From: a virus
Reading direction: 5' to 3' (one strand)
IMG/VR virus record: IMGVR_UViG_3300025849_002389
Coordinates: 1-37,984 of that record
DNA: 37,984 nt
The notes under the pieces were generated by a model. That model worked only from the letters and a program-made list of their open reading frames with translations. It was not told the DNA's origin and searched no databases. Of the stretch, positions 1 through 37,984 are shown in pieces. How positions within the stretch are numbered: the stretch's first letter is position 1; every line of letters begins with the position of its first letter. The translations under genes and the position numbers were made by a program.

Positions 1-806
1 TCGCCAATTATGTCAGTGTCTGAAACAGTTACGTCTGTGCCGTTAATTGTAAATATTGAGCTTCCTTGCGAGAAAGACGGATTAGCTTTTGACCCTCTTA
101 CTGTGGCCCAGCTTTTTGTCCATGCTTCACTACCAATAAGCACCCAAATACCGCTTGCATTTCTATAAAAAGCTCTTACAATTGTACTACCAAAAACAAC
201 TGCATAATCGCCAATGGCTCCAACAGTTTGTTTCGGTATTAACCCACTTGTGCCGTTTATAGTATCATTTCCTGATTCTAATTTTGTTGAATCAGTAATT
301 ACAATAGGAGTTCTTGTTGTAAAGGACTGTCCGCCAGCACTTGTTACTGCTGCGCCGTTCCACTCTTGGATTCCAAATTTTGAAATCTGTGTGTCAACCC
401 AATATGTTCCGTTAGCTGGTTTAGCTGCTGGTGCTTCAGAACTTGGTTCTAGTTCTGCTAAGTCGATGTCTGCTCTAACAACCCATGCTCTATTAGAAAC
501 GCCTAAATACGAATAAGCAGCTTGTAGGCCGTATTCGTTAAGCTCTCCAGCATGAATTGGATTGTTGTTATTGTCTGTGTAAAACAAAGGATCGCCAAAC
601 GTATCTGCTAGATCACGCTGCGATGTTAATAAGTATGGTTTACCAGCATTTGCCTTAATCGTACCCTGTGCTGTTCCTGTGCCGCTTGCATTCAGTTTGT
701 TTGAAGCAGAAGCAACAAAAATCATTGGGGTCGTTCCAGGCTCTGCCGGAGTGTAGAATGATTCGTCAATTACTTTGACTTCTACTCCTGGTGATGTTAG
801 TGCCAT
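1..806 (-). CDS. 18: Contractile tail sheath protein gp18, N-terminal part (cut by left edge)
   Basis: Reading leftward from an ATG at 806, the frame stays open to the window edge (268 codons), so the C-terminal part is missing. The product begins MALTSPGVEVKVIDESFY and continues with a segment containing LTSQRDLADTFG and EYGLQAAYSYLGVSNRAWVV. I recognise this as the N-terminus of the tail sheath protein of T4-like cyanophages (T4 gp18 family), the polymer that contracts around the tail tube to drive DNA injection. A good Shine-Dalgarno (AGGAG) lies 6-10 bases before the ATG, and a late-promoter-like box GCTAAATAC is at 856-848. The identification rests on remembered family sequences, not on a search. 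The start is secure because of the ribosome site and the canonical SPGVEV opening. Confidence 0.9.
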   Translation of the reverse strand, partial: MALTSPGVEVKVIDESFYTPAEPGTTPMIFVASASNKLNASGTGTAQGTIKANAGKPYLLTSQRDLADTFGDPLFYTDNNNNPIHAGELNEYGLQAAYSYLGVSNRAWVVRADIDLAELEPSSEAPAAKPANGTYWVDTQISKFGIQEWNGAAVTSAGGQSFTTRTPIVITDSTKLESGNDTINGTSGLIPKQTVGAIGDYAVVFGSTIVRAFYRNASGIWVLIGSEAWTKSWATVRGSKANPSFSQGSSIFTINGTDVTVSDTDIIG

Positions 807-847
807 TGATATTTCTCCTATAATACGAGTTGGTAGTTTCGTTACTT

Positions 848-856
848 GTATTTAGC
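848..856 (-). promoter_or_regulatory. Late-promoter-like box for gene 18
   Basis: Minus strand GCTAAATAC. T4-like late promoters have TATAAATA at about -13 to -6; the TAAATA core is kept here. Initiation about six bases downstream would give a leader of about 37 bases containing AGGAG before the gene 18 ATG at 806. Confidence 0.5.
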
Positions 857-911
857 ACTCACTATTAAAAATAGCCCGTTTAACCACCGAAAAAAGGTAC
901 CAAAAAGGTGA

Positions 912-920
912 GCTAAATAC
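912..920 (+). promoter_or_regulatory. Late-promoter-like box immediately before the HNH gene
   Basis: Plus strand GCTAAATAC, the same nine bases as the minus-strand box at 856-848. By T4 spacing, initiation would fall at about 925, on the ATG at 924, giving an essentially leaderless mRNA. An alternative weak ribosome site (AAGGTG at 905-910) lies further upstream and would need a different promoter. Confidence 0.35.
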
Positions 921-923
921 AAT

Positions 924-1259
924 ATGAGACCATTATGCAAGTGCGGACAGCGGCCAGCAGCTATAAATTACAAAAAAGAAAACAGAACTTACTATCGTAA
1001 GCTCTGCGAAACATGTTTACGTAACGGAGTAAATCATGGAATACCTAAATGGAAACAACGTGGGTACGAAAAAAAAGATAATTGCGAAAAGTGCGGCTAT
1101 GCTTCTAAGCATCACGAACAGTTTAATGTGTTTCATATAGACGGAGATTTAAATAATTGTCGTCCAGGAAACTTAAAAACTATATGTGCTAATTGTCAGC
1201 GAATAATTCAAAAAAGTGGAGTGAAATGGAAACAGGGCGATTTAGTTCCTGACTTCTGA
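924..1259 (+). CDS. Small Cys-rich HNH-type nuclease-like protein
   Basis: 111 residues, basic and rich in cysteine. Two Cys pairs near the N-terminus (C5/C7 and C28/C31) are followed by C54xxC57, then FHIDGDLNNC (H71, N77/N78), PGNLKTIC and C88xxC91. This order (Cys pair, H-I-D-G, N about 12 residues later, Cys pair) matches the zinc-supported beta-beta-alpha metal fold of HNH endonucleases. The His that usually follows the last Cys pair is Gln (Q92), so the metal site may be altered. It lies alone on the plus strand between leftward genes, and its last 18 bases overlap the 3' end of the dNMP kinase gene. It could be a homing-type or packaging-associated nuclease, or only a zinc-binding relative. 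Confidence 0.65.
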   Translation: MRPLCKCGQRPAAINYKKENRTYYRKLCETCLRNGVNHGIPKWKQRGYEKKDNCEKCGYASKHHEQFNVFHIDGDLNNCRPGNLKTICANCQRIIQKSGVKWKQGDLVPDF

Positions 1260-1766
1260 TGCACTATAAGGATCGATGTGTTCAATGAGTTGAGACAAGT
1301 TAAACTCTAAATCTTCAAGTGTACCGTTATTGTCAATAGTATAATCTGCCATCCACTGTTCTAAGCTCATAGAGTTTTTACTCTCAGGAGGAAGATGATC
1401 CGAGCGATCTACCCAAATAGCTTTGTCAAATACCCCAGTATTTTTCATAGCATGGAATTCACGCTTGTTGCGTAGTCCGCAATAGATGTCGTGTGCTTTG
1501 AATATTTCTCTACCCAATGTACCTGCATCAGGTACATTATAATCACAAATAGCTTCATACCATTCTTGACGATGATTGTGTCTATCAGCATAGCACTGCT
1601 CTTCGTCGGTGTACCCGTACTTGTCTTTTAGATCATTATAGATAAACAACTTGCTACAGAACTTACTACTGCTTTCAAAACTATAACCATATTTGTCGCG
1701 AAGCATTTCACATACAGTGTCTTTACCGTGACGTCCGTGGCCTATAACTAATAGTTTCAGTTTCAT
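1242..1766 (-). CDS. Deoxynucleoside monophosphate kinase (T4 gp1-like)
   Basis: 174 residues. The N-terminal strand KLKLLVIGHGRHGKDT carries a P-loop (G9xxxxGKD/T, K15), with the GKDT form also found in T4 gp1. The C-terminal half holds a YTIDNNGTLEDLEFNL segment, typical of phage dNMP kinases where a beta strand with I-x-N-x-G-x-L-E precedes the last helix. The enzyme phosphorylates dNMPs to dNDPs in the cytoplasm for phage DNA synthesis. AGGAG lies a few bases before the ATG at 1766, and a consensus sigma70 promoter is at 1789-1816, which suits an early nucleotide-metabolism gene set among late ones. Its 3' end overlaps the convergent HNH gene by 18 bases. At 174 residues it is shorter than T4 gp1 (about 240). 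Confidence 0.8.
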   Translation of the reverse strand: MKLKLLVIGHGRHGKDTVCEMLRDKYGYSFESSSKFCSKLFIYNDLKDKYGYTDEEQCYADRHNHRQEWYEAICDYNVPDAGTLGREIFKAHDIYCGLRNKREFHAMKNTGVFDKAIWVDRSDHLPPESKNSMSLEQWMADYTIDNNGTLEDLEFNLSQLIEHIDPYSASEVRN

Positions 1767-1788
1767 ATTGTTCTCCTATAATTATATT

Positions 1789-1816
1789 ATTATAACAGAA
1801 CTTATGTATTTGTCAA
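1789..1816 (-). promoter_or_regulatory. Consensus sigma70 promoter for the dNMP kinase gene
   Basis: On the minus strand a perfect TTGACA (1816-1811) is followed by a 16-base spacer and a perfect TATAAT (1794-1789). Predicted initiation is near 1782, leaving about 15 leader bases that include the AGGAG ribosome site before the ATG at 1766. Both hexamers match consensus exactly, unlike the TAAATA boxes around it, so host-polymerase early transcription is the simplest reading. Confidence 0.7.
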
Positions 1817-1818
1817 CC

Positions 1819-2049
1819 TTAATCGTAACCTAATACAGCAACTCGGTTTATTTCTTCTGCTTCTCTTTCTGCCCAAGCAGTAGGAAATCCTTCTTCGCTA
1901 ACACAATTTTCGTGATTGCCCCAGATGCGTTTCATATAGCTATCGTATATGCCTTCTACATCTGTGTCGGACCATGATTGGGGGATTAATGAACCTTTTA
2001 CTATCCAGTAAAAGCGATTGGCTTCTTTTCTTACAAACGGACTGCACAC
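1819..2049 (-). CDS. Hypothetical protein, 76 residues, GTG start
   Basis: I do not recognise this family. The frame starts at a GTG (2049) preceded by a strong AAAGGAG ribosome site about eight bases upstream, and a late-like box TGTAAATAC lies at 2081-2073, so it is probably a real gene. The product is mixed in charge, with several Trp (FYWIV, SWSD, RIWGN, TAWAERE) and an acidic C-terminal half (EREAEEINR). There is no signal peptide, transmembrane segment or metal motif. It lies between gene 13 and the dNMP kinase, and its 3' end abuts the dNMP kinase promoter. Confidence 0.6.
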   Translation of the reverse strand: MCSPFVRKEANRFYWIVKGSLIPQSWSDTDVEGIYDSYMKRIWGNHENCVSEEGFPTAWAEREAEEINRVAVLGYD

Positions 2050-2072
2050 AATAGTAACTCCTTTGTTATATT

Positions 2073-2081
2073 GTATTTACA
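2073..2081 (-). promoter_or_regulatory. Late-promoter-like box for the 76-residue gene
   Basis: Minus strand TGTAAATAC, with the TAAATAC core shared by the boxes at 848-856, 912-920, 2887-2895, 13183-13191 and 30652-30660. Expected initiation near 2068 leaves the AAAGGAG site inside the leader. Confidence 0.45.
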
Positions 2082-2116
2082 GCATACGTAAATGTTAGCG
2101 TAAACTTGGGGAGATT

Positions 2117-2869
2117 TTAGCCTATTGTAAAACCATAGCCTGTGCCGCCCGGAACTGCCATTGATACTTCGTTTTCTAATTTTTCCATTTCGGACTGGGC
2201 TTCTGCTTTTAGGCTATCACCGTTAAGAGTACTTCCGCCTTGTGGGCCTGCAATAGTAGCAAACTTTGAACGTGCTTCGCCTAACATATATTTACATGCT
2301 GCCAAGGTGTAGTCTTTAATCCATTGTTTTGCTAGATAATCGTTGAGTAGCTCTGAATCTGGTCTAAGATTATACACGTACAACATTAATGTTTCTTCTG
2401 CCCTTGGACGTTGAAGTATTGTTAGTCGTTTGGTTGTAGTATTCCAATTGAATTCTATAAATGACCCAAACATACGTCCAACAAGTTCTTGATATTGTGA
2501 AAACATATCGTATGTTGCAAGGCCGCCTAAGTTTGACGAACTTAGTAAGTATGTGTTTGTATATGCCATATTAAACGGTTCAAATGTTGTTCCGCCGCCT
2601 CCGCCATTTCGTGACCCAATACTTCTTCGAAAAAGTTGACGTACTTCTACAACTTCATTTGGCAGTGTGTATGTATTTTGATCAATTATAGTTGGCATAA
2701 ACATATACGATTCTTCGACAGAATTTTCTGAGCGTTGTCTAAATCTAGTTAATGCTTTTGTTAATGCTGTTTCATAATGTATAGGATCTAGTTCAACATC
2801 AACCATACCGCCACCTAACATAGTGTGTACATAGTCAAATATTTCTTGTTTTTGTGTTGCTAGTGACAT
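2117..2869 (-). CDS. 13: Neck / head completion protein gp13
   Basis: 250 residues. The opening (MSLATQKQEIFDYVHTMLGG, then VDVELDPIHYETALTKAL) and the motifs SVEESYMF, NTYTLPNEVVEVRQLFRR, GGLATYDMFSQYQELVGRMFG and KFATIAGPQGGSTLNG match the gp13 neck protein of T4-like cyanophages as I remember it. gp13 with gp14 closes the filled head and forms the platform for tail attachment. It is somewhat shorter than T4 gp13 (309 residues), as is usual in marine relatives. The ATG at 2869 has GGAGAG upstream, and a late box GATAAATA at 2895-2888. It runs opposite to genes 14 and 15, although these three are normally consecutive and co-directional in cyanophages. Confidence 0.85.
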   Translation of the reverse strand: MSLATQKQEIFDYVHTMLGGGMVDVELDPIHYETALTKALTRFRQRSENSVEESYMFMPTIIDQNTYTLPNEVVEVRQLFRRSIGSRNGGGGGTTFEPFNMAYTNTYLLSSSNLGGLATYDMFSQYQELVGRMFGSFIEFNWNTTTKRLTILQRPRAEETLMLYVYNLRPDSELLNDYLAKQWIKDYTLAACKYMLGEARSKFATIAGPQGGSTLNGDSLKAEAQSEMEKLENEVSMAVPGGTGYGFTIG

Positions 2870-2886
2870 ACGAATCTCTCCATAAA

Positions 2887-2895
2887 GTATTTATC
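2887..2895 (-). promoter_or_regulatory. Late promoter for gene 13 (left member of back-to-back pair)
   Basis: Minus strand GATAAATAC. Expected initiation at about 2882 gives a 13-base leader that consists mostly of the ribosome site GGAGAG. It is separated by a single base from the plus-strand box at 2897-2904. Confidence 0.6.
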
Positions 2896-2896
2896 G

Positions 2897-2904
2897 AATA
2901 AATA
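2897..2904 (+). promoter_or_regulatory. Late promoter for gene 14 (right member of back-to-back pair)
   Basis: Plus strand AATAAATA. By T4 late-promoter spacing, initiation falls at 2910, the A of the second ATG of gene 14. With the minus-strand box it forms an inverted repeat, TATTTAT-CGA-ATAAATA (2888-2904). Confidence 0.5.
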
Positions 2905-2909
2905 TGTAT

Positions 2910-4292
2910 ATGCCAAGATTAAGTTTATACAAACCTGAAAAAGGACAAGACTACACATTTATAGATAAACAAATTCTAGAAATGTTTACAGTCGGTGGTA
3001 CTGATATTAATATCCACAAGTACCTAGGTCCCGACAATCCAGAGTCTGCTGATGCTACCGCAGATCAGCCTCGATATGATGCTGTTAAAGAAACAAACAT
3101 TCAAGACTTACTATTTTTAGAAAATAGAGATAGAAAGTACGATCCTGACATTTATACAATGCGTGGCATATATAATATTCAAGATAACAATTTTAATTTA
3201 TCGCAATTTGGTATGTTTTTAGACAACGATACATTATTTTTAACAGTGCACATAAACGGTAGCGTAAAAACTCTTGGAAGGAAATTTATAGCAGGAGATG
3301 TTATCGAGTTGCCGCATATGAAGGACGAATATGCTCTTAACGACTTCTCTGTTGCATTGAAAAGATTTTATGTAATCGAAGACGTTACTCGTGCAAGTGA
3401 AGGGTTTTCGCCAACTTGGTATCCTCATTTATATCGTCTAACACTTAAACAAATTGTAGATAGTCAAGAATTTAAAGAAGTGTTAGATCTGCCTGCGGAT
3501 GCAGACAATGATAACGGCGATACACTAAGAGATATGCTTTCGACTTACGAAAAAGAAATGCAAATCAATGATGCTGTAGTTGCGCAAGCAGAAGCGGATG
3601 CTCCTAAGAGCGGTTATGACACTAGTCATTACTATAGTCTAGAAGTAAAGTCAACAGAAACTGGCAGTGATGTTCAAGTTACTAAAGTTAATAATGAAAC
3701 TGTTACTGTGCCGCCGTCAAAAATAGGATATAGCGGTTATTTACTAGGAGACGAACTTGCACCCAATGGAGAAACATTTGGACATGGCATACAATTTCCT
3801 ACAGCAGCAGAATTAGGCGATTACTTTTTAAGAACAGATTTTATGCCAAAAAGATTATTTAGATTTGACGGCAAGACTTGGATTAAAGTTCACAATGTAC
3901 AACGTATGACAATGACGAATACTGATACTAGACAAACCCAAAAGACATCATTTATTAATAATAATAACTATGTTTATAATGACAAAGTAGCATCAAATGA
4001 TATAATAATAACATCTGGTGATTTTGTAATATCAACAAGTATTCCTTATCCGATAGATGCACTGTATCTTGAATTAAAACAGAGTATACACACTAAAAAT
4101 TATGTAATAGCAGATCACCAGGATCTAATTACTAGCGATAGCGACAATACTGTACTAATTACATTACCAGAGATTGCAGGTATACAAGACACAATAGAGT
4201 TTGACGGACAGTGGACTGTCAATTTCTATAATAACAGAGAAGCAGAACGTCAAGGGTTAAGTAAAGCCCTAAGACCAAGGGCAGATAATTAA
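2910..4292 (+). CDS. 14: Neck protein gp14
   Basis: About 460 residues. It opens MPRLSLYKPEKGQDYTFIDK and has GGTDINIHKYLGP, then LFLENRDRKYDPDIYTMRG, KRFYVIEDVTRASEGFSPTW, PHLYRLTLKQIVDSQEF, and a C-terminal part with RLFRFDGKTWIKV and SLSKALRPRADN-type ending (here GLSKALRPRADN). I recognise these as gp14 of marine T4-like phages; T4 gp14 is much shorter (256 residues). With gp13 it forms the neck that joins head and tail. Two in-frame ATGs exist, at 2904 and 2910; I chose 2910 because the family begins MPR and the late box at 2897-2904 predicts transcription starting there. No Shine-Dalgarno is visible. Its stop overlaps the gene 15 ATG by one base. Confidence 0.83.
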   Translation: MPRLSLYKPEKGQDYTFIDKQILEMFTVGGTDINIHKYLGPDNPESADATADQPRYDAVKETNIQDLLFLENRDRKYDPDIYTMRGIYNIQDNNFNLSQFGMFLDNDTLFLTVHINGSVKTLGRKFIAGDVIELPHMKDEYALNDFSVALKRFYVIEDVTRASEGFSPTWYPHLYRLTLKQIVDSQEFKEVLDLPADADNDNGDTLRDMLSTYEKEMQINDAVVAQAEADAPKSGYDTSHYYSLEVKSTETGSDVQVTKVNNETVTVPPSKIGYSGYLLGDELAPNGETFGHGIQFPTAAELGDYFLRTDFMPKRLFRFDGKTWIKVHNVQRMTMTNTDTRQTQKTSFINNNNYVYNDKVASNDIIITSGDFVISTSIPYPIDALYLELKQSIHTKNYVIADHQDLITSDSDNTVLITLPEIAGIQDTIEFDGQWTVNFYNNREAERQGLSKALRPRADN

Positions 4293-5719
4293 TGGAACAT
4301 TTTTACGACGGACAAGTTAGAAGATATCTTACACAACTAGTAAGAATGTTTAGCGGATTTAAATACGCTGACGGTAAGAATGAACTAGTCACAGTTCCGG
4401 TTATGTACGGCGATATTACTCGTCAAGTAGGAAGTATTATTAGAGATAACTCAGATAATAAAATTCCAAGTGCACCAAGGATGGGAGTTTATGTTACTGG
4501 TTTAGAAATGGATCGTACTAGAACCAGTGACTCGTCATATGTTAGTAAAGTTAATATTAGAGAACGTGCATTTGACCAGGCAGGAAATGAATACTTAAAT
4601 GAAAGCGGAAAAAATTATACCGTTGAACGGTTGATGCCAACTCCGTATAATCTTACAATAAATGTAGATATATGGACAACTAATACAAATCAAAAATTGC
4701 AACTTGTTGAACAAATATTAATGTTATTTAATCCAAGTTTAGAAATTCAAACCACAGACAATTATCTAGACTGGACTAGTTTAAGCGTTGTTAATTTAGA
4801 TAGTATTAACTGGAGTTCAAGAAGTATTCCTCAAGGCACAGAAACAGAAATAGATGTATCAACTCTAACTTTTAGTACTCCGATATATATTTCGCCGCCT
4901 GCTAAAGTTAAACGCCTCGGTGTTATTACTGATGTTATTACTCAAATTTTTGAAGAAGCTCCGGTAGACGGACTTGATGCAGAAGCAAATATTAGAACTA
5001 AAATTTATGTCGCTCCTACTGGTGAATTATCTAGACAAGAAACTACTAAAGATTGGTATAATAATATATCTCTTGACACTGTTGCAACAGCTTATCGAAA
5101 TATTGATATTTTAGTAATTAATAATACTGCTAAACTAGTTAAACGAGGAGTAGTAGGCGGAATTACTTGGCCAGAATTTTTAATAGCATTTCCTGAAAAA
5201 CTACAACCCGGAATCACAGGCTTAAGACTTTCTAGAAATGATTGGCAATATGATGTGATCGGCAGACTAGCTATTAATCCTACTGACGAAACTGAAGCAA
5301 TTGTTGATTGGGACGAAGATACATTGCCGTCTGATACAGTTATTACATCAGATTTAGGCAACAGAAGTAAAATTGACTATATTATTGACCCAACAAAATC
5401 AAATCCTCAACATCTGAGTCTTTCTAGCAATCCACGAATACTATTACTAGGACCAATAGGCAATGCTGTTAATACAGATGGCGCAGATGCTTGGAAAAAC
5501 TTAGATAATACAGATTTTATAGCAAGTGAGAATGATATTGTAGAATGGGATGGTGCAAAATGGACAATAGTATTTGATGCAGACACTGACGCAAGTACAT
5601 ACGGAACTGTGTACACTACAAATCTTAATACCGGCGTGCAATATAAATTTGACAGAGGTGAATGGATTCTTTCGTTCGAAGGAGAATATCCAAACGGTGC
5701 TTGGAAACTAGACTTCTAA
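4292..5719 (+). CDS. 15: Tail completion / sheath stabiliser gp15-like protein
   Basis: 475 residues, opening MEHFYDGQVRRYLTQLVRMF. The first 215 residues hold VPVMYGDITRQVG, SAPRMGVYVTGLEMDR, YTVERLMPTPYNLTINVDIW, LQLVEQILMLFNPSLEIQTT and SSRSIPQGTETEIDVSTLTF, which parallel T4 gp15 (F-Y-x5-RRY, PxPxxxxYELxI, VEQILPYFxP). gp15 caps the tail tube and sheath and binds the neck. Beyond residue about 225 there is an additional beta-rich region of about 250 residues, ending WILSFEGEYPNGAWKLDF, not in T4 gp15 but present in cyanophage versions as I recall them. It is translationally coupled to gene 14 (TAATG overlap). The assignment to gp15 depends on position and the N-terminal half. Confidence 0.75.
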   Translation: MEHFYDGQVRRYLTQLVRMFSGFKYADGKNELVTVPVMYGDITRQVGSIIRDNSDNKIPSAPRMGVYVTGLEMDRTRTSDSSYVSKVNIRERAFDQAGNEYLNESGKNYTVERLMPTPYNLTINVDIWTTNTNQKLQLVEQILMLFNPSLEIQTTDNYLDWTSLSVVNLDSINWSSRSIPQGTETEIDVSTLTFSTPIYISPPAKVKRLGVITDVITQIFEEAPVDGLDAEANIRTKIYVAPTGELSRQETTKDWYNNISLDTVATAYRNIDILVINNTAKLVKRGVVGGITWPEFLIAFPEKLQPGITGLRLSRNDWQYDVIGRLAINPTDETEAIVDWDEDTLPSDTVITSDLGNRSKIDYIIDPTKSNPQHLSLSSNPRILLLGPIGNAVNTDGADAWKNLDNTDFIASENDIVEWDGAKWTIVFDADTDASTYGTVYTTNLNTGVQYKFDRGEWILSFEGEYPNGAWKLDF

Positions 5720-5732
5720 TATAATTATATAT

Positions 5733-6170
5733 ATGAAGGAAAAAATTATTTGTAGTGGTGCTCTACTATATACACTCGATACTCAACGTTTTTTATTTTT
5801 ACATCGATCAAACAGTAAACGCAGCAATGCCGTATGGGGACTTGTTGGCGGTGCAAACGAAGAATCTGAAACTCCGTGGGAAGGTTTACGTAGAGAAATA
5901 GACGAAGAAATAGGCAATGTAGAAATTAAAAAAACTATACCGTTAGAAACGTTTGTATCCAACGATACTAAGTTCAAATTTCATACATACTTGTGCTTAG
6001 TAAATAATGAATTTATTCCTAAACTTAATAACGAACACGACGGATATGCCTGGTGTAGTTTTGGAAAATGGCCAAAACCGTTACATTACGGTTTACAAAA
6101 TACATTAAACAAAAAAGTTAATTTAAAAAAACTAGAAACTATATTTGAATTGATTAAATTACTTGACTAA
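5733..6170 (+). CDS. Nudix hydrolase
   Basis: 145 residues. A Nudix box lies at about 39-62: GGANEESETPWEGLRREIDE and then EIGN, fitting Gx5Ex7REUxEExGU with all catalytic Glu/Arg/Gly present and only the last hydrophobic position replaced (Asn). The box coordinates magnesium for cleavage of a nucleoside diphosphate linked to another moiety. The upstream strand (ICSGALLYTLDTQRFLFLHR) and the WGLVGG approach to the box are typical of Nudix folds. The substrate cannot be read from sequence. Immediately downstream is a gene pair making an ADP-sugar, so a nucleotide sugar or its by-product is possible, as is general nucleotide clean-up. It starts 13 bases after gene 15 without a clear ribosome site. 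Confidence 0.85.
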   Translation: MKEKIICSGALLYTLDTQRFLFLHRSNSKRSNAVWGLVGGANEESETPWEGLRREIDEEIGNVEIKKTIPLETFVSNDTKFKFHTYLCLVNNEFIPKLNNEHDGYAWCSFGKWPKPLHYGLQNTLNKKVNLKKLETIFELIKLLD

Positions 6171-6191
6171 ATGGATAGTTTAGTGTATAAT
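6163..6191 (+). promoter_or_regulatory. Sigma70-type promoter for hldE, predicting a leaderless mRNA
   Basis: TTGACT (6163-6168), a 17-base spacer and TATAAT (6186-6191). Predicted initiation, seven bases after the last T, is at 6198, the A of an ATG whose reading frame gives the family N-terminus of HldE. The promoter overlaps the Nudix stop codon and the first nine codons of the longer hldE frame. Confidence 0.55.
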
Positions 6192-6197
6192 AATAGC

Positions 6198-7334
6198 ATG
6201 AAAGTCTTAGTTATTGGCGATATAATCATCGACAGATATATTTATGGAACAAGCACACGTTTGAGTCCTGAGGCTCCTGTGCCTGTTGTAACATACCAGC
6301 ATGAAGTTGAAACTAGGGGCGGCGCAGGTCTTGTATTTGAAAATCTTAGAAGTTTAGGTGTCGATGCTGAATTGTTTAAAACAGGCAGTACTAGTAGTGT
6401 TAAAACTAGAGTAATTTGCGATGGGCATTACATCACACGTATTGACGATGACAAATATGCAGACGGTGAAGTGGTTTTAGATATTATACGAGCAAACGAT
6501 TTTTCACAATATGATTATGTAATACTAAGTGATTACAACAAAGGTGTATTAGACTGCTCGCTAGAAATTATTAAACATTTAAATACGTTTGGATGCAAAG
6601 TAATTGTTGATCCTAAAGAACACGCAAGTCATTATGAAGGTGCTTGGTTAGTAAAGCCTAACGAAAAAGAATTTCAAGAATACTTTATCAATTGGCATGG
6701 TAATATTATTACAACACGAGCAGGCAAAAGTGTAATTGCTAAGATAGACAATGAAGTTTATGAAGTAGATGTAGACACTGTTGAGGTTAATGATGTTACA
6801 GGCGCAGGGGACTGTTTCCTTGCAGCGTTTGTATACGGATTAACTAAAGGGTATTCTCATCAAAAATGTATAGAACTTGCAGTCAAAGGATCTAGAGAAA
6901 GTGTCCAACACACAGGCACATATACGCTTGCTGTAAGCGACTTAGAAGATCGAGTAGTGTTTACTAACGGAGTGTTTGATATACTGCACAAGGGTCATTT
7001 TGAGCTCTTAGCAGAAGCAAAAACACTCGGTGAGAAACTAATTGTAGGCATTAATAGTGATGCAAGTGTCAAACGTCTTAAAGGCGAAACACGCCCAATC
7101 AACAATCAAATGAAGCGCATTAGTCAATTAGAAATATTACCGTGGGTAGATCGAGTAGTTGTATTTGATGAAGATACTCCATACGAATTAATTAAAAAAT
7201 TAAAGCCGCATTTAATTGTAAAAGGCGGTGATTACACAGTAGAAACAGTTGTTGGACACGATTTAGCAGATGTACATTTGGTGTCTACAGTCGAAGGTTA
7301 TTCAACAACAAGCATTATAGAGGCAAGCAAATGA
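6198..7334 (+). CDS. hldE: HldE-type bifunctional heptose kinase / adenylyltransferase
   Basis: 378 residues from this start. The N-terminal PfkB-type kinase has VLVIGDIIIDRYIYG, LSPEAPVPVV, a GGAG sugar-site motif and the signature DVTGAGDCFLAAF (the Asp is the catalytic base). The C-terminal nucleotidyltransferase has TNGVFDILHKGH, VKGGDY and GYSTTSII. In HldE the kinase phosphorylates D-glycero-D-manno-heptose-7-phosphate at C1, and the transferase later attaches AMP to heptose-1-phosphate. At under 390 residues it is compact against about 475 in enterobacteria. An in-frame ATG at 6171 would add nine residues, but those bases overlap a good promoter, so 6198 is preferred. Its 3' end overlaps hldD by four bases, showing translational coupling. 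Confidence 0.88.
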   Translation: MKVLVIGDIIIDRYIYGTSTRLSPEAPVPVVTYQHEVETRGGAGLVFENLRSLGVDAELFKTGSTSSVKTRVICDGHYITRIDDDKYADGEVVLDIIRANDFSQYDYVILSDYNKGVLDCSLEIIKHLNTFGCKVIVDPKEHASHYEGAWLVKPNEKEFQEYFINWHGNIITTRAGKSVIAKIDNEVYEVDVDTVEVNDVTGAGDCFLAAFVYGLTKGYSHQKCIELAVKGSRESVQHTGTYTLAVSDLEDRVVFTNGVFDILHKGHFELLAEAKTLGEKLIVGINSDASVKRLKGETRPINNQMKRISQLEILPWVDRVVVFDEDTPYELIKKLKPHLIVKGGDYTVETVVGHDLADVHLVSTVEGYSTTSIIEASK

Positions 7335-8146
7335 AAATTTTAATTACAGGTCATAAAGGATTTATTGGTCAAAATCTTACATTTTATTTACAACACGAAC
7401 ACGAACTTTTTGGATACGAATGGCAAGAAGAACATTTACCCGAAGTAGAAAACTTCGATTGGGTTATTCACACTGGTGCTATTAGTAGTACTACTGAAAC
7501 CGATGTAGATAAAGTTATGCTACAAAATTACGAGTTTTCAAAGTGGCTAGTTAATCAATGTAATACAAAAGGCGTAAATTTTCAATATGCGTCGAGCGCA
7601 AGCGTGTATGGTACTAATACCGATTTTAACGAAGATGCACCTAAACAACCACAGTCGCCATATGCGTGGTCAAAATATTTATTTGATAGATGGCTATGGC
7701 AACAAAACCATAACGTTGTAATTCAAGGATTTAGATATTTTAACGTCTACGGACCACTAGAAGATCACAAAGGCAACATGATGAGCCCTGTAAGTAAATT
7801 TATTAAACAGGCATCGGAAACTGGAAAAATTGAGTTGTTCGAAGATAGCGATCAATATGTAAGAGACTTTATCTTTGTAGGTGATGTTTGTGAAGCACAT
7901 AAACAGATGTTAGAAAATAAAAAACCAGGGCTATATAATATTGGAACTGGAAATACTACAAGTTTTCAAGAAATTGCTAATTTAATATCTAAAAAATATG
8001 ATGCTAATATTAATTATATTCCAATGCCTGAGAAGTTAAAAGGGCAGTATCAAGAATATACTTGCGCAGACACAAAAAAATTAAGTACAGTAACAGATAT
8101 TAAATTTGCAACAGTAGAGGAATATGTAAATGAATCAACCAACTAG
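7331..8146 (+). CDS. hldD: HldD-type ADP-heptose 6-epimerase
   Basis: 271 residues of extended SDR type. A Rossmann motif GHKGFIG lies at 7-13, ASSASVYG at about 87-94, and the catalytic YAWSK (Y111, K115). The segments FRYFNVYGPLEDHKGNMMSP, RDFIFVGDVCEAH, GLYNIGTGNTTSFQEIA and IPMPEKLKGQYQEYTCADTK are those of HldD rather than of GalE-like epimerases. HldD inverts C6 of ADP-D-glycero-D-manno-heptose to the L-glycero form used by LPS heptosyltransferases. It is about 40 residues shorter than enterobacterial HldD. It overlaps hldE upstream (4 bases) and the cupin gene downstream (17 bases), so the three are very likely one operon. Confidence 0.87.
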   Translation: MKILITGHKGFIGQNLTFYLQHEHELFGYEWQEEHLPEVENFDWVIHTGAISSTTETDVDKVMLQNYEFSKWLVNQCNTKGVNFQYASSASVYGTNTDFNEDAPKQPQSPYAWSKYLFDRWLWQQNHNVVIQGFRYFNVYGPLEDHKGNMMSPVSKFIKQASETGKIELFEDSDQYVRDFIFVGDVCEAHKQMLENKKPGLYNIGTGNTTSFQEIANLISKKYDANINYIPMPEKLKGQYQEYTCADTKKLSTVTDIKFATVEEYVNESTN

Positions 8147-8537
8147 AAAATCTGGTGTAGACCAAAAAGGATGGGGCTATGAAATGATCTGGGCCACTAA
8201 CGACAAATACTGTGGCAAGATTATGGCGTTCACTCGTGAAGGTGCAATGACAAGTATGCATTTTCACAAAGAAAAAGACGAAACTTGGTTTGTAAACAAT
8301 GGTAAATTTAAAGTTCGTTATATCGACACGTCTAATAGTGTAATGTATGAAAAAGATCTCAAAGAAGGTGATGTATGGCATAATCCCCCTTTACAACCTC
8401 ATCAGTTAGTTTGTCTTACAAAAGAAGGTAGTGTTACAGAAGTAAGCACCGCTGATTCAGTTGAAGACAATTACAGAATTGGTCCAGGTGACAGTCAAGT
8501 TACTGATAACCATAACAAACTTGCATCACAGACATAA
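8130..8537 (+). CDS. Cupin-domain protein, sugar-isomerase-like
   Basis: 135 residues with a single cupin barrel. Motif 1 reads H44-x-H46-x4-E51-x6-G58 (MHFHKEKDETWFVNNG), and motif 2 is GDVWHNPPLQPHQL with H91, so all four usual metal ligands are present. The KSGVDQKGWGYEMIWA opening resembles small cupins of the mannose-6-phosphate isomerase type and relatives in sugar clusters. Its position in the hldE-hldD operon, with GAGGAA before the ATG and a 17-base overlap with hldD, argues for a role in handling a sugar or sugar nucleotide. No specific reaction can be assigned; epimerase, isomerase or sugar-binding functions are possible. Confidence 0.75.
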   Translation: MNQPTRKSGVDQKGWGYEMIWATNDKYCGKIMAFTREGAMTSMHFHKEKDETWFVNNGKFKVRYIDTSNSVMYEKDLKEGDVWHNPPLQPHQLVCLTKEGSVTEVSTADSVEDNYRIGPGDSQVTDNHNKLASQT

Positions 8538-8544
8538 TAACTTA

Positions 8545-9114
8545 TTATTTTATTGCAGTAGGTAAAGATTCAGCAAAGGCCCAAAGGTTGTTAAACACTT
8601 GGGTCTTTTTCTTTAGTGGCCTATTAGAAAATGTATTTAATTTAGTTAATGTTTCGTTGCCGTGCCCTGATTTAACAAGTACCGGGCGTGATTTAGTTTT
8701 AATTGCACATTTAAGATCTGACATCTTATCGCCTACATAATATCCATTCTTAAACTTTACACCTAGTTCTTTTTCTGCTAATTTAAACATTCCAACATTA
8801 GGTTTAGCATAAATGTCTTCTTTAAGATTAGTAGTGCTATAATACAAACCATTGATCGATCTGCATCCGGCCTGACCTAACAAATCCATCATATGTTCAT
8901 TTACTGCATCTACTTGTTCGGCTGTCATAATATTTTTCATAATGCCGGCTTGATTAGTAAGGATTACAACGTTATATCCTTTATCTCTTATCATAGCAAC
9001 AGCTTCTAAACTTCCTGGTATTGGAATAAAGTCATTAGGGTTAGTTACATATGTGCCTAGATCTTTGTTTATAGTCCCGTCACGATCTAAACCAATTGTA
9101 GTTTGATACAGCAT
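8545..9114 (-). CDS. gmhB: GmhB-type heptose bisphosphate phosphatase (HAD family)
   Basis: 189 residues. HAD motif I is TIGLDRDGTIN (D10 nucleophile, D12 acid/base), motif II is VVILTNQAG (T and N of the TNQ triad), and the end of the fold has AKPNVGM then GYYVGDKMSDL. This set is that of histidinol-phosphatase-like / GmhB enzymes. GmhB removes the C7 phosphate from heptose-1,7-bisphosphate between the two HldE reactions. The Cys/His zinc loop that normally precedes K-P-x-x-GM is missing: the interval reads YYSTTNLKEDIY. It is read leftward, and its stop lies seven bases from that of the cupin gene. Assignment as GmhB rather than another HAD phosphatase rests on the adjacent hldE and hldD. 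AAGGA precedes the ATG. Confidence 0.82.
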   Translation of the reverse strand: MLYQTTIGLDRDGTINKDLGTYVTNPNDFIPIPGSLEAVAMIRDKGYNVVILTNQAGIMKNIMTAEQVDAVNEHMMDLLGQAGCRSINGLYYSTTNLKEDIYAKPNVGMFKLAEKELGVKFKNGYYVGDKMSDLKCAIKTKSRPVLVKSGHGNETLTKLNTFSNRPLKKKTQVFNNLWAFAESLPTAIK

Positions 9115-9126
9115 TTGTTAGTCCTT

Positions 9127-9636
9127 CTAAGTTAGTCGCTCTCTAAGTATTCTGCGCTGTAGAACAAATCTATTGTAATACTCTGTAGTCATCTTTTTAT
9201 AGTAAGTGCCTTGTTCATCTAATACTTTACTAGCATCATCTATGTCTGTTATTCTTTGAATAAAAACTATTGTATAATCGTCGTCACAAGCAGACAGTAA
9301 CCATACATCTTTATTCTGTACATTGAACGTACAATTTAAAGCGTCAACACCGCCATTAGTAACAAAGTAATGTCCGTACAATTCTTTGTTTGCTTCGGTT
9401 GCAACTACAATAACATCTAAGTCGTTGGTAAGATTATCGCTTTCAGTTGTTATTCTTGACCAAAAGTCGATTGGTGCTGCATTTGGCAGTTTAACAATTT
9501 TTAAACGATTGTTATCTAATACTGACTTAGCATATGGACACTTTTGTCCGTTAGGATCAATATATCGGCTGTTTAAACGCAGTATCCAGTTTTCTATCCA
9601 GGTTTCTAAATTGTCTAACGAACTTTTATTATGCAT
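9127..9636 (-). CDS. Hypothetical protein, 169 residues, in the sugar island
   Basis: I do not recognise the family. The N-terminal helix LDNLETWIENWILRLNSRY leads to a KCPYAKSVLDNN segment (Cys-Pro-Tyr-Ala-Lys), then an alpha/beta-looking middle (LDVIVVATEANKELYG, DVWLLSACDDDYTIVFIQR) and a basic, Tyr-rich C-terminal helix (YYKKMTTEYYNRFVLQRR). No membrane segment or signal peptide is present. It sits between gmhB and the carbamoyltransferase gene with gaps of 12 and 4 bases, so it is co-transcribed with both and probably shares their pathway. No Shine-Dalgarno is evident, and coupling to the upstream stop codon is likely. It could be an accessory subunit or a small modifying enzyme. Confidence 0.65.
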   Translation of the reverse strand: MHNKSSLDNLETWIENWILRLNSRYIDPNGQKCPYAKSVLDNNRLKIVKLPNAAPIDFWSRITTESDNLTNDLDVIVVATEANKELYGHYFVTNGGVDALNCTFNVQNKDVWLLSACDDDYTIVFIQRITDIDDASKVLDEQGTYYKKMTTEYYNRFVLQRRILRERLT

Positions 9637-9640
9637 TGAT

Positions 9641-11455
9641 TTACAAATTTTTAACTGTTATTAGTTTTCCGTGCTCCGGCAAGTACAAGAATTCTATATC
9701 ACTACTATACAACGTTCTAACAGCATCGTCAAGTGTTTCTACAAGAGGTTCGCCACCTAAATTAAAACTTGTATTAAAGATAATCGGAACACCGGTTTTC
9801 TTATAAAACTCGTTAATTAGATCATAATAGTGCGGATTCTGCTCTCTAGTAACAGTTTGAATTCGACACGTACCGTCTACGTGAATAATACTTGGAATCT
9901 TTTCTGCTACGCCTTCTTGACAATTCATAGCATACATCATGTGAGGTGATTCTTCTAATCCACGCATGTCAAACCATTCGTGTGCGTGTTCTGCAAGAAT
10001 TGACCCTGCAAACGGACGAAAGTATTCTCTACGCTTTACTTGGTTAACAAAGTCTTTACCATTAGGGTCTGTAGGGTCATACATGATACTTCTGTTACCC
10101 AATGCACGAGGTCCTGCTTCTGAGCCACCTTGAAATACTGTTACAATATTCTTATTTGTTATTAAATCGATAACGTCTGTATTAGTTACATTATCTTGTA
10201 CTTCGCCTTCATACTTTTCTACTGCTTCGTTAATTTGAATATCAGTATACGTTGGTTTAGGACCTAAATATAATGTTTCGTCTTGGTGTACTCTGTCTGA
10301 TACACCTTCTAGTGAATAATACCCCAATAGTGCCGCGCCGATTGCTGTTCCTGCATCAGAACTAATTGGTTCGACATATAAGTTAATTCCAAGATCTTTA
10401 AGTCTTTCAAGGTAAAAATAGTTTGCTACGCAGTTAAGTGCATATCCACCTGACAACACTACATTTTTATTTCCTGTTGTTTCAACTGCCTTTTCTATTA
10501 GTCTAGCAACTTGTTCTTGACTTTGTGTTTGTACTGCATATGCCATATCTCGTCTGTTTTGATGTTTAGTAATATCCGGTTCTGTTGAAGACATGTCAGT
10601 ATCTAAATATTCGTATCTGCCTTCGTTAACTAGTGCGCCATTAGGATACGTAGGCACAATTATGTTCCTATCACTAGTTGTCCAAGAACCTCCATTACCG
10701 TCAGTGTATATTGGTGGGATAGCATCGTTAGGTTTACCATAAGGAAACAGTCCCATAGTCTTGCCTGCTTCGATAGGTTGCCAACCACAGTACTGTGTTA
10801 CAGCTTCGTATGCCTTTGTAATACCTGCAGTATCGTCAAGTATTAGCTCATAAGTGCCGTCTTCCATTTCTCTTTCTGCATCTTGATCCGGAATTCTAGC
10901 ACTTACAAACGGTCCGCGACCGCCTAAATGCTTGTACACTGTATTGATTTCTGCAGGGTATTCGCAGTTAAAAATAGATTCTAGTTCCCATACAGTTTCG
11001 TCTGCGCCGCCGATACTTAAATTAATAAATGTGCCTGCGCCGTCGACAATTACAGAAGTTGCACTATCAAACCCAGAACGATAAAATGCACAAGCTGCGT
11101 GTAATTTATGATGAACTGTGCTTAAATCAATAACTTGTGGATGATTATAAATGTCAGCATTACGTTCAATTAAACCTAGTTTTCTAGCAAGACCAGTGTA
11201 CACATCGTCGCCAGTAAAGTCTATGCGGCCAGCTGTGCCTTCTAAAGTCTGTGTATGCGCTATCATTAGATAATCTATTTTATCTGTATAATCAAGAATT
11301 TTAACCATAGAAGCAAGTGGTCCGCCGTCGTATTTGTGTCTACTAATACGCTCTTCTTCTATAGCAAATACAATTTTACCATCTTTAAGTAAACATACAC
11401 CCGAGTTATGTCCTCGTGTAATTGCTGCTATCCAGCCTGTTTTTTTAGTTTTCAT
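9641..11455 (-). CDS. NodU/CmcH-family O-carbamoyltransferase
   Basis: 604 residues. The N-terminal ASKHA-type domain starts WIAAITRGHNSGVCLLKDGK and has IEEERISRHKYDGG. HHKLHAACAF (H115, H119) and VIVDGAGT (D138) supply the metal-site pattern known from TobZ-type enzymes. NVVLSGGYALNCVANY follows. The YrdC-like part near the end has the family hallmark GGSEAGPRALGNRSI, then FRPFAGSILAEHA. These enzymes use carbamoyl phosphate and ATP to carbamoylate hydroxyl groups, often on sugars. The size is typical. AGGAT precedes the ATG, and the gene lies nine bases after the glycosyltransferase gene. Its acceptor is unknown; a heptose or another glycan is the natural guess from context. Such genes are found in several marine T4-like phages, so a sugar-independent role is not excluded. 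Confidence 0.88.
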   Translation of the reverse strand: MKTKKTGWIAAITRGHNSGVCLLKDGKIVFAIEEERISRHKYDGGPLASMVKILDYTDKIDYLMIAHTQTLEGTAGRIDFTGDDVYTGLARKLGLIERNADIYNHPQVIDLSTVHHKLHAACAFYRSGFDSATSVIVDGAGTFINLSIGGADETVWELESIFNCEYPAEINTVYKHLGGRGPFVSARIPDQDAEREMEDGTYELILDDTAGITKAYEAVTQYCGWQPIEAGKTMGLFPYGKPNDAIPPIYTDGNGGSWTTSDRNIIVPTYPNGALVNEGRYEYLDTDMSSTEPDITKHQNRRDMAYAVQTQSQEQVARLIEKAVETTGNKNVVLSGGYALNCVANYFYLERLKDLGINLYVEPISSDAGTAIGAALLGYYSLEGVSDRVHQDETLYLGPKPTYTDIQINEAVEKYEGEVQDNVTNTDVIDLITNKNIVTVFQGGSEAGPRALGNRSIMYDPTDPNGKDFVNQVKRREYFRPFAGSILAEHAHEWFDMRGLEESPHMMYAMNCQEGVAEKIPSIIHVDGTCRIQTVTREQNPHYYDLINEFYKKTGVPIIFNTSFNLGGEPLVETLDDAVRTLYSSDIEFLYLPEHGKLITVKNL

Positions 11456-11463
11456 TGATAATC

Positions 11464-12441
11464 CTACTTGAGTAATAGTTTAGCTGTAGATGGCTTTGTA
11501 GCTTTATGCAAGTTTTTAATTTCTTCGATCACAAAGTCTTCAATCTCAGAAGTCATGTACATAAGACGTTCATTTGCTCGGTCAACTGATTCGTCTTGTA
11601 CAATTCGAATTGGCGAATATTGTCTAGCACCTTCTCCTAAATCAATAACTTTAAATCTGTCAGTTTCCGGATATGACACGTTAATGGGATAAGTTGATCC
11701 TAAAATTGAAACTGTAGGAACACCTAGCGAATGCGATATATGCTGACCTACACTATCGCATCCAAGAAATAAATCTGCTCCAGCAATTATTGCAGCCCAG
11801 TCTCTCAACGTTGCTCCTTCTGGTTGAGCAATATCTTCTTGCAATTCTGTTTGTTTAGTATCTATTTTTAATTCGCTCATTATTACGATGCCCCAATTGT
11901 CATCTTGTAATTTCTTAATTAAATTAATAACCGAATCATGTTCAACACTTCTTCCTGACGGATCAGATAGTATTCCGTTATGATCACCGATTCCTCTTCC
12001 AAACGGTTGAAATACAGCAACTTTATCTTTCTTTAGACCTTGCTTAACTTCGTTAATTACACTTCTGCCTGATAATTCTTCTTCTCTAGAAAGGACTATT
12101 TTTGGTAATGGTAACTCTCTAACAGATGCATTGTTTATTTCAATGTCAAACGCTTGTGCAAGGCTACATTCTTGATTAAAGTATTCCCATACACGATATG
12201 GTTCAGGACTTACTAAGTCCATGTGTTTAAGTTTATCTTGGAATATGTTTTTCTGCCACGCATCATATGCTTTAGCATCTAATAAAGGATGACCTTTATA
12301 AAACTCAGTTCCGCCTTCGCAGACAATAATAAAGTCTTTGTCGCCTGATTCCTCAGCGTATTTTTCAAATGCAGGAATAGAACAAATAACTCTTCCTGCT
12401 CCGCCATTCATAAAGAATGCTTTTGATCGTGTTGTGCTCAT
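11464..12441 (-). CDS. GT9-like glycosyltransferase (heptosyltransferase family)
   Basis: 325 residues with a GT-B outline. The N-terminal half begins FFMNGGAGRVICSIPAFEKY, the glycine loop plus helix of ADP-heptose:LPS heptosyltransferases. The C-terminal half has VAVFQPFGRG, then TLRDWAAIIAGADLFLGCDS and GQHISHSLGVPTVSILGST, matching the family pattern xDLFIGxDSGPxHLAxxLGxPTVxLFGxT. The Gly-Pro-Met-His stretch reads VGQHIS, a mild variation. The natural donor of the family is ADP-L-glycero-D-manno-heptose, precisely the product of HldE, GmhB and HldD nearby. The acceptor is unknown. Its ribosome site (AGGA, 12452-12449) is buried in a hairpin that also contains a late promoter. It heads the tightly spaced group GT9, carbamoyltransferase, unknown, gmhB. 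Confidence 0.78.
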   Translation of the reverse strand: MSTTRSKAFFMNGGAGRVICSIPAFEKYAEESGDKDFIIVCEGGTEFYKGHPLLDAKAYDAWQKNIFQDKLKHMDLVSPEPYRVWEYFNQECSLAQAFDIEINNASVRELPLPKIVLSREEELSGRSVINEVKQGLKKDKVAVFQPFGRGIGDHNGILSDPSGRSVEHDSVINLIKKLQDDNWGIVIMSELKIDTKQTELQEDIAQPEGATLRDWAAIIAGADLFLGCDSVGQHISHSLGVPTVSILGSTYPINVSYPETDRFKVIDLGEGARQYSPIRIVQDESVDRANERLMYMTSEIEDFVIEEIKNLHKATKPSTAKLLLK

Positions 12442-12442
12442 T

Positions 12443-12490
12443 AAAAAGTCCTATAAATTAATATTGCTACTAATATTTATAGGACCTTTT
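12443..12490 (-). promoter_or_regulatory. Hairpin sequestering the GT9 ribosome site
   Basis: On the minus strand, bases 12490-12475 pair with 12458-12443 (16 pairs, one of them G-U), with further partial pairing near the loop AGTAGC (12471-12466). The right arm contains the Shine-Dalgarno AGGA (12452-12449), paired to TCCT (12484-12481), and ends in five T residues one base before the ATG. Readthrough mRNA from upstream genes should fold this way and hide the ribosome site. The stem plus T-run could also act as a weak terminator. Confidence 0.6.
12474..12481 (-). promoter_or_regulatory. Perfect late promoter TATAAATA inside the hairpin stem
   Basis: Minus strand TATAAATA, identical to the T4 late consensus, lies within the left arm of the hairpin. 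By T4 spacing, initiation falls near 12468, in the loop, so the late transcript would lack the left arm and leave the AGGA site free. Confidence 0.6.
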
Positions 12491-12517
12491 GTTTTGTATT
12501 CTCAAATATGAATAGTA

Positions 12518-13159
12518 TTAAGTTGGTGGATTTAACTCGAGTATCGGAAACTCAATTTTCCAATGTTTAATAGACCCGTCATAGGTATCTCTTAGTGTAG
12601 TTAATTCAGTTTTATAAGCATTTACTAATCCCATATCTGATTCGTCAAATAAACCATCGTCGATGTCATCTTGAACAGACTCTATAGCATCGTTAATACT
12701 TTGTATAAATTCTTCATCATCGATATCATTAATGTCATACACCCACTCAAAGTTTTTTGTCTCTAAATCAAACGTCATGTTTTTAATATCGTATATATCG
12801 TCTAATGTAGGATCATCCGAATATTCATACGTGTATTCATCGCCGTTTGGCAATGTTTCTGTGTAATCCGGAATTGATACTTTACTCATAGTAGGCATAA
12901 ACACACAATGCGGGAAAATACTATCTTGTGCATCTAATTCTACAATTACTCTACATTCGTCTATTGTTCTACGTTCTTCTGCTGCTTCAGGTTCAGGTTC
13001 GTCTGACCAATGTACCGGAGCCATTACACACTCTTCATGTGTACAATATTCTATATAAAGGTATCTCGGTCCTTCATATGTGACTGTTGCTTGTCTTTTT
13101 TCTGTTGCAGTCGATACTAACGGTTCGTCGTTTATATAAAATGTAACTTGCTTTCTCAT
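12518..13159 (-). CDS. Hypothetical acidic protein, 213 residues
   Basis: I do not recognise the family. The product is strongly acidic, with runs such as DEPEPEAAEE, YDINDIDDEEFIQSINDAIE and VQDDIDDGLFDESDMG. The N-terminal part looks beta-rich (KQVTFYINDEPLV, QATVTYEGPRYLYIEYC), and the C-terminal third is probably helical before HWKIEFPILELNPP. It lies directly after the Cys-rich triplet and before the GT9 gene, preceded by its own late-like box (13191-13183) and an AAGGAT ribosome site. Small acidic proteins after tail-fibre genes often serve as fibre assembly factors or chaperones, but that is only a positional suggestion here. Confidence 0.65.
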   Translation of the reverse strand: MRKQVTFYINDEPLVSTATEKRQATVTYEGPRYLYIEYCTHEECVMAPVHWSDEPEPEAAEERRTIDECRVIVELDAQDSIFPHCVFMPTMSKVSIPDYTETLPNGDEYTYEYSDDPTLDDIYDIKNMTFDLETKNFEWVYDINDIDDEEFIQSINDAIESVQDDIDDGLFDESDMGLVNAYKTELTTLRDTYDGSIKHWKIEFPILELNPPT

Positions 13160-13182
13160 TGTTTTATCCTTTTAATACTTTT

Positions 13183-13191
13183 GTATTTAAC
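13183..13191 (-). promoter_or_regulatory. Late-promoter-like box for the acidic protein gene
   Basis: Minus strand GTTAAATAC, overlapping the stop codon of the upstream Cys-rich gene. Expected initiation near 13178 gives a leader of about 19 bases with AAGGAT before the ATG at 13159. Confidence 0.5.
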
Positions 13192-14149
13192 TATAAAATG
13201 TTATTTTAACTGCGCCATGCCCGCCACGTAGACCATTTGATCTAACACCAGCACACGGTTGTCCGCTAGTGCCTGGAACACCTACTGCACCGTAAATGCA
13301 GCCCATGTGTTCGTAACATCCGCAAGGCGACCAACTTTGCCAGCATCTCCAATGACTATTGTGGTACTGTTTTGCTAATGCTGATAATGCAATATTCATT
13401 TCGGCATATCCGTTTGATGCTTGATACTGTGACGTCGGAAACCAATTTCTTTGGTATTGTAGACATGTAACACTGTCTGATGAAAATATACCTGCCGATA
13501 TTGCTATAGTTTGATCGTGATTGTTTTTACAAATTTGATTGCAACAACACCAGTTTCTTGAACACGAAATGCCGCCTGATATATTAACGTCTCCAGAACT
13601 TGCTGGAGCAGGAACCGAACTAAACGGTCCTCTTCTATTACATACGATACCACAATATGTACCGATTGCTGAACTACAGAACTGACAACGACATGCTAGG
13701 CAACGGAATTGTGAAGTACTGGTTGTACATTGTGTAAATCCGGCATATCCTGCTTCTGATCTTGCACAGCCATTGTTACCTGAGTTAAACGCACATGCTA
13801 CTGAACAATTCCCACGGCCGCCGCAACAAAGATTGGTTGTTTGTGTTGCACACCCTGCCCAGCCACATATGTAAGTTCCGCTACATACTCGAATGTACTT
13901 TTTACTATATGCACCTGAGTTACCCGGGATACCGGATTGCGAACAGCAACACATTCTGCCGCCGCCGCCTGAAGATCCCCATACTTCTAGTACAGCGCAT
14001 CCTGTGCCTGGAGAATTCCAACAATACTGACACACGCCGCCGTCGGTTCTAGTTTGCGTATAGTAAAATACTGTACCTCTAGCGCCCTTATCAGCTCCGC
14101 GCTTTACATCTCTGTTTCTTTCTTTAATTAATGTACTTAAATTTGCCAT
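13187..14149 (-). CDS. Cys/Gly-rich adhesin-like protein, paralog 1
   Basis: 320 residues with 32 cysteines by my count. After a short polar leader (1-26) the order is: aromatic strand VFYYT, CxxC (40-43), CAVLEVWG, a Gly loop with CCC (67-69), YSKKYIRVCSGTYICGWAGC, CCGGRGNCSVACAFNSGNNG, a Cys cluster at 141-170 (FRCLACRCQFC, YCGIVC), SSGDVNISGG, a second CCC (201-203), a variable part to about 290, and the ending GVPGTSG, RGGHGAVKITFYS. The frame of strand-WG-Gly loop-YxxKxxxV-GxY-GG and final GGxGAxxITxY is that of Gly-rich C-terminal domains of phage tail fibres, here with cysteines inserted throughout. The likely role is receptor binding or fibre capping. There are no signal peptide or catalytic motifs. 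GGAAG precedes the ATG. Confidence 0.7.
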   Translation of the reverse strand: MANLSTLIKERNRDVKRGADKGARGTVFYYTQTRTDGGVCQYCWNSPGTGCAVLEVWGSSGGGGRMCCCSQSGIPGNSGAYSKKYIRVCSGTYICGWAGCATQTTNLCCGGRGNCSVACAFNSGNNGCARSEAGYAGFTQCTTSTSQFRCLACRCQFCSSAIGTYCGIVCNRRGPFSSVPAPASSGDVNISGGISCSRNWCCCNQICKNNHDQTIAISAGIFSSDSVTCLQYQRNWFPTSQYQASNGYAEMNIALSALAKQYHNSHWRCWQSWSPCGCYEHMGCIYGAVGVPGTSGQPCAGVRSNGLRGGHGAVKITFYS

Positions 14150-14164
14150 TATACTGTTTTCTTC

Positions 14165-15124
14165 CTATGAATAGAACGTTATCTTAATTGCACCGTGGCC
14201 ACCGCGGACACCCATTGATCTTACGCCTGCACAGCCAACACCGCTTGTTCCTGGCACACCCGGTGATCCAAAGTAACAACCCGACATATCATAACAGCCA
14301 CACTCTCTTGAACCTTGCCAACAAAAGTCCATTCCTGGCATTGTGTTACCTAGTCCAGCGTATGCAATTTCTAATTCTTTTCTACCTGTCGATCCGCCGT
14401 TTCCGTTGTTTGTCGGTGCTTGGTTGCGTGAGAATTGTAAACAAGTTGGGCCTTCTGCAGAGTGTATGCCAGGCGCAATTGATACATTATGTTCTACACC
14501 ACAAAGCTGATAGCCTCTACAGCAACACCAATACCTAGTACACGACCAACCGCCACATAAGTTTACATCACCAGATGATCCATTTGCAGGTACAGCACCG
14601 TTTGGACCTCTATAGTTACAAACAATACCACAACCGTTGGAGTTTTCGCTTGCACAAAAGCAATTGCATCTTAAACAACAATACGGTGTACCACTAGTAA
14701 TACATCTAGTGTATCCGCCATACCCTGCTTCTGATCTTGCACAACCATTATTACCCGAATTAAACACACATGCTACTGAGCAATTTCCCCTGCCTGAATA
14801 ACAAAGTGACATAGCAGGAGTAGCGCATCCTGCCCAACCACAGATGTAAGTTCCGCTACATACTCGAATGTACTTTTTACTGTAGCCAGGAGCATTGCCT
14901 GGCAATCCTGCCATAGTACAACAACATTGACGGCCGCCTGATCCTGCTGCTCCCCAAACTTCTAGTACAATACAACCTGTTCCTGGAGACTTATAACAAA
15001 ACTGGCATTTACCGCTTTGAGTATCAAGAAAGGTGTAATAAAATACATTGCCGCCTGAAAGTGTTTCAACTGACTGTAACTTTTTATTAGCCCTATCATT
15101 TAATAATTTTTGTAAACTTGCCAT
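14165..15124 (-). CDS. Cys/Gly-rich adhesin-like protein, paralog 2
   Basis: 319 residues, 33 cysteines by my count. It shares the whole layout of its two neighbours, including LEVWG, a Gly loop with CCC, YSKKYIRVCSGTYICGWAGC, GRGNCSVACVFNSGNNGCAR, CGIVCN, SSGDVN, WCCC, and RGGHGAIKITFYS. It is the most divergent copy around residues 140-165, where it reads GTPYCCLRCNCFC in place of the TTSTSQFRCLAC of the others, and it has its own sequence from about 205 to 275 (GVEHNVSIAPGIHSAEGPTC and NGNGGSTGRKELEIAYAG). The leader (MASLQKLLNDRANKKLQ) is helical and polar. AAGGA lies upstream; the gap to the preceding gene is only 15 bases. Function by analogy with Gly-rich fibre tips is receptor recognition; this is inference. 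Confidence 0.7.
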   Translation of the reverse strand: MASLQKLLNDRANKKLQSVETLSGGNVFYYTFLDTQSGKCQFCYKSPGTGCIVLEVWGAAGSGGRQCCCTMAGLPGNAPGYSKKYIRVCSGTYICGWAGCATPAMSLCYSGRGNCSVACVFNSGNNGCARSEAGYGGYTRCITSGTPYCCLRCNCFCASENSNGCGIVCNYRGPNGAVPANGSSGDVNLCGGWSCTRYWCCCRGYQLCGVEHNVSIAPGIHSAEGPTCLQFSRNQAPTNNGNGGSTGRKELEIAYAGLGNTMPGMDFCWQGSRECGCYDMSGCYFGSPGVPGTSGVGCAGVRSMGVRGGHGAIKITFYS

Positions 15125-15139
15125 ATTTAATTATTTTCC

Positions 15140-16105
15140 TTAGTTATAGAATGTTACTTTAATTGCGCCGTGGCCGCCACGTGTTGGGTTAGCTCTAACG
15201 CCGCCGCATGGTATACCGCCTAATCCTGGTACTCCTGCACCATTATAGTAACACGATACAAATTCGTAGCAAGCACATTCTCTATTGCCGCTTGACCAGC
15301 AAGGATAAAACTGAGGTAGTGTTTTACTTAATGCTCTTACACCTAATTGTGCTGTCATACGTCCTGAATGCGTAGCACAGGTACACCACAACATAGGAGC
15401 TGAAGTATTTTTAACTCTTATGCAAGGTGAACATTCTTGACCATGTGTTCCTGGAGATAATGCTAGTGTGTATTCGTAACCACACGATCTACAGTTATAA
15501 CACGTACAGAACCTAGTACAAGAAATGCCGCCTTCGATGTTTAGATCTCCGCTGGATGCAGCAGCAAAGGTAGCACGGACGCCGCCGTATTTATTACATA
15601 CAATACCACAATATGTACCAATTGCTGTACTGCAATATTGGCATTGACACGCTAGGCAACGGAATTGTGAAGTACTAGTTGTGCATCTACTAAAGCCGCC
15701 GTATCCTGCTTCTGCTCTTGCACATCCATTATTACCTGAGTTAAACACACATGCTACTGAGCAATTTCCTCGTCCGCCATAGCACAAGCTAGTAGGCTGC
15801 ACAGAGCAACCTGCCCAACCACATACATAACTTCCGCTACATACACGAACAAACTTTCTACTGTATGCACCTGGATTTCCTGGAACGCCCGGACCGGCAC
15901 AGCAACACATTCTGCCACCTCCGCCTGAAGATCCCCATACTTCTACAACGGCACATCCGCTGCCTGGTGATTTCCAACAGAACTGACAGCGACCAGTTGC
16001 AGTATCTGTATGAGTGAAGAAGTAAGTGCGTCCGCCTTTGATGTCTTCTTCACCGCGATTAAATACTTGTGCTCTATCGTTTAGTAATGTTGATAAGTTA
16101 GCCAT
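15140..16105 (-). CDS. Cys/Gly-rich adhesin-like protein, paralog 3
   Basis: 321 residues, 34 cysteines by my count, the first of the three to be transcribed. Its leader MANLSTLLNDRAQ nearly equals that of paralog 1, and both share TTSTSQFRCLAC and TYCGIVCN, while its own C-terminal block differs (GVPGLGGIPCGGVRANPTRG against GVPGTSG..CAGVRS). From 195 to 275 it has a unique stretch rich in paired cysteines (RFCTCYNCRSC, QECSPC, WCTC). The ending GGHGAIKVTFYN keeps the final strand of the Gly-rich fold. It follows the 703-residue fibre gene by 12 bases and has AAGGGA before the ATG, so the fibre and the triplet are one transcription unit. Confidence 0.7.
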   Translation of the reverse strand: MANLSTLLNDRAQVFNRGEEDIKGGRTYFFTHTDTATGRCQFCWKSPGSGCAVVEVWGSSGGGGRMCCCAGPGVPGNPGAYSRKFVRVCSGSYVCGWAGCSVQPTSLCYGGRGNCSVACVFNSGNNGCARAEAGYGGFSRCTTSTSQFRCLACQCQYCSTAIGTYCGIVCNKYGGVRATFAAASSGDLNIEGGISCTRFCTCYNCRSCGYEYTLALSPGTHGQECSPCIRVKNTSAPMLWCTCATHSGRMTAQLGVRALSKTLPQFYPCWSSGNRECACYEFVSCYYNGAGVPGLGGIPCGGVRANPTRGGHGAIKVTFYN

Positions 16106-16117
16106 TAGTTTCCCTTA

Positions 16118-18229
16118 TTAGCTCATGAAGACCTTCCAGTCTCCGCCTCTGTATATAAATTCTACTTTAGATTTTGCAACGTTTAATACTAAGTTGTCTG
16201 CTACACCATTAATCGTTCTGCCATTTCTTGCAACAGTACAATTGTATGCACCAAAATCAAGACCGTCTGCAATAACAATTGTTCTACCGTCAGTACCAGT
16301 AACTGGTAACGTAACAGTCATTGTACCGCCTCGTGATATAATGTACTTAGCGTCAGCGTCGGGTGCTGTAAAGCTTGATGTTCTGTTGTTATAACCGATA
16401 ATACCTTGCGATCCGCCATTAGCAACAATTGCGCCGCCAAAGAATGCTCGTTTAGCACAACTAATACCGCCTTCTACACGTAATGCACCTGTATCACCAC
16501 TACTGTCAGTTGCATCTGTTGTATTTGTAACGTCTACTCGACTGCTTACATTAACAACACTAAAGCTTGAAGTTCCAGTTGATGTTACGTTACCGCTTAG
16601 GTTGCCGCTTACGTTACCTGATAAGCTACCATAGAAGCCGCCTCCGGAATATACACGTTTAGCAATACTAGCACCACCTTCACAACGTAGTATACCTGTA
16701 TCGCCTGTAGTATTAGTAGCGTCAGTAGTACCGGTTATATCAAGAACACTTGTAAATGTAACTGTACTGTTTGCTTGTAATGATGTAAATCTACCTGTAC
16801 TTCTAGTAGTAGAACCGATTGACATGTTGTTAATTGATCCGCCACCGGCTGGCGATAGTGTAACTGTACCTGAGCCTGTTGGACTCAGTGTTACGTTAGC
16901 ACCTGGACTTAGTGTAACTGTTGAGTTAGCAGTAAGTGTAGTAAATGCACCTGTGCTTCTTGATACGTTACCAATTGCGCCAACAAATCCGCCTCCGGAA
17001 TATACTCGTTTAGCAATACTTGCTCCGCCTTCTACTCTTAAAATACCTGTATCGCCAGTTGCGTTAGTAGCTTCTGTTGTACCTGAAATATCAACTGTTG
17101 AGTTTGCGTTTAGTGTTGTAAATGCACCTGAACTGCGTGTTGAGCTACCAATTGCAGTATTTTGAATACTGCCTGCGTGTAGTGCTCCTGCTATACCAAC
17201 ACCACCTGCTACAACTAGTGTACCAGTTGTAGTGTTAGTTGATGCTACATTTTTAGTAAACGCTACATCGCCATTTGCGCCTAAATTAGTAAATAATGCT
17301 GTACTACGAGAAGAACTACCAATTGGAGTACCTTGTAAACTTCCTGCATAAACTGCACCACTAATACCGGCGCCGCCTGTAACAATAATAGTACCACTTG
17401 TAGTGCTTGTACTAGTAGCATTAGCTGTAAATGTAGCCGAGCCGCCTGCTGTTATTGAAGTAAATGCGCCTGTACTTGGATTTGACGCACCGATACTCAT
17501 ATTAGTAATGCCACCAAGTGTGTCAGAACTAATATTTAAAGTTCCGCCAGCGCCAATAGTAACATTGCCAGCTGGATCGATAGTTACTGAAGAACTAGAG
17601 CCTGTTGGACTAATGTTAACTGTTTGATTATTTGCTGTGAAGTTAATGTTACCCGGAAAGCTTGTTGCCTTGCCGGCTTCACCTAAGCTTACTGAGCCCG
17701 ATGCAGATGCTAGTGTTAAATCGCCTGTAGGACGGATAGTTGCCTGTGCCCCTGGTTGAATTGAGACGGAGGATTGAGGACTAATGTCAACTATGCCTGT
17801 TCCTGTTGGTTTAATTTCTACATTATTGTCTAACGGATTTAATTCAACTTTACCATTTGCATCTAATAAATCATTAAACGTAACAGGAAGTTCAAATACA
17901 GTAGGACCAGATAATGCTGCTGTTAATACATAGTTAGTACCATCTGATGTAATAGTGTAAGTGGAGTTAGTTGGAATATCAATTTGATTCCCTAACGGTA
18001 CTGGAACACCATTACCTGTAATTATTCCTGCTGCTGTTGCAATAGTAACAGAGCCGTCTGTTGCGTTGTAAAATGTTTGTCTGCTACCAGGGAAAAACAC
18101 CGGACTTACCATCGTTACAGTATAACCACTAGTACCAGTTAAGGAAATAATTCCTCCAGTAAAAGCATAGGTAAATGTAGTTTCTTCTGTTATCACCAGT
18201 GTTTGCGGTGCTGTATTATAACGTGCCAT
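16118..18229 (-). CDS. Repetitive tail-fibre-like structural protein, 703 residues
   Basis: The N-terminal 110 residues (ARYNTAPQTLVITEETTFTY to NYVLTAALSG) look like a beta attachment domain. Residues 110-245 are low-complexity beta with alternating hydrophobics (VELNPLDNNVEIKPTGTG, VTIDPAGNVTIGAGG), as in beta-helical fibres. Residues about 271-605 hold five related units built on TGxLxVxGGxxIAxxxYxGxxxG, mostly followed by IGSSTRSTGAFTTL. The last 90 residues (KYIISRGGTMTVTLP to FIYRGGDWKVFMS) form a different beta domain ending in a GxxW pattern common in fibre-tip domains. It is Ser/Thr/Gly-rich and has almost no charged residues in the shaft. I recognise the unit style from structural proteins of marine T4-like phages. 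GGGGA precedes the ATG. Confidence 0.8.
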   Translation of the reverse strand: MARYNTAPQTLVITEETTFTYAFTGGIISLTGTSGYTVTMVSPVFFPGSRQTFYNATDGSVTIATAAGIITGNGVPVPLGNQIDIPTNSTYTITSDGTNYVLTAALSGPTVFELPVTFNDLLDANGKVELNPLDNNVEIKPTGTGIVDISPQSSVSIQPGAQATIRPTGDLTLASASGSVSLGEAGKATSFPGNINFTANNQTVNISPTGSSSSVTIDPAGNVTIGAGGTLNISSDTLGGITNMSIGASNPSTGAFTSITAGGSATFTANATSTSTTSGTIIVTGGAGISGAVYAGSLQGTPIGSSSRSTALFTNLGANGDVAFTKNVASTNTTTGTLVVAGGVGIAGALHAGSIQNTAIGSSTRSSGAFTTLNANSTVDISGTTEATNATGDTGILRVEGGASIAKRVYSGGGFVGAIGNVSRSTGAFTTLTANSTVTLSPGANVTLSPTGSGTVTLSPAGGGSINNMSIGSTTRSTGRFTSLQANSTVTFTSVLDITGTTDATNTTGDTGILRCEGGASIAKRVYSGGGFYGSLSGNVSGNLSGNVTSTGTSSFSVVNVSSRVDVTNTTDATDSSGDTGALRVEGGISCAKRAFFGGAIVANGGSQGIIGYNNRTSSFTAPDADAKYIISRGGTMTVTLPVTGTDGRTIVIADGLDFGAYNCTVARNGRTINGVADNLVLNVAKSKVEFIYRGGDWKVFMS
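16415..17419 (-). repeat. Five shaft repeats in the 703-residue fibre
   Basis: Five units with TSGTIIVTGGAGISGAVYAG, TTGTLVVAGGVGIAGALHAG, GDTGILRVEGGASIAKRVYS (third and fourth, nearly identical) and GDTGALRVEGGISCAKRAFF. The third and fourth units encode the same GGASIAKRVYSGGGF stretch near 16,990 and 16,640, pointing to recent duplication. Confidence 0.75.
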
Positions 18230-18248
18230 TCTTTATTTCCCCTGTCAA

Positions 18249-18569
18249 TTACGTTGTTGATGTTTCAATGCCGTACACTGTAACACCTACACTACCTTGA
18301 TTAGCTCTTGCTACTATATTTAGTCCGCCTTGCATAACTAACCCTGTACGTTCAAACACACCGTTTGGAATAATTACAGTTTCATATTCTATAAATTCCT
18401 CCGGGTTTGGTGTTGACGTTGTTGCCATTGCTAATCTAAGTGTAATAGCGGTAGCATTTCTGTTTGTAATAGACACATTTGCTACTGCATATGTGCCCAC
18501 AGGAACGGTGTACACAGTTGTATCTGTGTTCGCCGTTAAGTCCTGTACTCCTAATCTTCCTGTTGCCAT
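18249..18569 (-). CDS. Small beta-rich virion-associated protein, 106 residues
   Basis: The sequence opens MATGRLGVQDLTANTDTTVY, then VPVGTYAVANVSITNRNAT, EFIEYETVIIPNGVFERTGL and ends VGVTVYGIETSTT. I recall this kind of single beta-sandwich protein (LTANTDTTVYTVP, VxxxxxNRxxT, PNGVxERTGL) as a frequent small gene in tail-fibre regions of marine and other tailed phages; its molecular role is not established. It is predicted to be all beta, without charge clusters or membrane segments. GGAG precedes the ATG at 18569. It lies between the giant fibre (19 bases) and the 703-residue fibre (19 bases) in the same direction, so it may decorate or connect fibres. Confidence 0.7.
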   Translation of the reverse strand: MATGRLGVQDLTANTDTTVYTVPVGTYAVANVSITNRNATAITLRLAMATTSTPNPEEFIEYETVIIPNGVFERTGLVMQGGLNIVARANQGSVGVTVYGIETSTT

Positions 18570-18588
18570 TTTGTTGTTTTCTCCGTCG

Positions 18589-21500
18589 TTATCTGCTTAA
18601 AAAGTATCCAAGTGCTACCGGCGCACCGTCGACACCACCTGTAAAGTTCATCTTCGCTTTAATATTTAGCTGTCCGCCGCTTGTTGTTGTTATTTCATCG
18701 TTTGCAATGAATACCGTACCTGCGGTTAGTGTGTTAACGTTCAAACTACTCTGACCACCACCAATCTGTGCTGTAATGTAACTCTTAATTGCACGTTGTG
18801 TTGGAACAATGCTATCACTGTTTTCAGTAAAGAATGGATCTGTACTAAACTGTGTAACAATTGCCGATCCAATGCCTAGTCCTAAACCGTTAATTTGTAG
18901 TGACTGTAGTCCTGCTAAGTTAAATGCATCTGCATCTAGTGTCGCAGTACCTGTCGACTGTTGTACACCAAACAATCCGCCAACATTAAAGTTACCGTCT
19001 TGGTCAGTACTTGTGTAGAACACTCGTCCGCCGCCACTACTTAATTGCTGTGATTCAATGTAAGATGTTGTAATATCCACAAATGGATAGTTTGTTTGAG
19101 CTTTGTTACCAGTACCAATGTACAAGAAGTCATGTCCTGTTAGACGTACTTGCGAGTACTTGTTAGTAGTAGTAATTAACGTACCATCTTTCGGTGCTTT
19201 TAGTACATCCAATCCTGGACTGATCTGTAATGTAGCAGTGTAGCTACCTTCTTGACCAATAACATTACTAATTGTAACCAATTTGTAGTACGAATCTGGA
19301 ATGTTTGCAAACTCAACGTTTGAACCAGGTTCTGGTAGTTCAAACAAGTTACGTACTGCAATAAACGTACTTGGCTGATACAAATCAGCATTACCGTCAC
19401 CACCTAGTTCTGCTGTAGCACTTGTGTATCCAGTACCTCTATTAGTAAACGTTGGCTGTCCTAGCACACCGTTTCTAATTCTTGGGTTAATGTTAGCATC
19501 AACAGTTGCGCTCGGATCAGTAACAGTAACTAGTGGTCCTGCTTGGAATGTTGATCCAATCATGTCAGGACCTAGAATAGATTCAACACTGTAGCTTGCT
19601 CCGCCACTTAGTAAGCTTACTTCAATTGTGTCACCAGTTACGTCTGATACGTAGTAAAGTATTTCACTATTAAGTGCTGCTGTAACTAAGTCTGTACCAT
19701 CAAACGTAATTGGTTGACCAACATACATGTTGTCTGTTGAATCAAGTTCAATAGTGTTAGGCGCTGTAACAGAAACTATACTACCAACTGGGTAACCCGA
19801 ACCTGGTTCAAGTAGTGTAGTAGCAATTAGTGTTCCGTCTTCTGCATAACATCTACCAATTGCCTTAGCACCTGTCTTGATCTTATTAGCTGTTGTATTA
19901 GCATCGCTTGTTAGTATTACCCAGGTCGGAACACTATTTGGGTTACCAAAGATTGGTGTTGACCAGCTTGCTGTTCCACTTAGTAATTCTTCTGTCCAAG
20001 TTACACCATCTGCACTAATTGCACAACTTGCTACGCCGTCGCATACTGCTAAGAACATGCCTTGTCCGTATGCTACTCTAGTCCATCCAGTCGTACTAAT
20101 GTTGTTAAGCGTATTGCCTACAGTAAACCAGTTAGCACCAAAGTCATAGCTAATTGCATATTCGCCTATTGTCGATATTGCAACAAAACGTCCGTTACCC
20201 CAAGCAAGGCTTGTCCAGGTGCCTGATGCACTTGGCATGTTACCACCTTCTGTCCAAATAATACCGTTAATACTAACAGCAGTGTAACCGTCAGTATTGA
20301 TTGCAACAAAACGTCCTGCGCCGTATCTAACAGCGCTAAATGTGCCGCTAGCTGGAGTAGTAATTGTACGCGATGTCCAAGTATTACCGTTTGTAGAAGA
20401 TTGCGCCCCTCCGGCTCCGCCAGTGCCGCCTACAGCAACAAATGTGCCTTCACCATATGTAATGCCCGCATAATGCGATGCAGTAAACGGATTGCCTGCT
20501 GTCCAGTTAGCGTTTGCTGCACTAGTAGTTGCTAAGTATGCATTAGTAGTTGTACCATTTGCAACAGCTATCCATTTAGCATCTGCATCAACAATTTCAA
20601 CGGTCGGTGTAGTTGTGTATCCTTCACCAAACAATGGGTTATCATCTTCGTCTGTGTCGATTAAGATGCTTGTAATGCCTTTGTTTTCAGTTGTTGCAAT
20701 AACAGTTGCTTGTGTGCTTGCGCCACCGCCGCTAATAGTAACAGTTGGTGGAGACTCGTATCCACTACCTCTTGTTTCAATAACTACTTCTGTTAGCTTA
20801 TCTGTTGCAGCAGTAACAGTTGGTGCTTGTGCGTAACCTGCACCAGTACTTGTAATAATGATGTTTTGTATAGCACCATCTTTAACTGTTGCTACGGCTG
20901 TAGCACCACCGCCACCTAGTGTTGCTGTAAACACAATAGTCGGAGGTGTAGTATAACCTGTGCCGCCTTGGACTACATTTACTTTTGCAATCTGTGTAGG
21001 TCCTGGTAAACCGATGCTGTTTAGTTCGCCTAGTTCTGCTTCAAGTACTGCACCCGAGCCGCCTAGTCCGCCAACAACTGCTCTTGCAGTTGCGCCTTGG
21101 CCGCCGCCGAATGTTACATCACTCCAGTTAGCACTTGCTGGTAATGCACCGCCTGTAGTCCAAGTTGTACCATCTAACGAGTAGTTAGTAGATGCTCCAG
21201 CGCCGCCATCAATAGCAATAAATCTATTATCAGCATAGATACCTGGACCAAAATCAATTGCATCAGCAGTTGAAATACTTGCTGCTGTAAATCCAGGTTT
21301 CGCATAAGTAATTGCAGGCTCAACAGTATAACCAGTTGTTAAGTCTAGCGAATTTTCTGCAACTTTACCTGCAATAACATTGTCAAATCCTGCTGCATAA
21401 AGTGTTACATTTTGCCCACTAGTATTAGTTAGTGTAATATCAGTGCCACCTACTTCGTCACTTACTGTAAAGGTATTACCTGAAACAATTGCAGTTACAT

Positions 21501-24500
21501 AGTAAACATCACTTGGACTATCACCTCTGTCTAATCCGCCAATTGCTTCATCAAAATAAACTGGCATATCAACATAAAGTGTTGTAGTATCTGCAACTGT
21601 AATTACATTGCCAGTTGCACTAGTTGCTGTAGCAGTTAGGTTGTCAAAACTTGGTTTGTAAACAGTACAGTTCTTAGTACCGTTATTGAAGTTAATAACG
21701 TTACCATATTGTCCAACGCCTGTACCTGCTGTAACTTGTACTCTCATACCGTTGTATGCATCACCTAGTGCAAAATCAGTTGCAGCTAGAGTAATATGCA
21801 CTGGGCTACCGCCTTGTGCAACGTTCTGTGCAATAACATAATCTTCGCCACCTACCGTAGTACCGTTGTCAACGTCAATAATACGAGATTCAACAAGTGC
21901 CTGGTCGCGGAATTCATCGGCGACAGTTGCTGCGTTAAATCCTGTACCACTAATTGCGTACTGTGCATTAGTGTATCCAGTACCTGCGTTACTAAATTCC
22001 ATTGCTAGAACTTCTTGTTCGCCGTCTGTCTGAATACCGTATACTAGTGCGTTTTGTGACAAGTTGTCTACATCTGCAACAATTGGTTGTTCACCTAAGT
22101 CAGTACCTTCAGCAATAACACCAAATGTACCATAAGAACTGTTACCGTTTGTAGCACGAATACGTCCACCTAAGTCTGCGATATAACCTGCATAGTTGTA
22201 GTATGCGAACACTGATACAAGCTCTGTTAGTGAGTTGTTACCACTACACCATACACCAATACCGTCACTTAGAATCTGTGTAAAGTCATTTGATACAACA
22301 GATCTGTTTCCGCCTGCGTGTAGAGCACCGTCAATCTTGTTACCAACACATCCAACACCAAATGTTGACACATTTTGTACATAACATGATTTGTTAGTTA
22401 CCCAAGCTTCTGTATCCCAAGGACCAAAACCTGGATCAAGTGATACATATGCTCCGCCTGTTGGACGTCTTGTACCAAACTCATTCTTTTCTGACAAGTT
22501 GCCAAGTAATCCGTTAAATGTCATGTTACGTGCGCCTGTTGCGTTACGTACATAGAACATATCTGAATACTGAGATCCGTCAACTGCATTAACATATAGT
22601 CTTGCAGCTCTCAATGAGTGATAATTGCCTGGATACTGTAAGTCATATACAATAGCGTCAATATATGCTGCCATATCACGTTTACAAGCCGTTTCGTCAA
22701 AGTCGTAACTTGCAGTCATTGTCCCTGTCCCACCTGCAAATGTGTTAATACTTTCTCCGCCAGGCGTGTCAGTAAGCTCAACATCTGTAGTAGAAGTAAC
22801 TGTCGACACATAATACGTAGTACCTGCTACAATTCCTCCAAATACTGTTCCTGAGAACACAATTGGATCATCGAGTTGCAAGTTATGTGCACTAGTAAAC
22901 GATGCAGTAGCCGGTGATCCGTTTAAGCTTGTAACAGTTCCACCGAAGGTTGCCTTAATCCAAGCTGTTGCTTCGCTACCTAAGAAATCTTTGTTAGCTT
23001 TAAGTGCATCAACTGCATTAATTGTTTCTCTGTCGTTAAAGTATGTAACAGTACCATGGAACTCTGGTGTTACGTTAGCACCTTGTTCTGTAATGTTAAT
23101 TACAATGTCCATTAAGTTGTTAATGCGTACTTTTGCTTGACTATTATCGTTTCTGCCACCGTAGTTTGTAGATGCACCTTCACCTGTAACATATGTTGTT
23201 ATAAAGTTTTTAAGTTCTCTGTATGCTTGTACTGTTGCTAAACGCTGATCTTTGATAACTACATCGGCTTGTGCTCCGCGGTAGTATGCTAGAGCAGCGA
23301 CAGTTGTTAAGTAGTTGGAGTTTAGCATCATATCTTTGCCTACTGCATCAATAATCAGCCCAACATCTCTTTCACATTTAGCTTGATTGTATACAAGTGT
23401 TGGGAATTTTGTAGCAATATAATCAGTAACAGCTTCTTGCATAGCAGCTTTAGAACCTTGAATGTTAGTAAACTGCTGTTTAAAGTTTGCTGTTACATTT
23501 GTTAGATCCGGTGTTGCAATACTTTCCCAAATAAGTTCTGTTCCGGTTACATCCTCAAATGGTGCAATTGGGCCACCGAAATATGTTGATAAAGTAAATG
23601 ATGTAGTAGTTGGAACTGTTTTAACAATATATAATATTTCGTCTGCTATAACTTCAGACCCTATTACTAAACCATGTGCAGTGCTTGTTGTAATTACATT
23701 TGATGCAATATCGGTTACAGTTATTTGTGACCTACGTATAACAGCTTCTGCGCTTAGTCTATTGTACAGATTTGTCATTAATTCTTCAACACGGCTCACA
23801 GTGCCGGCATCTCCGATTATCTGCATATCATCTCTAAGTTTTGGAGCTATTTTTGTTTGTAGTGATCCTGGGCTATCAATAGTGTTTGCTGCTAATGACA
23901 TTGCAATAAATTTAACGTGGTCGTATGCTCCTAGAGTTGCTTGCAATTCATTATCACCAATTTGTAAAGTATTTCCACTGTAGTAGTATTCAACTGCCTT
24001 TGTTGTTGCATATTCTCCGCCAAAGGTTAAGTCATAACGCAATGCATCAATAATATAACCAGTGTCTCTTCTGCACTTATCTTTATTGTAAACAACTTCT
24101 GGATAATTTAGTGTAATAAATTCTATTGCTTCTTCTGCAATATATTCTTTATTTTCCCAAATAGTCGATGCACCTACAATAACTGGATTACTTTCGAAGT
24201 TATTATCAACCCATTTCAGTGTAGGTAGTGCGCCGCCGTCGATGTAACTAGTAATATCAGTTACAAGCTGTTTAAATGCTTCGTTAGGAGCAGTTAGTGC
24301 AATACGTCTTACTTTCTCAGCCAAGAAGTTCATAGCGCCAATAGTTGCTGATTTTTCAAAACGTAGTGTCTTAAGTGCTGAAGGAATAGCTCTGTAATAT
24401 GCCATGCCTGCTTTAGTTGTTGCAAAGTTTGATCCAGTGACAATATCACGTGCAAGTGCGTCAACAATTAATCCTACATCTCTGCGACAAGTTGCTTGGT

Positions 24501-27500
24501 TGTAGCTGAGATCTTGATGATACTTTTCTACCCAGAACACAACATCTTCTACAATTTCATCTTTACGATCAACAAATCTTTCGTATGCTGTTGTAAATTC
24601 TTTTAACTGCCATGCTGTTGCTACTTCAATTGTATCATTAGGAGCAGCAGTGTTGATGTAGTCTGTAATGTCGTCAATTCTGTCTTCAGCAAATTCAATC
24701 GATGCTGCGTTACCTGCTGTACCTGACGTATCTTGTGTTTCAGTTACACCAGGGCTAGTTGTTACTGATGTTTCTGCAATAATTTCAGAAACGATTTCTT
24801 TCAGCCTTGCATATGCTGCAAGAGTTGCTTGTAGTTCATTGTTTTGAATAGTTAGTACAAAGTTTGAGTAGTATGCACTACCTGCAACTAGTGACTGTGT
24901 ATTACCGCCGTATGTTAAATCGTAACGTAGAGCGTCAACAATAAATTGTGCATCACGAATACAACGTTCTTGTGCACCTAGTGATAAGTTTGTCCAAATA
25001 CTGCTGTAACCGTTAGTCGGGTCTACTAGCCATTGTTGCAATTCATCTGATATAAAGTCTCTGTTTGCTAACAGCTGAGCTGCTGCATCAGCATATGTGC
25101 TAGTGTCGCCAGTTGTGTTTGATGTAGTTGCATATGCAGTATCTACTAATGCATCTGTGTTGTGTCCAAGAGGTCCTGGGAATTTAATCGGAGGTACTGA
25201 ATTTAATCCGTTTTGGATAATAGTTGTCATATCCTTAACTAAATCAAATGCTTCGTTAGCAGCATTTGCTTGACCAATAGTTGTGTCAACATCAATAGTT
25301 AATTCTTTTAACGATTCTTGTACAAAGTCTACAGTATCAAGTGTTGGTCCTAACTGATCAGCTAGTACAACATCAGTAGAAGCAATGCCTCTGCGGTACG
25401 ATTCGCCTGCTTTAATACTACGGAAGTTACTATTAAAAATAGTATCAAACGCAATAGCATCAATCATGTAGCCTACATCACGTGAACACTTGTCTTCATC
25501 GTAAGTTAGTGCAGGATGTAGTTTGTTGATGTAATCAATAGCGCTTGCTTGTATTAAGCTTCTTCTATCATCAATAACACCTTTAAGTTCTTGCAGTCCG
25601 CTATCAACCCAAGCAATCGAAGGATCAATTAGTGCAGGAAGGATGCCAGTATCGACTGTGTTTTTAACTTCAGTAATACGGTCTACAGCAAATGCTGCTG
25701 CGCCTGCACTACCTGCTGTGCCGCTAGTGTCTTGTGCTGTAACGTTTCCTGCACTTGGAGTAATACTAACAGCAGTTGCAATGTCATCAATGATAGCAAT
25801 AATTCTATCTTGTACTGCAAGTAGTGCTGTTTTTTGATTGCTTGGTTCTACAAATACGTCATCGACATAGTAAGAACGTGCTGCAACGATTGTTTCCAAG
25901 TTACCACGATAAGTTAAATCATATTCTAATGCATCTACAAGATATCCCATATCACGAGTACATTTAGCTTGATCGCCTGCGCTTAAACTTGTCCACAAAC
26001 TGTTGTAGTTTGTGTTCATAAACGCTTCAACTTCGTCTTTAATAAACTCTTTGTTAGCAACTACTAGTCTACGTGCATTAAAGAACCCAGTATCGTAACC
26101 TGCTGGATCTGTAATAACAGTTGCAGGAGCATTGTTGTTAACTACAATATCTTTAATAGTAGAAATATTTGTTCCAATAGCAGTAGTACGAGAAGTAATA
26201 TCTCTGATTTCTCTTCTTAAGTGATCTACTGCGCCTAGTGTAGCTTCTAGCTGTTCTCCAATTACAACTTCTGCAGAACTAATTGCTCTGCGATACGCCA
26301 TTCCTGATTTAGTACCGTTGTATGTGCTGTTAAACAGCATGTCGTACTCAAGTCCGTCAATAATGTAACCTGTGTCTCGTGAGCACTTAGTATGATCGTA
26401 TACAAATCCGCTGTACGTATCTGTAATGTGTTGAAGCACTGCTGGTACAACAGTTGTATCGTCGATTACAGCGTTTGCATCAGTTTGGATTGGTGCAGTT
26501 GCCCAAGTAATATCAGGATAAGTAGTTGCTGGTAGTGCAACAACATCGCCTGCATTAACAACATCTGCAATAATTTGACATAATGTAGCTACTTCTGCTT
26601 CTTCTGTTGCACCTGTCATATAAGTTGCTGCAATTGTTGCAACTTCTTCTAATATTGCTGCATATGTTTCGTAATAAGGAGTAGGTAGCTTAGATATATA
26701 TTCGTTAAAGAACAGTTCTGTTGCTTTAATTGTAGCACTGTTGCCGCCGTACTGTACATCGTACGATAGTGCATCGACTATGTAGCCAAGTTCTAATCCT
26801 AATGCAGTTTCGTTGTATGGTAAAGATGCATAATTAGCATCAATCCAAGTAACTGTATCTGCAATAATGCTTGCTCTATTTGTTTGTAATTCTGTGCGAG
26901 CAGTCGTTTTTAATGCAACACCCGGATCACCCCAAGTAAGAGCGTTAGGAGTGTTGTTTTCAATAATATCAAGCACTTCGTCCCAATAAGCATCACTTCT
27001 AGCAATTGCTGTTGAATCGCTCACTAATGCTGCAACTAAAGTTTTTTGCTCTGCAATTGCACCTAGTGTTTCTGTTAATTGATCTTCTAGAACCTTTTCG
27101 CCTGCGCCTCTGCGGTATGATACGCCATTACGAACAGCGTTAAAGTTTGTTGCTAATGCAACATCGTAAGCTGCGCCTTCTTGTAAAATTCCAGAATCTC
27201 TACGACACTTAGCACTGTCGTACACAAATTTACCATAGTTACTATTAATAAAGTCAATTACAGAATTTTGTAAAGTTGTCTTTGCACTTGTAACGTCCGA
27301 TGCAACCGTTGTTAACACACTTGATACCCAAGTTGTATCTGGAGCTACCGGTGTTGGCAATGTACCGTCTGTGTCAATAGTATCAAAAATTTCTTGGATA
27401 CGAGTATCTGCGAATGTTTCTGCTGCTGCGCTGCCGGCTGTTCCTTCTACATCCTGTGTTTCTGCATTACCAGTTGTTGGAGTAATTGCTGTTTCGGTAA

Positions 27501-30500
27501 TTACATCACCGACAATTGATTTCAAGTGTGTGTAAGTTGCAAGAGTTTCTTCTTTCTTGCCTGTGCCATACACTGGATTACCGTTAACAAAGTAACTTCT
27601 TGCCGCAACAGTAGTTTGGAAGTTGCCGCCGTATGTTAAATCGTAACGTAGTGCGTTTAGAATGTAACGTGTATCTCTTTCGCAGTTTGCAGTATCAAAC
27701 GTAAAGTCTGCCGCAAATGGTGCAATTACACCGTCTACTTGTGCTTGTATCCAAGCAGTTTGCTCTGCAATAATAAAGTCAATATTAGCTTCAATTTGTG
27801 CAATTGCATTAGCAAAGCCGCTATCACTAGCATTGTTTGATCCGCTAGTTGGAGTGTCGCCTACAGTAGGTAATAATGCAACATTATCTAAACCATTTTC
27901 TAGAATGTCTAGCGTAGTTGTAACTGATGTATCTACACGTTGAGTAGACGTAGTAGCGCCGCCGTATCCGTTCAAATAACGCTGCGAAGCAGTGTTTCCT
28001 GATGTTGGTGCAATTGTAATGTTTTGAATTAGCTTTTCAGAAACATCTTTAATTCTATTCAGTGCGCTAGTTGTTTTATTTTTGTCAGTTGCAAGTTTTG
28101 CAATAGCAGGTTGTGGTTGAATAACTGATGTACGTAATTCGTCACCAACAATAGCAGTATATTCTGGAATAATAATTGGAAGAATTTCGTTATACGTACC
28201 AGTTTTAATGAATATTGTTGTGTTAGGTAATTGAGGTAATGGAACAGCAGTGTTTGACTCTGCTTCTAGTCCAACGTTTACAATGTCAATTAAACCGGCT
28301 GCTTTTGATTTTGCAATGGCTTCAGCAGTTAGTGTTAAATCAATAATTTGTGCTGCACGAGATTCAATTGCAATACCTGTTAATGATTGATAGCTAACTG
28401 GCTTTTCGTTGTTAAGTACTTCCGCTACAAGTTCTTTTAAGAACTCGTATGCTTCAATTGTTTGTTGACGCTGGTATCCTAAGTCATCGGAAATATACTC
28501 ATTACCTTTTTCGGTGTAGTAAGAGTTTGCAACTGCGGTTGTCCTTAGCGTGCCACCTCTACCAATATCGTAAATCATTGCATCTACTAAGTAACCTGTG
28601 TCACGTTCGCACTTTGCAGCGTTATAAGACAGCTTACCGGTCATAACACCAGTGTCATCAGTTGGAATAAACGAGATACCACCTTGTGTTTCTGCAATTC
28701 TAAATGTAGTAGAACTTATAATTGCATCAACATAATAAGTCTGGCCTTCAACTACACCGCCAATAATATCAACACCGTCAAACTCAATCGGCATTCCGTC
28801 TTTTAAGTTGCTTGTATCGTAAGTAGTAAACTGACGATTAGCCGAAACTGTTTCAGTAACAGTTACAGTGTAAGTATAGTTTAACCAAGCAGTAACCTCT
28901 TTCTTAAAGAACTGTTTGTTGTTTTGTAAAATTTCTTTTGATTGTGGATTTAGGTAACCGTCACGTACTTGCTCTAATGCATAACGCACACTTGCCCATG
29001 GTTTATCGATAGATAGACCCGATGCTGGTGCAGCTTCGTTTGTACCTAGTGGTCCTACATAAACAACGTTATCAACCAGTCCATAGTTAGCCCAGTCCGG
29101 AATGCCGTTTGTAGCACGAAGAATTTGTCCGTCAACACCAATTGGCAATCTAGTCGGACCCTGGTTACCGTAGTAAACCATATCACCTTCAGTAGTAAGT
29201 GATAATGCTTCACTACCTAATGTTAGCAAGTTCCAATATTCTGCTTCTAAATCATTATCTGGACGATTAGCAGTGTCAGAAACATGTGTTGCTGTAGTAA
29301 TAAAACTACTTGCACCATAAATTACAACATCGCCTACATAGTATTCTGTACCTGTTTTCCAAGTCGAAGAATAACCACTATGTGATACTGTATCAATTTC
29401 TCCTGCTGTAGCACCAGTTACAGTAATCTCAATATCATTTGCCGGTGTAGTGCCGCCTACTAGATTACCTTTAACTACAATAACATCATTTACGTTATAG
29501 CCTGTACCTGCAAACCCGGTCGAAACACTTAGCGTATATACTGTTTTAGATTTAACTACGTCAAATCGTGCACCCGAACCTGAACCTATTGAGTTAGTAC
29601 CTTGTACTTGTGAGAATGTTTCAGTACTGTTAGTCCAATTGATGCCACTATTTAGTTTACTCCAGTAAGTATCGTTAGGCGGAACTTGGTCTGTGCTGTC
29701 AGCAATTGCTACATAAGTAGTACCGCCAACACGTACAACATCACCTACTTTGTAAGTGTCTAGTGTGCTCCAATCTCCTTGGAATGCAAAACCAGTTGTA
29801 AATACTTCCCAATCTAGAGGACTAGAAGTCGGTTGTGCAGCAGAGTTGTTTGTTTTAGCAACATATACATAACCACCGTATGTAACTGTATCGCCAATTT
29901 GATAAACAGTAGAACTGTTCCAGCTATCTTCAAACTGGAAGCCTTCAATAAATACGTCCCAGTTTGCTTCGTCTGTTAAGAAAGCATCCGAAGTGTGCGG
30001 AGCTGTACAAATGAATACGTTGCCGCCGTACTTAACAACATCATTAACTTTATAACGTGTAGCAGTCACCCATTCACCTAGGTATACTAATCCGTCACTA
30101 AATAGTTCCCAGCTACCTTGGTCGTTTTCTAAACCTAACTCGGCAGTAACAGCAGATATGTGCGCAGTAGTACACAAATATACAAAGCCGCCGTAGCGTA
30201 CTAGATCGTTAATTTTAAAGCGTGTATCTGTTGTCCAATCACCTTTCCAATCAAACGATGTAGCAAACGGAGTCCAGTTGTCTAAATCTTCTTCAAGGCC
30301 TAAAAAGTCTGGTGCTTCAAATGTAGCTGATACGTGACCAGTTTCTGCAATATATACTAGTGAACCGTATTTAACAACGTCACCTGGTGCATATTCTACT
30401 TCAGGTTCCCACTCGCCCCTCCATTTTGTGCCGTCTGATACAACTTCCCATTTTGGGATTTCGTTATCGAAATCAGTGTTAAAAGCACCTGATGATGTGT

Positions 30501-30624
30501 GGTTTCTGATACAAATGTATGATTTACCGCCAAAGCTGATAACGTCATCTGCAACGTAAGTTCTGCTTGCTGTCCAGTCACCTTGCCAAACAAATCTAAT
30601 TCGTCCTAGTTTAAACTCTGCCAT
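18589..30624 (-). CDS. Giant modular tail-fibre protein, 4,011 residues
   Basis: One uninterrupted frame of 12 kb. Order of modules: seven Trp/Tyr modules of about 50 residues (1-470); a linker; one RD-type helical repeat; a beta-helix entry with IFIKTGTYNE and GDELRTSVIQP; eleven more RD repeats (about residues 965-2,680); a beta-helix core with RNMTFNGLLG, RRPTGGAYVSLDPG, GNRSVVSNDFTQILSDGIGV and RIRATNGNSSYGTFG; several YYV modules; GxGYxxPPTV repeats; propeller-like YGxGxFVA/SxDGxTW repeats; and a C-terminal block SQVRLTGHDFLYIGTG, FYTSTDQDGNFNVGGLFGV, SIVPTQRAIKSYI. The last block is one I recognise from large virion proteins of T4-like cyanophages. The role is very likely host recognition as a long fibre or baseplate appendage. 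The ATG has GGAG upstream and a late box at 30660-30652. Confidence 0.85.
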   Translation of the reverse strand: MAEFKLGRIRFVWQGDWTASRTYVADDVISFGGKSYICIRNHTSSGAFNTDFDNEIPKWEVVSDGTKWRGEWEPEVEYAPGDVVKYGSLVYIAETGHVSATFEAPDFLGLEEDLDNWTPFATSFDWKGDWTTDTRFKINDLVRYGGFVYLCTTAHISAVTAELGLENDQGSWELFSDGLVYLGEWVTATRYKVNDVVKYGGNVFICTAPHTSDAFLTDEANWDVFIEGFQFEDSWNSSTVYQIGDTVTYGGYVYVAKTNNSAAQPTSSPLDWEVFTTGFAFQGDWSTLDTYKVGDVVRVGGTTYVAIADSTDQVPPNDTYWSKLNSGINWTNSTETFSQVQGTNSIGSGSGARFDVVKSKTVYTLSVSTGFAGTGYNVNDVIVVKGNLVGGTTPANDIEITVTGATAGEIDTVSHSGYSSTWKTGTEYYVGDVVIYGASSFITTATHVSDTANRPDNDLEAEYWNLLTLGSEALSLTTEGDMVYYGNQGPTRLPIGVDGQILRATNGIPDWANYGLVDNVVYVGPLGTNEAAPASGLSIDKPWASVRYALEQVRDGYLNPQSKEILQNNKQFFKKEVTAWLNYTYTVTVTETVSANRQFTTYDTSNLKDGMPIEFDGVDIIGGVVEGQTYYVDAIISSTTFRIAETQGGISFIPTDDTGVMTGKLSYNAAKCERDTGYLVDAMIYDIGRGGTLRTTAVANSYYTEKGNEYISDDLGYQRQQTIEAYEFLKELVAEVLNNEKPVSYQSLTGIAIESRAAQIIDLTLTAEAIAKSKAAGLIDIVNVGLEAESNTAVPLPQLPNTTIFIKTGTYNEILPIIIPEYTAIVGDELRTSVIQPQPAIAKLATDKNKTTSALNRIKDVSEKLIQNITIAPTSGNTASQRYLNGYGGATTSTQRVDTSVTTTLDILENGLDNVALLPTVGDTPTSGSNNASDSGFANAIAQIEANIDFIIAEQTAWIQAQVDGVIAPFAADFTFDTANCERDTRYILNALRYDLTYGGNFQTTVAARSYFVNGNPVYGTGKKEETLATYTHLKSIVGDVITETAITPTTGNAETQDVEGTAGSAAAETFADTRIQEIFDTIDTDGTLPTPVAPDTTWVSSVLTTVASDVTSAKTTLQNSVIDFINSNYGKFVYDSAKCRRDSGILQEGAAYDVALATNFNAVRNGVSYRRGAGEKVLEDQLTETLGAIAEQKTLVAALVSDSTAIARSDAYWDEVLDIIENNTPNALTWGDPGVALKTTARTELQTNRASIIADTVTWIDANYASLPYNETALGLELGYIVDALSYDVQYGGNSATIKATELFFNEYISKLPTPYYETYAAILEEVATIAATYMTGATEEAEVATLCQIIADVVNAGDVVALPATTYPDITWATAPIQTDANAVIDDTTVVPAVLQHITDTYSGFVYDHTKCSRDTGYIIDGLEYDMLFNSTYNGTKSGMAYRRAISSAEVVIGEQLEATLGAVDHLRREIRDITSRTTAIGTNISTIKDIVVNNNAPATVITDPAGYDTGFFNARRLVVANKEFIKDEVEAFMNTNYNSLWTSLSAGDQAKCTRDMGYLVDALEYDLTYRGNLETIVAARSYYVDDVFVEPSNQKTALLAVQDRIIAIIDDIATAVSITPSAGNVTAQDTSGTAGSAGAAAFAVDRITEVKNTVDTGILPALIDPSIAWVDSGLQELKGVIDDRRSLIQASAIDYINKLHPALTYDEDKCSRDVGYMIDAIAFDTIFNSNFRSIKAGESYRRGIASTDVVLADQLGPTLDTVDFVQESLKELTIDVDTTIGQANAANEAFDLVKDMTTIIQNGLNSVPPIKFPGPLGHNTDALVDTAYATTSNTTGDTSTYADAAAQLLANRDFISDELQQWLVDPTNGYSSIWTNLSLGAQERCIRDAQFIVDALRYDLTYGGNTQSLVAGSAYYSNFVLTIQNNELQATLAAYARLKEIVSEIIAETSVTTSPGVTETQDTSGTAGNAASIEFAEDRIDDITDYINTAAPNDTIEVATAWQLKEFTTAYERFVDRKDEIVEDVVFWVEKYHQDLSYNQATCRRDVGLIVDALARDIVTGSNFATTKAGMAYYRAIPSALKTLRFEKSATIGAMNFLAEKVRRIALTAPNEAFKQLVTDITSYIDGGALPTLKWVDNNFESNPVIVGASTIWENKEYIAEEAIEFITLNYPEVVYNKDKCRRDTGYIIDALRYDLTFGGEYATTKAVEYYYSGNTLQIGDNELQATLGAYDHVKFIAMSLAANTIDSPGSLQTKIAPKLRDDMQIIGDAGTVSRVEELMTNLYNRLSAEAVIRRSQITVTDIASNVITTSTAHGLVIGSEVIADEILYIVKTVPTTTSFTLSTYFGGPIAPFEDVTGTELIWESIATPDLTNVTANFKQQFTNIQGSKAAMQEAVTDYIATKFPTLVYNQAKCERDVGLIIDAVGKDMMLNSNYLTTVAALAYYRGAQADVVIKDQRLATVQAYRELKNFITTYVTGEGASTNYGGRNDNSQAKVRINNLMDIVINITEQGANVTPEFHGTVTYFNDRETINAVDALKANKDFLGSEATAWIKATFGGTVTSLNGSPATASFTSAHNLQLDDPIVFSGTVFGGIVAGTTYYVSTVTSTTDVELTDTPGGESINTFAGGTGTMTASYDFDETACKRDMAAYIDAIVYDLQYPGNYHSLRAARLYVNAVDGSQYSDMFYVRNATGARNMTFNGLLGNLSEKNEFGTRRPTGGAYVSLDPGFGPWDTEAWVTNKSCYVQNVSTFGVGCVGNKIDGALHAGGNRSVVSNDFTQILSDGIGVWCSGNNSLTELVSVFAYYNYAGYIADLGGRIRATNGNSSYGTFGVIAEGTDLGEQPIVADVDNLSQNALVYGIQTDGEQEVLAMEFSNAGTGYTNAQYAISGTGFNAATVADEFRDQALVESRIIDVDNGTTVGGEDYVIAQNVAQGGSPVHITLAATDFALGDAYNGMRVQVTAGTGVGQYGNVINFNNGTKNCTVYKPSFDNLTATATSATGNVITVADTTTLYVDMPVYFDEAIGGLDRGDSPSDVYYVTAIVSGNTFTVSDEVGGTDITLTNTSGQNVTLYAAGFDNVIAGKVAENSLDLTTGYTVEPAITYAKPGFTAASISTADAIDFGPGIYADNRFIAIDGGAGASTNYSLDGTTWTTGGALPASANWSDVTFGGGQGATARAVVGGLGGSGAVLEAELGELNSIGLPGPTQIAKVNVVQGGTGYTTPPTIVFTATLGGGGATAVATVKDGAIQNIIITSTGAGYAQAPTVTAATDKLTEVVIETRGSGYESPPTVTISGGGASTQATVIATTENKGITSILIDTDEDDNPLFGEGYTTTPTVEIVDADAKWIAVANGTTTNAYLATTSAANANWTAGNPFTASHYAGITYGEGTFVAVGGTGGAGGAQSSTNGNTWTSRTITTPASGTFSAVRYGAGRFVAINTDGYTAVSINGIIWTEGGNMPSASGTWTSLAWGNGRFVAISTIGEYAISYDFGANWFTVGNTLNNISTTGWTRVAYGQGMFLAVCDGVASCAISADGVTWTEELLSGTASWSTPIFGNPNSVPTWVILTSDANTTANKIKTGAKAIGRCYAEDGTLIATTLLEPGSGYPVGSIVSVTAPNTIELDSTDNMYVGQPITFDGTDLVTAALNSEILYYVSDVTGDTIEVSLLSGGASYSVESILGPDMIGSTFQAGPLVTVTDPSATVDANINPRIRNGVLGQPTFTNRGTGYTSATAELGGDGNADLYQPSTFIAVRNLFELPEPGSNVEFANIPDSYYKLVTISNVIGQEGSYTATLQISPGLDVLKAPKDGTLITTTNKYSQVRLTGHDFLYIGTGNKAQTNYPFVDITTSYIESQQLSSGGGRVFYTSTDQDGNFNVGGLFGVQQSTGTATLDADAFNLAGLQSLQINGLGLGIGSAIVTQFSTDPFFTENSDSIVPTQRAIKSYITAQIGGGQSSLNVNTLTAGTVFIANDEITTTSGGQLNIKAKMNFTGGVDGAPVALGYFLSR
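18600..19170 (-). other. Conserved C-terminal block of the 4,011-residue fibre
   Basis: It contains SQVRLTGHDFLYIGTG, RVFYTSTDQDGNFNVGGLF, GLQSLQINGLGLG, SIVPTQRAIKSYI and TLTAGTVFIA. It is shared with the neighbouring giant protein (RVFYSSTDQDGNFRVGDLF, NLVPTQRAIRTYL), where it occupies the same terminal position. It is probably the fold that joins or ends the trimeric fibre. Confidence 0.7.
19860..21240 (-). repeat. Propeller-like and GxGYxxPPTV repeats in the 4,011-residue fibre
   Basis: Repeats of the form YGxGRFVAIxxxGxxAxSxDGxTWxxxxxx occur in the pieces TNYSLDGTTWTTGG, GEGTFVAVGG, GAGRFVAINTDG, GNGRFVAISTIG and GQGMFLAVCDG, each with an S-x-D/N-G-x-x-W partner. This is the outline of a BNR/sialidase-type beta-propeller without a clear catalytic site. 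They are interrupted at about 20,600-20,990 by four GxGYxxPPTVxI units (TGYTTPPTIVF, GYAQAPTVT, GYESPPTVTI, GYTTTPTVEI). Confidence 0.6.
22085..22530 (-). other. Beta-helix core of the 4,011-residue fibre
   Basis: About 150 residues from RNMTFNGLLG to FGVIAEGTD, with stacked short strands (YVQNVSTFGVGCVGNKIDG, NRSVVSNDFTQILSDGIG, RIRATNGNSSYGTFG) in the style of right-handed parallel beta-helices. It is highly similar to 35,385-35,820 in the neighbouring giant gene. Confidence 0.65.
22590..27730 (-). repeat. Array of eleven RD-type helical repeats in the 4,011-residue fibre
   Basis: Each copy is about 140-230 residues long and carries C-x-RD-x-G-Y-x-x-D-A-L-x-YD then GGN or NSN and a SYY/SYRR end. 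Motif positions are near 27,675, 27,200, 26,785, 26,375, 25,955, 25,475, 24,950, 24,475, 24,065, 23,365 and 22,670; one more copy stands apart near 28,600. From the first to the last the copies alternate between type A (YDLTYGGN, AARSYY) and type B (FNSNF, KAGxSYRR). The third copy of the array has lost its Cys and RD. Confidence 0.8.
29215..30594 (-). repeat. Seven N-terminal Trp/Tyr carbohydrate-binding-like modules
   Basis: Modules at residues 11-60, 65-118, 123-173, 178-223, 228-273, 278-322 and 420-465, each with GxW, then Y-x-x-GD-x-V-x-YGG-x-x-Y and a closing W. Examples are KYGSLVYIAETGHVS and KYGGNVFICTAPHTS. The spacing resembles chitin-binding type 3 / CBM5-12 modules. Similar modules open the neighbouring giant protein. 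Confidence 0.7.
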
Positions 30625-30651
30625 TTTTTAATTAAACTCCGTAATGTTCAT

Positions 30652-30660
30652 GTATTTATC
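30652..30660 (-). promoter_or_regulatory. Late promoter for the 4,011-residue fibre gene
   Basis: Minus strand GATAAATAC directly after the stop codon of the upstream giant gene. Expected initiation near 30,647 gives a leader of about 23 bases that contains GGAG (30640-30637) before the ATG at 30624. The nine bases equal the gene 13 box. Confidence 0.6.
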
Positions 30661-33600
30661 TTATTGTTGTCCGCCGCGTGTAGGATCGACCAATGTCTTC
30701 ATAAAATAAGACATTGCTAGTCCGTCGCCAGCCCATCCACTGTTTCCAAATGGTCCGTCAAACATAGCTTTAGTAGGTATCTTAACTTGCCATCCTTCAC
30801 CGCCTTCTGCTACTGAAGATGTAATAATATCTGGTCCACCTACTTTAACTGTACCTGCTTGTAGCAAGCCTGTAAATGTATCTGCACCACCTTGGCTCAA
30901 TCTACTTGCTAAGTATGTTCTAATTGCTCTCTGTGTTGGAACTAAGTTGTTTGAATTAGCAACAAACGTTCCGTCTGTTGAGAACGCATTAATTGTTACT
31001 GGTGAACCACCTAGTGCAACACCACCAATTGCTAGTTCTGTTAGACCGTCTAGTCCAAACTCGTCAGCACTTAGCGTAACAATACCTGTTGCCTGTTCAA
31101 CAGCAAACAAGTCGCCAACTCTAAAGTTACCATCTTGGTCTGTACTTGAGTAGAACACACGTCCATTGTTTGTTTCTTGGATTTCGTCTTGTGGTTCAAG
31201 CCCAGTATCTTCAGGTAGGTCAGGATAGTTAGATTGTTGCTCGTTACCAAAACCAATGTTTAGGAAGTCATGGTTTGTTAAACGTACCTGACTAAACCTA
31301 CTACGTATAGTAAATGGTGTGTTGTGTATTGGCGAGTCTTCTTGATCAACTTGCGGACTTAGCTGTATAATTGCTTCTAAGTTTGGCGTTGTTGTGCCTC
31401 TTAGTGGTATAGCTGTTGCAACACGATATACTTGATCGCTGCCGTTAAATTGTAAGTTATCACCTGGCCCGGGGAATCTTGTGATATCACTTGCTATTAA
31501 ACGCAGTCCTTCTTGGAACTGATCTGAGAAGCCACTACCTCGCAGCGAAATTCCTGTAGATGTTGTATTATAGCCATTACCAAAGTTTACAAATGTCGGA
31601 GCACCGAGCGTTCCGTCACCTATACGTAATTGTACAAGTGCTTCTTCTGAGTTGTTAGGGTCATTAATTGTAATGTTAGGTCCGAAGCTGTCTTCTTCAT
31701 ATCCCGAACCTGGTTCAAACATGCTAATCTTAGTAATAGATTGTCCTGTAATTTCAACGTTTGCCTGTGCTCTAGCACCTCCCGAAATTTTGTTAGCAAT
31801 AGTGCCAGTTTCGTCTAAAGTTAAGAACCAACCTTTCTTAGTAGCTGCATCGAATGTAAATCCAATTGTTGCATAATTAGATTCACTGATTATAGGTTGT
31901 ACGTCCCACTGTAATCCGTCATATGATGTACAGCAAATACCTTGAGTGTTATTAATAACAACAAACAACCCTTGTCCGTATTCTAGTGCAGTGCCACTTA
32001 CTGGAGTAGTTGATTTATACCAAGTAACGCCGTCAAAGCTATATGCTGCTGATCTGTCAGATTCTGATACAGCAACAAAACGTCCGTTACCGTACTTAAC
32101 TGTTCTCCAGTTATTAACTGTAGAATCTAGAGCATCATCTATATCTGAAAGTGCCCAGGCGTCTATAGAAGTATTAGGAGATCCCCACGAATATACATCA
32201 TCGCTAGATCCGTCAATAATTACAAATGTTTCTTTACCGTATGCAATATCAACAAAGTCAGTGTTAGGATTTAAGCCATTAGCTGGTGCTATTGCTGTCC
32301 ATGTTGAACAGTTGTTTAGAGAATAAACTGCTGTGTCTTCGCCTCTAGCAATTGCTACAAACACTCCGTTGCCGTATGTAACTGCTTGATATTTCCCAGT
32401 TGTAAGTGTAGGTAAATCAACACTTAACCAAGTTAACCCATCTGATACAGAGTACAAACAATTTTTACCAGTTTCTGATAAAAGGAACCAAGTGCCGTTA
32501 CCATAACAGCCGTCAACCCAGCCGCCGTTAGCATCTGGATTCTCGAGAGTAACTTCGGCACCCTCTATCGGTAAGTTAATTTCAGTATCCCATCCTGAAT
32601 ACTCAGTAGTAGTAAATACTCCGGCACCGTATCTCGGTATTGCAATAGGTAAAAATCCGTTTGAAATAATAGTTTGAGGTGTAAATTCTGGAATTTCAAC
32701 TCCTGTCATTTCTAATTGATAAAAATCTGGCAGGCTAAATTCTATTCTTGGTAGTACTTCGTATACAGATGTTGAATCAAATGCACTAACTAGTGGGAAG
32801 CCAGGATTGATATGATCCCATCCTACTGCGTTGATCTGCATTGAGCCTGTCTCTTCTATAAGAGAAACATCTACTACTCCGCCTTCTTCGTCAGTAATAG
32901 TAATTTCAAAAATTGATCCTGCCTCAAACTTATCTTTAACATAGTATGTTGTACTCGAAGTTATGCCGCCAAATATTTCTGTAAAAAATGAGCCTTCCAT
33001 TAAGTCGCGTCCTGCTTCTAAAGGTTCTTTACCACCTGGAGAAGTGCCAACAATTGACCCAGTTGCATTTGTTAATATCGATTCACTAGTTGCCGATCGA
33101 ACAATAACTTCGCCAGTGCTTGATGTTAATGCCACTGCTGCGCCACCGGGTGTTGCAGAAATCGTAAACGAAGTAGCATCGTTGACAACCTGTATATAGT
33201 ATACTGTGTCGCTTACTATTCCACCAAATGTAATACCTGTAAACATTATAGGGTTTCCAGCTATAAATCCAGCAGTACTAGTAACTGTAATCAAATTAGT
33301 AACTGCTTCAGTTGTTGTTGCTATTGTATTAACTAAAGCACTTGTGATTGTAAAGTTAGTTCCGTTAATAATTTCTTTTACATAATACCTTTGTTTGTCT
33401 TGTATTCCACCAATTACACCATCTTTAAATATAATAGCATCTAAGGGATTAAATATCGAAGTATCTGATATTGTAAGTGAATTATCTGCAGAAGAAGTAG
33501 CTGTTACTGTTACTTCGCGTATTGCTGTAGATATTGAAAATTTATTGTTTTCATATACATCGTGAATGTAGTATGTATCACCTAATTCGATGCCGCCGAT

Positions 33601-36600
33601 TGCTCTACCTGTAAACTGAATTGGCAATGTTACTTCCATGTTATCAGTAGTGCTTGCTTCTAAGAAACTAGTACCGTCTGGATAGTTTAGTGTAAATGAC
33701 GGAAATCCCTGGAACTCGTCTACTGCATCTTCTACGTTAACATTAGTTAATGGCCATACTGCGCCGCCTAATGATGTAGATAGCTGAATGTCAGTGTCGT
33801 CAATAACATCAATAATATAATAATCAAAGTTTGTAATTACACCGCCGAATACTGGTCCACTAAAGTTAATTTTTTGTCCTACTCGCAAGCGTTCTGTAGT
33901 GGTAACAACCATTGTGTTGTTTAAGTCACCTCGTGTGCCAACTACAGTAACTTGGCTTTGTGAGCTAGATATTATATCAATATTATATGTTGTCGGAGTA
34001 AACGTAATTGCTTGATCTGTATACAATCTATGGAAGTCTGCTCCAGAACCTAATAATAGTCTGTTAGAAACAGCGTCTGCTGCTACTACTTCTTGCTGAC
34101 CAAACGATTCTTTAGTTATGCTAGCAAACTTAGTTATAGGATTGTAGTTTGAAATAATACCATATTGTCCTGCACCTTTACCTGATGATACACTTAGTCT
34201 CATGCCTTCATATTCTGCTGCTGTTGACACTTCTGACTGTGCAAGCACTAAGTATTCTTCATTGCCGCCTTGTGCGTTGTTTGATTGGAAGTTGTATCCT
34301 AATCCGCCTTTTCTAATAATAGTACTTTCTAATATTCTACTTTGATAAATTGATCCAGAACGTAATTCGTTTGCAATTACTCTTGCATCTTTACCTGCAC
34401 CTTGTACAAGCACATTTGCATAAGAAGTTGGAGTATTTTCGTATGTCTCTAAGAAAAATGACATAGCGTCTCCAGTTTCTATCTGAGCTCCGTAAATGTT
34501 AGTGTACCCTTGGATGCCGTCAATTCCACGAGGATAAATTTTAAATTGCAGTTGAGTATTTTGGGCTGTTTCGTCAACAATAGTATATTGTATTCTCCAC
34601 CAGCCGTCATCTAAGAAATTTGCTTGTAAATTAAATGGCTCGCTAATACCGTCTGACAGTGTTTGCGTAGTTACTTCTTCAGTAGCAAAGTTAAATCTTG
34701 CATACAAAGTTCTTTCGGCAAATCCGCTAAAGATGTTATAGAAGTCAATATAATTGGCAGTGCCTTGCTTTACATGCACACTAACAGTATAAGGTAATGC
34801 GCTGCCTGTAGGAACTATTCCATCTGCATCAATTCCTGAAATTGCAGTAATACTCAAGTCTTGAACAGTAATAGTAATGTCGTTTTCTGGTGTTCGGCCA
34901 CCAAAGCTTCTTCCGTCTAGTGTAATCTCATTACCTACAACGTAGCCGCTGCCAGAGTTATTAATAGTAACTTCATATCTTTCACTAAACACAGTAACAT
35001 TAAACGTTGCATCAATACCAGAACCGCTAACGTTTGTTCCTGCTATATTAGTATATGTTCTGCCTTGAGGCGACAATGTTACATTTTGCGAAATATAAGA
35101 ACTATCTGTTAGTGATGTATTTGCTGTTACTTTCCAAGCAAATTCACCGTCGTACGGCGTTGTATTTGCACGTACAATGCTAACTTCGCCATCTGACTGC
35201 CAGCTTGCAGCTAACAAGTTGTTTGATTGTTTTAATAAGTTAGTAGTTTCTGTATAATATTCTTCGCCTGCATGTTCGTATTCGATTTTTAATACTTCCG
35301 ATTGTGCTCCGAGTGCAGATACCGGTCTTGCAACAGCATCGTTGTTTCTGTTATTTACAGTACCAGTTGCTGGTACTTCAGCAATGTCAAATCCTTCTGC
35401 AACACAACCAAATGTACCGTAAGAACTGTTACCATTTGTTGCACGTATCCTTGCACCGTCTTCTGCAAAGTAACCTGCATAGTTGTAGTACGAGAATACA
35501 GATACACATTCTGTTAGTGCGTCACCGCCTCTGGCCCATATCCCAATTCCGTCTGAAATAATTTGTGTAAAGTCGTTTGATACCATCGAACGATTGCCGC
35601 CATTGTGTAATGTACTATCAATCTTACAACCTGTACATCCTTTACCAAATGTAGTAACGTTTTGTATATATGGCGAACGTGCAGTGATCCAAACACTAGT
35701 GTCGTCTGGTCCTTCACCTGGATCAAAGCCTACATATGCACCACCTGTCGGGCGTCTTGTTAGGTATTCGTTTTCAACTGAAAGTGTCCCTAATAAACCT
35801 TTAACAGTCATGTTACGCACACCGCAGTCGTTGGTTACTTGAATCATATCTCCAAGTGCTTCGCCGCCGTATACATACATTGCGCCGATGTTAGTTGTTA
35901 GTTCAACAGCCGGTCCGTCTAGTACTTCTGACACACTAAATGTAGTATCGGTAATTGTACTGCCTATTACATAATAAGTCTTGCCAGGTATAACACCACC
36001 AATTACTGTACTAATATCTTCAACTGGGTTTAATGATACAAACTGTACAGGTGTGTTGTTCTCCATGTTAACTGTTGAGCCAACAATAAACTGATTAATA
36101 AAGCCCAATGTTCTTGTACATAATGTGTTAACAGGTGCTGCTGGCTGAATAGTTGTTCCGCGAAGTTCGTCACCGTTTAATGCTGTGTTAGGTGGCATTT
36201 TAATAGGAAGTCTTTCATTGTATGTACCAGACTTAATATTAATTGTAGAATAAGTACCTTGGTTCTCTGGAGGCACACTTGAAGGCGATCCAGCAACAAA
36301 TGCATCTAATAAAATTCTTTCTAATGCTTGTACAAATGTAACAGCATCATCTTCAATAGTAATGCCATTATTAAAATACTGTGCTACAGGATTTTCAACG
36401 CCTTCGAGCACTTGGTAGTTTTGTGCAGGCGCAGTATTTGTAATTGCTAGTTCTATGTTACTAAACAACTCAACAAAGAATGCTATAAAGAACTCAGCTT
36501 GTTCTGCTACGGTAGCATTTGTAAATTTGTTTGTACTTTCTAAATCAAAATAAGAAAGCGTTGCTCTAACTGTTTGTGCGTTGCCTCCTCGTTTTACATC

Positions 36601-37984
36601 GCGAATCACACCGTCAATGATTAGTTCTGCATCTCTAGATGTTTTTTCGTTATCAAAGTTATAAGACTGATCAAATGGTGCAATATTTTGATTCTGTTGA
36701 TACAAGAACCAGTAAAACGTTTGCTGAACAATCCAGTCTTTGTTTTGTTCGAGCATCACTTTTGCATTTTGACGCATCGTGCCTAGTTTTACTCTTTCAC
36801 AAGCATACTTAACTGTTTTCCAAGCCGTGTCTGGAGTGGTACCGTTAGTAGGTAAGTCTTCTCCATTAGTTGCAACATAATACACGTTTGGAGTAAAGTC
36901 GATATCACTCCAAGTCGGTAATCCGTTTACAACTTTAAGAACGTTACCGTCGGCGCCTGTTGTTAACGGAGCATTGTTTTCTCCGTCAAAAATAATCATT
37001 TCGCCAAACTCGCTAAGAGTATTTCTCTGATCGTGTTGCAAGTATAATGACCAATATGCGTTTTGTAAATCATTATCCGGACGTGATACAAATGAAGACG
37101 TATGCTCTCTAACAGCTCGATAAGTAGCATTCTTCCAGTAGATAACGTCATCTAAATTGTATAATGTACCGTCAGACCATTTGCCTTCCCAGTTAAACCC
37201 TGGAATTAATAATTCCCAAATTCCTGTTCTTGCTCCTGAGAATGTTAGTACTGCTTCGTCTGAAATAGGACCGTCTGGTGCTTCGTTAAGAATAACAGTA
37301 GCATACATTGATGCGTTAGATGAGTCGTCGTCATAACTAACTGATTCGACAGTTTGACCTCTACTAAATCCTTCGCCGGTGACAGTCATACCAACTGTAA
37401 TTAAATCAGATGCAACAGAATCTCCTAAGTTTACTTGAATGCGTGTTCCGCTCGAATTTTCTGCTTCATATGGTGCTTGAATTGTAAAGTTACCTGGATT
37501 TTCGTTAACACTATCTACTAGTGCAACATATAAATCTCCGCCGTATCTTACTACGTTACCTACTTTAAATTCTGTAGCACTGTCCCATGTTCCTGCAATT
37601 TCATATGCTTCTGTAATTAGTTCCCATGCGTCAGTTGAATCGTCACCGAAGTTTGTTGATGGTTTATTACCAATATTGTTAATAACTTTTGATTGGAATA
37701 AGTATCCGCCGTATTGCACAACATCACCTGGTTGGTAAATAACATTAGCATCATAAACGCCGTCGAAGTCTAAGCCAGGTAGCCATTCTTCCCAATATGA
37801 AGAATCAAATGTATCTTGTAGTATTCCAATGTCTTCATTAACTTCTACAACATAGCCCGATGCTCCTGCTATTGTAGGGTCACCTATATCACCATCGCCG
37901 AATATACTTCTAATAGTTGCCAACGAAGGCTTACTAATAACCGGAGAAATGTATGTGTTAAATAGCGCATATCCTAATGGAAGA
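30661..37984 (-). CDS. Giant modular tail-fibre protein, at least 2,440 residues (5' end outside window)
   Basis: The frame is open to the right edge: upstream of a TTG at 37923 it continues without a stop, reading YALFNTYISPVISKPSLATI, so the true start lies beyond 37984. Modules seen: Trp/Tyr carbohydrate-binding-like modules (VYDANVIYQPGDVVQYGGYL and others), one RD-type helical repeat near 36,620, the beta-helix entry SGTYNERLPIKMPPNTALNG with GDELR, the core RNMTVKGLLG to RIRATNGNSSYGTFG, a long run of YYV modules (33,000-34,000), propeller-like repeats (31,900-32,540), and the C-terminal block RVFYSSTDQDGNFRVGDLF with NLVPTQRAIRTYL. It is a paralog of the 4,011-residue protein lacking the repeat array. 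A second host-recognition or baseplate-associated fibre is the likely role. Confidence 0.83.
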   Translation of the reverse strand, partial: LPLGYALFNTYISPVISKPSLATIRSIFGDGDIGDPTIAGASGYVVEVNEDIGILQDTFDSSYWEEWLPGLDFDGVYDANVIYQPGDVVQYGGYLFQSKVINNIGNKPSTNFGDDSTDAWELITEAYEIAGTWDSATEFKVGNVVRYGGDLYVALVDSVNENPGNFTIQAPYEAENSSGTRIQVNLGDSVASDLITVGMTVTGEGFSRGQTVESVSYDDDSSNASMYATVILNEAPDGPISDEAVLTFSGARTGIWELLIPGFNWEGKWSDGTLYNLDDVIYWKNATYRAVREHTSSFVSRPDNDLQNAYWSLYLQHDQRNTLSEFGEMIIFDGENNAPLTTGADGNVLKVVNGLPTWSDIDFTPNVYYVATNGEDLPTNGTTPDTAWKTVKYACERVKLGTMRQNAKVMLEQNKDWIVQQTFYWFLYQQNQNIAPFDQSYNFDNEKTSRDAELIIDGVIRDVKRGGNAQTVRATLSYFDLESTNKFTNATVAEQAEFFIAFFVELFSNIELAITNTAPAQNYQVLEGVENPVAQYFNNGITIEDDAVTFVQALERILLDAFVAGSPSSVPPENQGTYSTINIKSGTYNERLPIKMPPNTALNGDELRGTTIQPAAPVNTLCTRTLGFINQFIVGSTVNMENNTPVQFVSLNPVEDISTVIGGVIPGKTYYVIGSTITDTTFSVSEVLDGPAVELTTNIGAMYVYGGEALGDMIQVTNDCGVRNMTVKGLLGTLSVENEYLTRRPTGGAYVGFDPGEGPDDTSVWITARSPYIQNVTTFGKGCTGCKIDSTLHNGGNRSMVSNDFTQIISDGIGIWARGGDALTECVSVFSYYNYAGYFAEDGARIRATNGNSSYGTFGCVAEGFDIAEVPATGTVNNRNNDAVARPVSALGAQSEVLKIEYEHAGEEYYTETTNLLKQSNNLLAASWQSDGEVSIVRANTTPYDGEFAWKVTANTSLTDSSYISQNVTLSPQGRTYTNIAGTNVSGSGIDATFNVTVFSERYEVTINNSGSGYVVGNEITLDGRSFGGRTPENDITITVQDLSITAISGIDADGIVPTGSALPYTVSVHVKQGTANYIDFYNIFSGFAERTLYARFNFATEEVTTQTLSDGISEPFNLQANFLDDGWWRIQYTIVDETAQNTQLQFKIYPRGIDGIQGYTNIYGAQIETGDAMSFFLETYENTPTSYANVLVQGAGKDARVIANELRSGSIYQSRILESTIIRKGGLGYNFQSNNAQGGNEEYLVLAQSEVSTAAEYEGMRLSVSSGKGAGQYGIISNYNPITKFASITKESFGQQEVVAADAVSNRLLLGSGADFHRLYTDQAITFTPTTYNIDIISSSQSQVTVVGTRGDLNNTMVVTTTERLRVGQKINFSGPVFGGVITNFDYYIIDVIDDTDIQLSTSLGGAVWPLTNVNVEDAVDEFQGFPSFTLNYPDGTSFLEASTTDNMEVTLPIQFTGRAIGGIELGDTYYIHDVYENNKFSISTAIREVTVTATSSADNSLTISDTSIFNPLDAIIFKDGVIGGIQDKQRYYVKEIINGTNFTITSALVNTIATTTEAVTNLITVTSTAGFIAGNPIMFTGITFGGIVSDTVYYIQVVNDATSFTISATPGGAAVALTSSTGEVIVRSATSESILTNATGSIVGTSPGGKEPLEAGRDLMEGSFFTEIFGGITSSTTYYVKDKFEAGSIFEITITDEEGGVVDVSLIEETGSMQINAVGWDHINPGFPLVSAFDSTSVYEVLPRIEFSLPDFYQLEMTGVEIPEFTPQTIISNGFLPIAIPRYGAGVFTTTEYSGWDTEINLPIEGAEVTLENPDANGGWVDGCYGNGTWFLLSETGKNCLYSVSDGLTWLSVDLPTLTTGKYQAVTYGNGVFVAIARGEDTAVYSLNNCSTWTAIAPANGLNPNTDFVDIAYGKETFVIIDGSSDDVYSWGSPNTSIDAWALSDIDDALDSTVNNWRTVKYGNGRFVAVSESDRSAAYSFDGVTWYKSTTPVSGTALEYGQGLFVVINNTQGICCTSYDGLQWDVQPIISESNYATIGFTFDAATKKGWFLTLDETGTIANKISGGARAQANVEITGQSITKISMFEPGSGYEEDSFGPNITINDPNNSEEALVQLRIGDGTLGAPTFVNFGNGYNTTSTGISLRGSGFSDQFQEGLRLIASDITRFPGPGDNLQFNGSDQVYRVATAIPLRGTTTPNLEAIIQLSPQVDQEDSPIHNTPFTIRSRFSQVRLTNHDFLNIGFGNEQQSNYPDLPEDTGLEPQDEIQETNNGRVFYSSTDQDGNFRVGDLFAVEQATGIVTLSADEFGLDGLTELAIGGVALGGSPVTINAFSTDGTFVANSNNLVPTQRAIRTYLASRLSQGGADTFTGLLQAGTVKVGGPDIITSSVAEGGEGWQVKIPTKAMFDGPFGNSGWAGDGLAMSYFMKTLVDPTRGGQQ
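31900..32540 (-). repeat. Propeller-like repeats in the right-hand giant fibre
   Basis: Units of YGNGVFVAIARGEDTAVYSL, YGNGRFVAVSESDRSAAYSF with DGVTWYKS, YGQGLFVVINNTQGICCTSY with DGLQWD, and YGKETFVIIDG. Same pattern as 19,860-21,240 in the neighbouring gene. Confidence 0.6.
32930..33980 (-). repeat. Tandem YYV modules in the right-hand giant fibre
   Basis: About five units of roughly 60-75 residues: TxxxxxxGxPIxFxGxxxGGIxxGxxYYVxxIxxxTxFxISxxxGG. Examples are NPIMFTGITFGGIVSDTVYY and LPIQFTGRAIGGIELGDTYY. Single copies also occur in the 4,011-residue protein near 19,600-19,770, 21,410-21,640, 22,730-22,930, 23,540-23,740 and 28,640-28,860. Confidence 0.65.
35385..35820 (-). other. Beta-helix core of the right-hand giant fibre
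   Basis: RNMTVKGLLGTLSVENEYL through RRPTGGAYVGFDPG, GNRSMVSNDFTQIISDGIG and RIRATNGNSSYGTFG. The entry segment with GTYNE and GDELR lies only about 300 bases upstream (36,150-36,245), whereas in the 4,011-residue gene the same two parts are 5.6 kb apart. Confidence 0.65.

Follow-up and report, generated by a model that had tools for sequence, protein, structure and literature searches.

Described Gly-Rich Fibre Tips and Cysteine-Rich Virions

Phage proteins are synthesised in a reducing cytoplasm, and most of them are poor in cysteine. The tail fibre tips closest to the proteins considered here are those of cyanophage Pam3 and of phages of the T2 and Salmonella phage S16 type. The Pam3 protein gp24 is a trimer composed of helix, TNF-like and Gly-rich domains, and it is folded by the chaperone gp25 (PMC9608196). 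The gp38 protein of the S16 and T2 type is built as a polyglycine sandwich carrying hypervariable loops (PMC12892980, PMC9608196). The Pam3 fibres are mentioned in PMC10329688, by citation of other work, as being linked to the baseplate by disulfides.

The cysteine contents described for Cys-rich virions are considerably lower than those reported below. In the Agrobacterium phages Milano and 7-7-1, cysteine accounts for 1.4% of the residues of the proteome and for 2.1-2.6% of those in structural proteins. The tail of Milano contains a disulfide network, and reduction is needed for its contraction (PMC10811340). Values of 1.4-2.1% in these phages have already been called unusual, whereas the predicted tips of the family described here keep about 10%. 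Tip adhesins with such a cysteine load, found in T4-like cyanophages and in many environmental phages, have apparently gone unreported.

The Cysteine-Rich Gene Trio and Its Neighbourhood

The window, which is the whole stretch of DNA analysed from a marine virus of bacteria (37,984 nt, IMG/VR record IMGVR_UViG_3300025849_002389), contains three tandem minus-strand ORFs with ATG starts, spaced by 15 bases each. The trio and the adjoining genes are as follows.

9641-11455, minus strand: carbamoyltransferase (PF16861 and PF02543), in a position common to cyanophages
11464-12441, minus strand: GT9/heptosyltransferase-like protein (PF01075 above cut-off)
12518-13159, minus strand: probable fibre-tip assembly chaperone, 213 aa (phrog_9740, E = 7.1e-7)
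13187-14149, minus strand: copy 3 of the trio, Cys/Gly-rich putative fibre-tip adhesin, 320 aa, 32 Cys
14165-15124, minus strand: copy 2 of the trio, Cys/Gly-rich putative fibre-tip adhesin, 319 aa, 33 Cys
15140-16105, minus strand: copy 1 of the trio, Cys/Gly-rich putative fibre-tip adhesin, 321 aa, 34 Cys
16118-18229, minus strand: fibre/shaft protein, 703 aa, Cys-poor and repeat-bearing
18249-18569, minus strand: tail-fibre protein, 106 aa (phrog_11338)
18589-30624, minus strand: probable fibre, giant protein of 4011 aa with 0.5% Cys (judged by position and by a similar size in a syntenic contig)
30661-37923, minus strand: tail fibre protein, 2420 aa (phrog_9851 tail fiber, E = 3.2e-112)

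These ORFs and their cysteine counts agree with the sequence-only reading, which had described three tandem proteins of about 320 residues with 32-34 cysteines and had likened them to Gly-rich fibre tips. Cysteine constitutes 10.0-10.6% and glycine 13.8-17.2% of the trio proteins, while the sheath fragment, neck and fibre proteins of the same window contain 0-0.5% Cys. Copy 3 is 58% identical to copy 2, and copy 1 shares 51% with copy 2. The base composition and chance were ruled out as the source of the cysteine load by gene shuffles and by the conservation of the cysteines: base-shuffled trio genes encode 9.8-11.2 Cys (SD of about 3; a maximum of 24 in 2000 shuffles). With regard to a possible recoding of TGT and TGC, both are used at ordinary levels in the genes adjoining the trio.

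The strand and Gly-loop motifs quoted earlier, including YSKKYIRV and GTYICGWAGC, are found in the trio, copy 1 carrying the variants YSRKFVRV and GSYVCGWAGC. The CCC, CxC and CxxC patterns that had been pointed out do occur, but at 10% Cys only CCC is modestly in excess (1-2 observed versus 0.3 expected), while CxC (4-5 versus 3.1-3.5) and CxxC (2-6 versus 3.1-3.5) are near chance. Thus, a metallothionein- or ferredoxin-like spacing is absent from the trio. A metallothionein-like metal binder was rejected on this spacing and on the tryptophan content of 1.6-2.5%. The content of histidine is low (0.9-1.6%).

Directly after the trio lies a gene that probably encodes a fibre-tip chaperone, as judged from its relatives. 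The members of phrog_9740 in the same slot of S-SSM7 and Sf-FS3 match PF16778 (Phage_tail_APC) above the cut-off, as well as PHROG families of tail fibre assembly; the 12518-13159 protein of the window itself gave no match to PF16778. The GT9-like protein is 50-53% identical to cyanophage proteins occupying the same slot. On the other side of the trio, the C-terminal 110 residues of the 703-aa protein resemble S-CAM1_104 and S-CAM3_099, which are placed immediately upstream of their own trios, and the 106-aa gene is syntenic in P-SSM2, S-CAM1, S-CAM3 and AG-345 phages. Giant proteins are encoded in series upstream of the tip genes, with 4011 aa (18589-30624) and at least 2420 aa (30661-37923) in the window and 4017, 2616, 1573 and 1738 aa in a sister contig.

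A Family of Cysteine-Rich Proteins in Cyanophages and Environmental Phages

A tblastn search with the trio proteins against 50,697 phage records returned nothing useful because of low-complexity filtering and divergence, and relatives had to be reached through the neighbouring genes. The GT9-like gene and the 106-aa fibre gene as queries led to T4-like cyanophages, and Gly-rich proteins with 7.6-11.6% Cys were found in the same slot of P-SSM2, S-CAM1, S-CAM3, S-SSM7, Sf-FS3 and AG-345-F15. The genes concerned are PSSM2_304 and _306, S-CAM1 105-107, S-CAM3 100-102, S-SSM7 114-116 and Sf-FS3 97-99; the annotated cyanophage records label their products as hypothetical.

Pattern scans of IMG/VR added 79 loci of the S-SSM7 type, six of the S-CAM type, one of the P-SSM2 type and the locus sister to the window. 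In all, 274 family proteins (103 non-redundant) from 93 loci were gathered from the Cys-rich ORFs; since Cys-rich peptides were part of the search patterns, this count is biased. The bias does not touch the lack of Cys-poor copies within the 93 loci, where a profile search over all ORFs matched 275 frames and the Cys content of the matched part was 7.9-12.5% in every one. Exactly three copies are present in 90 of the 93 loci. The family was not found in bacterial genomes with one query of the S-SSM7 type, a search that detects close relatives only.

The S-CAM and S-SSM7 members match phrog_4205 strongly, and of the trio proteins copy 3 matches it weakly (E = 5.6e-4 over residues 38-319); phrog_35878 represents the P-SSM2 branch of the family. 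Neither PHROG family carries a function label. In open-licence papers on Cys-rich, disulfide-bonded or Gly-rich cyanophage fibres, no description of such a cysteine load was found. The earlier remark that no common fibre-tip family is so rich in cysteine therefore holds for the families in the literature, but a widespread family not yet described there does exist.

Since shared composition inflates scores, a profile was built without the lineage of the window, and each protein was compared with 200 shuffles of its own sequence. The scores were 7.8-14.5 SD above the shuffles overall, with 10.3 SD for copy 1, 10.6 SD for copy 2 and 14.5 SD for copy 3 (10.3-14.5 for the window proteins). With the composition correction of HMMER, copy 3 alone stays clear (20.8 bits). 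In hhalign, the trio and the family were aligned with a probability of 96.6% over the core W.VP...EVWG..G.GG..CCC..G.PG..G.YS.K. Thus, the homology of the trio to the phrog_4205-like family goes beyond shared composition. The trio also shares with the family a cysteine content of at least about 8% and the slot between the fibre genes and the chaperone/GT9/carbamoyltransferase cassette.

The Predicted Fold of the Putative Tip Proteins

The Pfam family PF21722 (Gly_rich_2) is matched above the curated cut-off by S-CAM1_107 (40.4 bits), S-CAM3_102 and S-SSM7_114, all from the same slot, but not by the window proteins; the Pfam search of the trio gave no match to any family. Another Gly_rich_2 protein of P-SSM2 contains just 0.4% Cys, so cysteine is added to the fold and is not a component of it.

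The AlphaFold2 model of copy 2 has low confidence (pLDDT 39.6), and its core finds phage proteins with Gly-rich domains. The relative encoded at L031:5001-5792 folds well (pLDDT 79.8, pTM 0.78). In a Foldseek search its best PDB matches were the Pam3 fibre structures 7ypx (E = 9.4e-8, TM 0.51) and 7yfw (E = 2.6e-6), followed by the Bxb1 tail tip and the Gly-rich domain of ALK, and in BFVD it matched many Gly-rich tail proteins. The S16 and T2-type gp38 proteins, which likewise place a Gly-rich lattice with variable loops at the fibre tip, are absent from its top 50 structural matches. PDB sequence searches with the family gave no direct match and no detectable similarity to the Pam3 fibre. A Pam3-type fold of helix, beta-sandwich and Gly-rich lattice is thus seen in the model of the relative, and the low-confidence model of the window protein hints at the core only.

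The comparison with Pam3 gp24 and gp25 (PDB 7YPX, 7YFW) extends over the full length of the predicted fold of the relative (TM of about 0.5), and Pam3 also has the Gly-rich distal domain and a dedicated chaperone gene (PMC9608196). It differs in having a single fibre gene instead of three, and the paper on its fibre (PMC9608196) makes no mention of cysteine, which accounts for 10% of the trio.

The placement among Gly-rich fibre tips proposed by the sequence-only reading is consequently strengthened by synteny, by the leave-out profile and hhalign results, by the Gly_rich_2 matches of three cyanophage relatives (though not of the trio) and by the structural match of a relative to the Pam3 fibre. 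No unrelated fold was seen, the good model being that of the relative and not of the window protein itself.

Conservation and Likely Role of the Cysteines

Tryptophan and cysteine are the most conserved residue types in the alignment columns of the S-SSM7 lineage. Of the Cys positions of this lineage, 20 show a conservation of at least 98%, whereas roughly nine others vary. Between the window and its sister trio (79-84% identity), 94 cysteines are kept and 10 changed, a higher retention than that of other residues, with dN/dS of 0.13-0.15. Judging from these substitutions, purifying selection acts on the trio cysteines. Phages of cyanobacteria and many environmental phage sequences share these cysteines, so they are probably functional, and their most likely task is the cross-linking of the tip outside the cell.

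The features of a disulfide-rich protein with complete intrachain pairing, even counts and paired gain or loss, were not observed. The number of cysteines is even in 53 proteins and odd in 50, the totals per trio are even in 21 cases and odd in 26, and joint changes of variable positions are rare (of 435 pairs, one at p = 0.015), which makes full pairing within the chain unlikely. Some of the cysteines are probably free, interchain or metal-bound.

The reading preferred here, with a probability of about one half, is that the trio represents Gly-rich receptor-binding tips of a long tail fibre that are stapled by disulfides after lysis. The tips would be of the general type of Pam3 gp24 and S16 gp38, each with a short N-terminal docking helix, a beta-sandwich, a lattice of Gly-rich loops and variable tip loops at the end. 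We infer that the proteins enter the virion as assembled tips: the chaperone, encoded by the next gene downstream, would assist their folding in the still reduced state in the host cytoplasm and would also deliver them, and after lysis their cysteines would oxidise in oxic water to form disulfides within and between the tip chains. The outcome would be a very stable adhesin with loops still free to vary. In Milano and 7-7-1, cysteine likewise locks parts of the virion covalently, which for the trio is only proposed; in those phages it amounts to 1.4-2.6% compared with 10% in the trio, where it is confined to the predicted tip.

Alternatively, the same Gly-rich adhesin may bind Zn, Cu or Fe, including Fe-S, through its cysteines, the metal serving stability or the exploitation of metal-uptake receptors according to the Ferrojan-horse idea. 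This is conceivable but rather unlikely. The lack of even-count bias and of co-change is expected without obligate intrachain pairs, CCC is slightly above expectation, and iron-binding domains in phage fibres are discussed in the literature; the chance-level CxC and CxxC and the scarcity of histidine speak against it. Substitutions at conserved Cys positions point in both directions. Histidine is the commonest replacement at column 532 (8 of 13) and the second commonest at column 222, and it is 2.7-fold enriched among the Cys replacements of the S-SSM7 lineage, but Tyr, Asn, Trp and Leu are over-represented too and substitute for cysteine as often, which leaves this evidence undecisive.

A tip in which some cysteines stay free, bonding covalently with thiols or disulfides of the host surface or binding in a redox-switched manner, appears improbable. 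It would fit the independent gain and loss of variable Cys positions, the absence of a parity rule and the location of 23 of the 30 cysteines outside predicted strands, and tail action in Milano is reportedly under redox control (PMC10811340). Free thiols are, however, readily oxidised in oxic water, and no host partner is known. Among papers on light-dependent adsorption as a redox switch, none with data on phages of the trio family was found.

A more elaborate variant is a redox-active or covalent adhesin, in which a part of the approximately 30 cysteines per chain would be reactive, thiol-disulfide exchange would lock or switch the attachment, and the paralogues would make up a fixed three-part tip. 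It is more doubtful still. If true, it would account for the cysteine saturation of unrelated tip proteins in the same slot and for the recurrence of three copies across separate lineages, both described below.

It is very unlikely that the trio encodes soluble products of the infection stage, such as a metal or redox buffer, adjoining the fibre genes by happenstance: a search for published virion proteomes of phages carrying the family found none (the S-CREM2 proteome belongs to a different cluster), but the fold of the relative matches fibre tips, several lineages have fibre genes on the upstream side and a fibre chaperone gene on the other, and the trio has been transferred together with the fibre cassette.

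Copy Number and Mobility of the Tip Cassette

In the phylogenetic trees the copies group by phage lineage. One ancestral triplication was rejected by AU tests of first-, second- and third-copy clades (p-AU of 6.5e-41, 1.3e-53 and 2.4e-8), with the caveat that gene conversion between copies gives the same tree picture. According to the trees, at least the lineages of the window and S-SSM7 either acquired their three copies independently or had them homogenised; the separate origin of the S-CAM group is less certain (support 72/86). The P-SSM2 type holds two family copies flanking a Cys-poor gene, which weakens the reading of the trio as a strict heterotrimer.

The same slot is occupied in AG-345-P14 by a 282-aa protein with 9.2% Cys and in AG-345-O18 by proteins of 758 aa (9.6% Cys) and 290 aa (10.7% Cys). 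These were rejected as relatives of the trio (z of 0.3-1.2; hhalign probability of 0.5% for the 290-aa protein of O18). Their IMG/VR relatives keep 31 of 31 cysteines of the 290-aa protein and 24 of 26 of the 282-aa protein. An equal cysteine load in unrelated proteins of the same slot points to selection on cysteine itself at the point of contact with the host. The model phages P-SSM2, S-SSM7 and S-CAM1 carry the family and allow direct tests of a disulfide, metal or redox role of cysteine in cyanophage attachment. In other marine phages, Cys-rich proteins (9-11%) without detectable relation to the family and placed before the GT and carbamoyltransferase genes are seen at L011 5117-5965, at L013 4017-6293 and 6290-7162, and in L117 and L118.

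The top matches of the sheath and neck proteins of the window are not cyanophages but the jumbo myophages PA5oct, Atu_ph07, Phosso and Vibrio 2.275.O, whereas the tip cassette matches Kyanoviridae; the sheath family in the sister contig is phrog_10581. The window is therefore a mosaic, with minus-strand backbone genes of the jumbo-myophage kind at 3-806 and 2117-2869 and a minus-strand region of the T4-like cyanophage kind at 9641-18569. The cassette, to which the GT9-like and carbamoyltransferase genes belong, is thus mobile between phage lineages, and its exchange among a jumbo-type phage and T4-like cyanophages marks it as a host-range module. A cyanobacterial host is plausible for the window phage.

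Other Genes around the Putative Tip Genes

Genes for a kinase/nucleotidyltransferase, an epimerase and a phosphatase resembling those of ADP-heptose synthesis lie at 6171-12441, beside the GT9-like transferase and the carbamoyltransferase, these ADP-heptose-like calls being made mostly by the look of the sequences. The sugar genes adjoining the tip could modify a sugar of the host surface or the fibre itself. In S-SSM7 and Sf-FS3, the chaperone gene is directly followed by a gene similar to 2OG-Fe(II) oxygenases (DUF6445; L009 6658-7317 and L012 5893-6537), annotated in Sf-FS3 as prolyl 4-hydroxylase, and its product might hydroxylate fibre proteins. A further Cys-rich product of the window, a protein of 111 aa with 8.1% Cys and a weak match to HNH endonucleases below the cut-off, is encoded on the plus strand at 924-1259, between the genes of the sheath and the neck region.
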